Source: an uncultured Pelagibacteraceae bacterium (GTDB lineage: Bacteria > Pseudomonadota > Alphaproteobacteria > Pelagibacterales > Pelagibacteraceae). Taken from it: a stretch of DNA of 61,645 nucleotides. Positions 1 to 61,645 of the stretch are shown here, piece by piece (the first letter of the stretch is position 1; every line of letters begins with the position of its first letter). Both the position numbers and the translations under genes were made by a program. Under the pieces are notes generated by a model that was given only the letters and a program-made list of their open reading frames with translations, was not told the DNA's origin and searched no databases. The DNA is taken from contig CACOQC010000003.1 in assembly GCA_902629215.1 (NCBI GenBank), positions 1 to 61,645 on the forward strand, given 5' to 3'.

Positions 1-110
1 TTAATATTGTAAATTTCAAGATGAGGTATCTTTATCAATTCATAAATTGTATTTGCGTAAGCATTAGAAAATAAAAATAAACACAATAAAATTAACTTAA
101 ATAATTTCAT
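1..110 (-). CDS. Exported protein, 5' end only (runs off the left edge)
   Basis: A minus-strand reading frame opens with ATG at 110 and stays open to the window edge, giving about 36 residues. It begins MKLFKLILLCLFLFSNAYA, a short basic start followed by a long hydrophobic run and an AYA cleavage site. That is a clear Sec signal peptide, so the product is probably periplasmic or secreted. The few mature residues (NTIYELIKIPHLEIYNI) show no domain I recognise. It diverges from the ureohydrolase gene, and the 54 bp between the two ATGs must hold both promoters. Function unknown; the gene call rests on the signal peptide alone. Confidence 0.6.
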   Translation of the reverse strand, partial: MKLFKLILLCLFLFSNAYANTIYELIKIPHLEIYNI

Positions 111-164
111 AATTAGTATTATTGAAGATATTCCAAATTGTTAGAATGTGATAGACTTTTTACA

Positions 165-1124
165 ATGAAAAAAAAAAGTAGTAAAGAACCTATTCAACCA
201 GTAAGTGGAACTAAGGTACCTAGGTTTGCTGGACCATCCACTTTTGCAAGATTACCAGAATTAAGAGATGTAGAATATTGCGATGTAGCTATTGTTGGAA
301 TACCATTTGATGCTGGAACAAGTTATAGACCTGGAGCTAGATTTGGTCCTCAAAGTATAAGACAAGCTTCAAGACATTTAAGAACAAATTATCATCCAAG
401 TTATGACGTAGAACCCTTTAAAGTTCAGCAAGTCGCTGATGCTGGAGATATTACATGTAATCCTTTTAATATTAACGAAGCTATCAAACAAATTGAAGAT
501 GGAGCAACTGATTTATTAAAAAAAACTGGAGGTATAATAAGTTTAGGTGGAGACCACACAATTGCGTTTCCTCTGCTAAAAGCAGTCAACAAAATTAATA
601 AAGGTCCGGTTGCCTTAGTTCATTTTGATGCGCATTTAGATACATGGGATACATATTTTGGTGCACCATATACTCATGGAACTCCTTTTAGACGAGCCAG
701 GGAAGAAAATTTATTTTTAGATGATGCCTCTATGCATGTAGGTATTAGAGGACCTTTGTATAGTCGGAATGATATTAAAAATGATGAAAGTTTTGGATTT
801 AAGATAATTCATTGTGATGAGTTTCAAACAGAAGGCACAGATAAAATTGCCGAAAGAATTAGAAAAAGAGTTGGTGACAACCCCTTGTATTTATCAATTG
901 ATATAGATGTATTAGATCCAGCTTTTGCACCTGGAACAGGCACACCTGAGATTGCAGGAATGACCACAAGAGAAATGGTTAATGTGATAAGAGGTTTATC
1001 TGGAATGAATTTAATTTCAGCAGATGTGGTAGAAGTTTCACCAGCATATGATCATGCAGAGGTAACATCTTTGGCTGCTGCAACAATTGTTTATGAATTA
1101 ACTAATTTGTTTGCAAAAAAATAA
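165..1124 (+). CDS. speB: Agmatinase/guanidino-acid hydrolase family ureohydrolase
   Basis: Binuclear manganese ureohydrolase that releases urea from a guanidino compound. The metal-binding motifs are all visible: GGDHT, HFDAHLDTWD and SIDIDVLDPAFAPGTGTPE. The length (319 aa from this start) fits the family. A TTG at 138 would add nine residues (MLECDRLFT) that look non-native, so I prefer the ATG at 165, though neither start has a clear ribosome binding site. An aldehyde dehydrogenase follows 20 bp downstream. The family includes agmatinase, guanidinobutyrase, guanidinopropionase and guanidine hydrolases, so the substrate cannot be fixed from sequence alone. The dehydrogenase neighbour suggests a guanidinobutyrate-type or polyamine catabolic route (inference). 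Confidence 0.88.
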   Translation: MKKKSSKEPIQPVSGTKVPRFAGPSTFARLPELRDVEYCDVAIVGIPFDAGTSYRPGARFGPQSIRQASRHLRTNYHPSYDVEPFKVQQVADAGDITCNPFNINEAIKQIEDGATDLLKKTGGIISLGGDHTIAFPLLKAVNKINKGPVALVHFDAHLDTWDTYFGAPYTHGTPFRRAREENLFLDDASMHVGIRGPLYSRNDIKNDESFGFKIIHCDEFQTEGTDKIAERIRKRVGDNPLYLSIDIDVLDPAFAPGTGTPEIAGMTTREMVNVIRGLSGMNLISADVVEVSPAYDHAEVTSLAAATIVYELTNLFAKK

Positions 1125-1144
1125 GGAAAGGTTAGGAGTCTGTT

Positions 1145-2578
1145 ATGGAAAATAAAAAAAATTTTTATATTGATGGAAAATGGGTAACACCAAAAAGTAA
1201 AGAAGAAATTAAAGTAATTGATCCTGCAACTGAGGAAAACTGTGCGGTCATATCTCTAGGTAATAAAGATGATGTCAATGTTGCAGTGAGTGCTGCTAAA
1301 AAAGCTTATAGCTCATGGGCATTTTCATCTAAGGATGAGAGAATTAAATTATTAGAAAAGCTTTACGAAAATTATAAAAAAAGATGGGCTGATATTGCTG
1401 CTGCGATTACAACAGAAATGGGTGCCCCAAAAGATTTTGCAACAAAACTTCAAGCTGGAACGGGTGCTGCACATTTGAAATCTTTTATTAGATATTTAAA
1501 GAATTTCGAATTTGAAAAACCATTAGGTGATCATGCTCCGAACCAAAGACTTATTTATGAACCTAAAGGTGTTTGTGCATTAATTACACCTTGGAACTGG
1601 CCAATGAATCAGGTTTGTTTAAAAGTGATGCCTGCAATTGCATCCGGCTGTACTATGATTTTAAAACCTTCAGAACTAGCTCCTTTATCTTCAATGATTT
1701 TGGCAGAATTAATTGATGAAACAGGTTTTCCTCCAGGGGTATTTAATTTAGTTAATGGAGATGGAGCTACTACTGGTGACGCATTAACTAGTCATCCTGA
1801 TATAAATATGATTTCATTTACTGGCTCGACACGAGCTGGCGCTCTTATCTCACAAAATGCAGCTAAAGATTTTAAAAGAGTAAGTTTAGAATTAGGTGGT
1901 AAAGGTGCTAATATCATATTTAAGGATGCTGATCCAGAAGCTATTGAACGAGGTGCATTGCGATGTTTCAGAAATTCAGGTCAATCTTGTAATGCTCCTA
2001 CAAGGATGCTTGTGGAAAAAACAATGTATAATGAAGCAATAGAAAGACTAAAAAAATACACAGAAAATTTTGAAGTTGGTGATCCAAAAAAAGAGGGAGA
2101 ACATATTGGTCCTGTCATTTCTGAGACACAATACAATAAGATTCAAACTTTAATTAAAAAAGGAATTGATGAAGGAGCTAAACTGGTAGCTGGAGGACCT
2201 GGCAAACCAAATGGATTAGAGAAAGGATATTTTGTTAAACCTACTGTATTTGCAGATGTAAATAATAATATGGAAATAGCTAGAACAGAAATTTTTGGTC
2301 CTGTATTGTCTGTTATGCCATTTGAAACTGAAGAGGAAGCTATTGCTATAGCTAATGACACTCCATATGGTTTAACAAATTATATTCAAACACAAGATAA
2401 AGAAAAAGTAAAAAGAGTTGCAAGAAAACTTAGATCAGGAATGGTAGATGTAAATGGAGCAGGGATTGCAGTTGATGCTCCTTTTGGTGGTTTTAAACAT
2501 TCTGGCATTGGTAGAGAAGCAGGAGAACATGGTCTTGAGGAATTTCTAGAAGTTAAAGCTGTTGGTGGCTGGAGTTAA
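1145..2578 (+). CDS. NAD(P)-dependent aldehyde dehydrogenase
   Basis: Oxidises an aldehyde to the acid. At 477 aa it is a full-length ALDH. The order of motifs is canonical: TPWNWPMNQ near residue 148, the cofactor-binding lysine in LKPSELAP near 174, FTGSTRAG near 225, the general base Glu249 in LELGGKG, and the catalytic Cys282 in GQSCNAPTR. It is 20 bp downstream of the ureohydrolase gene and probably cotranscribed. Its stop overlaps the convergent deacetylase gene by 4 bp. The substrate is not readable from the sequence; an amino- or guanidino-aldehyde would fit the neighbour. Confidence 0.92.
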   Translation: MENKKNFYIDGKWVTPKSKEEIKVIDPATEENCAVISLGNKDDVNVAVSAAKKAYSSWAFSSKDERIKLLEKLYENYKKRWADIAAAITTEMGAPKDFATKLQAGTGAAHLKSFIRYLKNFEFEKPLGDHAPNQRLIYEPKGVCALITPWNWPMNQVCLKVMPAIASGCTMILKPSELAPLSSMILAELIDETGFPPGVFNLVNGDGATTGDALTSHPDINMISFTGSTRAGALISQNAAKDFKRVSLELGGKGANIIFKDADPEAIERGALRCFRNSGQSCNAPTRMLVEKTMYNEAIERLKKYTENFEVGDPKKEGEHIGPVISETQYNKIQTLIKKGIDEGAKLVAGGPGKPNGLEKGYFVKPTVFADVNNNMEIARTEIFGPVLSVMPFETEEEAIAIANDTPYGLTNYIQTQDKEKVKRVARKLRSGMVDVNGAGIAVDAPFGGFKHSGIGREAGEHGLEEFLEVKAVGGWS

Positions 2579-3765
2579 TTTATAACTGATTTATTTTTAA
2601 TTCCTTCTAAAAATTTTAAACATTTTTTTATTTCACTAAGCTCAATAAATTCATCTACTTTGTGAGCCTGCTCTATAGAACCAGGTCCACAAACCACTGT
2701 GCTAATCCCAACCTCTTGAAATAGGCCAGCTTCCGTTCCAAATGAAACAACTTCTCTGCTATTGTCACCTGTTAAACTCGAAACTAACTCACAAGCTTCT
2801 GAATTTTTAACACGATCAAAACCTACAACTTCACCAATAATTTTTTTTGTTATTTTTGAATTTGGAAAAACTTTTTTCATTTCGGGTAAAAGAATTTTAC
2901 TTGCAAATTTGTCTATTTGTTCATTTAAAAATACACCATCTTCTTTCACTACAGGCCTAGTCTCCCAATCAACATGACACTTATCTGCAATTACATTGTG
3001 AGCTATTCCTCCAAAAATTCCACCTACTTGCAATGTAGAAAAAGGTGGATCAAAAATAGAGTCCTTAGGTGCTCTTTTTTTTAATTCTTCTCTAAGTTCA
3101 ATCAATTTATTTGCATATCTAGAGGCAAACTCAACTGCACTTACACCTTTGTGTGGCATAGAACTGTGTCCAGCCAAACCTTCAAAGTATGTAGTATATT
3201 CGTAACAACCTTTGTGAGCATCTATAATTTTCATTTTAGTTGGCTCACCAACAATACAAATTCCGTCTTGAATTTTCCTTTTTTTAAGTTCCTCAATTAA
3301 TATAGGAGCACCCAAACATGCAGTTTCTTCATCAAATGTAAAAGAGAAATGAATATCTCGATTTAGTTCATTTTTTGAAAAGATTGGTGCAAATGCTAAA
3401 GCACATGCAATAAATCCCTTCATATCACATGAACCTCTACCGTAGAGTTTGTCTCCCTTGATAGTTGCTTTGAAAGGATCTGTGTTCCAACTCTTTGAAA
3501 CTGGCACAGTGTCAGTATGACCAGACAAAATAATTGGTTTTATTCCATTAGGTTTTTTTGCTTTAATTGTAGCAAAAAGATTTACTCTTTTTTTTTCGTC
3601 ATCAAAAGTCTTAAAAGATGATGCACCTAATTTATTAAGATATTCTTCGCAGTAATTTATTAAATCACTATTATCATCCCCTGAAATCGTTTTAAAACCT
3701 ATTAAATCAGATAAAATCTTTATCGAATTATCGTAAAGTTTGTCTAAATTAATTTCTGTACTCAT
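2575..3765 (-). CDS. argE: Acetylornithine deacetylase-type M20 metallopeptidase
   Basis: M20-family di-zinc hydrolase that removes the acetyl group from N-acetylornithine in arginine synthesis. The 396 aa protein carries the first zinc ligand and following Asp in SGHTDTVPV, the bridging Asp in GRGSCDMKGF, and the catalytic Glu pair in TFDEETACLGAP. ArgE-like features include the late VSFGTEAGLFQ segment and a histidine near the C-terminus (EQAHKVDEF). It is transcribed towards the aldehyde dehydrogenase and overlaps it by 4 bp. Related M20 enzymes act on other N-acyl amino acids, so ArgE is the best but not the only reading. Confidence 0.85.
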   Translation of the reverse strand: MSTEINLDKLYDNSIKILSDLIGFKTISGDDNSDLINYCEEYLNKLGASSFKTFDDEKKRVNLFATIKAKKPNGIKPIILSGHTDTVPVSKSWNTDPFKATIKGDKLYGRGSCDMKGFIACALAFAPIFSKNELNRDIHFSFTFDEETACLGAPILIEELKKRKIQDGICIVGEPTKMKIIDAHKGCYEYTTYFEGLAGHSSMPHKGVSAVEFASRYANKLIELREELKKRAPKDSIFDPPFSTLQVGGIFGGIAHNVIADKCHVDWETRPVVKEDGVFLNEQIDKFASKILLPEMKKVFPNSKITKKIIGEVVGFDRVKNSEACELVSSLTGDNSREVVSFGTEAGLFQEVGISTVVCGPGSIEQAHKVDEFIELSEIKKCLKFLEGIKNKSVIN

Positions 3766-3794
3766 GACTAATAATTAATATATTTACTCAGTTT

Positions 3795-4136
3795 ATGAAA
3801 GAACAAATAACATTCGATATATTCGATAAAGTAGACATTAGAGTAGGGACTGTAATTTCTGTTAAAAAAAATGAGAAAGCAAGAAAACCCTCTTTAGTTG
3901 TTGAGGTAGATTTTGGTAATGAAATTGGAATAAAAAAATCTTCAGCTCAAATAACACATTACTACAACGAAGAAAATCTAAAAGGCAAACAAGTCATAGG
4001 TGTTTGTAATTTTCCTGAAAAGAATATTGCAGGAGTGGTTTCGCAAGTATTAATTTTAGGTTCTATTGATAAAGAAGGAAAAGTAATTTTAGTTCATCCA
4101 TCCCAGAAATCTGAAAATGGTCTTCCTGTAGCATAG
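3795..4136 (+). CDS. csaA: CsaA-like tRNA-binding/chaperone protein
   Basis: A single OB-fold tRNA-binding domain of 113 aa, the usual size for CsaA. The hallmark blocks are present: KVDIRVGTV near residue 13, SSAQITHYY in the middle, and NFPEKNIAGVVSQVLILG near 73-90. CsaA homologues bind tRNA as dimers and have been described as having chaperone or export-related activity. It is divergent from argE with 29 bp between the starts. The LysE-family gene begins 2 bp after its stop, so the two are likely cotranscribed. Confidence 0.85.
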   Translation: MKEQITFDIFDKVDIRVGTVISVKKNEKARKPSLVVEVDFGNEIGIKKSSAQITHYYNEENLKGKQVIGVCNFPEKNIAGVVSQVLILGSIDKEGKVILVHPSQKSENGLPVA

Positions 4137-4138
4137 AT

Positions 4139-4729
4139 ATGCATCCTGAAATATTATCAATTTCTTTGTTTTGGTTTGTAACAGCCTATACACCTGGACC
4201 AAATAACGTTGTAGCATCTTATTCTGGTTTTAATTTCGGTATTACAAAAACTATTCCACATATACTTGGAGTCACTTTAGGTTTCACCTCACTAGTTTTA
4301 TTTTTATCTATAGGTTTAATTAATGTATTTAAATTATTTCCTTTAATTCAAGTTTTCATTAAATATCTTGGAACTTTATTTTTATTATATTTGTCATATA
4401 AAATTGCTTTTTCAAAATCATCAAATGAAACAACTAAAAAAAATCCTGTAAAATTTATTGAAACTTTTTTATTTCAATATCTTAATCCAAAAGGTGTTAC
4501 TGTTGCAATTATAGTAGTTTCTACATACGTTGAATTGGGAGAAAATTATTTTAATTATGCGACTCAAGTTGTAGTTCTTGCTTTCTTATTTTCAGTCACA
4601 AGTATCACTTTATGGACATTTATAGGAAAGTTTTTGAGGAAATTTGCGACAAATGATAAATTTATTAAGTACTTTAATTATGTTATGTCAGGACTTCTTT
4701 TATTAAGCATTATTACATTTTATATATAA
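4139..4729 (+). CDS. LysE/RhtB-family amino acid exporter
   Basis: Inner-membrane exporter of 196 aa with the family's N-terminal TPGPNN motif (residues 18-23) and roughly five to six hydrophobic helices. A polar loop (SSNETTKKNPVKF) sits near residue 95, and FLFQYLNPKGVTVA near 110 is the second conserved block of the family. It starts 2 bp after csaA and ends 3 bp before aconitase, so it lies in a compact run. The exported amino acid or other metabolite cannot be told from sequence. Confidence 0.85.
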   Translation: MHPEILSISLFWFVTAYTPGPNNVVASYSGFNFGITKTIPHILGVTLGFTSLVLFLSIGLINVFKLFPLIQVFIKYLGTLFLLYLSYKIAFSKSSNETTKKNPVKFIETFLFQYLNPKGVTVAIIVVSTYVELGENYFNYATQVVVLAFLFSVTSITLWTFIGKFLRKFATNDKFIKYFNYVMSGLLLLSIITFYI

Positions 4730-4732
4730 AAC

Positions 4733-7402
4733 ATGAAACCAGGATCAAAAAATTCTTACAACTCATTATCAGAATTAAATATTGATGGAAAAAAGTATAA
4801 ATTTTATTCACTTAAAACTGCTGAAGAAAATGGTTTAGATGGAATCTCTAAGCTCCCTAAATCTTTAAAAGTACTTTTAGAAAACCTTCTAAGATATGAA
4901 GATGATATATCTGTCACTAAGAGTCAAATAGAGGCGGTAAAAAATTGGTTAAAAGAAAAAAAATCTAAAACTGAAATTGCTTACAGGCCAGCAAGAGTTT
5001 TGTTGCAAGACTATACAGGCATTCCAGCAGTTGCGGATTTGGCTGCAATGCGAGAAGCTGTTAAAGAAAAAAATAAAGATCCTAAAACAATTAATCCATT
5101 ATCATCTGTAGATTTAGTTATAGATCATTCAGTTCAAGTTGATCAATCTGCTAAAAATGACTCATTTGATAAAAATGTTGAAATCGAATTCAAAAGAAAT
5201 GGTGAAAGATACTCATTTTTAAAATGGGGACAACAAGCATTTGATAATTTTAGAATTGTCCCTCCAGGAACAGGAATTTGCCATCAGGTAAATTTAGAAT
5301 ATTTATCTAAAGTAGTTTGGAAAGAAAAATTTGAGGGAAACGAGTACTTATTCCCTGATACTCTCGTTGGAACAGATAGTCATACTACAATGGTTAATGG
5401 CTTATCTGTTTTAGGATGGGGAGTTGGTGGTATTGAGGCAGAAGCTGGAATGTTAGGACAGCCAATATCAATGTTGATACCAGAAGTTATAGGTTTTGAG
5501 ATGAGAAATAAAATGCCCGAAGGCACAACCGCAACAGATTTGGTTTTAACAGTTGTAAAGATGCTAAGAGATAAAGGGGTTGTAGGAAAATTTGTAGAGT
5601 TTTATGGAGATGGGTTAAATAATTTATCGTTAGCTGATCGAGCAACAATTGCTAATATGGCACCAGAATATGGAGCTACGTGTGGTTTTTTTCCAATAGA
5701 TAACGAAACACTCAGATATCTTAGATTTTCTGGCAGAGATCAATTAACTGTAAAAATTGTTGAGGATTATGCAAAAGCCCAAGGTTTATGGGCTAGTAGT
5801 GAAATGGAATTTACAGACACTCTTAAATTAGATATGTCTACTATAGTTCCAACAATCTCAGGGCCTAAGAGACCTCAGGATAAGGTTTTACTAACAGATG
5901 CTTCAAATAATTTTAAAAAAAGTTACACAGAAATTACAAATAAAAAAGACTTTACTTCATCGAAAGTAAATAACACAGATTTTGAAATTAAGGATGGTTC
6001 TATTTTAATTGCAGCAATAACTTCATGTACTAATACATCAAATCCAAATGTGCTCATCGGAGCTGGATTATTAGCTAAAAAAGCTGTTGAACTTGGTTTA
6101 GAGGTGAAACCATGGGTAAAAACTTCTTTAGCACCTGGGTCTCAAGTTGTGACAGATTATTTACAAAAAGCCGGATTAAATACATATTTAGATAAATTAG
6201 GATTTAATCTAGTAGGCTATGGCTGCACAACATGTATAGGAAACTCTGGACCTTTAGCAGAAAATATTGTTGAAGCAATTCAAAAAGAAAATATTTACGC
6301 AGTATCAGTTTTATCTGGAAACAGAAATTTTGAAGGAAGAATATCGCCTCATATTAAAGCAAATTATTTAGCATCTCCTCCATTGGTTGTTGCTTATGCG
6401 CTAGCAGGACATATGAATTTTGACTTATATAAAGATTCTTTTGGTAAAGATCAAAATGGAAAAGAAATTTACTTAAAAGATATTTGGCCTTCAAATAAAG
6501 AAATTGAAGAAACTCTAAAAAAATCATTGAACGCAGAAATGTTTATCAAGAGATATTCAAATGTATCAGAGGGACCAAAGCAATGGCAACAAATTGATAC
6601 GGTTAAAAGCGATATATACAATTGGGATACAAATTCTACCTATGTAAAAAAACCACCATTTTTTGATAATTTGCCAGAAAAACCAGAAGGGTTCAAATCA
6701 ATTAAAGATGCAAGGCCACTCTTAATTTTAGGTGATATGGTTACAACAGATCATATTTCTCCAGCAGGTAATATTCAAAAAGAGAGCCCAACAGGTGATT
6801 ATTTCATGAAACATCAAATTCAACAGAAAGATTTTAATTCATATGGTGCTAGAAGAGGAAATCATGAAGTTATGATGAGAGGAACTTTTGCAAATATAAG
6901 AATTAGAAACGAAATGGCTCCAGGAACTGAAGGTGGTTTTACAAAATTATATCCTGAAGAAAAAATCATGCCAATATATGATGCTGTCGCTGAATATAAG
7001 AAGAGAAATACAGACTTAATTGTAATTGGTGGAAAAGAGTATGGAACAGGGTCCTCTAGAGATTGGGCTGCCAAAGGTACAAAGTTATTGGGTATTAAGG
7101 TAGTTTTAGCTGAAAGTTTTGAAAGGATACATAGATCGAATTTAATTGGAATGGGTGTTTTGCCTTTGCAATTTATTGACAATCAAAATAGGACAAATCT
7201 AAATTTAGTTGGTTCAGAATTATTTTCTGTGCTTAATATAGAAAAAGGAATTAATCCTTCAGATAAAGCAACAGTAGAAATTAAATATAAATCAGGTGAT
7301 ATAAAAAAAATTGAAACATTATGTAGGATAGATACAAAAAATGAATTAGAGTACTATAAAAATGGTGGTATCTTACAATATGTGCTCAGAAATATGATTT
7401 AG
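4733..7402 (+). CDS. acnA: Aconitate hydratase A
   Basis: TCA-cycle enzyme interconverting citrate and isocitrate through a [4Fe-4S] cluster. The 889 aa length matches AcnA/IRP1-type aconitases. The cluster cysteines are seen in TSCTNTSNP and GYGCTTCIGNSGPL. Substrate-site motifs include LVGTDSHTTMVNGLSVLGWGVGG, described here by its start LVGTDSHTTM, and GKEYGTGSSRDWAAKG in the C-terminal swivel domain. The gene starts 3 bp after the LysE-family gene, and the next gene starts 2 bp after its stop. Confidence 0.97.
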   Translation: MKPGSKNSYNSLSELNIDGKKYKFYSLKTAEENGLDGISKLPKSLKVLLENLLRYEDDISVTKSQIEAVKNWLKEKKSKTEIAYRPARVLLQDYTGIPAVADLAAMREAVKEKNKDPKTINPLSSVDLVIDHSVQVDQSAKNDSFDKNVEIEFKRNGERYSFLKWGQQAFDNFRIVPPGTGICHQVNLEYLSKVVWKEKFEGNEYLFPDTLVGTDSHTTMVNGLSVLGWGVGGIEAEAGMLGQPISMLIPEVIGFEMRNKMPEGTTATDLVLTVVKMLRDKGVVGKFVEFYGDGLNNLSLADRATIANMAPEYGATCGFFPIDNETLRYLRFSGRDQLTVKIVEDYAKAQGLWASSEMEFTDTLKLDMSTIVPTISGPKRPQDKVLLTDASNNFKKSYTEITNKKDFTSSKVNNTDFEIKDGSILIAAITSCTNTSNPNVLIGAGLLAKKAVELGLEVKPWVKTSLAPGSQVVTDYLQKAGLNTYLDKLGFNLVGYGCTTCIGNSGPLAENIVEAIQKENIYAVSVLSGNRNFEGRISPHIKANYLASPPLVVAYALAGHMNFDLYKDSFGKDQNGKEIYLKDIWPSNKEIEETLKKSLNAEMFIKRYSNVSEGPKQWQQIDTVKSDIYNWDTNSTYVKKPPFFDNLPEKPEGFKSIKDARPLLILGDMVTTDHISPAGNIQKESPTGDYFMKHQIQQKDFNSYGARRGNHEVMMRGTFANIRIRNEMAPGTEGGFTKLYPEEKIMPIYDAVAEYKKRNTDLIVIGGKEYGTGSSRDWAAKGTKLLGIKVVLAESFERIHRSNLIGMGVLPLQFIDNQNRTNLNLVGSELFSVLNIEKGINPSDKATVEIKYKSGDIKKIETLCRIDTKNELEYYKNGGILQYVLRNMI

Positions 7403-7404
7403 TT

Positions 7405-8049
7405 ATGGATGAAGAATTATCAATAATAGACACAAATACACGTAACGAGAAAATTAAGAATTTTTTTGTATCAAATAGAAAGATAATAATTATTTCAATT
7501 TCTTTAATTATTTTAATTATAATTGCTTTCTTTGGATTTGGTGAATTCAAATCTAAGCAAAAAATAAAAATATCTAATTTATACAATTCGGTAATTGTTG
7601 ATCATGAAGATGTCAATAAAGATAAAACCCTTAGGAGTTTGATAGATATTATAGATAAAAAAGATAACACTTATTCTCCATTAGCTTTATATTTTATTTT
7701 AGATAACAAACTTTCAAATGATAAAAATCAGATAAATGATTTATTTGATATTATTATAAACGAAGTTTCATTAGAAAAAGAAATTAAGAATCTTATAATT
7801 TATAAAAAGGCTCTATATAATGCAGATAGCATTAGTGAAAATGAGCTTTTGAACACTTTAAATCCTCTAATAAACTCCGAAAGTATTTGGAAATCACATG
7901 CACTTTATTTAGTTGCAGAATATTTTTATTCAAAAAATGAAAAACAAAAATCAATAGAATTTTTTAATCAAATTATTAATTCTGAAAATAGCAATCAAGA
8001 TTTAGTTAAAGAGTCAAAAAAAAGACTTAATAGAGATTTAAGTGACTAA
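7405..8049 (+). CDS. YfgM-like membrane-anchored TPR protein
   Basis: A 214 aa protein with a cytoplasmic N-terminus, one transmembrane helix at about residues 28-48 (a run of Ile/Leu/Phe), then a mostly helical domain. The C-terminal segment around residues 160-200 resembles a tetratricopeptide unit (SHALYLVAEYFYSKNEKQKS). In many proteobacteria a protein of this design (YfgM, an ancillary SecYEG-associated factor) is encoded directly upstream of bamB, as here, where the genes overlap by 8 bp. The assignment therefore rests on architecture and context rather than sequence motifs. Confidence 0.65.
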   Translation: MDEELSIIDTNTRNEKIKNFFVSNRKIIIISISLIILIIIAFFGFGEFKSKQKIKISNLYNSVIVDHEDVNKDKTLRSLIDIIDKKDNTYSPLALYFILDNKLSNDKNQINDLFDIIINEVSLEKEIKNLIIYKKALYNADSISENELLNTLNPLINSESIWKSHALYLVAEYFYSKNEKQKSIEFFNQIINSENSNQDLVKESKKRLNRDLSD

Positions 8050-9343
8050 TATTTTAAGTTTAATACTTATCGTTTTAATATTTTCTTCTTGTTCATTTAA
8101 TGATGTCGGAGGCTTTTGGACGAAAGAAAAAGAGCTAAAAAAAGAAGAACTGCAGTTTAAAAAATTATTTGAAGAGGAAAAATTTGTAACAAGAGAATTT
8201 AATAAAGATTTTAAATTCTTTTTAGAAAAATCTTCTTTAACTCTCAATAGAAATTCCAAAATAGATAACAATGATGGTTTTGGTATTTTTAATATAAGTC
8301 TGTCAAAAATACAAAAGTATAATTTTTCAAAAATCAAAGATTTTTATAAAATTGAGCCTAATCTTATTTTTTACAACAATAATCTTATTTTTTTTGATAA
8401 CAAAGGTTCAATTTTAAATTTTAATAAAGACACAAAGTTAATTTGGAAAATTAATAATTACACTAAAGCAGAAATTAAGACAGGACCATTATTATCATTT
8501 GCAAAATTAAAAGATAAATTAGTTGTCGCAGACAATATTTCAAAAATTTATGCAATAGATATAAATAATGGAAAAATATTATGGACAATAAAAAATAATT
8601 CTCCATCCAATTCTCAAATTAAAGTTTTGGATGATAAAGTTTTTCTAGTAGATGAAAATAATACTTTAAATTGTTATTCAATTAATGATGGAAAGTTAAT
8701 TTGGAAACATAATACTGAAAAATCTTTTATTAATTCTTCAAAAAAATTATCTATTTTAATTAAAAATGAATTATTGATTTTTTCTAATTCTTTAGGAGAT
8801 ATTACAGCTGTTGATGTTAATAATGGTAAATTAATATGGCAAAGATATACCTTACAATCAAAAATTTATGAAGATATTATGACTTTAAAAACATCTGATT
8901 TAGTTGAAAATGATAACTCGATATATTTTTCGAATAATAAAAATGAATTTTACTCCTATGATTTTAATACTGGTACAACAAATTGGATACAAAAAATTAA
9001 TTCAAACTTAAAACCAACAATAATTGGTAATTTTTTATTTACAGTTTCTCTAGATGGATATTTTTATATTCTTGAAAAGAATACTGGAAATATTTTAAGA
9101 ATAACAAATATATTTAAACAACTTAGATTAAAAAAGAATGAAAATATTTATCCAACTGGTTTTATATTAAATTTAAAAGAAATATTTATATCCACAAGTA
9201 ATGGAAAGTTAATAATAGCCGATATTAAATCTGGAAATATAAAAGATATTTTAAAAATAGATAACGAACTCATTTCTAGGCCCTTTGTGCATAATAAGAA
9301 TATGTATTTAATTAAAGACGATTCAATTATTAAATTAAATTAA
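8042..9343 (+). CDS. bamB: Outer-membrane assembly lipoprotein BamB-like (PQQ-type beta-propeller)
   Basis: The protein starts at a GTG overlapping the upstream stop by 8 bp. It has a lipoprotein signal ending in FSSC (Cys17). The body of 433 aa contains repeated blades with the signature of PQQ-like repeats: DINNGKILW, SINDGKLIW, DVNNGKLIW, DFNTGTTNW and EKNTGNILR. BamB helps the BAM complex insert outer-membrane beta-barrel proteins from the periplasmic face. The der GTPase gene that often follows bamB is not here; a cupin-like gene follows instead. An N-terminal helical stretch of about 60 residues precedes the propeller. Confidence 0.82.
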   Translation: MTNILSLILIVLIFSSCSFNDVGGFWTKEKELKKEELQFKKLFEEEKFVTREFNKDFKFFLEKSSLTLNRNSKIDNNDGFGIFNISLSKIQKYNFSKIKDFYKIEPNLIFYNNNLIFFDNKGSILNFNKDTKLIWKINNYTKAEIKTGPLLSFAKLKDKLVVADNISKIYAIDINNGKILWTIKNNSPSNSQIKVLDDKVFLVDENNTLNCYSINDGKLIWKHNTEKSFINSSKKLSILIKNELLIFSNSLGDITAVDVNNGKLIWQRYTLQSKIYEDIMTLKTSDLVENDNSIYFSNNKNEFYSYDFNTGTTNWIQKINSNLKPTIIGNFLFTVSLDGYFYILEKNTGNILRITNIFKQLRLKKNENIYPTGFILNLKEIFISTSNGKLIIADIKSGNIKDILKIDNELISRPFVHNKNMYLIKDDSIIKLN

Positions 9344-9344
9344 T

Positions 9345-9776
9345 ATGTTTTTGAAGTTTTTAGATTTTATTGGAAGAAAAAAAGTTGTTTTAGATAGGGG
9401 ACCTTCACACCCCAAATATCATGAAGCTAAACCATGGATGAACAGGTATTATGTTCTCTTTAGACAAAGACCCAGATGGTTTCCATTTAATATTTTAATA
9501 CATGAAATGTTAGCTGATGATCATGGTGAAGGCGTGCACAACCATACATTTCCATACATAACTATAATTCTAAGAGGGGGATACTGGGAAACATTGAGTA
9601 ACGGAAAATTTTGGCGACCTCCTGGTTATATAGGTTTTAGATCTGCAAATAATTTACACAGAGTAGATTTAAAACCTGGTACAAAGCCTCTAACATTATT
9701 TCTATCTGGTCCATTTGGATTAAGAAAGGGACCAAGATCTGAGTATGGAATTGATTTTAAAAGTAAAAAAAATTAA
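9345..9776 (+). CDS. Cupin-like conserved protein
   Basis: A 143 aa soluble protein I do not recognise as a named enzyme. It contains a compact cupin-type metal-site pattern: GEGVHNHTFPYITIILRGG near residues 63-80, where H-x-H plus a later Glu (YWE) could be metal ligands, and a second His in SANNLHRVDL near 105. It starts 1 bp after bamB, and its stop overlaps the ZapE start by 1 bp. Related double-stranded beta-helix proteins can be dioxygenases, isomerases or ligand sensors. No function is proposed. Confidence 0.7.
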   Translation: MFLKFLDFIGRKKVVLDRGPSHPKYHEAKPWMNRYYVLFRQRPRWFPFNILIHEMLADDHGEGVHNHTFPYITIILRGGYWETLSNGKFWRPPGYIGFRSANNLHRVDLKPGTKPLTLFLSGPFGLRKGPRSEYGIDFKSKKN

Positions 9777-10834
9777 TGTCTTTAAATCTTAAGGAAAAAT
9801 TTAAATCTCACTGTAACGCAAAAAATTTAGAATTAAATCCAAATCAATTAATTTTAGTAAAACAATTAGATAATTTTTACAAAGAAAATTTTAAAACTTC
9901 CTTATTTAATTTTTTTTCTAAAAAATCTTCAAAAAAAGGTTTTTACCTCCATGGAGACGTTGGAGTTGGAAAAACTATGATTTTAGATTTTTTTTTTAAT
10001 CTAGTTAATAAAAAAAAACAACGGCTTCACTTTAATGAATTTATGCTAAACTTTCATGATTTTGTTCATAATAACAAGGATGGAAAAGAGGATAATATAA
10101 TTGCTTTATTTGTAAAAGATTTAAAATCAAAATTTTCATTAATATTTTTTGATGAATTTCAAGTTACCAATATTGTTGATGCCATGATATTAGGGAAATT
10201 ATTTAAAGAAATATTTGATCAAAATATAAAAATAATAGTCACCTCAAATACAAAAATATCAGACCTATATAAAGAGGGGCTTCAAAGGGACCAATTTAAA
10301 CCTTTTATTCAAATAATGCAGGAAAAATCAATTGAATATGAGCTTGTAATTGAGGATGATTACAGAAAAAGTAAAGAAAACGAAAAACAAAGATATTACT
10401 TTCCTTTAAATCAAGAAACTAATTTTAAGATAAACAAGTTTTCTAGAATAATTACTAAAAATAAAAAATTATTATCTAATATTTTGAACATAAAAGGTAG
10501 AAATTTTGAGATAAAAAGATTTTATGAAGGTATTTCAAGATTTGACTTTGATGAATTATGTGATCAAAACTTAGGAGCCGAAGATTATTTGAAAATTGCT
10601 GAAAACTCTAATTTTATAATTATTGAAAACATACCAAATTTTAATGACATCAACTCAAATCAACAACAAAGATTCATTACACTTATTGATGTAATATATG
10701 ATAAAAATAGAGCTATTGCAGTGACTGCTGATCAAAGTTTAGAAAAATTAACTAGTTCTAAGTCACTAGAAAAACCTTTTAAGCGTACAATTAGTCGTTT
10801 ATTCGAATTAACATCAAAAGATATCCAAATATGA
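9776..10834 (+). CDS. zapE: Cell-division/AFG1-like ATPase ZapE
   Basis: AFG1-family P-loop ATPase of 352 aa. Walker A is GDVGVGKT near residue 60 and Walker B is LIFFDEFQVTNIVDA near 120. The sensor-type VTSNTKISDLYKEGLQRDQF block is also typical of ZapE. In Escherichia coli ZapE associates with the divisome and acts on FtsZ; the mitochondrial homologue AFG1 is linked to respiratory complex quality control. The gene overlaps its upstream neighbour by 1 bp and the downstream YjbQ-family gene by 4 bp. Confidence 0.87.
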   Translation: MSLNLKEKFKSHCNAKNLELNPNQLILVKQLDNFYKENFKTSLFNFFSKKSSKKGFYLHGDVGVGKTMILDFFFNLVNKKKQRLHFNEFMLNFHDFVHNNKDGKEDNIIALFVKDLKSKFSLIFFDEFQVTNIVDAMILGKLFKEIFDQNIKIIVTSNTKISDLYKEGLQRDQFKPFIQIMQEKSIEYELVIEDDYRKSKENEKQRYYFPLNQETNFKINKFSRIITKNKKLLSNILNIKGRNFEIKRFYEGISRFDFDELCDQNLGAEDYLKIAENSNFIIIENIPNFNDINSNQQQRFITLIDVIYDKNRAIAVTADQSLEKLTSSKSLEKPFKRTISRLFELTSKDIQI

Positions 10835-11253
10835 GACAAGACTTTTATAATTTGCAAATAAATACTAATGGCCAACGATTATATGAATTTACTGATCAAA
10901 CAATTAATTGGATAGAAAAGAATAATTTTAAAAATGGAATTCTTAACCTAAGTATTCAGCATACAAGTGCCTCAATTATTATTCAAGAAAACGCAGATCC
11001 CGATGTTCAGAAGGATTTAATAAATTATTTCGATAAACTAGTCCCGATGAATAATAAATTATATATTCACACTACTGAAGGAAAAGATGATATGCCAGCA
11101 CACATAAAATCTGCTTTAACAAATAATCAAATTTCATTAAGTGTAAAAAATAAAGAATTATTACTAGGTACTTGGCAAGGAATATATCTTTTTGAACATA
11201 GATTGAATCCTCAAACAAGAACTATAATTCATCATTTTATTGGTGAAGGTTAA
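10831..11253 (+). CDS. YjbQ/UPF0047 family protein
   Basis: A 140 aa protein of the UPF0047 family, often annotated as secondary thiamine-phosphate synthase. Visible signatures are LSIQHTSASIIIQENADP near residues 40-57, a middle His (IHTTEGKDDMPAHIKSAL) near 80-95, and GTWQGIYLFEHR near 112-123. The conserved histidines suggest a metal or phosphate site. The start overlaps zapE by 4 bp, and the stop overlaps the convergent photolyase gene by 4 bp. Physiological role in this organism is uncertain. Confidence 0.85.
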   Translation: MRQDFYNLQINTNGQRLYEFTDQTINWIEKNNFKNGILNLSIQHTSASIIIQENADPDVQKDLINYFDKLVPMNNKLYIHTTEGKDDMPAHIKSALTNNQISLSVKNKELLLGTWQGIYLFEHRLNPQTRTIIHHFIGEG

Positions 11254-12668
11254 TTTTTCAAGCTTTGGAAAGCTTTAAGAGCGGCAGCACGAGCCTCTTC
11301 ATGAACGACAATCGGTTTTGGATAATTTTTTCCAATTATTGTTTTGATAGCTTCTTGATATTTAGTTTCCATTTCCCAAGGCTTATGAATAAATTTTTTT
11401 GGGACTTTACTTAATTCTGGTATCCATTTTTTTACATATACTCCATCTTTATCAAACTTTTCTCCCTGAAGAATCGGATTGAATATTCTAAAATAAGGTG
11501 CAGCATCTGCACCGCAACCTGCTACCCATTGCCATTGTGCTACATTATTAGCCTTATTAAAATCAAGTAAACAGTTTCGAAAATATTTTTCTCCCTCAGT
11601 CCAATTTATTCTTAAATGTTTTACTAAAAAAGATCCAACCACCATTCTAATTCTATTATGCATCCATCCTGTTTCATAAAGTTCTCTCATACCAGCATCA
11701 ACAATTGGATAACCTGTCATTCCAGACTTCCAAGCTTTTAAAAATTTTTCATTTTTAACCCAAGGAAATTTATCAAATTCTTTTCTGTAATTTCCTTTTA
11801 AAAATTCCGGGAAATAATTAATTAAGCTATGTGAAAACTCTCGCCATCCTAATTCATTAACATATTTTCTATAACCAATTCCCTTAGATTTCATTTCACT
11901 ACATTTTTTCCAAATTGTATTAACGTGGATTTGTCCATGCTTTATATAAGGAGATAATTTAGATGTGCCTTCAATGGATGGGTAATCTCTTGCAGTTCCA
12001 TAATCTTTTATCTTATTTACAATTAAGTTATTTAAAATTTTTTTCGAGTCATTTTCAGATACATTCCAATAATTTTCAAATTTCTTATACCAGTTTTTTT
12101 TTGGTAGAATTTTTGTTGGCTTAATAGAATTTTTAAATAAAGAATAAGTTTTCGTTTTTTTCTTTACAACATAATTTTTACTTGGAGGTAAGCCTAAAAA
12201 TTTTTGTTCAGCATTTCTCCAAAACGGGGTAAATACTTTAAACGGAGTTCCATCATTTTTAGTTATCTCTTGAAATTCATTTAAAATGTTTCCTTTAAAA
12301 TACTTAAACTCGATTTCATTTTTAATAAAGTTATCTCTGATTTTCTTTCCCTTTGCAATTACGTCAGGCTCATAAATTTTGTTCCAATATATTGAAACAT
12401 CATCTTTTTTTTTTATCTTAGAAAAGACTTCTAATTCATCTCCCTCTAGTATTTGAAGATTGATTTTATATTTTGATAATTCTAATTGGAATACTTCTAA
12501 AGATTTGTAGAGCCACCATTTTTGCGCTTCTCTTTTGTTATCAAAGTCAGCTTTATTATAAATGTATAAAGCAACTACATTCTCATGATTTTGTGTAGCA
12601 TAGGCAAGAGCAGGATTATGCTCAATTCTAAAATCTTCTCTAATCCATGTAATAGCGTTTTTTGTCAT
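11250..12668 (-). CDS. phrB: Deoxyribodipyrimidine photolyase
   Basis: Light-driven repair of cyclobutane pyrimidine dimers, fitting a sunlit surface-ocean bacterium. The 472 aa protein has the N-terminal antenna-binding domain (ITWIREDFRIEHNPAL) and the C-terminal FAD domain with WREFSHSLINYFPEF, GYPIVDAGMREL, TGWMHNRIRMVVGSFL and NNVAQWQWVAGCGADAAPYF, all standard class I photolyase blocks. It is the last gene of a minus-strand run, 7 bp after the ammonia-lyase gene. A cryptochrome cannot be excluded by motifs, but photolyase is more likely. Confidence 0.93.
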   Translation of the reverse strand: MTKNAITWIREDFRIEHNPALAYATQNHENVVALYIYNKADFDNKREAQKWWLYKSLEVFQLELSKYKINLQILEGDELEVFSKIKKKDDVSIYWNKIYEPDVIAKGKKIRDNFIKNEIEFKYFKGNILNEFQEITKNDGTPFKVFTPFWRNAEQKFLGLPPSKNYVVKKKTKTYSLFKNSIKPTKILPKKNWYKKFENYWNVSENDSKKILNNLIVNKIKDYGTARDYPSIEGTSKLSPYIKHGQIHVNTIWKKCSEMKSKGIGYRKYVNELGWREFSHSLINYFPEFLKGNYRKEFDKFPWVKNEKFLKAWKSGMTGYPIVDAGMRELYETGWMHNRIRMVVGSFLVKHLRINWTEGEKYFRNCLLDFNKANNVAQWQWVAGCGADAAPYFRIFNPILQGEKFDKDGVYVKKWIPELSKVPKKFIHKPWEMETKYQEAIKTIIGKNYPKPIVVHEEARAAALKAFQSLKN

Positions 12669-12675
12669 AGAAATT

Positions 12676-13788
12676 TTATTCTCTACCTTTAGATAGCAGT
12701 TGTTTGTAAAGTTTTACATCTGCATTTCCTTCGCATCCAATTACTAGAATATTTGAGCTTTCATTAAGATTAAGGAATTTTTTAGCTTTAATATTGTTAC
12801 ATATTCCTATCAAAGCAATAACTCCTGGAGCTGCACACTCACCACCTGTAATAGAAGTATTGCTAAACTTTTTATCTTTTAAGCCAGCTATAGTTTTTGC
12901 AATATTTTTATCTGAGATCGATACACAACAATTGCTAGCATTTTTTAATATTTGCCATGGTACCAAAGACATCTCATTACACGACATTCCACCCATGATA
13001 CTCTCTTTTTTAATTCTAATTTTTTTTAGTTTATTGCACTTAACACTTTGCAATACACAATCTGCTTGATCAGGTTCGACAATTATAATTTTAGGTATTC
13101 TTTTAAAATATTTTGCAACACCAGCAACTATACCAGCCGCTAATCCCCCAACACCTGCTTGTAGAAATATATGTGTTATATATTGATTAGTTTGTTCAGA
13201 AATTTCTTTAATCATAATTGAATATCCTGCCATAGTAAGTTGAGGTACGTACTTATAATTTTTTGTTGATACATCTTGAACAATTTTCCAATTATTCTTT
13301 TTTGACAGTTTTTGGCATTCTTTAAGGGAATCTTCATAATCACCCCTGACTCTTATAACTTCAGCACCAAATTTTTTAATTTCATTTACTCTTGTTTCAC
13401 TTACATACTGGCTAACAAAGATTTTACATTTTAATTTTAATCTTTGTGCACCCCATGCAACTGATCTACCATGATTGCCTGCAGTTGCAGAAGAAATAGT
13501 AATATTTTTTTTCCCTTTAGATATTTTTTCTACTGCATAAGCGCCCCCAAGGGCTTTAAAGGATTTTAAATGAAACCTTTTAGACTCATCTTTGTAAAAA
13601 ATATTTTTGAGTTTTAAATTTCTTTCAAGTTTATTAAGTTTTAAAAGAGGAGTATCTCTATAACTTCTCCAGCTAGAAATTGATTTAAAAGCATTAGTAA
13701 GCATTGTTGAAGGTAGATATTTAAGGACATAATTCCTTTTAAATTTAAAATTATTGTTGATTAGAAATTTTGTTAGCTTCCAATTCAC
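12676..13788 (-). CDS. PLP-dependent ammonia-lyase, diaminopropionate ammonia-lyase-like
   Basis: Fold-type II PLP enzyme of 370 aa. The cofactor lysine is Lys78 in KSFKALGGAYAV. It is preceded by YKDESKRFHL and followed by SATAGNHGRSVAWGAQ, all characteristic of diaminopropionate ammonia-lyase (DpaL). The phosphate-binding glycine loop is AGVGGLAAG. Such enzymes remove ammonia from 2,3-diaminopropionate and can act on serine or threonine. The gene begins 1 bp after the GmaS-type gene stops and ends 7 bp before the photolyase. Its place in a methylamine/nitrogen cluster is unexplained. A threonine dehydratase-type activity is an alternative. Confidence 0.8.
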   Translation of the reverse strand: MNWKLTKFLINNNFKFKRNYVLKYLPSTMLTNAFKSISSWRSYRDTPLLKLNKLERNLKLKNIFYKDESKRFHLKSFKALGGAYAVEKISKGKKNITISSATAGNHGRSVAWGAQRLKLKCKIFVSQYVSETRVNEIKKFGAEVIRVRGDYEDSLKECQKLSKKNNWKIVQDVSTKNYKYVPQLTMAGYSIMIKEISEQTNQYITHIFLQAGVGGLAAGIVAGVAKYFKRIPKIIIVEPDQADCVLQSVKCNKLKKIRIKKESIMGGMSCNEMSLVPWQILKNASNCCVSISDKNIAKTIAGLKDKKFSNTSITGGECAAPGVIALIGICNNIKAKKFLNLNESSNILVIGCEGNADVKLYKQLLSKGRE

Positions 13789-13789
13789 T

Positions 13790-15115
13790 TTAACAATCTA
13801 AAGTATTTTGGCTTTCCCATTTTGTGACGGGTTTTGACTTATTAAATTTTTCTTTTCTATTAAATTCTTTTATTTCTGAACTTCTAAGCTTAACAAAGCT
13901 GTTAATAACATCTTTACCAAAACTTTTATTCATTTCCTTATTATTTTTTAATTGTGCTATTGATAGTTTCAATTCATTTGGAAGTTTTGGAAGATTAGGA
14001 TATTTTTTATAGTCCGTGTACATATTACAATGCAAAGGTTTTCCTGGATTAATTTTATTTCTTAAACCATGCAATCCGGCAGCCAAAACTCCAGCTTGTA
14101 ATAAATATGGATTAGCAGATCCATCCATTAATCTTAATTCAAATCTACCAGGATCAGGAATTCTTATCATGTGAGTCCTGTTATTTCCTGAGTAAGAAAT
14201 ACTACTCGGAGACCATGAAGCCCCTGATTTAGTTGGCGGGGCATTTATTCTTCTATAGCTATTGATTGTCGGATTAAAGAAAGCAGATAACGACGAGGCG
14301 TTCTTGATTACTCCTCCTAAAAAATTATATGCCATTTTACTTAAACCAAGTTTATCTTTTGGATCTAAAAATTTATTTTTTTTACCTTGCCAAACAGAAA
14401 TATGCGCATGACAACCATTACCAGTTAAATTTTGAAAAGGTTTAGGCATAAATGTTGCTCTTAGTCCGTGTTTTTCAGCAATTGTTTTTACCATGTATTT
14501 AAAGAAAGTATGTCTATCAGCTGTTGTTAAGCAATCTGAATAATCCCAATTCATTTCAAATTGACCATTAGCATCCTCGTGATCATTTTGATAAGGACCC
14601 CATCCCATTTCTATCATGCAATCACAAATTTCTTTTATAAGCTCATATCTTCTCATTAATGCAGATTGATCATAACAAGGTTTTGACTGTGTATCTCTTG
14701 GATCTGCAATGGATTTTCCGTCTTCTGAAATTAGAAAATATTCACACTCTACACCAGATTTCATCGTTAAACCTCGTTTTGCAAGTTCTTTAATTTGTTT
14801 CTTGAGCATTACTCTGGGTGAAGCCTCAACAGGTTTTCCATTCATCCAAAGATCTGATGCTAACCAACCAACTTCTTTATTCCAAGGTAATTGAATTAAG
14901 CTATCTGGGTCAGGAATACCAAACATATCAGAATCTGCTGGAGTCATGTCTAACCAAGCTGCAAAACCAGCAAAACCCGCTCCTGCTGTTTGCATTTCTT
15001 TTATAGCATTAGCTGGAACTAATTTTGATCTTAAAACTCCAAATAGATCTACAAAACTTATTAAAAAATATTTTATTTTTTTTTGTTTAGCAATTTTGAG
15101 CAAATTTTTTGTCAT
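13790..15115 (-). CDS. gmaS: Gamma-glutamylmethylamide synthetase-type ligase (glutamine synthetase family)
   Basis: GmaS ligates monomethylamine to glutamate with ATP, the first step of the N-methylglutamate pathway. This 441 aa protein has the short GlnT/GmaS architecture. Segments that match my memory of GmaS/GlnT-type ligases are VDLFGVLRSKLVPA, GAGFAGFAAW, QNDHEDANGQFEMNW, FMPKPFQNLTGNGCHAHIS and TINSYRRINAP. The metal and ATP-site residues of the GS fold are retained. It lies just below an amt, mgsABC, tdm and tmm cluster, which supports methylamine as substrate. Plain type III glutamine synthetase activity cannot be excluded. Of the two GS-family genes here this one looks closer to GmaS. 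Confidence 0.72.
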   Translation of the reverse strand: MTKNLLKIAKQKKIKYFLISFVDLFGVLRSKLVPANAIKEMQTAGAGFAGFAAWLDMTPADSDMFGIPDPDSLIQLPWNKEVGWLASDLWMNGKPVEASPRVMLKKQIKELAKRGLTMKSGVECEYFLISEDGKSIADPRDTQSKPCYDQSALMRRYELIKEICDCMIEMGWGPYQNDHEDANGQFEMNWDYSDCLTTADRHTFFKYMVKTIAEKHGLRATFMPKPFQNLTGNGCHAHISVWQGKKNKFLDPKDKLGLSKMAYNFLGGVIKNASSLSAFFNPTINSYRRINAPPTKSGASWSPSSISYSGNNRTHMIRIPDPGRFELRLMDGSANPYLLQAGVLAAGLHGLRNKINPGKPLHCNMYTDYKKYPNLPKLPNELKLSIAQLKNNKEMNKSFGKDVINSFVKLRSSEIKEFNRKEKFNKSKPVTKWESQNTLDC

Positions 15116-15132
15116 GTATTAGGGTAACATAG

Positions 15133-15288
15133 TTATTTGAAAAAAGAAAAAATTGTTTCTTTATAATAAACCAGATTTACAACTATAATAATTATGATCG
15201 CAAGTATAACCCCGTATTTAGCTTTTGGGAAAGCTACACCACGCATCTTTCTTGGTCTTAATTCTTCATTGTTATTATCGTCGGACAT
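15133..15288 (-). CDS. Small single-pass membrane protein (51 aa)
   Basis: A complete short frame lies between the Amt-side terminator and gmaS, with ATG at 15288 and TAA at 15133. The product begins MSDDNNNEELRPRKMRG, a charged cytoplasmic-looking segment. It then has a strongly hydrophobic helix at about residues 26-42 and a short tail YYKETIFSFFK. Its stop is 17 bp before the gmaS start, suggesting translational or transcriptional coupling to gmaS. I recognise no family. The clean acidic/basic/TM layout and the position inside a nitrogen operon argue that it is real. It could be a membrane adaptor or transporter accessory, but that is speculation. Confidence 0.55.
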   Translation of the reverse strand: MSDDNNNEELRPRKMRGVAFPKAKYGVILAIIIIIVVNLVYYKETIFSFFK

Positions 15289-15304
15289 TATGATTTCTCA
15301 CATT

Positions 15305-15335
15305 AAAAAGGGCGCTACAAATAAATGTAGCGCCC
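15305..15335 (-). terminator. Rho-independent terminator after the amt unit
   Basis: A perfect 10-bp stem, GGGCGCTACA paired with TGTAGCGCCC (15310-15319 with 15326-15335), encloses a 6-nt loop. On the minus strand it is followed by a run of five T. It lies 15 bp after the stop of the 76 aa gene and 17 bp before the start of the 51 aa gene. It should end or attenuate transcripts from amt before they reach gmaS. Confidence 0.85.
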
Positions 15336-15350
15336 AAATTTTACTTTATA

Positions 15351-15581
15351 TTACCATTCAGTAATATTGCTTTTATGGTCGTTTGCGCCATGTCTTTTCC
15401 TCGCTAATCTTTGAAGTTCTTCACTCTCAGATTTTGAAGTTAACACATGCCAACCAACCCACAAAATAATAGCAAGTATTACTAGTAAGCCTTCACTAGA
15501 TCCAGCACCAGGATAAACAGCACCTGCAACTTGATCTGCAGGTTTATTTAGGTGATCAATCCAGTTTGTAACTGTCGCCAT
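15351..15581 (-). CDS. Small membrane protein downstream of Amt (76 aa)
   Basis: A 76 aa protein with one transmembrane helix at about residues 28-46 (GLLVILAIILWVGWHVL). The N-terminus is polar (MATVTNWIDHLNKPADQVAG) and the C-terminal tail is charged and basic (LQRLARKRHGANDHKS). It follows the Amt gene by 11 bp and is immediately followed by a strong terminator, so the two form a discrete transcription unit. I do not recognise the family. The invariant pairing would suggest an Amt accessory or assembly subunit (inference). RBS-like GGAGGAAA lies just upstream of its ATG. Confidence 0.75.
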   Translation of the reverse strand: MATVTNWIDHLNKPADQVAGAVYPGAGSSEGLLVILAIILWVGWHVLTSKSESEELQRLARKRHGANDHKSNITEW

Positions 15582-15592
15582 ATTTTCCTCCT

Positions 15593-16993
15593 TTACCTGG
15601 TTGCGGACGCAACTGCTTTTTCATCTGATTTAGCAGTCTCCATTATTTCATAGTCTAGTCCAGCTATTTCAACTTCACGCGGAATTCTAAGTTTGCCCAT
15701 TCCGTGTAAAACTTTAGCTATGACATAACCTGGTATTAGTCCAAGAACTACGAACATAATTAATGCTCCTAGGAATTGTCCTAATGGGTTTATTGTAGCA
15801 TAAGTTGTTCCATCCCACATAGCACCAACACTGTAACCAGATGATGGGTAACCATTAAGAACAAAACCACATATTACTAAACCAATAAATCCAGCATAAC
15901 CATGTACTGCAACTGCACCAACTGCATCATCTATTTTGAACTTACGTTCAACCCAGTAATGTAGTTTGTATGAAATCACAACACCGATCATACCAATAAT
16001 CATTGCTTGAATTGGATGATATAAATCATTTCCAGCTGAAGCACATATGATACCTGCTAGTCCACTTGAGTATGTCCAGAAAGGATCACCTTTTGCAATC
16101 CAATAACCGGCTAATAGTCCTCCTGATAATGACATCAAGAAGTTAAAAGTAATACCACTAAGTGTAGTAGGGGTTACGTATATGTTTGTAGCTGTCCAAT
16201 AACTTATGCCTTCCATACCGTATTCAGGTCCAAGATCAAAGATTGGTATATTACACGCTGCGTAGAAGCCCCAGAAACCAGTATAAATTAGAAATAATCC
16301 AATTGTAACTAACCAAGGATTTCTTGGTCCAATGTTTCTTGGTTCACCGCTAGATGAAAATTTTCCAATTCTTGGTCCTAAAACCATTAAAACTCCTAGA
16401 GCAAATCCACCCGCAATCGCATGAATTACTCCTGATGCATATGCATCATGGTATCCTAAAAGTTTTAACATCCATCCGTCAAAGTGCCATCCCCAAGCAG
16501 CATCAATTACCCAAAATACCGAACCAATTGCAATTGCTAAAATTCCAAATGCAAATGTTGTTATTCTTTCTATGATTGCTCCTGAAACGATGGAAGCAGC
16601 TGTCCATGAGAACAACAAGAACGCAGCCCAGAAAACTCCAGAGATGTGATCTCCTAAGTTAACTGCCATTAATTGACTTGTTGCTGTATAGAACTTAGCA
16701 CTGAATGCCGAGTCATCGGTTATCAAAGCAGTACTTTCATTCATTATTGAAGGTGCCAACCCAGGTCCTGTTGGGAAAGCCCAATAAATCCACCAACCAA
16801 ATAAAAACCAAGTTACTGTTACCAAAGGTATCAGCATTGTATTTTTCATAAGAGTATGTTGATGGTGTTTGTAACGAGATGCTCCAACTTCATACATACA
16901 GAAACCGACGTGAATTAAAAACATCAGTACCACTGTTACCCAGTAGTAAAATTCTGTAAATATGGTTGTAAGAGCGCCTAACTGATCAGTCAT
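15593..16993 (-). CDS. amt: Ammonium/methylammonium transporter, Amt family
   Basis: Inner-membrane Amt/Rh-family channel of 466 aa with about eleven transmembrane helices. The two pore histidines of the family are visible in ASGVIHAIAGGFALG and GAVAVHGYAGFIG. It differs from the ordinary Amt sequence in several loops and has an N-terminal LTTIFTEFYYWVTVVLMF helix. Position in a methylamine cluster suggests that methylammonium as well as ammonium could be a physiological substrate, which is inference. The start has a good GGAGAGAG ribosome binding site. The gene is first in a two-gene unit with the 76 aa protein. Confidence 0.92.
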   Translation of the reverse strand: MTDQLGALTTIFTEFYYWVTVVLMFLIHVGFCMYEVGASRYKHHQHTLMKNTMLIPLVTVTWFLFGWWIYWAFPTGPGLAPSIMNESTALITDDSAFSAKFYTATSQLMAVNLGDHISGVFWAAFLLFSWTAASIVSGAIIERITTFAFGILAIAIGSVFWVIDAAWGWHFDGWMLKLLGYHDAYASGVIHAIAGGFALGVLMVLGPRIGKFSSSGEPRNIGPRNPWLVTIGLFLIYTGFWGFYAACNIPIFDLGPEYGMEGISYWTATNIYVTPTTLSGITFNFLMSLSGGLLAGYWIAKGDPFWTYSSGLAGIICASAGNDLYHPIQAMIIGMIGVVISYKLHYWVERKFKIDDAVGAVAVHGYAGFIGLVICGFVLNGYPSSGYSVGAMWDGTTYATINPLGQFLGALIMFVVLGLIPGYVIAKVLHGMGKLRIPREVEIAGLDYEIMETAKSDEKAVASATR

Positions 16994-17019
16994 ATTCTCT
17001 CTCCATATTAGTTTGAGAA

Positions 17020-17048
17020 AGCCTATAAAATTTCTAAAGATGTGACAA
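17020..17048 (-). promoter_or_regulatory. Candidate sigma-70 promoter for amt
   Basis: Reading the minus strand, TTGTCA (17043-17048) is followed after 17 bp by TAGGCT (17020-17025). Transcription would begin about 20 bp before the amt ribosome binding site and ATG at 16993. The -10 box is imperfect and the region is AT-rich, so chance similarity is possible. The 125-bp gap between amt and the unknown 138 aa gene otherwise shows no clear structure. Confidence 0.35.
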
Positions 17049-17118
17049 ATGAAACAATCTTATAAAACCTAGTATTGACACAAGGTTTTTAAAAAAAAAT
17101 CAACTTAAGATTGAGCGA

Positions 17119-17535
17119 TTAAAATTTTAGATAAGCTTTTTTTAAATCAACAAGAGGGTGTTTCGGAGACATTTGGAATTTTACTAAAAGTTCTCTAGCT
17201 ATCATGTCTCTATCTTGTTGGTTATTTGGTAATTTTATTGATTTTGGAATTGTAACCCAACCATTAGCGTTTCTACAAAAAACTGCAGGTCTACCTTCTT
17301 CATACCCCATGTGCACATCTTCTAACCAATTTAAATCATCCCATCCCATTGCTTCAATATATTTTTTAAGAAAAGGAGTTATCTTTTTATAATCTGGAAG
17401 AAGATTAACGTCATATCTATAACCAATAGATTGACCAATCATTTTTTCTCTAGCTGTTTCTTTTTTCTTTCCTAATTGTTGGTCTTTAACAGTTATTGAT
17501 TTTGTAACTTTCTTTTTATTTTTTTTCTTAGCCAT
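17119..17535 (-). CDS. Unrecognised conserved-looking protein between mgsC and amt (138 aa)
   Basis: A 138 aa soluble protein with a very lysine-rich N-terminus (MAKKKNKKKVTKS) and a compact C-terminal domain. The domain has several aromatic and acidic positions (MGWDDLNWLEDVHMGYEEG near 65-83, VFCRNANGWVTIPKS near 87-102). It contains a single Cys. The start is 8 bp after the mgsC stop, so it is translated with the synthase operon. I do not recognise the family and see no cofactor motif. The basic tail resembles that of MgsC next door, which could indicate nucleic-acid, membrane-lipid or partner binding (inference). No function is assigned. Confidence 0.75.
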   Translation of the reverse strand: MAKKKNKKKVTKSITVKDQQLGKKKETAREKMIGQSIGYRYDVNLLPDYKKITPFLKKYIEAMGWDDLNWLEDVHMGYEEGRPAVFCRNANGWVTIPKSIKLPNNQQDRDMIARELLVKFQMSPKHPLVDLKKAYLKF

Positions 17536-17543
17536 ATTTATCT

Positions 17544-18962
17544 CTAAATTTTGTGAAAGTTATCAACTCCTACAGTATAGTTTGTTCCTGCCAAAGGAAC
17601 TTTTGCTAAAGCTGATGCTTCAGAAGTTAACGCCGCTAAATCCTCAGGTTCTAGAGAATGAATATTTGTTTTACCACAAGCTCTAGCAAGCAATTGAGCT
17701 TCAAGTGTCATTGAATGAAGATAATTATATACTCTTAACGCTGCATCATCAGGATTTAATCTAGCTCTTAGTTTAGGATCTTGTGTTGCAACACCCACTG
17801 GACATCTTCCAGTATGGCAATGATAACATTCACCAGCTTTTACTCCCATTTCTTTTTCAAAATTTGCCTCTGGTATATCTTTATTACAATTAAGTGCGAT
17901 CATAGATCCAGTACCTATTGCAATTGCATCAGCACCTAAGGCTAAAGCTTTTGCCATATCAGCACCATCTCTTACACCACCAGCATAAATCAAAGTTACT
18001 TTTCCAGTTTTACCAACATCATCTAATGCTCTTCTAGCTTCTCTTATTGCTGCAATACCTGGAATACCGGTGTTAGCTGCTGCAATATGTGGACCAGCTC
18101 CTGTTGATCCTTCCATACCATCGAGGTAAATTGAATCAGGATCACATTTTGCAGCCATACGAACATCATCATAAACTTTTGATGCACCTAATTTTAATTG
18201 AATTGGAACTTTATTTTTTGTTAATTGTCTTAACTCTTCAACTTTTAAAGCTAAATCATCAGGACCTAACCAATCAGGATGTCTCGCAGGAGATCTTTGG
18301 TCAATACCTGATGGTAATGATCTCATCTCCGCTACTTGATCAGTTACTTTTTGACCCATTAAATGTCCACCCATTCCAACTTTTTGTCCTTGACCAATAA
18401 ATACTTCTATTCCATCTGCAAGTTGAGCATGATGTGGATTAAATCCATATCTTGATTGAATACATTGATAAAACCATTTTTCTGAATATCTTCTTTCATC
18501 AGGTATCATCCCACCTTCACCTGAACATGTTGCACTACCAGCCATTGTAGCTCCTCTTGCAAGAGCAGTTTTAGCTTCATATGACAATGCACCAAAACTC
18601 ATACCTGTGATATAAACTGGAATGTCTAACTCAATTGGGTTTTCACATCTTGGACCAATTACAGTCTTTGTTTCGCATTTTTCTCTATAACCTTCAATTA
18701 CAAATCTTGTAAGAGTACCCGGTAAGAAAACTAAATCATCAAAAGTAGGAATTTTTTTCATTAATGCCATTCCACGCATTCGGTATCTTCCTAATTGAGA
18801 TTTTATATGAATATCATCTATTACTTCAGGAGTAAAAATTGCATTATGACCAAGTAAACTTTTATTTCTTGATCCATTACTGCTCAAGTGTACATCAGCT
18901 TTTCCACCAACATTCCCGTTAGTTTTTAGTTTGCCGTTTTTTTTCTTTTTTTTCTTTGGCAT
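17544..18962 (-). CDS. mgsC: N-methylglutamate synthase large subunit (glutamate synthase FMN domain)
   Basis: Homologue of the FMN/iron-sulfur synthase domain of glutamate synthase, split into its own 472 aa polypeptide as in MgsC/GlxD. The FMN-barrel region includes TGMSFGALSYEAK near 119-131, KLGASKVYDD near 257 and YAGGVRDGADMAKALALGADA near 326, cited here by its start YAGGVRDGADM. The 3Fe-4S cysteines are Cys379, Cys382 and Cys387 in CYHCHTGRCPVGVATQ. The first 20 residues are unusually lysine-rich (MPKKKKKKNGKLK). With MgsA and MgsB it would make N-methylglutamate from gamma-glutamylmethylamide. Glutamate synthase-like activity is the alternative. It overlaps mgsB by 1 bp. Confidence 0.82.
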   Translation of the reverse strand: MPKKKKKKNGKLKTNGNVGGKADVHLSSNGSRNKSLLGHNAIFTPEVIDDIHIKSQLGRYRMRGMALMKKIPTFDDLVFLPGTLTRFVIEGYREKCETKTVIGPRCENPIELDIPVYITGMSFGALSYEAKTALARGATMAGSATCSGEGGMIPDERRYSEKWFYQCIQSRYGFNPHHAQLADGIEVFIGQGQKVGMGGHLMGQKVTDQVAEMRSLPSGIDQRSPARHPDWLGPDDLALKVEELRQLTKNKVPIQLKLGASKVYDDVRMAAKCDPDSIYLDGMEGSTGAGPHIAAANTGIPGIAAIREARRALDDVGKTGKVTLIYAGGVRDGADMAKALALGADAIAIGTGSMIALNCNKDIPEANFEKEMGVKAGECYHCHTGRCPVGVATQDPKLRARLNPDDAALRVYNYLHSMTLEAQLLARACGKTNIHSLEPEDLAALTSEASALAKVPLAGTNYTVGVDNFHKI

Positions 18963-19816
18963 TAAATCGCTCCTTTTTTCTCAGTAGGTTCTAAGTTATC
19001 GTAGTTCCATAATTTTTTACCAGCTACAATTTTTTTCATTTTGCTTACATCAAAATTTTCACCGATTTCAGCAACCTTTAGTTTTCTTTTTAGCCAATCT
19101 TGATCACTTTTAGTTAATTCGGCGTCAACTGCATCACTACCATATGAACCAATTTCTCCACCTACGAAAATTGTCCCATCATACATTGAGTCTCCTAAAT
19201 TTATCCCTACATCACCCAAGATAATGATCCTTCCTCTTTGCATCATAAAACCTGTGAAAGCACCAGCATCTCCACCAATAATTATTGTTCCACCCTTCAT
19301 ATCGATACCAGTTCTAGCACCAACGCTACCTTTACATATTAAATCTCCACCTCTAATGGCTGCTCCAAAACAAGATCCAGCATTTTTTTCAATGACTACT
19401 TTACCAGCCATTAAATTTTCAGCACAAGACCAACCAACTCTTCCATTGATTCGTACTATAGGACCATCGCATGAACCTATTCCAAAGTAACCTAAACTAC
19501 CCTCAAAAATTAAGTTTAGTTTATTTAAGATACCAACACCTATACTATGTTTCCCTTGAGGATTTTTAATAACTATGGTTCCATAACCTTGGCTCATTAA
19601 ATTATCTATTTCTTTATTTGCGTCCGCAGCAGTCATATCTTTAACGTCAAGATCTGTTCTTTTATTAAAATCTACATCGTAAGTTCCAAAATAATAAAAA
19701 TTTTCTGCCTCATCAGGATTAAAAAACTTTTGCTGTGTTCTTCCTGTTAAAACTTCAGTATGCATACCCATAGCTTGGGCTTTAGTTTTTTTTGTAACGT
19801 TTTTTAAATTTGCCAT
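18962..19816 (-). CDS. mgsB: N-methylglutamate synthase subunit with GXGXG beta-helix domain
   Basis: This 284 aa protein corresponds to the C-terminal GXGXG domain of glutamate synthase, expressed separately as in MgsB/GlxC. The right-handed beta-helix repeats are evident as recurring glycine blocks: GSLGYFGIGSCDGP, GRVGWSCAENLM, GSCFGAAIRGGDL, GGTIIIGGDAGAFTG and GRIIILGDVGINLGDS. It overlaps mgsA by 13 bp and mgsC by 1 bp, consistent with a stoichiometric three-subunit enzyme. The domain is thought to be structural, positioning the ammonia or amine channel. Confidence 0.82.
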   Translation of the reverse strand: MANLKNVTKKTKAQAMGMHTEVLTGRTQQKFFNPDEAENFYYFGTYDVDFNKRTDLDVKDMTAADANKEIDNLMSQGYGTIVIKNPQGKHSIGVGILNKLNLIFEGSLGYFGIGSCDGPIVRINGRVGWSCAENLMAGKVVIEKNAGSCFGAAIRGGDLICKGSVGARTGIDMKGGTIIIGGDAGAFTGFMMQRGRIIILGDVGINLGDSMYDGTIFVGGEIGSYGSDAVDAELTKSDQDWLKRKLKVAEIGENFDVSKMKKIVAGKKLWNYDNLEPTEKKGAI

Positions 19817-20748
19817 ACTTTTACCTCTCCATCAAACGGATCATAAGTATCAATTTCTTGAGGCAATATTGATCTTATTGCTATTTCCTCTGAACCCATT
19901 GCCACTAAATCATCTGACTCATATAAAACTAAAGGTTTTGCAGCCATAGTATCTTTTGCCATACCTAAAGAGTCTTTAGTTGCTACGAAATAAGTAAATA
20001 CACCGTCTAGACCAGTAAGAGATTCTTTCATACCCTCTTCTAATGAAGCTCCATCTCTCATTTTTTCTGCCAAATAAACAGCAATGAGCTCTGAGTCACA
20101 CTCAGACATAAACCTCATTCCTTTATTTTCTAAGGCTCTTCTATTATTCCAATAATTAGTTAATTGACCATTATGAACTACTGATACATCACTAAATGGG
20201 TAGCCCCAAAAAGGGTGAGCTGATTTAATATCTACTCCTGATTCAGTAGCCATCCTTGCGTGACCAATCGCATGAGTGCCAATAAGTTTATCTAAATTAT
20301 ATCTATCACAAACCATTTTAGCATTTCCAAGATCTTTTATTACTTCTAATGATTTTCCCATAGAAAGAATTTCAACGCCAGGGATACTTTCTATTTTTTG
20401 CGAAAATTCTAACAAATCTTTTTTATTATATTCAATTTCATATCTTAATGAGTAAGGAAGAATTCTATCTTCTTTAATAATTTTTGCCCCCATTTCTAAA
20501 AGGTAACTATCTACAATTTTTTTTCTTTCATCATAAACTGATACATCTTCAGCAACTGACGTACTACCTTCACCAACATTTTCACCAACTTTAAATCTCA
20601 TGATGAAGTTTTTTCCATCAGTATCCCCATACAAAGCATAACCTGTAGAGTCTTCACCTCTATGCTTCAAGGCTTGTAACATGCCTTGTAATTCATGGCC
20701 AACTTTTGATGATTTTCCTCTATGAATTAATCCTGCTATTCCGCACAT
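19804..20748 (-). CDS. mgsA: N-methylglutamate synthase glutaminase-type subunit (class II amidotransferase)
   Basis: N-terminal-nucleophile amidotransferase of 314 aa. It begins MCGIAGLIHRG, so Cys2 becomes the catalytic N-terminal cysteine after Met removal. Other class II GATase blocks are ALKHRGEDSTGYALY, THAIGHARMATESGV and SVVHNGQLTNYWNNR, plus ECDSELIAVYLAEKM. In the N-methylglutamate pathway this subunit would release methylamine from gamma-glutamylmethylamide for use by MgsC. GlxB of rhizobia has the same design, so a glutamine-dependent role remains possible. It starts 27 bp after the second glutamine-synthetase-family gene. Confidence 0.83.
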   Translation of the reverse strand: MCGIAGLIHRGKSSKVGHELQGMLQALKHRGEDSTGYALYGDTDGKNFIMRFKVGENVGEGSTSVAEDVSVYDERKKIVDSYLLEMGAKIIKEDRILPYSLRYEIEYNKKDLLEFSQKIESIPGVEILSMGKSLEVIKDLGNAKMVCDRYNLDKLIGTHAIGHARMATESGVDIKSAHPFWGYPFSDVSVVHNGQLTNYWNNRRALENKGMRFMSECDSELIAVYLAEKMRDGASLEEGMKESLTGLDGVFTYFVATKDSLGMAKDTMAAKPLVLYESDDLVAMGSEEIAIRSILPQEIDTYDPFDGEVKVWQI

Positions 20749-20775
20749 ATTATCCTATCCTCTCCCAAATATTTT

Positions 20776-22245
20776 TTATGGTAAACAATCTAGATATGTA
20801 TCTAAATCCCATTGAGTTGTTGCACCTAAAAATCTTTCCCACTCATCATTTTTATACCAGTGAAAAACTTTATACATCTCATCAGGCATTGCAGATTTAA
20901 TAACTTCATCCTCTGACAATCTCTCTAAAGCTTCACCTAAACTTAAAGGAAGTTTTTTAACATCTTTACCTGCTTTTTGAGCTTCATAAATATTTCTAGA
21001 CTCAGGATCTGCTGGTTTCATTTTATTACTTATTCCATGGTCACAAGCTTTTAATAAAGCTGCACCTAATAAATAAGGATTATGCATAGAGTCTACTGAT
21101 CTATATTCAAATCTTCCAGGAGCAGAAACCCTTAATCCACAAGTTCTATTTTGATAACCCCAGTCAGCGTAAACAGGTGCCCAAAAACCTTGATCCCATA
21201 ATCTTCTGTAAGAATTTACAGTAGAAGAACCTAAAGCTGTTAGAGCTGGCAAGTGTTCCATGATACCAGCAATTGATTGTAAACCAATCTTACCTGGTAA
21301 CTGCATATCTTTTGTATCAGGCATAAAAGTATTTGTTCCACCTTCAACATAACCAAATACTTCTTCAACAGCTGGTAAAGTTTTATGTCCAAGTTTGTTA
21401 GTTTTTACTTTTCCACCTTTCCATAAAGACATATTAGTATGACAACCACTCGCTGACACACCCATAAAAGGTTTTGTCATAAAACATGCAATTAAACCAT
21501 GTTCTCTTGCAACTTGTGCACAAATTTGTCTATAAGTTGATAATCTATCAGCATTTCTTAAAACATTATCATAAGTCCAGTTTAACTCTAGTTGACCTGG
21601 AGCATCTTCATGGTCACCTTGAATCATATCTAAACCCATAGCTTTTGAATACTCAATTACCTTCATAAAAACAGGTCTTAAAGATTCAAATTGATCAATG
21701 TGATAACAGAATGGTTTAGAAAAACCTTTTCCAGTAGGTGTTCCATCTTCGTTTTTTGTAAGCCACATCATTTCAGGCTCTGTTCCAACTCTTAATTCAA
21801 GTCCATGTTTTTTTTCAAATTCTTCCATGAAAATTCTTAAATTACCTCTACAGTCAGAAGTTAAATGTCCACCTGGATTTTGTCTTTCTTCTCTATTTCT
21901 AAAACACGTTACAAATACTCTTCCGACTCTTTTATCCCAAGGTAGTTGGCAAAAAGTTTCAGGATCAGGAATACCAACTAGCTCCATAGCTTCTGGACCG
22001 TACCCAATATAGTTGTTGTGACGATCTAAAAATAAGTTTGCTGTTGCTCCATAAACTAACTGAAAACCTTTTTCTGCAGTTCTTTCCCAGTGATCTGCTG
22101 GAATTCCTTTTCCAACAACTCTTCCTGTTACAGAAATAAATTGATAATAAATATAAGTTATTCCTAACTCATTAATTTTTTCACGAACTTTTTTAACTAA
22201 TTTGTCTCTACCTGGACGGTTAACATGTTTTTCTAGATCAGTCAT
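20776..22245 (-). CDS. Glutamine synthetase family ligase, GlnT-like (second paralogue)
   Basis: GS-fold gamma-glutamyl ligase of 489 aa. It retains GDHEDAPGQLELNW, FMTKPFMGVSASGCHTNMS, STVNSYRRLWDQG and APGRFEYRSVDSMHNPYL, covering metal, glutamate and ATP sites. It is longer and more divergent than the GmaS-type gene at 13790-15115, with an N-terminal segment YYQFISVTGRVVGKGIPADH. It is cotranscribed with mgsABC, so it feeds the same synthase complex and could be the true methylamine ligase or use another amine. The start has a strong AGGGGAAA ribosome binding site. Which of the two paralogues is GmaS needs biochemistry. Confidence 0.8.
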   Translation of the reverse strand: MTDLEKHVNRPGRDKLVKKVREKINELGITYIYYQFISVTGRVVGKGIPADHWERTAEKGFQLVYGATANLFLDRHNNYIGYGPEAMELVGIPDPETFCQLPWDKRVGRVFVTCFRNREERQNPGGHLTSDCRGNLRIFMEEFEKKHGLELRVGTEPEMMWLTKNEDGTPTGKGFSKPFCYHIDQFESLRPVFMKVIEYSKAMGLDMIQGDHEDAPGQLELNWTYDNVLRNADRLSTYRQICAQVAREHGLIACFMTKPFMGVSASGCHTNMSLWKGGKVKTNKLGHKTLPAVEEVFGYVEGGTNTFMPDTKDMQLPGKIGLQSIAGIMEHLPALTALGSSTVNSYRRLWDQGFWAPVYADWGYQNRTCGLRVSAPGRFEYRSVDSMHNPYLLGAALLKACDHGISNKMKPADPESRNIYEAQKAGKDVKKLPLSLGEALERLSEDEVIKSAMPDEMYKVFHWYKNDEWERFLGATTQWDLDTYLDCLP

Positions 22246-22313
22246 TTTCCCCTCAATGAATTATAATTTATTCAAACGTAGCTGAAAAATTTATTAGTGT
22301 CTAGGCTTGAAGT

Positions 22314-23639
22314 TTAACTCCAAGGAAACGGACTGTTCGAAGTAGGGTGCAGCTCACCCTTCTCGTAACGGTTGAATCTAAACGGTTTTAATAAATCACT
22401 TTCAGTACCAAGAATTTCCTTTGCTACAAGTTCACCAACACCAATCATTTTATAACCATGATTTGCGTCTGCAATCATATATACATTTTCGAAAAATCTA
22501 TCAAAGATAGGAAATGAGTCAGGTGTCATACATCCAAGTCCGCCTGATGGACCTTTTCTATATAAATCAGATTTTCCTTCAAACCTTTTTTGGCAATGAG
22601 CTAATGCTGAACACCACATTTCACTAAATGCATCCGTAGTTTGATATTCTGGTGACTCTACTCCATAAGGATCAACATTTACTTCATCGAAGTGTTTTTT
22701 AACAATGTAAGGAGAAGTTCCACCTTGAACACCTAAACCTTCTATGTCAGGTTTATAATAAATTCCCCAAATTTTATCTGTAATTAATTTTTTTGTTTTA
22801 TCAGAATATAATGGAGCTGTAGAATCAACGTGAACTACAGGAGGTTGTTTTCCATCATTTGTTTTTAAAAAATCTGGTTCTACACCAATAACACCTTCTT
22901 GCAGCATCCAATAAGTCCACATATCAGTAACGTGCATTTTACCATCTTTGCCTTTAATATTTGCAGTTTTAGGTAACTCCAACATATTCCAGAAATCTCT
23001 TGCCCATGGTCCTGCTCCAATTACCACTTGTTCACAGTCAATTGTACCTTTGTCTGTTTCAACACCTGTTACCGCCTTACTGTTACTTCCTCTTTTAAAA
23101 CCTGTAACTTTTACACCTTTCAGAACTTGAACGCCATTAGATGTAGATTTGTTTTCAAGCGCTTTAATTGAATCTTTATTAAAAGCATATCCACCTTTTT
23201 TTTCATGAAGAATTGATGTAATTCCTTGTGCTTGCCAATCATCAAAAATACCTTTCATATATTTAGTGCAATCTTTTTCACCTTCAATAAATGTAGACTC
23301 ATATCCAATCGCTTTTTGTTGTTTATAAATACTAGCAACATCTTCATGCATTACCTCAGGCGAAATTTGTAAATAACCTACTGGATTGTACTTAAATGCT
23401 TTTGGGTCACTTTCCCAAACAGAAACTGAATGAGCCATTAATTCTCTCATTGCTGGTTGGAAGTAATTATTTCTCACTACACCACAAGCTATTCCACTTG
23501 CACCAGCAGCAGTATCTTTTTTTTCTAAAACTACGATGTCACCTGGATTTTTATAAGTTTCTGATAATTTCCAAGCAGTACTTAATCCGTGAATACCTCC
23601 ACCGATTATGACTACTTTTGCTTTTGTCGGTAATGACAT
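22314..23639 (-). CDS. FAD-dependent amine oxidoreductase (DAO/SoxB-like)
   Basis: D-amino-acid-oxidase-fold flavoprotein of 441 aa. The FAD dinucleotide motif GGGIHGLSTAW is at residues 13-23, followed by VVLEKKDTAAGASGIACG. The C-terminal block DANHGYKMIGVGELVAKEI matches sarcosine oxidase/NMG dehydrogenase beta-type subunits. It stands alone, without delta, alpha or gamma partners, at the head of the GS-mgsABC genes. Plausible substrates are N-methylglutamate, dimethylamine or another secondary amine. The SAR11 pathway needs both an N-methylglutamate dehydrogenase and a dimethylamine-oxidising enzyme. Substrate unknown. Confidence 0.85.
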   Translation of the reverse strand: MSLPTKAKVVIIGGGIHGLSTAWKLSETYKNPGDIVVLEKKDTAAGASGIACGVVRNNYFQPAMRELMAHSVSVWESDPKAFKYNPVGYLQISPEVMHEDVASIYKQQKAIGYESTFIEGEKDCTKYMKGIFDDWQAQGITSILHEKKGGYAFNKDSIKALENKSTSNGVQVLKGVKVTGFKRGSNSKAVTGVETDKGTIDCEQVVIGAGPWARDFWNMLELPKTANIKGKDGKMHVTDMWTYWMLQEGVIGVEPDFLKTNDGKQPPVVHVDSTAPLYSDKTKKLITDKIWGIYYKPDIEGLGVQGGTSPYIVKKHFDEVNVDPYGVESPEYQTTDAFSEMWCSALAHCQKRFEGKSDLYRKGPSGGLGCMTPDSFPIFDRFFENVYMIADANHGYKMIGVGELVAKEILGTESDLLKPFRFNRYEKGELHPTSNSPFPWS

Positions 23640-23700
23640 AAACCCATCTTTATTTTTCGTGCGACGTAAATATATAATTTTTTATATATATAAAATATAT

Positions 23701-23716
23701 AAGTAATTAGTTACTT
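23701..23716. promoter_or_regulatory. 16-bp dyad between the MarR-like gene and the FAD oxidoreductase
   Basis: AAGTAA-TTAG-TTACTT is a perfect 6-bp inverted repeat around a 4-bp centre. It lies 62 bp upstream of the FAD oxidoreductase ATG and 6 bp after the stop of the MarR-like gene, next to a TATATA-rich stretch that could hold a promoter. MarR-type regulators bind dyads of about this size. AT-richness makes chance palindromes common. Confidence 0.3.
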
Positions 23717-23721
23717 ATTTT

Positions 23722-24072
23722 TTAAAAGCTTAAATTCTTTAGTGTTTCTAGGTATTGATTGAATTCTTGGATAAATGCCTCGCTAGGTTTGATGTGTTTT
23801 TTTCTTTGATCACCAGAAGTTTTTTCTAGGAAAAAAAAACCTTTTTCGCATGCTTCATTTATCATTAAAGCTGACTTTGGTCTTGAAGTTTTAAATAGCT
23901 TTGTTTTCAATTCCTCAACTGTGAGGTTTTCATTATATTTAAAAGCATGCATTACTAGAAGCATCATATGATAATGAGAAGGTGATTTTCTAAAAAAATA
24001 GTTACTAGATGTATGAGAAAGTTTCATTTGATCTTCCCAAAACTCTAGTAAATCTTTTGTTGTTTTTGCCAT
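23722..24072 (-). CDS. Small MarR-like winged-helix protein
   Basis: A 116 aa protein whose layout suggests a compact winged-helix DNA-binding domain. Helices near SHYHMMLLVMHAFKYNENLTVEELKTKL are followed by a putative recognition helix around SRPKSALMINEACEKGFFFLEK and a basic wing (SGDQRKKHIKPS), the D-x-R-x3 wing pattern seen in MarR proteins. Its start codon shares one base with the tdm stop, so the two are translationally coupled. Location suggests control of tdm, the mgs genes or the FAD oxidoreductase (inference). Too short and divergent for certain family placement. Confidence 0.7.
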   Translation of the reverse strand: MAKTTKDLLEFWEDQMKLSHTSSNYFFRKSPSHYHMMLLVMHAFKYNENLTVEELKTKLFKTSRPKSALMINEACEKGFFFLEKTSGDQRKKHIKPSEAFIQEFNQYLETLKNLSF

Positions 24073-26411
24073 TAAGATCTTACTCTAGTCTTTTTTGGGT
24101 CAAAATGTGGAAACGCAACAACTTTAGCAGAAATTCTTTTTTGATGACCATCAATCTTTCCAACCTCAACTTCTGTTCCAGGTTCGGAGTATTGATTATC
24201 TATTCTACACAAAGCTATATTCTTATTTAGTGTAGTTGATAAACAACCACTTGTAATAATACCAACCTGAGATCTTCCAACATGAACGCAATCACCATGA
24301 CCAGCATGTTCTTTCCCAATAAGTTCTAAACCGACAAGTTTTTTTTGTGGATTTGCTTTTCTTTCTTTTAAAATTTCTTTTCCTATAAAATCTTCCTCTT
24401 TTGTTTTAAGCGGAACTGCAAAACCGATCCCAGCCTCAAAAGGATCTTGTTGACCATCAAATTCATTCCCAAATAAAATTAATCCCGCTTCAATTCTTAA
24501 TTTATCAAGAGCTGCAAATCCCGCAGGAATTAAACCATGATCTTTTCCAGCATCCATAAGTTTATCCCACACCTCAGGTGCATGTTTTGGATGACACCAA
24601 ACTTCATAGCCGAGCTCACCTGTATAACCTGTTCTTGAAACTATCAGTGGAATACCTTGAAGTTCTTCAACTCTACAAATTGTAAATCTAAACCATTCTA
24701 ACTCATCTATTGATGGTTGAGTAGGAGGAGTAAAAATTAATTTTTTTAGGATTTCCCTACTTTTAGGTCCTTGAATAGAAACATTACTAATTTGATCTGT
24801 AGAATTTTTTATATTTACTTTGAAATTTTTTTTCTTAGCTATTTCTTTTAACCATTCACCTGCATATTCATCACCACAAATCCATCTAAAACCAGTTTCA
24901 CTTAATCTTAATAATGTACCATCATCAAACATCATTCCATTTTCATAACACATTGCAGAATAGACAACTTGGCCAACAGAGAGTTTTTTAATATTTCTTG
25001 TTAGTGTGTAATTCATTAACTCTTCAGCATCAGGTCCAATAACTTCAAATTTTCTTAAAGATGATAAATCAATTAGTACTGCTTTTTCTCTGCAAGCATT
25101 ATATTCTTCGACTACTCCATGTTTAGTGTAATCATTTGGCAGCCAAAATCCTCTTGCATCAATAAAGTTTCTAGTTAATTTTGAAGTTTTTTCATAAAAA
25201 CCGGAATTTCTTGTGAGTTTTTTTTCAGAGTCAGTTTTCATTCTAAAAGCAAATGATTTTGAAAATTCTTTATTTTTATCATAAGTTCTAACAAAAATAT
25301 CTGTAGGATTCCATGAATTACATGCATCAATATCACTAGGACATGCAGTTGTTCCAATGGTTAAATCTTTTAGAGCTCTAAACATTACATAATCACCAGG
25401 CCTAGCGAAAGATTCATCAGAAATAACGGAATTTAATCCAGAAGCTGAAGTATTAAAGAACAAGTTAATAGCATGCCAACCTTTTTGTTTTTGGACACCA
25501 TATTTAGACATAGATTTTGTTAAATTATCTGAGCAATTTGTATGACCAAAATATCCTGCATCTTCGTAATATTTAGATGTACAAGCAAGATTAAATGTAT
25601 CATGTTTACCAACAGTATCTCTAATTACTTCAACTAATGGTTCATGATCAGTGTCATAAAATTTTGAAAATAATCCAGGTCCAGGAAAGGTATTGCCCAT
25701 AAAAGTTCTTGTTGTTTGCCAATCAAGACCCTTTTCAATTTTTTTGTCTAGCTTTCTAGTATCAAATGCTACAAAGTCGGAACATTGTCTGCCCGCTGGG
25801 CTAATAACCTGAATATAATCACCTTCTTTTACTTGGAAAGAAATTGCAGTTTCTCTGTCAATATTCTTTTCGTAATTAGGTTCATAAACTGGATCTGGTA
25901 TTATTGATAATTCTTTATCATTAACAATTTTTGCTCTTTTTATAAATATTGTTAAATCACTCGAGGGATTTTGTTCACTTACCAGCATATCATTTTGTGG
26001 TGCTGAAAAAATTACATAGCATTTATCTTTAGATTTAATTTTAATTTTTTCACCACTAGGTGTTTCATCATCAAATAAAATAGATGATTTAGATTTATCT
26101 ATATCTAAATTTCTTTTTTTTAATTGTAGATTTGTGATTAAAGAACTTTCATCTTTTCTTTTAAGTATTTCCTTAATAAAATTGATTTTACCATTTTCTT
26201 TTTGATTTAGAATTCCAAGTTCAGATTTTCCATTTTTATCAAAACAAATTATTTCACAAATTTGATTTCCTTCATCATTTATAATTTCAATTTCATCATC
26301 AGGAAAAATTTGTAAACCAGTAAGACCACCAGCATTTACAACATGCCTTTCAACTCCAGGTGGTAGTACATTTAGTCCTGGCTCTTTAATATCTAAAGTA
26401 GTTTGCGACAT
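24072..26411 (-). CDS. tdm: Trimethylamine N-oxide demethylase
   Basis: Tdm splits TMAO into dimethylamine and formaldehyde, with the formaldehyde captured on tetrahydrofolate. The 779 aa protein has the two-part Tdm architecture: a DUF1989-type domain (about residues 170-390) and a C-terminal GcvT-like THF-binding domain (about 405-779). Cys277, Cys293 and Cys357 in LACTSK, HTNCSD and TTACPSD have spacings of 16 and 64 residues. That is the same spacing I recall for the zinc-binding cysteines of Methylocella Tdm. The GcvT part shows SRTGYTGELGYEVWCHP. It diverges from tmoX across 100 bp and overlaps the MarR-like gene by 1 bp. Confidence is high because of both architecture and context. Confidence 0.92.
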   Translation of the reverse strand: MSQTTLDIKEPGLNVLPPGVERHVVNAGGLTGLQIFPDDEIEIINDEGNQICEIICFDKNGKSELGILNQKENGKINFIKEILKRKDESSLITNLQLKKRNLDIDKSKSSILFDDETPSGEKIKIKSKDKCYVIFSAPQNDMLVSEQNPSSDLTIFIKRAKIVNDKELSIIPDPVYEPNYEKNIDRETAISFQVKEGDYIQVISPAGRQCSDFVAFDTRKLDKKIEKGLDWQTTRTFMGNTFPGPGLFSKFYDTDHEPLVEVIRDTVGKHDTFNLACTSKYYEDAGYFGHTNCSDNLTKSMSKYGVQKQKGWHAINLFFNTSASGLNSVISDESFARPGDYVMFRALKDLTIGTTACPSDIDACNSWNPTDIFVRTYDKNKEFSKSFAFRMKTDSEKKLTRNSGFYEKTSKLTRNFIDARGFWLPNDYTKHGVVEEYNACREKAVLIDLSSLRKFEVIGPDAEELMNYTLTRNIKKLSVGQVVYSAMCYENGMMFDDGTLLRLSETGFRWICGDEYAGEWLKEIAKKKNFKVNIKNSTDQISNVSIQGPKSREILKKLIFTPPTQPSIDELEWFRFTICRVEELQGIPLIVSRTGYTGELGYEVWCHPKHAPEVWDKLMDAGKDHGLIPAGFAALDKLRIEAGLILFGNEFDGQQDPFEAGIGFAVPLKTKEEDFIGKEILKERKANPQKKLVGLELIGKEHAGHGDCVHVGRSQVGIITSGCLSTTLNKNIALCRIDNQYSEPGTEVEVGKIDGHQKRISAKVVAFPHFDPKKTRVRS

Positions 26412-26451
26412 TTTTTATAATCTATTGTTATATTATATAAATATCTAGTGG

Positions 26452-26480
26452 TTGACTATCATTTTACTTAAGCACATACT
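26452..26480 (+). promoter_or_regulatory. Candidate sigma-70 promoter for tmoX
   Basis: TTGACT (26452-26457) is followed after 17 bp by CATACT (26475-26480), placing a transcription start about 25 bp before the tmoX ATG. A good AAAGGGG ribosome binding site lies at 26500-26506. A second TTGACA at 26482 is too close to the ATG to be a -35 for this gene. The 100-bp tdm/tmoX spacer must also hold the tdm promoter. I see no riboswitch-like fold in it. Confidence 0.45.
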
Positions 26481-26511
26481 ATTGACACTTAATATTAAGA
26501 AAGGGGAATAA

Positions 26512-27459
26512 ATGCGAAAAATAATATCATTAGTATCTGCAATGATAATTTCAGCAGTAAGTTTTGCTGGAATATCAAACGCTGCAGATAGTAAAAAGCC
26601 CATCGTGATCCCAACACATAACTGGTCAAGTCAAATTGTAATGGCATATGTTATTGGTGGAATTATGGAAAGTATGGGAAACAATGTTAAATATGTTAAC
26701 GCTGACTCTCAAGCAGTTTACGAGTCAATTAGAATTGGTGACGTGACTATATCTCACGAGGTATGGGAATCTGCTTTTGGTAAATCTTTCACAACTGCAT
26801 TGGATAAAGGTGGATTGCTTGACTGGGGTGACCATGAAGCAAGAACACTTGAAGATATGGGATATCCAAACTGGGTTGCTGAAAAAGGATTATGTCCTGG
26901 TTTACCAGACTGGACTGCTTTAAAAAATCCTGACTGTGCTAAAAACTTTACAACACCCGACTCTCCAAATGGAAAAGGAAGAATGTTGGAAGGTCCACAA
27001 ACTTGGCATGGTGATTTAATTCCGCAAAGGGTTGACGCTTTAGGTTTAGGAGATCTTTGGTGGGTTAAATTTGCTGGAAGTGCCGATGCACTTTGGGCAG
27101 AGTTAGCAGCAGCTGAAAAAGAAGGAAGAGGAACAATCATCTTTAACTGGACGCCTAACTTTACAGATGGTGCTGGTTTTACATTTATCGACTTTCCTCC
27201 TTACACAGCAGGTTGTAGACCTGAAGATGGTGGAGACGGAAAATGTGGTTCGCCAGATGGGTATTTGAAAAAAGCAGTTAATGCTGATTTCCCAAAAACT
27301 CATCCAAAAGCAGCAGCGATGTTCAAAAAACTTTCTTTTTCAACAAGTCAAATTGGTGCAATGGCAGCTTTAGTTGACATTGACAAAATGACTCACGAAG
27401 ATGCAGCTAAAAAATGGTTAGCGGACAATAAGAAAGTTTGGCAAGCTTTTACTAAATAA
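26512..27459 (+). CDS. tmoX: Periplasmic TMAO-binding protein of the TmoXWV ABC transporter
   Basis: Substrate-binding protein of the glycine-betaine/choline (OpuAC) type, 315 aa, with a Sec signal peptide ending near SNAAD (about residue 24). Tryptophans suited to an aromatic quaternary-amine cage appear in THNWSSQ, HEVWESAF, QTWHGD, GDLWWVKF and IFNWTPNF. Four Trp residues form the ligand cage in characterised TmoX. It is divergent from tdm, and the ATPase and permease genes follow 1.6 kb downstream, so TMAO is the most likely ligand. Other trimethylammonium compounds cannot be excluded. A strong terminator follows. Confidence 0.85.
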   Translation: MRKIISLVSAMIISAVSFAGISNAADSKKPIVIPTHNWSSQIVMAYVIGGIMESMGNNVKYVNADSQAVYESIRIGDVTISHEVWESAFGKSFTTALDKGGLLDWGDHEARTLEDMGYPNWVAEKGLCPGLPDWTALKNPDCAKNFTTPDSPNGKGRMLEGPQTWHGDLIPQRVDALGLGDLWWVKFAGSADALWAELAAAEKEGRGTIIFNWTPNFTDGAGFTFIDFPPYTAGCRPEDGGDGKCGSPDGYLKKAVNADFPKTHPKAAAMFKKLSFSTSQIGAMAALVDIDKMTHEDAAKKWLADNKKVWQAFTK

Positions 27460-27484
27460 GGTAAAGAACTATTAAATCTTTAAA

Positions 27485-27518
27485 TCTCTCCCAACTTTGT
27501 TGGGGGGGATTTTTTTTT
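27485..27518 (+). terminator. Rho-independent terminator after tmoX
   Basis: The stem TCTCCCAAC pairs with GTTGGGGGGGA (with two G-T pairs) around a TTT loop and runs directly into nine T (27510-27518). It lies 26 bp after the tmoX stop. It would allow the binding protein to be made from a short, abundant transcript separate from the downstream genes. Confidence 0.88.
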
Positions 27519-27531
27519 AAGGGAAAATTTA

Positions 27532-27993
27532 ATGTTTAAATATTTTTTAAGTATATTCATAAGTTTATTATTTTTTAATCAAACTTTTGCAAAAGATGTA
27601 AGTATAACGGAAAATATAGATCTTGAGTTTGTTTGTGATTTAGAAAAAAAAATAATTAAAAATTCAGAATATAATTATCAAACCTTTTTAGCCAAAGATT
27701 TAAATGAAAAAGGTTTAGATAAATTCAAAATTCAATCAAAAAAGCCAGGGACACTTTTAATTAATGGATTGTCATTATTTCTTTCAGATCCAGCACAATT
27801 AAATGTTAAAGTTGTGAACAAAGATGTAGTTTTATTTAAATCAATTGATAAAGAAAATAATTATTCAGAGTCTGGTATTATCACAAGAAAAACAGGAGAA
27901 TTAATTCATGAAATTACCAAAAATATAAAAAGTAAAAATACAGAAAAATATATTTCAATATATTCATGTATTAAACATGACCAAAAAGTCTGA
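27532..27993 (+). CDS. Secreted protein of unknown function (153 aa)
   Basis: The product starts MFKYFLSIFISLLFFNQTFAKD, a clear signal peptide with cleavage after TFA. The mature part has two to three cysteines (FVCDLE near 34 and IYSCIKHD near the end) that could pair in the periplasm, and a lysine/asparagine-rich composition. No family recognised. It starts 14 bp after the tmoX terminator and ends 34 bp before the MORN-repeat gene. It interrupts the transporter operon. Confidence 0.75.
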   Translation: MFKYFLSIFISLLFFNQTFAKDVSITENIDLEFVCDLEKKIIKNSEYNYQTFLAKDLNEKGLDKFKIQSKKPGTLLINGLSLFLSDPAQLNVKVVNKDVVLFKSIDKENNYSESGIITRKTGELIHEITKNIKSKNTEKYISIYSCIKHDQKV

Positions 27994-28027
27994 TTTTTTT
28001 TTGGTAAATTTTGTGTAAAATATTATT

Positions 28028-28405
28028 ATGAAAAAATATCTTTTAAGCATAATTTTATGTTTATTAATTTCATCAATTGCATTTGCTCGAAGCACTGGTT
28101 GTAAAGAAGGAAATTGTGAGAATGGTTTTGGTAAATGGGTTTATACAGATAAAACTACCTACGAAGGAGAATGGGTAGGAACAAAAAAAAATGGTCAAGG
28201 TGTAGAAACTTGGCCCAATGGATATATTTACAAAGGTGAATTTAAAAATAGTGAGTGGAGTGGAATAGGTATTTTAACTTTTCCAGATGGATCGACCTAT
28301 GAAGGTGAGTGGGCCAAAGGATTTATGAATGGAAAAGGAACTTTTACTTGGGCAGATGGAAAACAGAAATCTGGCATATGGAAGAATGGAAAGTTACAAG
28401 AGTAA
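28028..28405 (+). CDS. Exported MORN-repeat protein
   Basis: A 125 aa protein with a signal peptide (MKKYLLSIILCLLISSIAFA) followed by three clear MORN repeats: YEGEWVGTKKNGQGVETWPNG-type units beginning at YEGEW (about residue 46), YKGEF (69) and YEGEW (92), each ending in xGxGxxxWxDG-like turns. A partial unit GNCENGFGKWVYTD precedes them with a possible disulfide CKEGNC. MORN units form beta-hairpin sheets used for protein or lipid contact. The next gene starts immediately after its stop. Function unknown. Confidence 0.85.
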   Translation: MKKYLLSIILCLLISSIAFARSTGCKEGNCENGFGKWVYTDKTTYEGEWVGTKKNGQGVETWPNGYIYKGEFKNSEWSGIGILTFPDGSTYEGEWAKGFMNGKGTFTWADGKQKSGIWKNGKLQE

Positions 28406-28957
28406 ATGTCAAAAGAAGATTATTTAAATAAAATTAAAGATTTACCAGAGACTGTAAAACAATTTGGAGGTTTGGTTTTAATTGTTTTAATAATATTTTT
28501 TTCTTTTTTTGTTTTAAACATTATGTTTGGTGGGGGTGATGAACTGGTGAGAAAAATGAAATTAGAAGAAGAAAGAATTGCACAAGAAAAAAAATTGAGT
28601 GAATTAATATCTAAATTACCCTCAGGAATATTGGTTACATTTGATGGTACTGATCATTATAAGTTAACAGAGGAGGTTTATGAACAAGTTTGTAAAGCAA
28701 CAAAATTAATTCCTCAGAGAGCAATTATGGGTGCAAATTTTTTAAATTTTAGAGCACATGAAATTTATACAATTAATGGGAACAAAATTGATGAAACATT
28801 TGTTAAGTGGGATGAAGAAAAAAATAAATGTTTTGCTGGTTTTACAGTAAGTGGAGATAATGTTGGAGTAAATGAGTCAATAACTGTTAGCGGTGAAGCA
28901 TTAAGTTTTTTAAGCACTGGAATTGACACAAGAATTTACTTTATTAAAAATTTTTAA
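28406..28957 (+). CDS. Membrane-anchored protein of unknown function (183 aa)
   Basis: The ATG directly follows the MORN-gene stop. A short cytoplasmic segment is followed by one transmembrane helix at about residues 23-43 (GLVLIVLIIFFSFFVLNIMF). A charged coiled-coil-like stretch (LVRKMKLEEERIAQEKKLSE, about 48-67) leads into a globular domain with two cysteines (YEQVCKAT and NKCFAGF). No known family. Pairing with an exported MORN protein suggests an envelope function. It ends 65 bp before the TMAO transporter ATPase gene. Confidence 0.75.
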   Translation: MSKEDYLNKIKDLPETVKQFGGLVLIVLIIFFSFFVLNIMFGGGDELVRKMKLEEERIAQEKKLSELISKLPSGILVTFDGTDHYKLTEEVYEQVCKATKLIPQRAIMGANFLNFRAHEIYTINGNKIDETFVKWDEEKNKCFAGFTVSGDNVGVNESITVSGEALSFLSTGIDTRIYFIKNF

Positions 28958-29022
28958 GGAGGAAAAAGATTAATAATATGGATTTAATTTCATCTTAATT
29001 TCATATAACTTAATTAAAATTT

Positions 29023-30051
29023 ATGTCTGAACCGGTAATTAAATGTGAGAATGTTTATAAAATTTTTGGAGCAAATGCCAAAAAGATGCTGAAAGATTCA
29101 AATGGCAATGTTGATGCTAAAACTTTTCAAGATAATGGATGTATTGTAGGAGTAAACAATGCCTCATTTGAAGTTTCCAAAGGTGAGATGTTGGTTGTTA
29201 TGGGTTTGTCTGGTTCAGGAAAATCGACTTTATTAAGATGTATTTCTAGATTAACTGATGCAACGGGTGGAAAAATTTTTATAGAAGGCCAAGATTTATT
29301 ACAATTAAACAACAAAGATCTCATTGATCTTAGAAGAAATAAAATGGGAATGGTTTTTCAAAGCTTTGCTTTGTTGCCACATAAAACTGTTGTGGAAAAT
29401 ATAGCGTTTCCACTTCAAATTAAAGGGGTGAAAACTGAGGAAAGTATAAGTAAAGCAATGAACATGGTTAAGTTAGTTGGACTTGATGGAAGAGAAAACT
29501 ATTTTCCAAGAGAACTTTCAGGAGGACAACAACAAAGAGTAGGAATTGCAAGATCGTTAGCTGTCGAACCAGATATTTGGTTTTTAGATGAACCCTTTTC
29601 AGCTTTAGATCCATTAATTAGAAAAGAGATGCAAGATGAATTTTTAAGACTTCAAGAAAAATTACAAAAAACAATTATGTTTATTACTCATGATTTCGAC
29701 GAAGCTTTAAAACTCGCAGATCGTATTGCAATTATGAAAGATGGTATAATTGAACAATTAGACACACCCGCTAATATTGTTTTAAACCCAGCCACAGAAT
29801 ATGTAAGAAAATTTACTGAGGAAGTTCCTAGAGAAAAAGTTTTATTAATCAAAGATGTGATGGATTCATCCAAAGAAAATCTTGGCGATTTAAAGGTTTC
29901 AAAAGATGAAGTTATAGAAAATGTTGCTGAAAAAATTCTTACTCAAGAAAAGTCTGTAGCTGTAATTGATAATAATAATAATGTTATTGGTTCTATTAAT
30001 CCTGCTAAAATAATCAATACAGTATTTGGAGGAAGGAAAAGTAATAACTGA
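29023..30051 (+). CDS. tmoW: TMAO ABC transporter ATP-binding subunit
   Basis: ATPase of the ProV/OpuAA group, 342 aa. Walker A is GLSGSGKST near residue 65, the Q-loop lies in MGMVFQSFALLPH, the signature is LSGGQQQRVG near 165, and Walker B is IWFLDEPFSALD near 185. The C-terminal region (about 270-342, including VAVIDNNNNVIGSINPAKI) resembles a single CBS-type motif used by betaine transporters for sensing. The permease gene follows 2 bp later. Assignment to TMAO rests on the tdm, tmm and tmoX context. Confidence 0.85.
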   Translation: MSEPVIKCENVYKIFGANAKKMLKDSNGNVDAKTFQDNGCIVGVNNASFEVSKGEMLVVMGLSGSGKSTLLRCISRLTDATGGKIFIEGQDLLQLNNKDLIDLRRNKMGMVFQSFALLPHKTVVENIAFPLQIKGVKTEESISKAMNMVKLVGLDGRENYFPRELSGGQQQRVGIARSLAVEPDIWFLDEPFSALDPLIRKEMQDEFLRLQEKLQKTIMFITHDFDEALKLADRIAIMKDGIIEQLDTPANIVLNPATEYVRKFTEEVPREKVLLIKDVMDSSKENLGDLKVSKDEVIENVAEKILTQEKSVAVIDNNNNVIGSINPAKIINTVFGGRKSNN

Positions 30052-30053
30052 TT

Positions 30054-32207
30054 ATGGAGCTTTTAAAGAAATATCCAAAAACATTTCAATGGTTATTTTT
30101 ATTAATTGTATTTTTTGCATTATGTTTTGCAATCGAAGTTCCTGAAACATATAAATTCATTCGAGGTCAAGCAGAATTCGTCAAAGATCCTAATCAAAGT
30201 AGTTACGTATTTTTAGGTAAAGAGGTAAGATATTATGCTTTTGATGTCTTCTGGAGGTTACCTCCATTGCTTGGATGGTTGCCAATTTGGATTAATGACT
30301 CACTATTTTTTTTGATGAATGACTGGATGCCAATTGAAGTTTGGAATGAAGATACCCAAGAATTTAAAAGTCGCCCTATAGTTTTACAAATTAGCAGAAA
30401 CTTGACTGCCTTTATGACTTTTTTAATAGAATTAATAAGAGAGATTTTATTAGGTGGTCTTGAAACCATTGTTGCCTTTACTAGTTGGGATTGGATAGAT
30501 AAAAACCCATGGGCCGAATTACCAGGATTGCCCTGGACCATTGTTGCGGCAGGTGCAGCATTACTTTCTTATAAGTTAAGTGGGAAAGGTTTAGCTTTGT
30601 TTGCGGGGTTAACTATGGTTTACATCTCTGTTTTTGGTCAATGGAAGCCTTCTATGCAAACTCTATCATTTATATTAGTTGCTGCTCCATTATCATTTAT
30701 TTTTGGCTTAGGTTTAGGGATAGCAGCTTTTAAAAGCAAACGGGTAGAAAAAGCTTTATATCCAATTTTACTAGTGATGCAAACAATGCCACAATATGCT
30801 GTATTGGTTCCAGCACTAGTTCTTTTTGGAGTGGGTGATCATGCTGCTGTAATTATTACAATGGTTGTAGCAATACCACCGATGATTTTATTAACTTTAT
30901 TAGGTTTAAGAGCAGTGCCTCCAGAAGTAATTGAAGCAGGGAGAATGAGCGGATGCAATAATTTTCAGTTAATGTTTAAGGTTTTAATTCCAACTGCTAG
31001 GAGAGATATTTTAATTGGAGTAAATCAAGTCATTATGGTGTGTTTTTCGATGGCAGTTATTTCAGCTTTTATTGGGGCTAAAGGTTTGGGATTTAATTTA
31101 TTATTAGCATTAAACCAATTGAATATTGGATTAGCTTTAGAAGCAGGCTTATGTATTAGTTTAATTGCAATTCTTTTAGATAAGATGTCTCTAGCATGGG
31201 CAAATAAGCAAACAGATTATTTTGGTAATCTAACATTCTATCAAAGAAATAAAAATCTTATATTTTTTGGTGCTATATTTGTTATTGGAATAATACTTTC
31301 TTACGTTGGAACCTTTTTATTCAAAGGTACTTTTAATTATTTATTTGAAATTCCACACAACAAAGGAATATCAACAGCAGATTTCTGGAATAAAGGTGTA
31401 GATTGGATTTTTGATACTTTTTTTGTTTATATCAAAGCATTTAATACCTGGTTGATTAAAGAGGTACTCCAACCAATGAGAGCACTGTACTTAAGGATGC
31501 CAGCAATAGCTACAATAGTTTTAGTAGTTGGTGCAGGATATTTAATTGGTGGGATACGTTCTGCTTTAGTAGTTTGTGCTTTAACCTTATTTATCGCATT
31601 TAGCCCATGGTGGGATAGAGCTTTAGTAACAGCATATATGGCAACTTTTGGAGTAGTTGTTTCTTGTATTATAGGATTTACTGTTGGAACTCTATGTTTT
31701 CAAAATAAGCATTCAGCAAATTTTATGTTGGGTGTATGTGATATTTTTCAAACATTCCCATCTTTTGTATATTTGATACCCGTAATGATGTTATTTGGTA
31801 TCACCGATACATCTGTACTGATTGCAGTTATAGTTTATGCAACAATTCCAGCAACTAGATATACAATTGAAGGACTTAGAAGTGTTCCAGCTGGTTTACA
31901 TGATGCGGCAACAATGTCAGGTGTAAACAAATTTCAAAGATTAACAAAAATAGAATTTCCTTTAGCGTTTCCACACATGATGCTTGGTATAAATCAAACA
32001 ATTGTATTTGCTTTATTTATGGTAATTATTGGAGCATTCATTGGAACAGAAGATTTAGGTCAATATATTTTAAAAGCTTTATCAGATAAAAAAGGTGCAG
32101 GTATCGGATTAACGCTTGGTATATGCGTAGCTTTTATAGCTTTGATATTTGATAATTTAATTAGAGCTTATGTTCAAAAAAGAAAAAAACATCTTGGAAT
32201 TTCTTAG
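30054..32207 (+). CDS. tmoV: TMAO ABC transporter permease with two fused permease domains
   Basis: Inner-membrane permease of 717 aa containing two complete binding-protein-dependent transport domains in one chain. The EAA-loop region occurs twice: EVIEAGRMSGCNNFQLMFKV (about residue 300) and LHDAATMSGVNKFQRLTKIE (about 620). Each is followed by a matching helix ending in AFIGAKGLG or AFIGTEDLG. The first half also has an extra N-terminal helix and soluble loop. This gives the whole pore from one gene and explains why only one permease gene is present. It is 2 bp downstream of the ATPase. Confidence 0.87.
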   Translation: MELLKKYPKTFQWLFLLIVFFALCFAIEVPETYKFIRGQAEFVKDPNQSSYVFLGKEVRYYAFDVFWRLPPLLGWLPIWINDSLFFLMNDWMPIEVWNEDTQEFKSRPIVLQISRNLTAFMTFLIELIREILLGGLETIVAFTSWDWIDKNPWAELPGLPWTIVAAGAALLSYKLSGKGLALFAGLTMVYISVFGQWKPSMQTLSFILVAAPLSFIFGLGLGIAAFKSKRVEKALYPILLVMQTMPQYAVLVPALVLFGVGDHAAVIITMVVAIPPMILLTLLGLRAVPPEVIEAGRMSGCNNFQLMFKVLIPTARRDILIGVNQVIMVCFSMAVISAFIGAKGLGFNLLLALNQLNIGLALEAGLCISLIAILLDKMSLAWANKQTDYFGNLTFYQRNKNLIFFGAIFVIGIILSYVGTFLFKGTFNYLFEIPHNKGISTADFWNKGVDWIFDTFFVYIKAFNTWLIKEVLQPMRALYLRMPAIATIVLVVGAGYLIGGIRSALVVCALTLFIAFSPWWDRALVTAYMATFGVVVSCIIGFTVGTLCFQNKHSANFMLGVCDIFQTFPSFVYLIPVMMLFGITDTSVLIAVIVYATIPATRYTIEGLRSVPAGLHDAATMSGVNKFQRLTKIEFPLAFPHMMLGINQTIVFALFMVIIGAFIGTEDLGQYILKALSDKKGAGIGLTLGICVAFIALIFDNLIRAYVQKRKKHLGIS

Positions 32208-32264
32208 ACAATTTTAAAATAAATATAACAATTCAATCTATACAATTTTATTTCGTTGATTAGA

Positions 32265-32582
32265 TTAATCGCAATTTTTTTTAGATTTAAGTCTAGTTAA
32301 ATGATTTATTCTATCGTCGGCTGCTCTTATTGCTTCATTCGCATTCATTTGTGTTGCAACCATTCCTGGTAACCAGAATAATAATGCACCAACATTTGTT
32401 GCTGTTCCAAGACTTTTTTCTGCTTTAGCATCTCTTTTAAAATTTGAAGCTATGGCAATTTCATTATCAAGTTCAGAACATGACATTCTATTATCATTAG
32501 GACCCACAACTGTTACGACATGAGGAGTTGCACATGAAGCAACAAATACGAGTATAAACAATGTTGATATAATTTTTTTCAT
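32265..32582 (-). CDS. Small lipoprotein (105 aa)
   Basis: The N-terminus MKKIISTLFILVFVASC is a textbook lipoprotein signal with lipobox VASC (Cys17). The mature domain has a second Cys pair (RMSCSELD, KKNCD at the C-terminus) and a weakly hydrophobic stretch ATNVGALLFWLPGMVATQM that may be a membrane-contacting segment. It is convergent with tmoV (57 bp apart), and the spacer contains an imperfect hairpin followed by T-rich sequence. The function is not recognised. Similar small lipoproteins with an internal hydrophobic segment are common in proteobacteria. Confidence 0.75.
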   Translation of the reverse strand: MKKIISTLFILVFVASCATPHVVTVVGPNDNRMSCSELDNEIAIASNFKRDAKAEKSLGTATNVGALLFWLPGMVATQMNANEAIRAADDRINHLTRLKSKKNCD

Positions 32583-32680
32583 AAGTTTTTATATAAAATT
32601 TATTTTTTTAATACAAACAATTTTTTTTAAAAAATTCAACTTAAAGTTTAATTTATATAACTTTTATAATAATATTATTG

Positions 32681-34009
32681 TTATTCTAAGAAAGTTTTCG
32701 ACGAGTCATCCATAGCTGTTGCCCATGGGGTATGATGAATTGGAGCAACAGAGCCAGTCACTGGAGATGAAAAGGATTTATTTCTATAAGTTAATATGTT
32801 CTCAACTTTATGATGTTCCCATTCTTTAAAATGTTTTCTAATTAATTCAAAATCAATTTTTGGATAATCTGACATTTCATGAAGTTCTTTTGTATATTCA
32901 GTTTGAAAATCAATCATTTGATCTGGATTTTCTAATTTTTCTTCCATAGCAACCCATTTATTTATGTCATTCTCAATTTCTTTATCATTTGGTATTTTAA
33001 TTTTACTCATTATTACATCTCTTGCGTACCAAGCCTGACAATCAAACATATTAAATGTATGAAATTGATCTTGCATGCCAAGATATAAAAGTTTGTGATT
33101 ATCCTGCCAAACAACTCCTTTGTATAGTTTTGGCGGGTATAATCTATTTCTAGTTTTTAATTTTAAACTCTCTTCTAAAAAAGGAAAATGATGAAGATAA
33201 CCAGTGCATAAAATTACAACATCTGCTTCTTGTTCTGTACCATCTTTAAAAATTGCTTTTTTACCTTCCAATTTATCAAGGTAATGAACTTCTTTCATTC
33301 CTTTTGGCCATTTAAATCCCATAGGATTATGTCTGTATCCTATTGTTACACTTTTGGCCCCGTACTTGTTGCATTGCAGTGCAACATCTTCAGCAGAATA
33401 ACTACTTCCTAAAACAATTACATTTTTATTTCTAAATTCTTCTGCATCTCTAAAATCATGAGAATGCATAATTCTTCCAGGAAAAGAATTCATTCCTTCA
33501 TATTCTGGAATGAAAGGAACTGAAAAATGTCCAGTGGACACTACTACAAAATCAAAATTATCTTTTAATATTTTATCGTTAACCTTGTCTTGATAACTTA
33601 CTTCGAATTTATCATTCTTAAAAGTTGTTCCTACTACTCTAGTATTGAATTTGATTTTACTTTTCATCTTTCCCTTACTTAATCTTCCAATGATATAGTC
33701 ATATAAAACTGCTCTAGGAGGAAAAGACGGAATAGGTTTTCCAAAATGTTCATCAAATGAATAATCTGCAAATTCTAAACATTCTTTTGGCCCATTTGAC
33801 CAAAGGTATCTATACATACTGTTATGCACTGGATCTCCATATTGATCAGAACCAGTTCTCCAATTATAGTTCCATAATCCTCCCCAATCTTCTTGTTTTT
33901 CAAAACAAACTATTTCGGGAATCTTCTCACCATTTTTTTCAGCTAATTCAAATGCCCTGAGCATAGACAGTCCACATGGTCCAGCTCCTATTATTGCTAC
34001 TTTTGTCAT
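32681..34009 (-). CDS. tmm: Trimethylamine monooxygenase
   Basis: Flavin-containing monooxygenase that uses NADPH and oxygen to convert trimethylamine to TMAO. The 442 aa protein has the FAD motif GAGPCG at residues 8-13, an FMO-type FPGRIMHSHDF segment, the NADPH motif VLGSSYSAED near 193-202 and the CTGYLHHFPF block. Long stretches (DPVHNSMYRYLWSNGPKE, FADYSFDEHFGKPI, MFDCQAWYARDVIM) are distinctive of bacterial Tmm as I remember the Methylocella and Roseobacter proteins. Tmm together with tdm and tmo genes in one region gives very strong support. Confidence 0.95.
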   Translation of the reverse strand: MTKVAIIGAGPCGLSMLRAFELAEKNGEKIPEIVCFEKQEDWGGLWNYNWRTGSDQYGDPVHNSMYRYLWSNGPKECLEFADYSFDEHFGKPIPSFPPRAVLYDYIIGRLSKGKMKSKIKFNTRVVGTTFKNDKFEVSYQDKVNDKILKDNFDFVVVSTGHFSVPFIPEYEGMNSFPGRIMHSHDFRDAEEFRNKNVIVLGSSYSAEDVALQCNKYGAKSVTIGYRHNPMGFKWPKGMKEVHYLDKLEGKKAIFKDGTEQEADVVILCTGYLHHFPFLEESLKLKTRNRLYPPKLYKGVVWQDNHKLLYLGMQDQFHTFNMFDCQAWYARDVIMSKIKIPNDKEIENDINKWVAMEEKLENPDQMIDFQTEYTKELHEMSDYPKIDFELIRKHFKEWEHHKVENILTYRNKSFSSPVTGSVAPIHHTPWATAMDDSSKTFLE

Positions 34010-34166
34010 TTAGTTATTAAATTTAAATTTATTAATTTATTTTACTAACAAATTAAGTGAATTTAAAATAAAATAATTGATTATTAAGAGAATTATTAAA
34101 CATTACTTTCTCACGTATGTGTTGTATTTAACATATAAGTTTTAATAATATTTAAAGGCAATAAGA

Positions 34167-35126
34167 ATGAAAAAAGTTTTAGTTATAGGTGGTGGGGCCA
34201 TGGGATCAGCATTCACAGTACCATGTTTAGATAATAATAATAAAGTCACAATTACTGAACCTTATAGCAAAAAATTTATAAGGGATTTATCATCAAAAAA
34301 TAAGTTTCACTCCAGTTTAAAAATTAAATTATCAAAAAAATTAAAATTTAAAAAATTTTCCGAAAATTTATTAAAAGAAAAGTTTGATTTAATTGCAATT
34401 GCACTAAGCTTGTCAGGTATAGATTTCATTGGTAAACAATTAAAAAAGGCTAAGGTAAAAGCTCCAATTCTTATTCTTACCAAAGGATTAAAATATGAAA
34501 AAAAAAAGAACAAGATTTTCACAATTTCCGAACAGTTAAAAAGGAATTACAATTTAATGAATATTTCTGTTTTGAAAGGCCCTTGTTTAGCAAAAGAGTT
34601 GGCAAGAAAAAATCAAACAAGTGTAATTGTAGCTAATAGAAATATAAAAATTGCTAAACAGATTGGAAAAATTGTTTCAACAAAATACTATTTAATAGAT
34701 TTTTCTACAGATGTTACAGGTGTTGAAGTTTGTTCTGCAATAAAAAATATTTATTCCATGTTGATTGGAGCAGGTCAAAACTTAAATACATCATCGAGTT
34801 TATTTCAAAGATCAATAAATGAAATGAAATATCTAACGAGGTATTTTAAAGGAAAAGAGTCCACTACACTTGGACTTGCTGGAGTAGGGGATCTATATGT
34901 AAGTGCGGCAGGTGGAAGAAATAGTAAAATGGGTAATTATCTAGGAAAAGGATATACATTTAAAAATGCAAAAAAGAAATTTATGCCAAATGACACTGTT
35001 GAAGGGGAACAATTAGTAAGAGAGATAGCACCGTTTATATTAAGAAGAATGAATAAAACTAGAATTCCTTTAATGATTAATTTGATTAGAGCAATATTGA
35101 AGAATAAAAAACTTAAGGTCAATTAA
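34167..35126 (+). CDS. NAD(P)-dependent glycerol-3-phosphate dehydrogenase-like protein
   Basis: A 319 aa member of the GpsA family. The nucleotide motif is GGGAMGSAF at residues 8-16, where classical GpsA usually has GAGAWG. The catalytic Lys lies in CSAIKNIYSM near 195. GPCLAKELA near 138 and LAGVGDLYVSAAGGRNSKMG near 238 match the family's substrate and NAD sites. It would reduce dihydroxyacetone phosphate to glycerol-3-phosphate, or a related reaction. The altered first motif and unusual context beside an iron alcohol dehydrogenase leave the substrate open. It diverges from tmm across 157 bp. Confidence 0.8.
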   Translation: MKKVLVIGGGAMGSAFTVPCLDNNNKVTITEPYSKKFIRDLSSKNKFHSSLKIKLSKKLKFKKFSENLLKEKFDLIAIALSLSGIDFIGKQLKKAKVKAPILILTKGLKYEKKKNKIFTISEQLKRNYNLMNISVLKGPCLAKELARKNQTSVIVANRNIKIAKQIGKIVSTKYYLIDFSTDVTGVEVCSAIKNIYSMLIGAGQNLNTSSSLFQRSINEMKYLTRYFKGKESTTLGLAGVGDLYVSAAGGRNSKMGNYLGKGYTFKNAKKKFMPNDTVEGEQLVREIAPFILRRMNKTRIPLMINLIRAILKNKKLKVN

Positions 35127-35133
35127 AAAAAAT

Positions 35134-36294
35134 ATGAAATTTAATTGGAATTATCCAACAACAGTTTGGGTTGGTGAAAATAGAATAAAAGATTTAACAA
35201 TTGCATGTATTGATTTGGGGATTAACAGACCTTTATTCATTACCGATAAAGATTTAATTCATCTAAAGTTTATTAAGGAGATCATATCTGAAGTTAAAAA
35301 AAGTTTTAAAGAATTAAAATTTTTTTCAAACTTTTCTGGAAATCCAGTAGGAGAAAATGTTGATGAGGGTGTAAATGAATTTAAAAAAAACAATTGTGAT
35401 GGAATTATTGCAATTGGTGGAGGAAGTGCACTTGATGTTGGAAAGGCTGTTGCATTCATGTCTTGCCAAGATAGACCTATTTGGGACTTTGAAGATGTTG
35501 GAGATTACTGGAAAAGAGCTAATGATAAAAATATTGCACCTATAATTGCTATTCCAACAACAGCTGGAACAGGATCTGAGACAGGTCGAGCATCAGCTAT
35601 TATTAATAAAAACACAGGTATTAAAAAGATTATTTTTCATCCAAAGATATTACCTTCAATTGTAATTTTAGATCCAAAATTAACCATTGAACTTTCTCCA
35701 AGACTAACAGCAGCAACCGGTATGGATGCCTTAGCTCATAATCTAGAGGCATTTTGTGCAACAAATTTTCATCCAATGGCAGATGGTATTGCACTAGAAG
35801 GAATGAAGTTGATTAAGAGTTCACTATTAGTTGCATTTAAAGATGGAGGGAATATTGAGGCAAGACAAAATTTATTAGTAGCTTCATCAATGGGTTCAAC
35901 AGCTTTTCAAAAAGGATTAGGGGCCATTCATTCACTTAGCCATCCAGTAAATGCCCAATATAATATTCATCACGGATTATCAAATGCAATTTTTATGCCG
36001 TATGTTTTAACATTCAATAAAGCTTCTATAGAAAAAAAAATAACTTCAATTTGTGATTACTTAGGTTTAGATAAAAAATTTGATACTTTCTTGTCATGGA
36101 TCTTGGAGTTAAGAAAAGAATTGGCAATCCCTCACAAGCTATCTGATGTTATGGATTGTTCTAAGATCAATTTAGATGAATTATCTTTAATGGCATATGA
36201 GGACCCATCAACAGATGGAAACCCAAGAAAAATTGATAAAGAGGATCTGAAGGTGATGTATGAGCACAGTATTTCTGGAGAGTTATTCAAATGA
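35134..36294 (+). CDS. Iron-containing alcohol dehydrogenase
   Basis: Group III (Fe-dependent) dehydrogenase of 386 aa. The NAD region is AIGGGSALDVGKAVA near 95-109, followed by PTTAGTGSETGRASA near 139. The metal ligands appear in GMDALAHNLEAF (Asp and His), AIHSLSHPVNA and YNIHHGLSN. It starts 7 bp after the GpsA-like gene and overlaps the amidotransferase by 4 bp. SAR11 one-carbon literature describes an iron alcohol dehydrogenase able to oxidise methanol and other short alcohols; this gene next to fhs fits that, from memory. Substrate not proven here. Confidence 0.9.
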   Translation: MKFNWNYPTTVWVGENRIKDLTIACIDLGINRPLFITDKDLIHLKFIKEIISEVKKSFKELKFFSNFSGNPVGENVDEGVNEFKKNNCDGIIAIGGGSALDVGKAVAFMSCQDRPIWDFEDVGDYWKRANDKNIAPIIAIPTTAGTGSETGRASAIINKNTGIKKIIFHPKILPSIVILDPKLTIELSPRLTAATGMDALAHNLEAFCATNFHPMADGIALEGMKLIKSSLLVAFKDGGNIEARQNLLVASSMGSTAFQKGLGAIHSLSHPVNAQYNIHHGLSNAIFMPYVLTFNKASIEKKITSICDYLGLDKKFDTFLSWILELRKELAIPHKLSDVMDCSKINLDELSLMAYEDPSTDGNPRKIDKEDLKVMYEHSISGELFK

Positions 36295-37073
36295 AACATA
36301 TTTTAATTGTTGAGGGAAATTTAAGAGAGGAAAATCAAAATTTTTCAAAAGTTGGAATTCAAACTCATACAGAAAGTTTAAAGGATAGCCTTGCTTATTT
36401 CACTAATGAACTAAAATTTGATGTTGTTAATCCATCATCAGATCAAAATATTCATTCAATATCTGACAAACTTGAAAATTATGATGGTCTAATATGGGGA
36501 GGCAGTAGCTTAAATATTTATAACGATACTCCAGAAATAAGAAAGCAAATTGAATTTATGAAAGATTGTCAAAAAAAAGTAAAAAAAATTTTAGCTATTT
36601 GCTGGGGTATGCAAGTAGCAGTAACTGCTGCTGGGGGTCAGGTTAAAAAAGCAAATAATTCGCATATTGGTATAGCAAATGAAATTGAAGTAAATGAGAA
36701 TGGAATAAGCCACCCTCTTTATGTAAACAAAGATAAAAAATTTAATTCTCCTGCTTTTAATTTTGATGAAGTTGTAAAATTACCAAAAAATGCGATTTGT
36801 TTAGCATCAAATAAGATAAATAAAATACAAAGTCTGTACTTTAAAACGAATGAAACTAAGATTTGGGGACTGCAATATCATCCGGAGATAACTTATGAGA
36901 AAATGATAAGCTTAATTGAATTTAGAAAAGATAAGTTGATTGAAAATAGAAAAGTTTTTAAAGACATAGAAGAAGTTGAGAAACATATTTCATTTATTAA
37001 AAAAGAAATTTTGGTAACTAACAGAGAAAAAAGAATGTTAGAATTAAAAAATTGGCTCAATCAATTAAATTAA
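36291..37073 (+). CDS. Class I glutamine amidotransferase domain protein
   Basis: Stand-alone class I GATase of 260 aa, similar in layout to the glutaminase half of GMP synthase. The nucleophile Cys104 lies in [10 protein letters not shown], and the His-Glu pair of the triad in [11 protein letters not shown] near 190. [15 protein letters not shown] near 70 matches the substrate-channel segment. The last 60 residues are a charged helical extension. It overlaps the iron alcohol dehydrogenase by 4 bp and converges on fhs with a 4-bp overlap. It lacks any synthase partner, so it may hydrolyse a gamma-glutamyl amide rather than glutamine (inference). Confidence 0.8.
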
Positions 37074-38755
37074 AATAAGCCTTCTATTTCACCCTTATTG
37101 TTTAATTTGATTGAGTCAGCAGCTGGTACTCTTGGTAGACCTGGCATTGTCATTATCTCTCCACAGACAACAACAATAAACTCTGCACCTGATGATAATC
37201 TTACTTCTCTTACTGGTAGTACATGTCCAGTTGGAGCTCCTTTAAGATTAGGATCCGTTGAAAAACTGTACTGAGTTTTAGCAATACATACTGGAAGATT
37301 TCCATAACCTTTTTCCTCAAAATCTTTTAATTGTTGTCTTGTTTTAGTATCAGCAACAACTTCACTGGCATGATAAATTTCTTGTGCAATCTTTTCAATT
37401 TTTTTAAATAGAGGCAATTTATCTTCGTAAAGATATTTAAAAGTATCTTTATTTTCTTCACAAATTTCAACTACATTTTTTGCTAATTCTTTAGCTCCTT
37501 CTCCTCCATTAGACCAATGTGTACACTTTGAGGCTTTCACTCCTTGAGTTTTGCAAAAATCAAGTAAGGCATTCATTTCTTTATCAGTGTCAGTTATAAA
37601 ATGATTTACAGCAATAGTAACAGGTAGACCAAATTTTCTAGTATTATTAATGTGTCTTTCTAAATTAATTAAACCTTTTTTTAATGCATCAACATTTTCT
37701 TTTTTTAAATCATCTTTTGCTACACCGCCATGCATCTTAAGAGCTCTTATCGTTGCAACAATAACTACACAATCTGGTTTAATTCCTGATTTTCTGCATT
37801 TGATATCTAAAAATTTTTCAGCTCCAAGGTCAGCACCAAATCCTGCTTCTGTAACAACATAATCTGATAGTTTAAGACCTGCTTTTGTTGCAATCACAGA
37901 ATTGCATCCATGGGCTATGTTTGCAAATGGTCCACCGTGAATGATTGCTGGATTGTTTTCTAATGTTTGAGTAACGTTTGGTCTGATTGCTTCTTTTAAA
38001 AGAACTGTCATTGGACCTTGTGCGTTTAAGTCTTTTGCATAAATTGCTTTTTTGTCTCTTGTGTATGCAATCGTAATATTGCCAATTCTTTTTTCTAAAT
38101 CATTTAAATCTGTAGCAAGGCAAAATATAGCCATGATTTCTGAAGCTACCGTTATATCAAAGCCATCCTGTCTCGGATAGCCGTTAGCAACACCACCTAA
38201 GTCAACTACAATAGATCTTAAAGATCTATCATTCATATCCATAACTCTTTTCCAAACTACTCTTCTAACATCTATATTAAGTTTATTCCCCCAATAAATA
38301 TGATTATCAATTAATGCTGAAAGTAAATTATGCGCCGATGTTATTGCATGAAAGTCACCAGTGAAATGTAAATTAATTTGCTCCATAGGAACAACTTGAG
38401 CATAACCTCCACCAGCTGCACCACCTTTCATTCCAAAAGAAGGACCTAAACTAGGTTCTCTCAAACAAACAATGGATTTTTTTCCAATTTTATTTAACCC
38501 ATCATTTAGTCCAACTGATGTTGTTGTTTTTCCCTCACCTGCTGGAGTTGGTGTTATTGCTGTTACCAAAATTAGCTTTCCATCTTTTTTACTTTTTATT
38601 CCATCTAAATATTCTAAGTTTATTTTTGCTATATGACGTCCCATTGGGCTAAATGCAGAACTTTCATCTGGGACATTAATCTTAGCTAAAATGTCTTTGA
38701 TTGGTTGCATTTTAGCATTTCTTGCTATTTGGATGTCTGATTTAACTTCGCTCAT
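37070..38755 (-). CDS. fhs: Formate-tetrahydrofolate ligase
   Basis: Interconverts formate, ATP and THF with 10-formyl-THF. At 561 aa it is the normal bacterial length. The P-loop is [16 protein letters not shown] near residue 69-84. Other conserved blocks are [19 protein letters not shown] near 98, HFTGDFHAI near 130, and [13 protein letters not shown] near 280. In SAR11 it can run in the ATP-forming direction on formyl-THF derived from demethylation. It is divergent from the soxBDAG-type operon across 128 bp, an arrangement that links methyl-group oxidation to formate release. Confidence 0.96.
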
Positions 38756-38883
38756 TAAAAGTCCTAAAAAAATATAAAAAAAGTTGGTCGATTAGTATCT
38801 CTTTTTCAGAGGTTTGGAAATATCTAAAAATTATATATAAAAAAAATATGAACTATTTATATTCATTATTATAAAATTCTCAC

Positions 38884-40140
38884 ATGCAAAAATATTCAAT
38901 ATTTAACCTGATTAAAAACGCCTTTTCTAATCATGAAAAATGGGATTTAGCTTGGAAAGACCCATCTCCTAAAAAAGAGTATGATGTAGTTATAATCGGT
39001 GGCGGAGGTCATGGTTTAGCAACAGCCTATTATTTGGCTAAAGAACATAAGATTACAAATGTTGCAATTATTGAAAAAGGATGGATCGGTGGAGGTAATA
39101 TTGGAAGAAATACAACAATCATTAGATCAAACTTTATGTACGATGATAACGCAAGATTTAATGAATTTGGAATGAATTTATGGCGAAACATGAGTCAGGA
39201 GCTAAATTTTAATGTCATGTTTTCTCCAAGAGGAATAATTAATTTAGCTCACTCAGATGCACAAATGAATGCCTATGCTCGTAGAGGTAATTCAATGAGA
39301 TTAAATGGAATAGATGCAGTTTTGTTAAACAGAGAAGAAGTCAAAAAAATTATTCCAATGGCGGATTTTTCAGAGGATGTTAGATATCCAATTTTTGGTG
39401 GTTTAGCTCAACCAAGTGCGGGCACGGCAAGACATGATGCAGTCGCATGGGGTTACGCACGTCAAGCTGATTCAATGGGAGTTGATATAATTCAAAACTG
39501 TGAAGTAACTGGGTTTGATGTTTCTGGTGGAAAGATTCAAGGGGTGAGAACTTCGAGAGGAGACATTAAAACAAAAAAAATTGGTCTTTGTGTTGCTGGA
39601 AGCACAAATGTTTTAGCAGACAAATTAAATATTACATTACCAATTGAGACTCATCTTTTACAAGCTTGTGTCTCAGAACCAGTCAAACCTGTTTTAGATG
39701 GAGTAGTTACGTTTGGTGCAGGACATTTTTATATTAGTCAATCAGATAAAGGAGAGATGGTAATGGGAGGTGATTTGGATGGATATAATAGTTATGCACA
39801 AAAAGGTAATTTACCGACTATTCAACATGTATTAACTGGTGGTATCGCCCTATTTCCTTTTTTAAGTAGATTAAAGATGCTTAGAACTTGGGGAGGTATA
39901 ATGGATATGTCAATGGATGGATCTCCAATAATTGATAAGACACATATTGACGGATTATATTTAAATTGTGGTTGGTGTTATGGAGGTTTTAAATCTGTCC
40001 CATCTTCAGGATGGACTTTTGCCCATACAATTGCTCAAGATAGAGTTCACGAATTAAATGAAGGTTTTAGTTTAAATAGATTTTCAAAAGGATATTTGTT
40101 AGACGAAAAAGGCCTGGGAACAAAAACTTGGATTTCATAA
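38884..40140 (+). CDS. soxB: Sarcosine oxidase/N-methylglutamate dehydrogenase beta subunit
   Basis: Flavoprotein subunit of 418 aa in the heterotetrameric amine oxidase family. The FAD motif GGGGHGLATAYYLA is at residues 39-52, followed by EKGWIGGGNIGRNTTIIRS. His184 in TARHDAVAWG aligns with the covalent-FMN histidine of the family as I recall it. SoxB and MgdA are close homologues, so the substrate may be sarcosine or N-methylglutamate. It is the first gene of four, directly followed by soxD. The ATG at 38884 follows an AT-rich, TATAAT-like leader. Confidence 0.9.
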   Translation: MQKYSIFNLIKNAFSNHEKWDLAWKDPSPKKEYDVVIIGGGGHGLATAYYLAKEHKITNVAIIEKGWIGGGNIGRNTTIIRSNFMYDDNARFNEFGMNLWRNMSQELNFNVMFSPRGIINLAHSDAQMNAYARRGNSMRLNGIDAVLLNREEVKKIIPMADFSEDVRYPIFGGLAQPSAGTARHDAVAWGYARQADSMGVDIIQNCEVTGFDVSGGKIQGVRTSRGDIKTKKIGLCVAGSTNVLADKLNITLPIETHLLQACVSEPVKPVLDGVVTFGAGHFYISQSDKGEMVMGGDLDGYNSYAQKGNLPTIQHVLTGGIALFPFLSRLKMLRTWGGIMDMSMDGSPIIDKTHIDGLYLNCGWCYGGFKSVPSSGWTFAHTIAQDRVHELNEGFSLNRFSKGYLLDEKGLGTKTWIS

Positions 40141-40410
40141 ATGCTATATATTAAATGTCCATTCTGTGGATATAGATCACAAAAAGAATTTGCTTATGGT
40201 GGAGATGGAACAGTAAAAAGACCAGAGTTAAATCAAGATATATCTGATGAAAAATGGAATGAGTTTGTTTATTTAAGAAAAAGTCCTAGAGGAAAGCATG
40301 TAGAGTTATGGCATCATGTAGCTGGCTGCAGACAATGGTTTAAGGTTCAAAGAGATACCGTTACTCATGAAATTTTTCAAACTACAAAAATGAATGAAGA
40401 AATAAAATGA
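40141..40410 (+). CDS. soxD: Sarcosine oxidase delta subunit (zinc-binding)
   Basis: Small subunit of 89 aa that binds a structural zinc. The N-terminal IKCPFCGYR gives Cys6 and Cys9, and the later VELWHHVAGCRQWF supplies His and Cys ligands. DxxDxxWxxFxYLRxxPRG-type residues (EKWNEFVYLRKSPRG) are typical of SoxD. The gene has no spacer on its left side and a 4-bp overlap with soxA, so it is translationally coupled to both neighbours. Confidence 0.92.
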   Translation: MLYIKCPFCGYRSQKEFAYGGDGTVKRPELNQDISDEKWNEFVYLRKSPRGKHVELWHHVAGCRQWFKVQRDTVTHEIFQTTKMNEEIK

Positions 40411-43403
40411 GTCAATCACATCGTATTATTAATGAGGGTTTATTAAATAGAAATAAAGAAATATCTTTTAAGTTTAATGGTAAAAAGTACACTGGATATG
40501 AAGGTGATACATTAGCCTCAGCTTTACTTGCAAATGGTGTTCATTTAGTAGGAAGAAGTTTTAAATATCATAGACCAAGAGGTTTTTTTGGTGCTGGTGT
40601 TGATGAGCCTAATGCAAAATTACAGATTCAATTAAATGGTCATTCTGAACCTAATGTTAATGCTACAGAATTTGAGTTAGTTGAGGGTATAGAGGCAAAA
40701 AGTCAAAATTGTTGGCCTTCAGTAGAATTCGATGTAGGAGCTATAAACAATTTTTTAAATAAATTTTTTCCAGCTGGTTTTTATTACAAAACTTTTATGT
40801 GGCCAAAAAGTTTTTGGTATAAAATTTATGAGCCATTTATTAGAAAAGCAGCTGGTCTTGGTGTTGCTTCAACAGAGAAAGATAAAGAAAGATATGAACA
40901 TAAATATGAATATTGCGACTTATTAGTTGCTGGATCTGGTCCTGCTGGTTTATCTAGTGCATATGCAGCAGCAAAAAATGGTGCAAAGGTTATTCTTGCT
41001 GAAGATAAACCAAGATTTGGTGGTTCTTTATTAACCGATGAGGTAACCATCGATAATTTATCAGGTAAAGCTTGGACAGATAAAATTATTACTGAGTTAA
41101 AAGAGATGCCAAATGTCATAGTTAAAAATAGATCGCAAGTGTTTGGCTATTATGATCACAACATGACAGTTATGTTTGAAAGAACAGGTGATCATTTAGA
41201 AAATAAACCTAAATACACTCCAAGACAGAGATTGTGGTATATCAGAGCTAAAGAGGTTTTATTGTCTACAGGTTCAATAGAAAGACCTATAGTTTTTGGA
41301 AACAATGATACGCCTGGAATATTTTTGTCTGCTGCTGCTAAAGAATATATAAAAGTCTATGGAGTATTAGTCGGTAAGAAGCCTTTAATATTTACAAATA
41401 ATGATAGTGCATATGAAACAGCTTTAGAATTTAAAAAACAAGGGATAGATCCAATTATTTTAGACACAAGAGAAGAGCATTCATCTGAATTAATAGATGC
41501 AGCTAAGAGTCAAAATATACAAATAAAATTTTCTCATGCGGTAATAACAGCAAATGGGTATAGAAAAGTTAAATCAGCACTAATTGGTAGATTGAATAAA
41601 GAAAAAACAGAATTTGAAAATTCTGAAACTGTTGAGTGTGACTGCATTTGTGTTTCTGGTTTTTGGACACCAACGGTTCATTTAGCGTCACAATCTGGAA
41701 ATAAACTTAAGTTTGATGATCGAATAGATGCTTTTGTACCCAACAAATCAAAGCAAAATGAAACATCTGTTGGAGCCTCTAAAGGTACTTTTACGTTAAA
41801 AGAAACTTTAAATGACGGATTTAGATCAGGATTTGATCTTTCAAAAAAGATTACAAATAATAATAACTCTAGCTCTATACCAAATTCAAATGAAACTAAA
41901 AAAAATCCACATGATAAATTTTGGTGTTCACCTTTACCTAAAAATAAAAATTTTAAGCGATTTGTAGATTTTCAAAATGATGTAGCTGTATCAGATATTG
42001 AAGTTGCATTACGCGAGGGTTACAGATCAATAGAACATGTTAAAAGATATACAACATTAGGTATGGCAACTGATCAAGGTCGTACCAGTAATCTTAATGG
42101 ACTTCAGTTAGTTGCAAATGTTGAAAAAAAGATAGTTCCACAAGTTGGTCATACAACTTTCAGACCACCATTTACTCCAATTACAATTGGTACAATTGTT
42201 GGAAGAGAAGTTGATATGGAATATATGCCAACAAGAAAAACTCCAATGCATACATGGCATGAAAAAAATAATGCTGTTTTTGTCGATGCAGGTGCTTGGA
42301 AAAGACCAAGGTATTACAAACAAGGAAATGAAAATTTGTTTGAAGCTTCAAAAAGAGAAGCAAGAAATGTTAGAGAGCATGTTGGTATCTGTGATGTAAC
42401 AACACTTGGAAAAATAGATATAAAAGGACCCGATGCAGCAGAATTTTTAAATAGGGTTTACACAAATGCATGGTTAAAACTTCCTGTTGGTAAAGCGAGG
42501 TATGGAGTTATGCTGAGAGAAGATGGAATAGTGATGGATGATGGAACAACCACTAGAATTTCAGAAAATCATTATCATATGACTACTACAACTGCACAAG
42601 CAGCAAATGTCTTGTCTCATCTAGAATATTATCTTCAAGTTGTATGGCCTGAACTGAAAGTTAATGTTTTATCAACAACAGAACAATGGGCAGGAGCTGC
42701 GCTAGCTGGACCAAAGTCTAGAGATGTATTGGCAAAGTTATTTCCTGATTTAGATGTAAGTAATGAGGCTCTTCCATTTATGGGTTATATAGAAGGGAAT
42801 TTATTTGGAGTAAAAGCAAAAATATTTAGAATTTCGTTTTCTGGAGAATTGGCTTATGAAATAAATGTTGAATCGGGTTATGGTCTATTCATGTGGGAAA
42901 AAATGATGGAAATTGGAAAAGAATTTAAAATTCAACCATATGGAACCGAAGCATTATCAACTTTAAGAATAGAGATGGGTCATGTTGCTGGCCCTGAATT
43001 AGATGGAAGAACCATTCCTTATGATGTTTCTTTAGAAGGATTAGTGTCTAAGAAAAAAGATTTTATTGGCAAAAGATCTTTACAAAAAGAAGCTTTTAAT
43101 AATTCTGATAGACAAAAAATTGTTGGCTTGGTTCCTACGGATAAAAAAACTAGTATTCCTGAAGGATCACATCTTGTGGTAGATAAAAATGCCAAATTAC
43201 CAAATCCAAAATTAGGACACGTTTCTTCATCTTGTTGGAGTGTAGAAAATAATAATCCATTCTCTTTAGCAATTGTAAAGGATGGAAAAAATATGATTGG
43301 TAAAAAATTATTTGCTGTATCACCTTTAAAAAATACTTCGATAGAGGTGGAAGTAATTTCATCTCATTATGTTGATCATGAAGGAAAGAGAGTACGATCA
43401 TGA
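40407..43403 (+). CDS. soxA: Sarcosine oxidase/N-methylglutamate dehydrogenase alpha subunit
   Basis: Large subunit of 998 aa. The N-terminal domain ([20 protein letters not shown], residues 34-53) is the ferredoxin-like part. The NAD/FAD domain contains [19 protein letters not shown] near 172. The C-terminal third is a GcvT-like folate-binding domain ([16 protein letters not shown] near 675, [17 protein letters not shown] near 810), where the formaldehyde product is captured as 5,10-methylene-THF. It overlaps soxD by 4 bp and soxG by 4 bp. NMG dehydrogenase MgdC has the same layout, so both names fit. Confidence 0.92.
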
Positions 43404-43984
43404 CACAAATTTCACCACTAAATTTTGTTCATAAAGTTGGAAAATTTGGTGATCATGAGGGAAAAAATAAAAATGATTTATTAAAAGTTTCAGAGGTAAA
43501 TGGATTATTAATATTTCAAATTGCACAATATAAAAATTCTAGTTTTGATATTTCAAAGATTAAATTAGATGGTTTGAGTCTTCCATCTTCATTAAATTCG
43601 ACTTCAAACTTGAATACTAGAATATTATGGTTCGGTCCTAATTGTTGGTTAGTTTTTTCATCTGATTTAGATCTTATTGAAAAAGAAAAAAATCAGTTTA
43701 GTGAGACAGTTTTTGCAATTACTGATATTTCACATTCGAGAACAATAATCGAATTAGAAGGAAGTTTAGTAAACGAAGTACTTAAAAAAGGATGTCCATT
43801 AGATATTAGCTCTTTAAAAGCGGGAGATTGCGCAAATTCAGTTTATAATGGAGTGACTATAACAATTGATTTTATTTCAGAAAATCCAAAGAAAGTTAGA
43901 ATATTAGGCTTAAGAAGTTTTGGAGAGTCTTTGCATCATTCTATAACTGATGCTTGTTTAGAATTTGGATATAAAGCTATTTAA
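43400..43984 (+). CDS. soxG: Sarcosine oxidase gamma subunit
   Basis: A 194 aa accessory subunit with a degenerate GcvT-like fold. Family features include [11 protein letters not shown] near 75, [29 protein letters not shown] (cited by its start [10 protein letters not shown]) near 112, and a C-terminal [16 protein letters not shown] segment. It completes the B-D-A-G order typical of heterotetrameric sarcosine oxidase operons. The stop is 1 bp from the convergent EamA transporter. Confidence 0.87.
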
Positions 43985-43985
43985 A

Positions 43986-44834
43986 TTATTTTCTTGTTGC
44001 AATGTAAACTCCAATAGTTGCTATAAAAAAACCTATTAGGTCAATATAAGTCAATATCTCACCAAGAAAAAACCACCCCATAAATGCAGAAACTGCTGGA
44101 ATTAAAAAAAATATTGAGACAGTTTTATTTGCTGAATTTTTTTTTATTAAATACATCAGTATAGTAAAAGCACCAAATGAAACTAAAAATATTTGATGAC
44201 TCATTGCTATAAAAAAAGTCGTAGTAAAATCAATATATGGTTTTACAAAAAAAATAATTATTAAAGTGTGAAATAAACATCCACCAATTGCTTGGTAAAA
44301 ATTACTAACAGATAAAGGAAGGTTATTACTTATTTTTTTTTGCCAAATTGTAGATGATGTTATGGCTATTAAAGCAATTATAGTAGCTGTTAAACCTAAT
44401 ATAGGTATATCGACGCCTAAATCTAAACCTAAAACTAAAATAGCACCTACTAGACCAAGAATTCCACCAAACCACTGTTTTATTGTAATCTTTTCATTCA
44501 AAATAGGACCACTTAATATATTTGTAAAAATCGGTTGCAGAGTTACGATCAAAGCCGCTATTCCAGCTGGCATCCCGATTGATATTGAATAAAACACTCC
44601 TCCTAAATAAAATCCATGGAAAAGCACTCCACTAAAGACAGACTCAATAAGATTGTTCTTTTTTATTATTATTGAATTTTTTGAATAAAGAGAAAATAAA
44701 TAAAATCCAACAGCTACAAAAAAAAATCTAAATGCTAATGCAGCAAATGGATTGCTATTATCTACAATAGGTTTTGTAGTAATAAAAGCAGAGGACCATA
44801 ACAAAACAAATATTAATGGGTATATTCTAATCAT
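43986..44834 (-). CDS. EamA/DMT-family membrane transporter
   Basis: A 282 aa integral membrane protein with about ten helices arranged as two EamA repeats. The first has FVLLWSSAFITTKPIV and IVTLQPIFTNIL; the second has GGCLFHTLIIIFFVKPY and IPAVSAFMGWFFLGE, which ends in the family's characteristic late Phe-Leu-Gly-Glu. Such carriers export or import metabolites, often amino acids. Its position after soxG is convergent, so cotranscription is not implied. Substrate unknown. Confidence 0.87.
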   Translation of the reverse strand: MIRIYPLIFVLLWSSAFITTKPIVDNSNPFAALAFRFFFVAVGFYLFSLYSKNSIIIKKNNLIESVFSGVLFHGFYLGGVFYSISIGMPAGIAALIVTLQPIFTNILSGPILNEKITIKQWFGGILGLVGAILVLGLDLGVDIPILGLTATIIALIAITSSTIWQKKISNNLPLSVSNFYQAIGGCLFHTLIIIFFVKPYIDFTTTFFIAMSHQIFLVSFGAFTILMYLIKKNSANKTVSIFFLIPAVSAFMGWFFLGEILTYIDLIGFFIATIGVYIATRK

Positions 44835-44896
44835 TTAAGGTTTATAAAATATAGTAACAAGTAAAGTAAAGAAAACCAACACTACATTAAAAAACT

Positions 44897-45337
44897 CTAA
44901 TCAATAATATTTAATTTAATTAAACTGCTCTGTTTAGTTTCCTTGCACCACAATTCATAGCTCTCACACATTCTCCAAAGATGATCAAATGCTCTTTGAG
45001 AAATTTCTAAAGGAAAATGACTTTTTGTATAGTATAAATCAGGAAATTGAATTAATTGTTTCATAGTCACATCTTTTTGTATATTTAATAATCGAATAGT
45101 TTCATTAGGTATTTTTTTTTTTGTTTTTTTATCTATATAATTGTTTTGCTCTAACTCTCTTAACCATTCATCATGAAATTTACCACTGCTTATATGACTA
45201 TAAATATCTGACCCAATAAATGCGTCTATAGCATCTATATTTGATAATTCGGAATTTTTATTCTTTATATTTACAATATTTTGGTAAATTACTTCAGCAA
45301 CGAATAAAACATACGGACGATCTTTAGATTTTTTCAT
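44897..45337 (-). CDS. Unrecognised protein paired with the racemase (146 aa)
   Basis: A soluble, charged 146 aa protein, predicted mostly helical. Segments such as FVAEVIYQNIVNIKNKN and AFDHLWRMCESYELWCKE show Trp and Cys at potentially structural positions. No signal peptide and no recognised motif. It begins 6 bp after the stop of the aspartate/glutamate racemase-like gene, so it is almost certainly in the same transcript. Role unknown; the pairing is the main clue. Confidence 0.7.
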   Translation of the reverse strand: MKKSKDRPYVLFVAEVIYQNIVNIKNKNSELSNIDAIDAFIGSDIYSHISSGKFHDEWLRELEQNNYIDKKTKKKIPNETIRLLNIQKDVTMKQLIQFPDLYYTKSHFPLEISQRAFDHLWRMCESYELWCKETKQSSLIKLNIID

Positions 45338-45343
45338 TTAATC

Positions 45344-46084
45344 TCAATATTTTTTTACTGCAGCATTAGCTAGAATTAAATTTGGATCTAAAAAAATTTT
45401 TGATGATTTTACAGTTTTAATAGATTTAAAAGCAAAAATAGCAATCGGCAACTCAGTACAACCTAAAATAATTTTTTTACATTTTTTTTTAATTAGATAG
45501 TTGATTGCAGGTTGAATAACTTTAGCAGCTCTTTTTACATTACCCATTTTTACATCTTTAATGGCCTTATTAACACTTTGTTTTTGAAGTTTTGTATTTG
45601 GAAAAAATAATTCATAATTTTTTTTAAAAATTTTATCGTAGACTTTAGTTTTCAAAGTACCTTCAGTTGCCAATAGACCTATTTTAGAATTTTTTTTACA
45701 TTTTTTTTTAGTATGATTAAATACCTCTTTTGGCATATTAATAATTGGTATTTTTATTTTTTTTTGGAGATCTTCATACCAGTAGTGAGCAGTATTACAT
45801 GGTATTACTATGAATTTACATTTTGCTTTTTCTAATTTCTTACATCCATAAATTAAACTTTTTAAAACCTTTTCATATTTTTTTTTTGATGAAATATTTT
45901 CAAATCTATTTGATATGGTTCCTGTTGATTTTCCAATCGACTCCGGTCTTCCTGGAATATCAGATTTATTGTATAGAAAAAACAATGGATAATCTTGATC
46001 AATTTTTCCTCTATACTGAATTGCCAATTTGTTACAGAAATCTAGTCCTGCTTGAGTGCCCATTCCTCCAAGAATACCAATCAT
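45344..46084 (-). CDS. Aspartate/glutamate racemase family protein
   Basis: Cofactor-independent racemase fold of 246 aa. It starts MIGILGGMGTQAGLDF, the family N-terminus. The two catalytic cysteines are in IPCNTAHYWY (about residue 97) and ILGCTELPIAIF (about 209). A phosphate/carboxylate-binding GLLATEGTLKTKVY block lies near 135. It would interconvert L- and D-aspartate or -glutamate. It overlaps no neighbour on its 5' side and is followed at 6 bp by the unknown 146 aa gene. Confidence 0.9.
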   Translation of the reverse strand: MIGILGGMGTQAGLDFCNKLAIQYRGKIDQDYPLFFLYNKSDIPGRPESIGKSTGTISNRFENISSKKKYEKVLKSLIYGCKKLEKAKCKFIVIPCNTAHYWYEDLQKKIKIPIINMPKEVFNHTKKKCKKNSKIGLLATEGTLKTKVYDKIFKKNYELFFPNTKLQKQSVNKAIKDVKMGNVKRAAKVIQPAINYLIKKKCKKIILGCTELPIAIFAFKSIKTVKSSKIFLDPNLILANAAVKKY

Positions 46085-46112
46085 AATTAAATTATTATTT
46101 TTTTAGAATAAA

Positions 46113-46169
46113 TTATTGGCTATAAAAATAAAATAAATCTTTAAGATTTTTTATTAATATAGCCAATAA
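46113..46169. repeat. 12-bp perfect inverted repeat downstream of the cold-shock gene
   Basis: TTATTGGCTATA (46113-46124) and TATAGCCAATAA (46158-46169) are perfect inverse copies 33 bp apart. The spacer contains a second inverted pair (AAATCTT/AAGATTT), so a two-tier hairpin is possible. It lies between the csp stop and the racemase start. It may terminate the csp transcript or protect its 3' end. Confidence 0.6.
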
Positions 46170-46184
46170 ATAGAATTGTGAAAA

Positions 46185-46391
46185 TTATGCAGTTTTTAAG
46201 TTAACTGCTGAAGGACCTTTTGGACCATCTTCAACATCGAAAGTCAAAGCTTGACCCTCATCTAAACCATTCATACCAGCATCTCTTACAGCTGAAACAT
46301 GTACAAATACATCTTTTTCTTTATCTTCTCTCTCAATAAATCCATAACCTTTGGTTGGATTAAACCATTTTACTTTTCCTTGTAGACTCAT
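46185..46391 (-). CDS. cspA: Cold-shock protein, CspA family
   Basis: A 68 aa cold-shock domain. The RNP1 and RNP2 RNA-binding motifs are KGYGFIE and DVFVHVSAV, with [10 protein letters not shown] at residues 10-19. It acts as a nucleic-acid chaperone that melts RNA structures. The upstream 110 bp contains a TTGACA box (minus strand, 46467-46472) and a 20-bp dyad in what would be the leader, both suitable for control. It appears to be monocistronic, with inverted repeats downstream. Confidence 0.96.
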
Positions 46392-46417
46392 ATTTTTACT
46401 TATTGTTAAGTTAATTT

Positions 46418-46437
46418 ATTACTTATAATTAAGTAAT
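46418..46437. promoter_or_regulatory. 20-bp dyad in the cold-shock gene leader
   Basis: ATTACTTA-TAAT-TAAGTAAT is a perfect 8-bp inverted repeat around a 4-bp centre, 26 bp upstream of the csp ATG. In the transcript it would form a weak hairpin in the 5' leader. In DNA it could be an operator. Cold-shock leaders often fold temperature-dependently. The AT-only composition reduces confidence. Confidence 0.4.
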
Positions 46438-46502
46438 TGTAGCTTTCTTTAGAATTTTTAGACTTTTGTCAACAAAATTGATCTTTATGTTGAAATTTAA
46501 TT

Positions 46503-46970
46503 TTAATTGTTGTTAAGAAGTTTCGTTAAATATAAAGAATTAATGTCAACTTTATAATGTGCAAAGGGTTCACAGGGCTTAAAATTACACTTTTCAAATA
46601 ATTTTCTTGCAGGTTCAAAAAATTTTCCTGACCCTGTTTCGATACTTATTCTTTTAATATTTAATTTTTTTGCCTCATAAATTAAATGATTTATTACTTT
46701 TTCACCATTTCCTTTCTTTCTGAAATTATCATGAACTCTAATAGATTTAAATTCTCCATGATCTTTATCTAAAAATTTTAGAGCACCACAACCCATCAAT
46801 TTATCATTCTCCCATAAACTCCAAAATTTAATTGATGGTATTTTTAATCCTGGAATATCTAAAACGTGCGCACTTCCCTCCGGTGAAGCTGCTCTAAGTT
46901 CTATAAAATGCTTTGTAAGAAGATCATTTACATCAGGATGATCAAAATTTCCTTCAATTGATTTAATCAT
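46503..46970 (-). CDS. GNAT-family N-acetyltransferase
   Basis: A 155 aa acyltransferase with the GNAT fold. Motif A is visible as KSIRVHDNFRKKGNGEKVINHL, cited by its core FRKKGNGEKV, the acetyl-CoA pyrophosphate loop, followed by YEAKKLNIKRISIETGSGKFFEPARKL-type motif B starting at IKRISIETG. The N-terminal half has GCGALKFL. Its ATG overlaps the purK stop by 4 bp, so it is the third gene of a purEK operon. Substrate unknown. Confidence 0.87.
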   Translation of the reverse strand: MIKSIEGNFDHPDVNDLLTKHFIELRAASPEGSAHVLDIPGLKIPSIKFWSLWENDKLMGCGALKFLDKDHGEFKSIRVHDNFRKKGNGEKVINHLIYEAKKLNIKRISIETGSGKFFEPARKLFEKCNFKPCEPFAHYKVDINSLYLTKLLNNN

Positions 46971-48016
46971 TTATACAAAGTTGTTATGTGACCCATTTTT
47001 CTTTTGTCTTTTATCTCTTTTTTTAAATAATCAAAGAAAAATTCATTATCATTTAATTTCAAATTTTTTCTGTAAGGTTCTATCTGATTTCCTATTAAAT
47101 TAATCATTTTTGCATTAGATAATTTTTTAAGTGGAATTTTTTCTAGAGAACAAACAGCTCTAATATGATTCTCAAACTGACTTATATTATAAGCATTGAT
47201 AGTTAGATGGCCAGAATTGTGAACTCTTGGTGCGATTTCATTCACATATAAATTTTCATTTCTATCTATAAAAAATTCTACACATAAAGTTCCTACATAT
47301 TTTAATTCTTCTGCAATTCTGATCGCCCAGTCTTTCGATTTATTAAATAGGTTATTACTAACTTCAGCTGGTATTTTTGAATATTTTAATATTTGATCTT
47401 CGTGAGTATTTTCTATTGGTTCATAAATTTCATAATTGTTATTACTAAACCTTGTAATAATAACTGAAATTTCTTTTTTGAGCTTTACAAGTTTCTCTAG
47501 TATATATTCTTTTGAAAAATCAATATCTATTTTATCTATATCTTTGATATCTTTTATTGGGTATTGACCTTTGCCATCATAGCCTAATGTTGTTGTCTTT
47601 AAAATTCCGGGAAGCAGATCTTTTAAGGAGTCTAGATCAGATTTTTTTTTTACAGATGTGTATTGAGTTGTTCGAATATTTAATTTATTTACAAAATCTT
47701 TTTCAGCAAGCCTGTGTTGAATAAGTCTGTTTATAGATGGCTTCGGTAAAACCCTTTTTTTTTGATTTATTTGATTTAAAGTTTCATAGGGTATATTTTC
47801 AAATTCATAAGTAATTATATCTACTTTATTAACAAATTCTAAAATTTTTTGACTGTCATCATATTTACCAAATATGAACTCATTACAGAAATTTTGTGCT
47901 GGTGCATTTATATCGTCACAAAAAATAATTGTTTTAACATTTAATTTTTTTGCAGCAATAGAGAGCATGCTACCAAGTTGACCACCACCAATAATACCTA
48001 AATTTATTTCTGACAT
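46967..48016 (-). CDS. purK: 5-(carboxyamino)imidazole ribonucleotide synthase
   Basis: ATP-grasp enzyme of 349 aa that carboxylates AIR with ATP and bicarbonate in purine synthesis. The N-terminal GIIGGGQLGSMLSIAAKKL is the family signature. The ATP-grasp region includes LKTTTLGYDGKGQYPI near 139 and the metal ligands near VEFFIDRNENLYVNEIAPRVHNSGH, cited by its core NEIAPRVHNSGH (about residue 263). It is preceded by purE with a 3-bp gap and followed by a GNAT gene with a 4-bp overlap. Confidence 0.95.
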   Translation of the reverse strand: MSEINLGIIGGGQLGSMLSIAAKKLNVKTIIFCDDINAPAQNFCNEFIFGKYDDSQKILEFVNKVDIITYEFENIPYETLNQINQKKRVLPKPSINRLIQHRLAEKDFVNKLNIRTTQYTSVKKKSDLDSLKDLLPGILKTTTLGYDGKGQYPIKDIKDIDKIDIDFSKEYILEKLVKLKKEISVIITRFSNNNYEIYEPIENTHEDQILKYSKIPAEVSNNLFNKSKDWAIRIAEELKYVGTLCVEFFIDRNENLYVNEIAPRVHNSGHLTINAYNISQFENHIRAVCSLEKIPLKKLSNAKMINLIGNQIEPYRKNLKLNDNEFFFDYLKKEIKDKRKMGHITTLYK

Positions 48017-48019
48017 TTT

Positions 48020-48511
48020 TTATTTAGGTTTTTTTTTCACTGATCTTGATTGTGATATTCGCCACTTTTCTAATTTTTTTTTTATATGTGAATTGTTATT
48101 TGCAATAATCGATGATGCAAGGAGTGCAGCATTTATTGCTCCATCTTCACCTATAGCTAAAGTTCCAACTGGAATTCCTTTCGGCATTTGAACAATTGAT
48201 AAAAGGCTATCTAACCCCTTAAGTTTTTTGCTTTCAATTGGAACCCCTAAAACAGGAACAGATGTTAGAGCCGAAATCATCCCTGGTAAGTGAGCCGATC
48301 CACCAGCTCCAGCAATTATCACTCCAAAATTATTTTTTTTTGCTGAACTTGCAAATTCATACATTCTTTTCGGAGTTCTATGTGCTGAAATTATTTTAGT
48401 TTCATAGCTGACGCCAATATTTTTAAGGACTTTTTCAGCTAATTTCATTGTTTTGTAGTCTGATTGACTACCCATAACAATTGCTATTTTAAGATTTTTA
48501 TTCTTTTTCAT
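48020..48511 (-). CDS. purE: 5-(carboxyamino)imidazole ribonucleotide mutase
   Basis: Class I PurE of 163 aa, converting N5-CAIR to CAIR. The N-terminal [11 protein letters not shown] and the active-site SAHRTPKRM (His near residue 43) are diagnostic, with [17 protein letters not shown] near 66-82 and [20 protein letters not shown] near 110-129. It leads the purE-purK-GNAT operon. The 103-bp spacer to the divergent dipeptidase gene must carry promoters in both directions. Confidence 0.96.
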
Positions 48512-48614
48512 GAATTATTAAGTTTAAACTTTATTTCAAAATTAAATTAAAATTTCAATAAAATAAATAGAATTTAAAAAAACATATTGATATGGTTTAA
48601 ATGGAATTAATAAA

Positions 48615-49580
48615 ATGAGATTTAGAATTGACAATCTTCAATACTGTAATTGGACTAGAGAAGTTTTTAAAATTAATAGAGAAGCTGGTCTTGATGCAGT
48701 GCACGTTACAATAGTATATCATGAGGATTTTAGCGAACTAAATGAACAAATTAAAAAATGGCAAAAATTATTTGAAGATAATTCAGATTTAATTTTTTTA
48801 GGTAATAGTTTTAAAGACATAGAAAAAGCTAATAGTCAAAAAAAAACTGCTATTTTTTTTGGTTTTCAAAATTGTTCACCCATTGAAGATGATATAAATC
48901 TAGTAGAAAAGGTTCATCAATTAGGCTGTAGGTTTATGCAGTTAACTTATAACAATCAATCTTTATTAGCGACAGGTTGCTATGAAAAAGTTGATAGCGG
49001 AGTAACAAATTTTGGCAGGGAGGTAATCAAAGAAATGAACAGAGTTGGTGTTGTTATTGATATGTCTCATTCAGCAGAAAAGAGTACTTTTGATGCCATT
49101 GAACTTAGCGAAAAACCAATTGCTATCACTCATGCTAACCCATCTTTTTGGCATGCAGCAAAAAGAAATAAATCCTCGGAATTATTAAAAACATTAAGTG
49201 ATAGTGGTGGTATTTTAGGATTATCTCTTTATCCACATCATTTAAAAGATAACACAAATTGTACGATAGAAAGCTTTTGTGAAATGGTAGCAAAAACAGC
49301 TGATATAATGGATATAAAAAATATTGGGATTGGTTCAGATCTTTGTTTAAATCAACCAGATGAAGTTGTCGAATGGATGAGAAATGGAACCTGGTCAAAA
49401 AATAAAAATTATGGAGAAGGTTCAAAAAATAAACCAGGATTTCCTAAACAGCCTGATTGGTTTGAAGATGCAAGAGGTTTTAAAAACTTAGAAACAGGTT
49501 TAAAAAAAGTTGGTTTTTCAGAGACTGAGACTAATGGAATATTAGGTAACAATTGGTATAATTTTTATAAAACAATTTAG
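48615..49580 (+). CDS. Membrane-dipeptidase (M19) family protein
   Basis: Amidohydrolase-fold protein of 321 aa. Family blocks are MQLTYNNQSLLATGC near 115, GVVIDMSHSAEKS near 151, AITHANPSFWHA near 175 and IGIGSDLCLNQPDE near 238. The classical N-terminal zinc motif (DGHND) is replaced here by LDAVHVTIVYHED, so one metal ligand differs and the site may hold a single zinc or different chemistry. It is the first of four closely packed plus-strand genes. M19 relatives cleave dipeptides with a D-residue or amide bonds in small metabolites. Confidence 0.85.
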   Translation: MRFRIDNLQYCNWTREVFKINREAGLDAVHVTIVYHEDFSELNEQIKKWQKLFEDNSDLIFLGNSFKDIEKANSQKKTAIFFGFQNCSPIEDDINLVEKVHQLGCRFMQLTYNNQSLLATGCYEKVDSGVTNFGREVIKEMNRVGVVIDMSHSAEKSTFDAIELSEKPIAITHANPSFWHAAKRNKSSELLKTLSDSGGILGLSLYPHHLKDNTNCTIESFCEMVAKTADIMDIKNIGIGSDLCLNQPDEVVEWMRNGTWSKNKNYGEGSKNKPGFPKQPDWFEDARGFKNLETGLKKVGFSETETNGILGNNWYNFYKTI

Positions 49581-49582
49581 AT

Positions 49583-51250
49583 ATGAATGTAGAATTAAGG
49601 GATCCTAATATTATAATGAAGTTAACAAGACTTGGTTCTTTTCATCAATCAAGATTATCTTTTTTAAGAAGTTTTTTAAGTGAATTTAAAGACTGGAAAT
49701 ATAAAAGAGATTTATTCGATTTAGATCAAGAGGGTTATGGCACAGCAGTATATTCATTTAAAAAAAATGCAAGGGTCTATTCTTTAATTTGTTATGCTAA
49801 CAAAATTAACGACGATGAAAGATCAGATAGAGTGATTGCAACTAAATGGGATGCAGCTTTTACACTACATGATGGTGTTCCTTTAAAGGATGATATTGAA
49901 AGATTAAGAAATGAAGTTCCAAAACAAGAAGTTGGTAGATTGTCTTACAAAGAACTAACATTATCTAGAGCAAATAAGTCTGTTAGGGTATTTGACCATG
50001 TTGTTGAAAGCTTAAGTAATGGCAATCAACCAAATTTAGAGCTACTTGAAAAAGTTGGATATTTATACAGAACTACAGCAGTTTATGGATCAGGTAAGTT
50101 TGGTTTAGCAGATCGATTTAGAATACAAAATAGAGAGGAAATTAATGGACCGTTTAGATTAGAAATGATGCTGGTTTATTTGGTAAGACAATTCACATTT
50201 GATCAAGTTAATCATGTTGCGCAAAATAGAAATCCTAAATTAGCTGTTAAACTAGATCCTGAAATTTGCAGAAATTTGGGAATAGGAAATTCAACTGGAT
50301 TAGGAATGGCCCCGTTTATTGTTAACCATCCAACTTTACTTAATAATTGGATACTTAGTAGGGAAATAGCACTCAAAAAAATTAGAGAAATTAAAATTGT
50401 TAAAACTAAAGATAAAGATTTATTTAAAGACTGTGTGAAAAATTCTCTTAAAAATATTACTAGCTGGAATACAGAAAGTGAATATCAACTCAAAAAAATT
50501 AAACTTTTGTTAAATGATATTAGAAAATTTATTAATTTTTTAGATAATGAATTTAATTTTCAAAAAGATTATCCTTTCAATGAAATTTATCTTTGGTTAG
50601 AGAAAGAGACTTGTGAGGAGTGTATTGAATACGTTGTCTCAATTATGATGGAGCCATATGGTGATATAGTTCGGCCATTGATTGGGCAGATGAGCTCTGA
50701 AGAAGAAAAATACTTTAACATTCCAACTGAGCGTAATGTGGGAGATTTAAAGAAGATTTTAGAGAATAAATATTCATATATTCTAAAAATTAATTTTAAA
50801 ACAAAAGGAAGTAATCAAAAATTTTGGTTTATATCAAAAAATAAAGAAGAGCCAAGATTAGCTAATCGTTTTGAAGAAAATGGTGCGGATTTAGAACAAC
50901 CTCTGGCAATAGCAAGAGATATAAAAAAATTATATGAAAGACTATTGCCTTTAAAAGATAATTTAAAGATTAATCAATTTTTAATTGAGAATTCTGATTT
51001 AAGACATGTTGTTAGAAGAGCTTTTATTATCGAAAAATTTCCATATTCTGAAATACAAGATAACACTATTGGAGAAAATTTAGTTCCAATTGATATGTTA
51101 CGATTAAAATTATCTTTTTTTGGAGCTTTAAAATTTGATCCAAGATCTGACAAGTGGTTGAGAATATGCATGTTTCAAGGTGCGCCACTCCCAAATGAAT
51201 TAAAAGATTATGATGAGCAATGGGTTTATAAACCCAGTTTTAAATTATGA
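49583..51250 (+). CDS. Unrecognised 555 aa protein of the dipeptidase/DUF3726 unit
   Basis: A large soluble protein without signal peptide or membrane helices. It has no motif I can name. Visible points are an N-terminal LTRLGSFHQSRLSFLRSFL helix, a central RLEMMLVYLVRQFTFDQVNHVAQ stretch (cited by core LVYLVRQFTFDQVNH, about 200), a CEECIEYVVSIMMEPYGD region near 340 with a Cys pair, and a C-terminal KWLRICMFQGAPLP. It starts 2 bp after the dipeptidase and overlaps the DUF3726 gene by 4 bp, so it is almost certainly functionally linked to both. Function unknown. Confidence 0.8.
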   Translation: MNVELRDPNIIMKLTRLGSFHQSRLSFLRSFLSEFKDWKYKRDLFDLDQEGYGTAVYSFKKNARVYSLICYANKINDDERSDRVIATKWDAAFTLHDGVPLKDDIERLRNEVPKQEVGRLSYKELTLSRANKSVRVFDHVVESLSNGNQPNLELLEKVGYLYRTTAVYGSGKFGLADRFRIQNREEINGPFRLEMMLVYLVRQFTFDQVNHVAQNRNPKLAVKLDPEICRNLGIGNSTGLGMAPFIVNHPTLLNNWILSREIALKKIREIKIVKTKDKDLFKDCVKNSLKNITSWNTESEYQLKKIKLLLNDIRKFINFLDNEFNFQKDYPFNEIYLWLEKETCEECIEYVVSIMMEPYGDIVRPLIGQMSSEEEKYFNIPTERNVGDLKKILENKYSYILKINFKTKGSNQKFWFISKNKEEPRLANRFEENGADLEQPLAIARDIKKLYERLLPLKDNLKINQFLIENSDLRHVVRRAFIIEKFPYSEIQDNTIGENLVPIDMLRLKLSFFGALKFDPRSDKWLRICMFQGAPLPNELKDYDEQWVYKPSFKL

Positions 51251-51858
51251 AATCTTTAAGTGAGATAGAAACTACAGCTAAAAGAGCAAGTCGGGCAGCT
51301 GGATATTCGTGGGGTATAGCAGAGGAAGTTGGAAAATCTATAAGAATATCAGAATTATTTGGTTTTCCAGGAATTAAACATCTAAATCAATACTATCAAA
51401 ATAAAAAAAAAAAAAATTTTGAAGAGATAAAATTAATCAATAAGATTAACAAATCAGATGGACCATCATTTTGTCCAATTATATTGGGCGTTAATTTTAT
51501 TGATCAAGTGAAGAATGTTGAAACTTTAACAAAGTGTTCAGTTGAAAATTTAGCTTATCCATTGTTACTTTTGCCCTTTTTAAGTAGAGGTTCAGAAATT
51601 ATTGGAAAAAAATTATTTATTTCATTTGATGATTGTAAATTTTTATTGAATTTTAATGTTAGTATTTCCTCTAATTTTTGGAATAAAGAAATACCAATGC
51701 TAGCAAATCAAATAGAAATAAGCTTTCTAAACAATGAAGATAATTTTTCTGATCAAGATTGGAAAAGCCTCTATAAACTTGCAGAGGATACATTTGTAGA
51801 AGAAACAGACAGTTTAAAAGAGGGTGCAGCAGGTGCTGGCTTAACTGATAATGATTAA
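51247..51858 (+). CDS. DUF3726-type protein (203 aa)
   Basis: The N-terminus SLSEIETTAKRASRAAGYSWGIAEEVGKS matches the start of DUF3726 proteins as I remember them: alternating Glu, Ala-Lys-Arg-Ala and Gly-x-x-x-Trp-Gly-x-Ala-Glu-Glu (cited by core AAGYSWGIAEEVGKS). The rest is a mixed alpha/beta domain ending in a KEGAAGAGLTDND tail with acidic residues. It overlaps the 555 aa gene by 4 bp and the tiny Cys-pair gene by 8 bp. Domain function is unknown in any organism to my knowledge. Confidence 0.75.
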   Translation: MKSLSEIETTAKRASRAAGYSWGIAEEVGKSIRISELFGFPGIKHLNQYYQNKKKKNFEEIKLINKINKSDGPSFCPIILGVNFIDQVKNVETLTKCSVENLAYPLLLLPFLSRGSEIIGKKLFISFDDCKFLLNFNVSISSNFWNKEIPMLANQIEISFLNNEDNFSDQDWKSLYKLAEDTFVEETDSLKEGAAGAGLTDND

Positions 51859-52012
51859 AGAAGAAGATTTTAACGAAAAAGATTTGAAGGAATTAGATGA
51901 TATATGCGATGAGTGTAAAGAAAAAGATGAAAGTGTTTCTCAAAATTTAATATTAACAGGTTTTAAAATTTGCAAATCTTGCAGAGTATCTAAAACTATT
52001 TTTCCAATTTAA
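51851..52012 (+). CDS. 53 aa zinc-ribbon-like microprotein
   Basis: A short complete frame from ATG at 51851 to TAA at 52012. It contains two Cys pairs, CDEC (residues 19-22) and CKSC (41-44), with spacing suited to a small zinc ribbon. The N-terminal half is acidic (KEEDFNEKDLKELDD). The start overlaps the DUF3726 stop by 8 bp, and the stop overlaps the convergent YIP1-like gene by 4 bp. Both overlaps and the paired cysteines argue against a chance frame. It may be a metal-binding partner of the dipeptidase unit. Confidence 0.6.
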   Translation: MIKEEDFNEKDLKELDDICDECKEKDESVSQNLILTGFKICKSCRVSKTIFPI

Positions 52013-52551
52013 ATTTGATTTACTGGTAGAACGTTCATTCTACTCATTACAAAAGATATTGATAAAAATACAATTATTAAAAAAGATAAAAAAACTATTC
52101 CAAATGATTTAAAATTTGATTTTAAACTTAAAATTTGTTTAGTAGAAATAATTAATGCAGCAAATATCCAAAATTGTGTAAGAAAAATAATTGTAATCAT
52201 TAAGTCAGGTGTGACAGCAAAAAATCTTAATAAGCCAGGAGCATGAGCAAAGCCAACTGCTGTAAGTATTTTTTTAAAAGATGCTTTAGTTTGTTTGTCA
52301 GGAAAAATTTTTACACCCAATACATATATTAAGATTGACCACACTAACCAAGTCAAAATTGCAGTTAGCCCAGACATTGCAACTGCTGTTTTAATTACTG
52401 TATTTGCAGCAACCGCTCCTGCAATACCATCTAAGATCATTATTATTCCAGCAAAGTAAATTGAAGCTTCACCAAAATTTTTTGGGTCACTATAAAGTGA
52501 TTTATCTAACTTTATAGATTTAAATATAATATTTAGAAATTCACCAAACAT
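52009..52551 (-). CDS. YIP1-family membrane protein
   Basis: A 180 aa integral membrane protein with about five helices (around residues 30-52, 58-80, 93-112, 115-137 and 148-168). Sequence features such as FGEASIYFAGIIMILDGIAG and TAVGFAHAPGLLRFFA match YIP1-family bacterial proteins, including the conserved GFAHAPGLL turn. Function in bacteria is not defined. It starts immediately after the stop of a 34 aa frame on the same strand and is convergent with the zinc-ribbon-like gene. Confidence 0.75.
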   Translation of the reverse strand: MFGEFLNIIFKSIKLDKSLYSDPKNFGEASIYFAGIIMILDGIAGAVAANTVIKTAVAMSGLTAILTWLVWSILIYVLGVKIFPDKQTKASFKKILTAVGFAHAPGLLRFFAVTPDLMITIIFLTQFWIFAALIISTKQILSLKSNFKSFGIVFLSFLIIVFLSISFVMSRMNVLPVNQI

Positions 52552-52656
52552 TTAATTTTTTTTGTTTTTTTCGTCTTTATAAGAAATAATTAATGGGAAG
52601 ATTATTAATGCAATAATAATAAGAATGCAAATTGCAATTAAAAAAGCTTTAGACAT
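52552..52656 (-). CDS. 34 aa hydrophobic microprotein (candidate)
   Basis: A frame from ATG at 52656 to TAA at 52552 encodes MSKAFLIAICILIIIALIIF and a charged tail YKDEKNKKN. It forms one transmembrane helix with a positively charged cytoplasmic tail. Its stop abuts the YIP1-like ATG with no spacer (TAAATG), and it lies just after the terminator of the DmdA-like gene. That arrangement fits a short leader gene coupled to the membrane protein, but a frame of this length in AT-rich DNA can occur by chance. Confidence 0.4.
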   Translation of the reverse strand: MSKAFLIAICILIIIALIIFPLIISYKDEKNKKN

Positions 52657-52662
52657 TGAAGT

Positions 52663-52691
52663 AAAAAAGGGAGGGGATTAACTCCCCTCCC
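52663..52691 (-). terminator. Rho-independent terminator after the DmdA-like gene
   Basis: A 9-bp stem GGGAGGGGA/TCCCCTCCC (52669-52677 with 52683-52691) with a 5-nt loop is followed on the minus strand by six T (52663-52668). It lies 8 bp after the stop of the DmdA-like gene and closes the MetF-like/DmdA-like unit. Confidence 0.88.
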
Positions 52692-52699
52692 AAAAAATA

Positions 52700-54058
52700 T
52701 TAACCTTTTACTACTTCTCTTGTATTTGCGTTGAAAGACTCTTTAAAAGGAATATCAACTATAACTGCATCCACAGGTTTTCCTGGAGTATCTGAGTATT
52801 TCTCAGGTAAATGCACCTTGTATTTTGTGCCAACTTTACCTTTTGGAAAACCATTAGAATTAAGTGTTCCATCAAATGGAACATATCCCATGGCTATATT
52901 AGTTTTCTTTTCAGGGTGATACCATGGTGAAGTTATAAATCCTACAGGGTCACCACCATTTTCGTTTGATATTAACCAAAAATCTGGAGCATAATCATCA
53001 ATTGGTTTTCCACCAAGTTCAAAACCAACTAATTGTAATTTATATGGTTTTTTACCAGCTTTAATTTCAGCACCCATTTTTTCTAAAGCAGCTTTACCAA
53101 CATAATCGGATTTTTTATTCCATTCACCTTTTCCAGATAAAGAAACTTGATAGCCCAAATTACATTGATAAGGATTGTGTTGTTGATCCATATCTTGTCC
53201 CCAAGAAAGAATTCCAGCTTGAATTCTTCTATGGTGTGCTGGTGCTATAACCATTAAATTATGTTTTTTTCCTGCTTCAAGAACTGCATTCCACATATCA
53301 TCAGCATACAAAGTTGCATCTCTTAAGTATATTTCATATCCAGCTTCTCCAGAAAAACCGGATTGAGAAATTACACAACTTCTACCTGCAACTTTTACTT
53401 CAGCTAAACCATAGAATGGCATATTTTCTAAATCAACTTGATCACCTAATAAATCTTTCATTAATGCTTTTGATTTAGGACCTTGAATTTGAACAGGACA
53501 TGCATCTATTTCTTCGACAGTACAATTGAATCTTCCGTCAGCATTAACTCCTTGAAGATACATTCCAATATCTGAGTCTGATAAAGAGAACCAAAACTCA
53601 TCTTGTGAAATTCTTAAAAGAATAGGATCATTCAATACTCCACCATAAGCATTACATAAAATTACATATCTAGCTCTCATAGGAGAAATTTTTGTTGCAT
53701 CTCTTGTGATTACGTAATCAACAAATTTTTCTGCATCAGGACCCTTTACTTGAATTTGTCTTTCAACAGCAACATTCCACATTGTTACATGATTTACGAT
53801 AGCATCATATTCTACCATTGCTCCACCGTCTTCAGGCTTCACATAACCTCTTGGATGATAAATACGATTGTAAACTGTAGCTCTCCAACAACCTGCCTGC
53901 ATTGATAAATGCCAATAAGGAGATTTTCTCACCCTTGTTGAAATTAACATTTCAACTTTAGTTGGCCCACTTTGTCTTAAATTGTATGGTACTTTTCGAT
54001 CTGATTGATCAACAGAAGTAACATGTTTTAGTTTAGTATAGTCAAATTCTTTAGACAT
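52700..54058 (-). CDS. DmdA-like GcvT-family folate-dependent demethylase
   Basis: A 452 aa GcvT-fold protein, longer than the DMSP demethylase DmdA. Blocks shared with my memory of Pelagibacter DmdA are WNVAVERQIQVKGPDAEKF (about 95), NDPILLRISQDEFWFSLSDSD (cited by NDPILLRISQDEFWFSLS, about 145) and NPYQCNLGYQVSL (about 295). AAGGAG at 54066-54071 is 7 nt from the ATG at 54058 but only 1 nt from one at 54064, so I use 54058. It would transfer a methyl group to THF, and the adjacent MetF-like gene supports that. The substrate is unknown: DMSP, a betaine or an O-methylated compound are all possible. Confidence 0.85.
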   Translation of the reverse strand: MSKEFDYTKLKHVTSVDQSDRKVPYNLRQSGPTKVEMLISTRVRKSPYWHLSMQAGCWRATVYNRIYHPRGYVKPEDGGAMVEYDAIVNHVTMWNVAVERQIQVKGPDAEKFVDYVITRDATKISPMRARYVILCNAYGGVLNDPILLRISQDEFWFSLSDSDIGMYLQGVNADGRFNCTVEEIDACPVQIQGPKSKALMKDLLGDQVDLENMPFYGLAEVKVAGRSCVISQSGFSGEAGYEIYLRDATLYADDMWNAVLEAGKKHNLMVIAPAHHRRIQAGILSWGQDMDQQHNPYQCNLGYQVSLSGKGEWNKKSDYVGKAALEKMGAEIKAGKKPYKLQLVGFELGGKPIDDYAPDFWLISNENGGDPVGFITSPWYHPEKKTNIAMGYVPFDGTLNSNGFPKGKVGTKYKVHLPEKYSDTPGKPVDAVIVDIPFKESFNANTREVVKG

Positions 54059-54824
54059 AACCATTCTCCTTCAACCACTTGTTAGTTTCCTTCAAGCCGC
54101 CGAATGTATAAATGTGGAAGAAATCAGTATGCGATTTAACTTTCCCAATTAAATCATTAGGGTCTTTAGGTTTTAATAAATCTAACGCCTTACTAAAATT
54201 AGATTTAAGAAAATTTAAGGAATTTTTTGCTCCAACAATATTAGCAAATTTAATTAAGCTAGATATTTTTAGAGGTCCAGTAATTCCCACATGCACTGGT
54301 ACATTTTGTTTAGAAATAAAATCTATAATAGGCTGAGGATCTAATAACCATTGGGTTACAATATAGTCAGCATAAGGCTTTTTATCTATCATAGCTTTTT
54401 CTAAATCTGAATCGGATATATCAGGACTCCCCTCAGGGTGTCCAGCAATTCCTATTGTCATCTCCTCAAAATAACCAGTCTCTAAAAGTTGAAACGAGCT
54501 ATCAAATTTACCAAGAGGCTCTCTACCCCCACCTATAACCAAAACCTGTTTTACCCCTCCATCTTTACATCTTGAAACATAATCTTTTAACTGCTTTTCA
54601 TCATGCATCGATCGTGCTGGAAAATGAGGCACAGGATTAAAACCTTTTTTTACTAGCTCAACTGCCTGTTGAGCTGTTTCTTTATAATCTCCTCCAGGTA
54701 ACATGGTGATATAAATATCATTTACATGAGGTACAGTTGATAGATCGGTTTGGGGACCAATTTCCAAAGAAAATTTCATTTCTTGATCATTATCTTTTTT
54801 AAAAAACCTGTCAAAGAAATTCAT
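54051..54824 (-). CDS. MetF-like methylenetetrahydrofolate reductase-fold protein
   Basis: A 257 aa TIM-barrel protein resembling MetF. Typical segments are FNPVPHFPARSM near 73 (MetF has a HFPARSM-like flavin block), VLVIGGGREPLGKF near 105 and TIGIAGHPEGSPD near 134. YIVTQWLLDP near 172 and VHVGITGPLK near 195 also fit. In demethylation operons MetF oxidises 5-methyl-THF to methylene-THF. It is shorter than housekeeping MetF (about 290 aa). It is followed by the DmdA-like gene with an 8-bp overlap and is divergent from the Rieske gene. Confidence 0.87.
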   Translation of the reverse strand: MNFFDRFFKKDNDQEMKFSLEIGPQTDLSTVPHVNDIYITMLPGGDYKETAQQAVELVKKGFNPVPHFPARSMHDEKQLKDYVSRCKDGGVKQVLVIGGGREPLGKFDSSFQLLETGYFEEMTIGIAGHPEGSPDISDSDLEKAMIDKKPYADYIVTQWLLDPQPIIDFISKQNVPVHVGITGPLKISSLIKFANIVGAKNSLNFLKSNFSKALDLLKPKDPNDLIGKVKSHTDFFHIYTFGGLKETNKWLKENGYV

Positions 54825-54842
54825 TTGAAGGTGTGGCGAAAT

Positions 54843-56075
54843 ATGTTGCCAAAAATTGTGCCCATGTTAATTTTTTTTGTGGATCAAAATCTTAAAAATT
54901 TACCTTTATCAAAAGTACTAGATATAGAGAAACTTAATAATGTTAATCAACCGATAGAAATAGCTAATGGCCTACCTAATGAGTGTTATACAAAAAAGGA
55001 TTATTTTGCTTACGAAAAAGAAAAGGTTTTTTTTAACAAATGGACTGTAATTGGTGTAGCAAGCTCCATACCCAATCCTGGAGATGCCAAACCATACAAT
55101 CTACTCGGGATTCCACTAATCTTGGTAAGAGATAAAGAGATGAAGATTAGAGTATTTCATAATGTTTGTAGTCATAGAGGTTTTAAACTTTTAAATGAAT
55201 CGTGTAACTTAAAAAATGTAATCAGATGCCCTTATCATTCTTGGTCCTATGAGCTTAATGGAAAACTTATCGCTACACCACACATTGGTGGCTTAAATAA
55301 TCATAAATCAGAAAATTTTGATAAAACAAAAAGTAACTTAAAAGAGGTTAAAACAAGAGTTTGGATGGATATAATTTTTATAAATATTAATTCAAATGAA
55401 ATTGATTTTGATGAATATATTAAACCTTTAGAAAATAGATGGCAAAAATTTATAAATAAAGAAGATCATAAATCCCTAGTTCATTCAAATGATTATGGTT
55501 ATTTTAGTCTAGATGTAAATTGTAATTGGAAGTTTGCAATAGAAAATTATTGTGAGAGTTATCATTTACCAACAATTCATCCAGAGTTAAATAAAGTTTC
55601 AAATATTAATGATCATTATCACATTCAAGGATTACCCAATAGATTTGCTGGACAAGGAAGTAAAAAATATGAACAACCTGCTAAAGGAAACAAAAAATTT
55701 AATATTTTTTCCAATTGGGACAAAACTATGTTAAAAAATTCTGAGTATATCGCTTTATTTCCAAATGTAATGATAGGTTTACATTTAGATCATTTTTATG
55801 TTTTTTGGTTAGAACCTTTGTCAATGAATAAAACAAATGAACACATGCAAATATATTATGTTGGCAACGATAGTGCAAATGGTGAAGAGTTAAAAGAATT
55901 AAGAAAAGAAAATTCAAGATTTTGGAAAGATGTTATGTTAGAAGATATAAATGCAATTGAAGGAATGCAAGAGGGTAGAAATTCACCAGTTTACAATGGT
56001 GGAAATTTTTCTCCAATCATGGATCAACCAACCCATCAATTCCATAAGTGGGTAGCAAATAGTTTAATGGAGTAA
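54843..56075 (+). CDS. Rieske non-heme iron oxygenase (oxygenase component)
   Basis: Ring-hydroxylating/demethylating oxygenase alpha-type subunit of about 410 aa. The Rieske 2Fe-2S ligands are in NVCSHRGFKLL and IRCPYHSWSYELNG. The catalytic iron site is in ENYCESYHLPTIHPEL (about 240). No reductase or ferredoxin gene is nearby. The ATG at 54843 has GAAGGTG about 9 nt upstream; ATG at 54864 is a second option, and a longer frame from 54750 would run through the divergent MetF-like start, so I reject it. Possible roles are N- or O-demethylation of a quaternary amine or aromatic. Confidence 0.85.
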   Translation: MLPKIVPMLIFFVDQNLKNLPLSKVLDIEKLNNVNQPIEIANGLPNECYTKKDYFAYEKEKVFFNKWTVIGVASSIPNPGDAKPYNLLGIPLILVRDKEMKIRVFHNVCSHRGFKLLNESCNLKNVIRCPYHSWSYELNGKLIATPHIGGLNNHKSENFDKTKSNLKEVKTRVWMDIIFININSNEIDFDEYIKPLENRWQKFINKEDHKSLVHSNDYGYFSLDVNCNWKFAIENYCESYHLPTIHPELNKVSNINDHYHIQGLPNRFAGQGSKKYEQPAKGNKKFNIFSNWDKTMLKNSEYIALFPNVMIGLHLDHFYVFWLEPLSMNKTNEHMQIYYVGNDSANGEELKELRKENSRFWKDVMLEDINAIEGMQEGRNSPVYNGGNFSPIMDQPTHQFHKWVANSLME

Positions 56076-56082
56076 TACTTAA

Positions 56083-56709
56083 ATGGCACTTAAAGATGTT
56101 GGTAATAAAGTTCCTATATACAAACTTAAGACTACTGATGAAGTAATGAAATATTATGATGAGTGGGGTGAAAAAGATAAATATAATAAAGATATGGTTG
56201 AGTGGAATTACACAGGGCCACAAGAAACTGTAGATGTTTTTAGAAGATATACCGAAAATAAAGACATGCTTATATTTGATGCAGGATGTGGTACTGGTTT
56301 AGTAGGTTTACAATTAAAAAAATTTGGTTTTAAATATTTTCACGGAGCTGATCTATCACAAAAATTACTCGATACTGTCCCAAAACAACTTTATCAAAAA
56401 CTAATAAAAGTTGACTTAAATAAACCTATTGATGTTAAAGATAATTTCTATGATGCAACAATGTGTGTTGGAACTTTTACTTTTGGACATGTAAAACCAC
56501 AAGCTCTAGATGAATTTGTTCGTGTTACAAAAAAAAATGGATTGATATGTTTTACAATTAATGAAGGTATTTATAAAGATTATGGCTTTGATAAAAAAAT
56601 CGAAAATTTAAAACAAGATAATAAATGGGATGAATTAGAGTTTTTTAAATCAGATTATATTGCAAGCAAAGATGTAAATGCTTGGCTTGGATTGTATCGA
56701 GTAAAATAA
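56083..56709 (+). CDS. Class I SAM-dependent methyltransferase
   Basis: A 208 aa Rossmann-fold methyltransferase. The SAM motif I is IFDAGCGTGLVGLQL near residues 64-78, followed by FHGADLSQKLLD (motif II region) and ATMCVGTFTFGHVKPQALDEF near 125. It starts 7 bp after the Rieske gene and its stop shares one base with the next ATG. The substrate is unknown. Its neighbours suggest a small-molecule acceptor. Confidence 0.87.
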   Translation: MALKDVGNKVPIYKLKTTDEVMKYYDEWGEKDKYNKDMVEWNYTGPQETVDVFRRYTENKDMLIFDAGCGTGLVGLQLKKFGFKYFHGADLSQKLLDTVPKQLYQKLIKVDLNKPIDVKDNFYDATMCVGTFTFGHVKPQALDEFVRVTKKNGLICFTINEGIYKDYGFDKKIENLKQDNKWDELEFFKSDYIASKDVNAWLGLYRVK

Positions 56710-57116
56710 TGAAGATTATATTAATAATGGGGCTACCTGGATCTGGCAAGACAACTTTAGCAAATGAATTAGCTCCAATGTTAAATGCAAAAAGATTAAA
56801 TGCAGATGAAGTTAGAAAAGAAGCTAATGATTGGGATTTTTCACAAGAGGGAAGAAAAAGACAAGCCAAAAGAATGGCAGAATTTGCCTTAAAAATGAAA
56901 GAGGATGGAAGTTATGTTGTTGCAGATTTTATTTGTCCAACACCTGAAGCAAGAAGTTTGTTTCCAGCTGATTATATAATTTGGGTAGATACGATAAAGG
57001 AAGGAAGATTTGATGATACTAATAAGATGTTTGTTAAGCCAAATAAGTATAACTTTCATGTTACTACTCAAGATGCTAAAAACTGGGCACCAAAAATATA
57101 TAAGGAGATTAAATAA
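56709..57116 (+). CDS. APS kinase-like P-loop kinase
   Basis: A 135 aa P-loop kinase domain. Walker A is GLPGSGKTTLANEL at residues 8-21. VVADFICPTPEARSLFPADYIIWVD, cited by its core VADFICPTPEARS, resembles the adenylylsulfate kinase fold, where the phosphoryl acceptor binds. The ATG at 56709 shares one base with the methyltransferase stop. A start at 56682 would overlap it by 28 bp, so I prefer 56709. It is shorter than typical CysC. Its substrate may be APS or another small alcohol-type molecule. Confidence 0.8.
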   Translation: MKIILIMGLPGSGKTTLANELAPMLNAKRLNADEVRKEANDWDFSQEGRKRQAKRMAEFALKMKEDGSYVVADFICPTPEARSLFPADYIIWVDTIKEGRFDDTNKMFVKPNKYNFHVTTQDAKNWAPKIYKEIK

Positions 57117-57490
57117 TGGCTTACAAATGGGATAACAAAAAACCAACAGCACAGATGTTAGGAAGATGGCAACCATTTCATGATGGCCATTATACTTTGT
57201 TTAGAGAAATTATAAAAAAAACTGGTCAAGTTTGTATTCAGATTAGAGATGTACAAGGAGTAGATGATAATCCTTTTGATTTTGAAACAGTAAAAAAAAA
57301 TATTGAGGAAAGACTAAATCCAGAATTTGAGGGAAGATTTAAAATAATGTTAGTGCCTAATATTACCAATATTTGCTATGGTAGAGGTGTGGGATATAAA
57401 ATTGAGGAGATTGTATTGCCCGAGGAAATACAGAAAATTTCAGCTACTAAAATTAGAGCTAAGATGAGAGAAGAAGGGAAACTTAAATAG
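57116..57490 (+). CDS. Nucleotidyltransferase (HIGH-type cytidylyl/adenylyltransferase superfamily)
   Basis: A 124 aa enzyme with the superfamily's HxGH motif as GRWQPFHDGHYTL (residues 17-29) and the C-terminal ISATKIRAKMR, the ISxTxIR motif. It would transfer an AMP or CMP group to a small phosphate acceptor. The ATG shares one base with the kinase stop, so the two are translationally coupled, and kinase plus nucleotidyltransferase suggests formation of an activated nucleotide compound. Which one is not visible. ECH follows after an 8-bp gap. Confidence 0.82.
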   Translation: MAYKWDNKKPTAQMLGRWQPFHDGHYTLFREIIKKTGQVCIQIRDVQGVDDNPFDFETVKKNIEERLNPEFEGRFKIMLVPNITNICYGRGVGYKIEEIVLPEEIQKISATKIRAKMREEGKLK

Positions 57491-57498
57491 AATTTTTA

Positions 57499-58272
57499 AT
57501 GAACATAAAGGTTAAAAATTTATCTAGTGGAATATCTATTATTACAATTAATGAACCTAAAACATATAACTCATTATCATTTAAAAATTTAAAAGATTTA
57601 ATTAAAGTTTTTAAAAAACTTGATAAGGATGAAAAAACAAAAGTAATTATTCTTGAAGGATCAGGTAAAGGTTTTAGTGCTGGGCATAATCTTAAAGAGG
57701 TTAAGAATTTAAAAGTAAGAAATAAATATCAAAGATTATTTAATCTATGCTCTAAATTGATGCTTCAAATTATCGAAGGAAAAAAACCGGTTATAGCCAA
57801 GGTTCATGGAGCAGCTTATGCTGCAGGTTGCCAATTAGTTGCCAGCTGCGATCTAGCCTATAGCACAAATGATGCTTTGTTTGCTACACCAGGTGTAAAT
57901 ATAGGATTATTTTGTAGTACCCCAATGGTGGCTGTAAGTAGAAAAATAAATAGAAAACCAATGATGAAAATGCTTTTAACTGGAGAACCTATTAAAGCTA
58001 ATTATGCAAAAGAAATTGGATTGATTAATGATTATTTTTCAAAATCTAAATTAAACAATGAAGTTATTAAGATAGCTAAAAAAATTGCATCAAAATCTAA
58101 TCTTACGATTAAAATTGGAAAACAAGCTTTTTATAAACAATTAGAGATGCCACTGAGAAAAGCGTATGCTTATACCAGCAAGATGATGACAATAAATATG
58201 ATGGCTATGGATGCAAAAGAGGGGATTTCAGCTTTTTTAGAAAAAAGAAAACCAAAATGGAAAAATAAATGA
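57499..58272 (+). CDS. Enoyl-CoA hydratase/isomerase family protein
   Basis: Crotonase-fold protein of 257 aa. The oxyanion-hole segments are GSGKGFSAGHNLKEV (near 55) and AKVHGAAYAAGCQLVASCD (near 100). The late EGISAFLEKRKPKW is the standard C-terminus. It resembles the ECHDC3-like subgroup. It would act on an acyl-CoA, though the exact substrate is unknown. Its stop overlaps the next small gene by 4 bp. Position behind the methyltransferase-kinase-nucleotidyltransferase run may be coincidental operon packing. Confidence 0.9.
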   Translation: MNIKVKNLSSGISIITINEPKTYNSLSFKNLKDLIKVFKKLDKDEKTKVIILEGSGKGFSAGHNLKEVKNLKVRNKYQRLFNLCSKLMLQIIEGKKPVIAKVHGAAYAAGCQLVASCDLAYSTNDALFATPGVNIGLFCSTPMVAVSRKINRKPMMKMLLTGEPIKANYAKEIGLINDYFSKSKLNNEVIKIAKKIASKSNLTIKIGKQAFYKQLEMPLRKAYAYTSKMMTINMMAMDAKEGISAFLEKRKPKWKNK

Positions 58273-58454
58273 AATTAAAAAATATTATAACTATTACTTT
58301 AATTATTTTAGGACTTTATTTAATTTTTACTTTTAGAGATCATAATTTTAGAAGAGCTATTGATGCCTGTATTGCTGGTAGTCAAAAGTTAGATAAGCCA
58401 ATGACTGTAGAAGAGGCCAAAGTATTCTGTGAAAAAGAAATTATGAATAATTAA
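58269..58454 (+). CDS. Small single-pass membrane protein (61 aa)
   Basis: A 61 aa protein with one N-terminal transmembrane helix (IITITLIILGLYLIFTF, about residues 6-22) and a short C-terminal part with two Cys (DACIAGSQ and VFCEKEIM), possibly a disulfide in the periplasm. It overlaps ECH by 4 bp and shares a base with the CoA-binding gene, so translation coupling is likely. Family unknown. Confidence 0.7.
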   Translation: MKLKNIITITLIILGLYLIFTFRDHNFRRAIDACIAGSQKLDKPMTVEEAKVFCEKEIMNN

Positions 58455-58888
58455 TGAGTGATATAAAAGAAATCCTCTCTAAATATAAAAAAATTGCAAT
58501 GATTGGTGTCAGCAATGACCCAACTAAAGCATCAACGATTGTTATGAAATATATGCAAAAATATGGTTTTAAAGTTTTTCCTATTAACCCTAAAGCTAAA
58601 GGGCAAAAAATTTTAGGAGAAGAAGTTTTTGAAAAAATAACAGATATTAATGATCAAGTTGATATTGTTGATGTTTTCAGACCATCCAAAGAAGTTGTAG
58701 ATATCGCAAATGATACAATAAAAATTGGAGCTAAAGTTTTATGGTTACAACTTGGTATTCGAAATGAAGAAGCAAGATTATTAGTTGAATCAAATAATAT
58801 ACAGTATGTTGAAAATAAATGTACAAAAATGGAATATCAAAAGCATTTTTTAAAAATTAGACAAGCTTTTCCAGTACTTCAAGAATAA
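58454..58888 (+). CDS. CoA-binding domain protein (YccU-like)
   Basis: A 144 aa Rossmann-type CoA-binding domain. The signature block is KKIAMIGVSNDPTKASTIV near residues 11-29, followed by GFKVFPINPKAKGQKILGE and IVDVFRPSKEVVDIA. The conserved Cys of the fold lies near VENKCTKMEYQK. Similar proteins are common, and their function is not settled. It shares one base with the stop of the preceding small membrane gene. Confidence 0.87.
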   Translation: MSDIKEILSKYKKIAMIGVSNDPTKASTIVMKYMQKYGFKVFPINPKAKGQKILGEEVFEKITDINDQVDIVDVFRPSKEVVDIANDTIKIGAKVLWLQLGIRNEEARLLVESNNIQYVENKCTKMEYQKHFLKIRQAFPVLQE

Positions 58889-58889
58889 C

Positions 58890-59078
58890 TTAGTTTTTAT
58901 TTATTACCCATGCACGGTGATAAAAATCGTCAATATTTTTTTGTATTAAAGATTTAGCTAGAGACTCAGCTTCATTTTTATTTATAAAAGGCCCATATTC
59001 TTTTTTTGTTTTCTCATCAATAGTACTTATTTCATTTGGGTTTGTATGAGTTCCTTCGATAACAATATAATTGATCAT
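58890..59078 (-). CDS. DUF4170-like small protein (62 aa)
   Basis: A 62 aa soluble protein ending DFYHRAWVINKN. The central EYGPFINKNEAESLAKSL (about 28-45) resembles the alphaproteobacterial DUF4170 family, a short alpha/beta protein with a GPF-x-x-x-x-EA motif. It is on the minus strand, converging on the CoA-binding gene with a 1-bp gap. Function unknown. Confidence 0.65.
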   Translation of the reverse strand: MINYIVIEGTHTNPNEISTIDEKTKKEYGPFINKNEAESLAKSLIQKNIDDFYHRAWVINKN

Positions 59079-59140
59079 ATTGGTTATTTATTAATTATTT
59101 TTTAGTTTTAAATGTGGCATTTTGATAATATGAGATACTG

Positions 59141-59710
59141 ATGAAAAAAATATTTCTTATATATGGTCACTACGATGATAAATCTTTTAATGCCTCAATC
59201 AGAAATACTTTTATAGATACCGCAAAAGAAAAAGGTCACTCGATTGACTCTGTTGATCTATATAAAGAAAAATTTAACCCAGTTTTTGCAGGTGAAGAAC
59301 CTGATAATACAGTTTTAGATCACAGAAAAAGAATAGATGCTTCTGATACTATTGTTTTAATCGCTCCTATTTGGAATTTTAGAATGCCAGCAATTGTAGA
59401 GGGCTGGATAGATAAAGTTTTAGCACCACCCTGGGCTTTTAAATTTAAACAACTTTGGGGAAATTACGGTTATCCAATTGGAAATCTTAGAGATAAAAAA
59501 GCAATAATTTTTTGTACTTATGGCTCACCAAGATTAGCAATTACAACTTTCTTTTTAAATCTGCCAATCCGTAGACTAAAAAGAGGAGTTTTTCATATGT
59601 GCGGCATTTATAATATTAATTACAGAAGATATTTTGCTGTACCATTTGTAGGTGAAGAAAAGCGAAAAAAATTCCTTGAAGACGTCAAAAAGACTGCTCT
59701 TAACATTTAA
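59141..59710 (+). CDS. Flavodoxin-fold NAD(P)H-quinone oxidoreductase-like protein
   Basis: A 189 aa flavodoxin-fold enzyme of the KefF/NQO group. IYGHYDDKSFNASI near residue 7 matches the FMN phosphate loop. IAPIWNFRMPAIVEGWIDKVL (cited by PIWNFRMPAIVEGWIDKVL, near 77) is the diagnostic family block, and CTYGSPRLAI near 124 is close to the flavin. It would reduce quinones with NAD(P)H. The next gene begins inside its C-terminus with a 59-bp overlap. Confidence 0.88.
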   Translation: MKKIFLIYGHYDDKSFNASIRNTFIDTAKEKGHSIDSVDLYKEKFNPVFAGEEPDNTVLDHRKRIDASDTIVLIAPIWNFRMPAIVEGWIDKVLAPPWAFKFKQLWGNYGYPIGNLRDKKAIIFCTYGSPRLAITTFFLNLPIRRLKRGVFHMCGIYNINYRRYFAVPFVGEEKRKKFLEDVKKTALNI

Positions 59711-60155
59711 TATTATCTTATTTTATCTTTTATTCTCAGTTAGTTTAAAAGCTGATTTACTTAATCCAAGTAGCTCAATTAAACCAAAAGAGGTTATTCA
59801 AATTCAACTTACTGGATTAATGAAAAATGATGATCATTATAAAGATAGCGGAATAGAACAAACTTGGAATTTTGCACATCCTAATAACAAAAAAAATACT
59901 GGTCCTCTTCCTAATTTTAAACAAATGATAAAAGGTAGATCTTACCAAATGCTTATCAATCACATTAGTCATACGATTAATGAGGTTGGGAGTAGTGACA
60001 AATGGGCTCAATTTGAGGTTATAATTCTTGATCAAGAAAAGATTTATCACAAGTTTAATTGGCAGGTAGAAAAATACACTAATGATGGCCCCTTAAAAGA
60101 CTGTTGGTTAACTACGATGGTCTCAAGCCCAATTCCATTGGGAAGTTCAATTTGA
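59652..60155 (+). CDS. DUF4864-like exported protein
   Basis: A 167 aa protein starting at GTG (59652), overlapping the flavoprotein gene by 59 bp, with a basic start (KKSEKNSLKTSKR) and a hydrophobic signal segment (LLLTFNIILFYLLFSVSLKA) predicting export. The mature part resembles DUF4864: a helix IQIQLTGLMKNDDHYKDS, NFAHPNNKKNTGPLPNF and a beta-sheet ending in CWLTTMVSSPIPLG. The unusual overlap makes the start uncertain. No ATG is found in the right frame within the signal segment. Function unknown. Confidence 0.65.
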   Translation: MKKSEKNSLKTSKRLLLTFNIILFYLLFSVSLKADLLNPSSSIKPKEVIQIQLTGLMKNDDHYKDSGIEQTWNFAHPNNKKNTGPLPNFKQMIKGRSYQMLINHISHTINEVGSSDKWAQFEVIILDQEKIYHKFNWQVEKYTNDGPLKDCWLTTMVSSPIPLGSSI

Positions 60156-60210
60156 TTGTTTTATATACAATTTTGTTTCGTAATTAATAAAAATTTAGTA
60201 GAAATCGTTT

Positions 60211-61645
60211 AATGAAAACTAAAACAAAAGTAGTAGTTGTTGGTGGTGGAGTAGTTGGTGTAAGTGCTCTTTATCATCTTGCAAAAAAAGGATGGTCTGA
60301 TGTTGTTTTGGTTGAGAGAAAAGAACTAACTTCTGGCTCTACTTGGCATGCCGCGGGACTGCTTCCACTTTTTAATATGAGCTATTCCGTTGGACAGCTT
60401 CATAAATATGCAGTTGATCTCTATAAAAAATTAGAGGAAGAAACAGGAAAAAATGTTGGATTCAGTGTTGTATCAAATATTCGTTTAGCAAGTACAAAAG
60501 ATAGAATGGATGAATATCATCAATATGCTGGAGTAGCTAAAACAATTGGAGTAGACGTAAAATTTTTAACTCCCCAACAAGTAAAAGAAATTTGGCCTTT
60601 GTGTCATACAGACGATTTAGTTGGAGCTATTCAACATCCTGAAGATGGATATATTCAACCAGCAGACTTAACTCAAGCACTTGCAACAGGTGCAAGAAAT
60701 AGGGGAGCAGAAATTTATAGAAACACCACTGTTTTAGCTATGAGACAAACTAAAGATGGGTGGATAGTGGAAACTGACAAAGGTTCAATTGAATGTGAAC
60801 ACGTGATATCTTGTTCGGGAAACTTTGCAAGACAAACAGGAGAAATGGTTGGATTAGATATCCCAGTTATACCTGTTGAACATCAATACATAGTGACAGA
60901 GCCACATCCAGAAATTCAAAAAAGAAAAAAAGAGGGTCTACCTGAGATGGGAGTACTAAGAGATAGTGACAGCAGATGGTATATGAGAGAAGAAGCTGGT
61001 GGATTAATTTTAGGTCCTTATGAAGATGGAGCACCTGCATGTTATGTTGAAGGACCATCAAAAAATTCAGAGTATGAATTATTTCAAGAGGATTTGGATA
61101 GGCTTGCTCCACATATTGAAGGTGCAATACATCGTGTTCCAGCTTTTGGAGAAGTTGGAGTAAAAAAAGTTTACAACGGAGCAATTTGTTATACGCCTGA
61201 TGGTAATCCTATAGTTGGTCCAGCTTGGGGATTAAAAAATTTTTGGATTAACGAAGGACATAGTTTTGGAATTACAGCTGCAGGAGGAGCAGGTTGGCAA
61301 CTAGCAGAATGGATTGTAGATGGAGAACCAACAATTGATATGCTTGGTGTAGAACCAAGACGTTATGGAAATTACGCTACTAAATCTTATTTAAAAGCAA
61401 AAAATGAAGAAGCTTATAGTCATGTTTTTATTGTTCATTACCCAGATGAAGAAAGACCAGCAGCAAGACCACTTAGAACTTCACCTTGTTATGAAAGAAT
61501 GAAAGACCTTGGAGCAGTTTTTGGTCAAAAATTTGGATGGGAAAGACCTAACTTTTTTGCAACAGATGGTATGGAACAAAAAGATGATTGGTCTTTTAGA
61601 AGATCAAAATGGTTTGATGCAATAAAGAAAGAATGTGAAAATGTT
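60211..61645 (+). CDS. Dimethylglycine dehydrogenase-like FAD oxidoreductase, cut by the right edge
   Basis: A frame beginning ATG at 60211 stays open to the window end (about 478 residues seen). FAD motif GGGVVGVSALYHLA is at residues 10-23, then ERKELTSGSTWHAAGLLP. VEHQYIVTEPHPEI near 222 and the ICYTPDGNPIVGPAWGLKNFW block near 329 (core YTPDGNPIVGPA) are typical of dimethylglycine/sarcosine dehydrogenases. The GHSFGITAAGGAGWQLAEW segment follows. The missing C-terminus should contain a GcvT folate domain. It would convert dimethylglycine to sarcosine plus methylene-THF, linking glycine betaine breakdown to the sox operon. Confidence 0.88.

Follow-up and report, generated by a model that had tools for sequence, protein, structure and literature searches.

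Known systems related to the locus

Hydrolases of the M19 family, which include the renal and membrane dipeptidases, use a His-x-Asp motif on the first strand and a bridging Glu as ligands of a binuclear zinc site, and have in addition a second-site His pair and a catalytic Asp. One solved member, PDB 2i5g, is presumably the protein PA5396 of P. aeruginosa, which we take to be encoded near glycine betaine genes; the open-licence literature returned no paper on PA5396 or PA5397. A different family, Ldh_2, comprises the type 2 malate/L-lactate dehydrogenases, including delta1-piperideine-2-carboxylate reductase (1wtj). Finally, a 2026 paper in Nature Microbiology (doi 10.1038/s41564-026-02313-7) reportedly describes a conserved homarine catabolic pathway in environmental bacteria, and we take the name of the published operon to be homABCDR. 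PMC13390433, the sole record returned by the open-licence literature for homarine catabolism or degradation, gives N-methylglutamate dehydrogenase (Mgd) as a step of the homarine catabolic pathway. In the same literature, homarine combined with dipeptidase returned only an unrelated study of Vibrio natriegens.

A unit of three genes

The window is a stretch of 61,645 nucleotides from an uncultured Pelagibacteraceae bacterium (SAR11). The features that matter here are the following.

48615..49580, + strand: M19-family hydrolase, 321 aa (PF01244; PDB 2i5g-like branch)
49583..51250, + strand: U555, 555 aa, without Pfam family or recognised fold
51247..51858, + strand: DUF3726 protein, 203 aa (PF12525; Ldh_2-type fold in a predicted model)
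51851..52012, + strand: 53-aa double-CxxC protein, without Pfam family
37070..38755, - strand: formate-tetrahydrofolate ligase (PF01268, 897 bits)
38884..43984, + strand: soxBDAG-like genes, probable N-methylglutamate dehydrogenase, mgdABCD (TIGR01373, TIGR01372, SoxD, SoxG)

The first four ORFs are separated by a gap of 2 nt (first to second) and by overlaps of 4 nt (second to third) and 8 nt (third to fourth), and their coordinates bear out the tight packing described in the original prediction. They are real, conserved genes: of 80 SAR11 loci searched with tblastn, all gave M19 and U555, 78 gave DUF3726 and 73 gave the 53-aa protein. The latter is indeed a double-CxxC protein, as first proposed, since both motifs occur in all 51 copies examined (the window's own and those of 50 of the 73 SAR11 loci), and its dN/dS is approximately 0.21 (on 26 of the 51 copies).

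The functional unit consists, however, of three genes, M19-U555-DUF3726, and not of the four originally predicted. In one relative (G016) the 53-aa gene lies between purE and a 180-aa gene, and M19, U555 and DUF3726 are absent, which led us to reject the four-gene unit. The 53-aa protein gave no match in plasmids at E values up to 0.01, and U555 occurs there in 168 records; the small protein was also not found in the 16 genomes of a sister family, 11 of which have U555. Together these observations rule out the small protein as a fourth member and correct a tempting but wrong reading of the locus.

An M19 protein with an altered metal site

The first protein scores far above the curated cut-off of Peptidase_M19 (PF01244, 241.2 bits against 26), and its closest solved chain is PDB 2i5g (275.6 bits with the profile). 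The zinc motif had been predicted to be altered, at DAVHVT. The alteration is present and extends across the whole subfamily, but DAVHVT aligns with 'AANCTV' of 2i5g, away from the lost motif, and the true site is IDNLQY, which occupies the first-strand position and aligns with 'IDGLII' of 2i5g (an alignment that relies on this one chain; the Pfam match starts at profile position 42). Where His, Asp and Glu are expected, the protein has L8, Y10 and Q85, the last in place of the bridging Glu; L8 and Q85 are found in 33 of 33 cluster members and Y10 in 29 of 33. The first-strand His-x-Asp and the bridging Glu are thus missing from the window protein, and the second-site His pair and catalytic Asp are kept (H152, H173 and D242, in 33/33). 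We propose that the protein may be an amide hydrolase, acting for example on an N-formyl group, with an altered metal site.

DUF3726 and U555

The DUF3726 protein also exceeds its curated cut-off (PF12525, 77 bits against 22.1); no paper on this domain was found in the open-licence literature. Its predicted model (pLDDT 88.5) has as its best 15 entries in VIA-align only Ldh_2-type structures (Z 8.6-10.3, 156-176 residues, rmsd 3.4-6.0), and the first row after them drops to Z 3.6; the best E value in Foldseek is only 5.6e-3. At the sequence level, the window protein has no PF02615 row at E up to 1, the profile-profile comparison of DUF3726 with PF02615 gives E 5.3e-4 at a probability of 30.8%, and the archaeal partner of U555 reaches 36.2 bits with PF02615, just below the cut-off of 38.8. 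Since the DUF3726 profile found no Ldh_2 row among PDB sequences (best E 0.7), the link to Ldh_2 draws on the model and on the Natrinema and Variovorax partners. The triplet S45-H46-G47, invariant in 11 Ldh_2 proteins of the clusters, is absent from the DUF3726 consensus. DUF3726 has, in the predicted model, an Ldh_2-dehydrogenase fold devoid of the SHG motif, and we propose that it may act as a non-catalytic partner of U555.

U555, found in 57 of the 387 genomes of the class, belongs to no Pfam family, has no NCBIfam match close to a cut-off, and matches no PDB sequence. Ten weak rows were obtained with its profile against PDB sequences (the best, at E 0.025, being V-ATPase subunit C), no Pfam family was matched by more than one of 44 diverse members, and the profile comparison with Ldh_2 gave E 0.66. 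Fourteen pattern matches in viruses included no true relatives. A fold prediction, one of the checks put forward with the original prediction, was run on the whole protein with AlphaFold2 (pLDDT 73.0, pTM 0.78; alignment of 61 rows, the window and SAR11 loci, 71-94% identical to the window U555). This weak model matched no known fold: VIA-align rows reached at most Z 4.8, Foldseek E values did not fall below 0.37, and no cofactor-binding fold was recognised in it. It is weakest in loops that contain many of the conserved residues. Given this weak model, its shallow alignment and the folding of all domains together as a single protein, the missing match does not amount to a new fold. No description of the biochemistry of the U555 and DUF3726 families was found in the open-licence literature.

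Distribution and genomic neighbours

The original prediction depended on DUF3726 and U555 co-occurring with the dipeptidase elsewhere, and this proved to be the case, as the three genes travel together far beyond SAR11. The neighbourhood analysis of DUF3726, which had also been suggested, placed U555 directly upstream in 46 of the 46 genomes that have it (out of 387 of the class), on the same strand and with the match edges 5-72 nt apart. No genome had DUF3726 without U555 (Fisher p ~1.5e-49, treating genomes as independent). We then compared 47 U555 loci outside the window's family with 20 control regions, within 6 kb. DUF3726-type genes (46/47), M19 (42/47, leaving 5 loci with U555 alone of the two), Ldh_2 (18/47) and BCCT or OpuAC transporters (15/47) were all absent from the controls (0/20 each). 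The association was weak for aldehyde dehydrogenases (21/47 against 4/20, p 0.048) and for LysR (p 0.099). SoxA/mgd-like genes (7/47 against 2/20, p 0.46) and RidA (5/47 against 0/20, p 0.16) were not enriched, and their adjacency was dropped as independent support. The cassette is widely shared. Compact operons include OpuAC-permease-ATPase-ALDH-M19-U555-DUF3726 (L145) and, in another class of the same phylum, LysR-ALDH-M19-BCCT-U555-DUF3726 (L217). In both cluster aldehyde dehydrogenases tested, the nearest model was 2,5-dioxovalerate dehydrogenase (478.6 and 504.2 bits, cut-off 750), which suggests that the substrate is a C5 semialdehyde bearing a 2-oxo group and fits the scheme below.

Proposed pathway and alternatives

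Taken together, these neighbours point to M19-U555-DUF3726 as the core of a catabolic operon for a betaine-type osmolyte, most likely homarine (N-methylpicolinate), degraded via N-methylglutamate; we give this reading a probability of roughly 0.6. Starting from the observed gene linkage, families, recurrent neighbours and altered metal-site residues, and from the predicted DUF3726 fold, we infer the substrate, the order of the reactions and the role of each protein as follows. A betaine-type transporter would take up the compound, and U555, the proposed main ring-attacking enzyme, would with its non-catalytic Ldh_2-fold partner DUF3726 attack and open the N-methylpyridinium ring to give an N-formyl-N-methyl C5 semialdehyde. 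The aldehyde dehydrogenase would oxidise its aldehyde, the M19 enzyme would hydrolyse the formamide and release formate, and the Ldh_2 enzyme, where present, would reduce the C=N or C=C bond that is left, yielding N-methylglutamate. N-methylglutamate dehydrogenase would finally produce glutamate and one-carbon units.

Several genes of the window bear on this scheme. The soxBDAG-like genes (TIGR01373 664.7 bits, TIGR01372 1325 bits, with SoxD and SoxG matches), which we propose for a later step, lie 4.6 kb upstream of M19; the matching models do not tell Mgd from Sox, and we prefer Mgd because gmaS/mgs-like domains occur in the same window. The formate-tetrahydrofolate ligase is a possible sink for the released formate. 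Besides the gmaS/mgs- and mgd-like genes, the window encodes Tmm, a betaine-type transporter and a protein that matches Tdm near the threshold, all of which we count in favour of the homarine reading. For the SAR11 copy, the scheme would require an aldehyde dehydrogenase and a transporter encoded elsewhere in the genome. Against the reading, SAR11 showed no near equivalent of the cluster aldehyde dehydrogenase, identity being 30-39% among the matches listed for 41 relatives, and in G000 the Ldh_2 has 34% identity and lies on a different contig.

The unit might instead degrade another betaine-type zwitterion (trigonelline, proline betaine, a carnitine-like compound or a DMSP relative) by a comparable opening of a ring or chain, oxidation and amide hydrolysis, which we consider unlikely. 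Transporters of the OpuAC and BCCT types serve many betaine-type compounds, and of the two copies that Phaeobacter inhibens DSM 17395 has, one adjoins dmd genes. In Sinorhizobium and Variovorax the forms are divergent (24-28% identity) and have no cluster aldehyde dehydrogenase within 6 kb, and those of Variovorax neighbour tripartite and branched-chain transporters, so the family may have more than one substrate. In S. meliloti, loss of pSymA is reported to abolish growth on trigonelline (PMC4207669), an effect that need not involve the U555 locus. However, the combination of a C5 semialdehyde-type dehydrogenase, an Ldh_2 reductase and an amidohydrolase would suit N-methylpyridine-2-carboxylate more than it would a quaternary amine, since the latter would first have to be demethylated.

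That the pathway cleaves amides or peptides had been predicted at the outset; the three-gene linkage supports its dedicated character and a possible amide step, but the peptide part is not favoured, because the genes nearby in other loci (betaine-type transporters, an aldehyde dehydrogenase of semialdehyde type, an Ldh_2 reductase and, in some, RidA) suggest a small nitrogen-containing zwitterion as substrate. A unit for peptides or cyclic amides (e.g. hydantoin-like) built around a true dipeptidase seems improbable, despite the M19 family of the first gene, an Asp/Glu/hydantoin racemase family gene 2.5 kb upstream of the cassette on the opposite strand, and an amidohydrolase with an ABC transporter (substrate unstated) upstream in L027: residues of the binuclear metal site are replaced in all 33 cluster members, and the neighbours enriched elsewhere are betaine transporters and Ldh_2. 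We give slightly less credit still to U555 and DUF3726 being a pair that assembles or regulates the M19 hydrolase rather than pathway enzymes. The lost SHG motif of DUF3726 and the lack of a recognised catalytic fold in U555 would suit such a role, but 34 columns of U555 are invariant in an alignment of 44 diverse sequences, which we read as pointing to a catalyst rather than an accessory, and in 5 of the 47 loci no M19 lies within 6 kb of U555.

If the homarine reading is right, the cassette is the SAR11 version of a pathway that uses an abundant compound of plankton as a nutrient, the module is one that some SAR11 genomes have and close relatives of theirs lack, and DUF3726 and the 555-aa family, both gaps in annotation, are explained as an obligate pair. 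More tentatively, and with the odds somewhat against it, the pair could form a new two-subunit enzyme class, in which a degenerate Ldh_2 subunit would hold a large catalyst whose fold is not recognised, and this catalyst would dearomatise and open the N-methylpyridinium ring; should the unit differ from the published homarine operon, this would be an undescribed osmolyte pathway in SAR11, roseobacters, rhizobia, other Pseudomonadota and a haloarchaeon.

Comparison with known systems

The M19 protein of the window shares with the canonical dipeptidases (1itq, 3id7, GliJ) its family, the Asp and the two His further along the chain, but differs from them in its first metal-site residues and bridging Glu, which are replaced. 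PDB 2i5g resembles it more closely, as it also lacks the first-strand His and Asp and has Gln in place of Glu. The Ldh_2 enzymes match the fold of the DUF3726 model, but they have approximately 330 aa and the SHG motif, and DUF3726 has 203 aa, no SHG and no PF02615 match. As for the homarine operon, if its name is indeed homABCDR, ALDH, M19, U555 and DUF3726 with LysR would correspond to its four genes and regulator; the SAR11 copy differs in having neither LysR nor ALDH adjoining the cassette.

Gene order in SAR11 and limits of the unit

The genome holding the window (1.06 Mb, 47 contigs, completeness 84%) has four ORFs on the forward strand at 48615-52012, with 2 nt between the first two and overlaps of 4 nt and 8 nt at the next two junctions:

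purE and purK: upstream, opposite strand
48615-49580 (+): M19, hydrolase (PF01244)
49583-51250 (+): U555, 555-aa protein without family
51247-51858 (+): DUF3726 (PF12525)
51851-52012 (+): 53-aa protein
180-aa protein, GcvT-like, and MTHFR-like genes: downstream, opposite strand

A genome scan gave at least 581 encoding stretches, and the best 80, all of the Pelagibacter type (SAR11) and part of them stopping within the unit, encode by tblastn M19 (80/80), U555 (80/80), DUF3726 (78/80), and the 53-aa protein (73/80). In the 77 loci whose ORFs are complete, with ORF starts picked closest to the expected start, M19 and U555 are spaced by -4 to +3 nt; the spacing of U555 and DUF3726 lies between -4 and +10 nt in 76 and is 35 nt in the remaining one. 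U555 is present in 26 of 41 relatives, own genome counted, and in 10 of the 16 with completeness of at least 90%.

The 53-aa ORF is a true gene, since two CxxC motifs occur in all 51 copies read and its dN/dS is 0.21 (26 of the 51 copies). Among the relatives searched, the protein (window 51851-52012; 9722-9877 in locus L184) is found in one SAR11 genus (16/41). The original prediction placed it in a four-gene unit, which did not survive the comparison with one relative, G016 (81% complete). There the order is purE, 53-aa gene, 180-aa gene, GcvT-like, and MTHFR-like; M19 and DUF3726, sought within this 14-kb stretch only, are absent from it, as is U555, which was not found in the rest of the genome either. 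Because G016 keeps the 53-aa gene without the other three, M19-U555-DUF3726 look like one presence/absence module and the 53-aa gene like an independent neighbour, on the basis of G016 as the single informative case: the contigs of G020 and G021 stop inside DUF3726.

U555 and DUF3726 form an obligate pair

We searched 387 genomes of one class, presumably Alphaproteobacteria, for U555 and then for PF12525. U555 was found in 57 and PF12525 in 46, all within the 57 (Fisher p ~1.5e-49, treating as independent genomes that are related), while PF12525 was absent from 14 control genomes. In each of the 46 genomes DUF3726 follows U555 on its strand, with 5-72 nt between match edges. The 11 genomes with U555 and no PF12525 match are G086, G102, G109, G113, G144, G255, G302, G326, G355, G366, and G397, some with partial or divergent matches.

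Neighbours were surveyed at 47 loci: 40 occurrences of U555 in the class genomes (38 of the 57, none of the window's own family) and 7 plasmid regions. They were scored within 6 kb of U555 by profiles built from those same loci, which favours detection there, and compared with 20 other regions from 20 of these genomes, counted over the whole 20 kb, which biases against the unit.

Neighbours of U555 (47 loci; 20 controls)
M19: 42/47, 0/20, p 9e-13
DUF3726-type: 46/47, 0/20, p 4e-16
Ldh_2 (type 2 malate/lactate dehydrogenase family): 18/47, 0/20, p 5e-4
BCCT or OpuAC: 15/47, 0/20, p 2e-3
BCCT: 9/47, 0/20
OpuAC: 6/47, 0/20
Aldehyde dehydrogenase (ALDH): 21/47, 4/20, p 0.048
LysR: 13/47, 2/20, p 0.099
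RidA: 5/47, 0/20, p 0.16
SoxA-like: 7/47, 2/20, p 0.46
OpuA permease: 6/47, 1/20
GcvT-like: 7/47, 2/20
ABC ATPase: 15/47, 9/20

M19, DUF3726, Ldh_2, and betaine transporters are clearly enriched beside U555 and ALDH marginally, with no significant enrichment of LysR, RidA, or SoxA at these loci. The predicted association of DUF3726 with the dipeptidase unit therefore extends beyond SAR11: all 46 PF12525 genomes of the class carry U555, and M19 usually lies nearby.

In a phylum sample U555 occurs in 38 of 397 genomes, nine of them outside the class. Six loci of that outside group, probably Gammaproteobacteria, were inspected (L212-L217). L217 has the order LysR, ALDH, M19, BCCT, U555, DUF3726; ORF calling gave no DUF3726 in L213 and L215 and no M19 in L214, and L216 starts within ALDH. 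U555 of the haloarchaeon Natrinema versiforme has a BCCT transporter and an aldehyde dehydrogenase as neighbours, with no M19 in the 6 kb scored. Phaeobacter inhibens DSM 17395 (L027, NC_018291.1) has two places for U555 and for DUF3726, both on a single plasmid, and one of the two adjoins dmd genes.

Predicted properties of the three proteins

The DUF3726 model (pLDDT 88.5; residues 195-203 poor) has as its 15 best structural matches type 2 malate/lactate dehydrogenases (Z 8.6-10.3; next 3.6). Sequence support for this fold is weaker: profile-profile comparison with Ldh_2 gives E 5.3e-4 and probability 30.8% over ~60 residues at the start, and the search against PDB sequences returned no Ldh_2 entry. 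The proteins in its place in Natrinema and Variovorax score 36.2 and 16.3 bits with PF02615 (cut-off 38.8). The SHG motif is invariant in 11 neighbouring Ldh_2 proteins and missing from DUF3726, which we read as a putative shortened, non-catalytic Ldh_2-type partner.

U555 has 34 invariant columns over 44 sequences, including 9 Arg, 8 Gly, and 2 Trp; with one invariant His and no Cys, it shows no obvious classical metal site. It matched no known family, and its weak predicted model no recognised fold.

The zinc motif of M19 is altered as predicted, though not at DAVHVT: by alignment with 2i5g, the closest solved relative, the first strand is IDNLQY. In renal dipeptidase the position of L8 holds a metal-binding His and that of Q85 the bridging Glu. 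Since L8 and Q85 occur in 33/33 cluster members, where H152, H173, and D242 are also constant, the alteration is a mark of the M19 subfamily and not specific to this locus; it suggests no more than one metal, in the second site.

Proposed substrate and comparison with homarine catabolism

The window also carries an apparent trimethylamine/TMAO route (17544-34009 and 38884-43984):

17544-20748: mgsABC-like domains
20776-22245: gmaS-like
24072-26411: TMAO demethylase-like (1078 bits, just below the cut-off of 1100)
26512-32207: OpuAC/ProV-type (betaine-type ABC) transporter genes
32681-34009: trimethylamine monooxygenase, Tmm (742 bits, cut-off 675)
38884-43984: soxBDAG/mgd-like genes

Given these genes, N-methylglutamate is probably an existing intermediate in this cell. 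A short MORN-repeat protein lies within the transporter region (28028-28405). At 52700-54824, the GcvT-like (454 aa) and MTHFR-like (257 aa) genes overlap by 14 nt and are kept together in G016, G020, and G021; the former resembles DMSP demethylase, yet scores well below threshold (232.5 of 410 bits), and the pair is possibly another folate-dependent demethylase. The Rieske oxygenase at 54750-56075 has GbcA as its closest model (132 of 670 bits). Read from TTG, its ORF runs into the divergent MTHFR-like gene, so translation probably begins further in.

Betaine-type transport, ALDH, an Ldh_2 reductase, and an amidohydrolase are recurrent; taken together, they suggest that an N-methyl heterocyclic acid is broken down to a C5 amino acid. 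Both cluster ALDHs tested are closest to the 2,5-dioxovalerate dehydrogenase model (478.6 and 504.2 bits, below the cut-off of 750), and the Ldh_2 family takes in delta1-piperideine-2-carboxylate reductase (1wtj). According to PMC13390433, which cites a 2026 paper for it, N-methylglutamate dehydrogenase (Mgd) has been reported to be involved in the breakdown of homarine. Conversion of homarine to N-methylglutamate would lose one ring carbon, which by our own chemistry formamide hydrolysis could explain.

Against a homarine-type reading, no ALDH, regulator, or transporter adjoins the SAR11 unit, and among the 41 relatives the listed matches to the cluster ALDH are distant (30-39% identical). 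In the sister family an ALDH of the distant type lies past the unit on the opposite strand (e.g., G031 contig C2, 214886-216295; U555 at 212604-214247).

The three-gene catabolic core is real and widespread, an ordinary operon as such with two poorly understood proteins, U555 and DUF3726, at its centre. Its substrate is very probably a betaine-type osmolyte and likely homarine. ALDH, M19, U555, and DUF3726 with LysR would fit the four genes and regulator of an operon reportedly called homABCDR.
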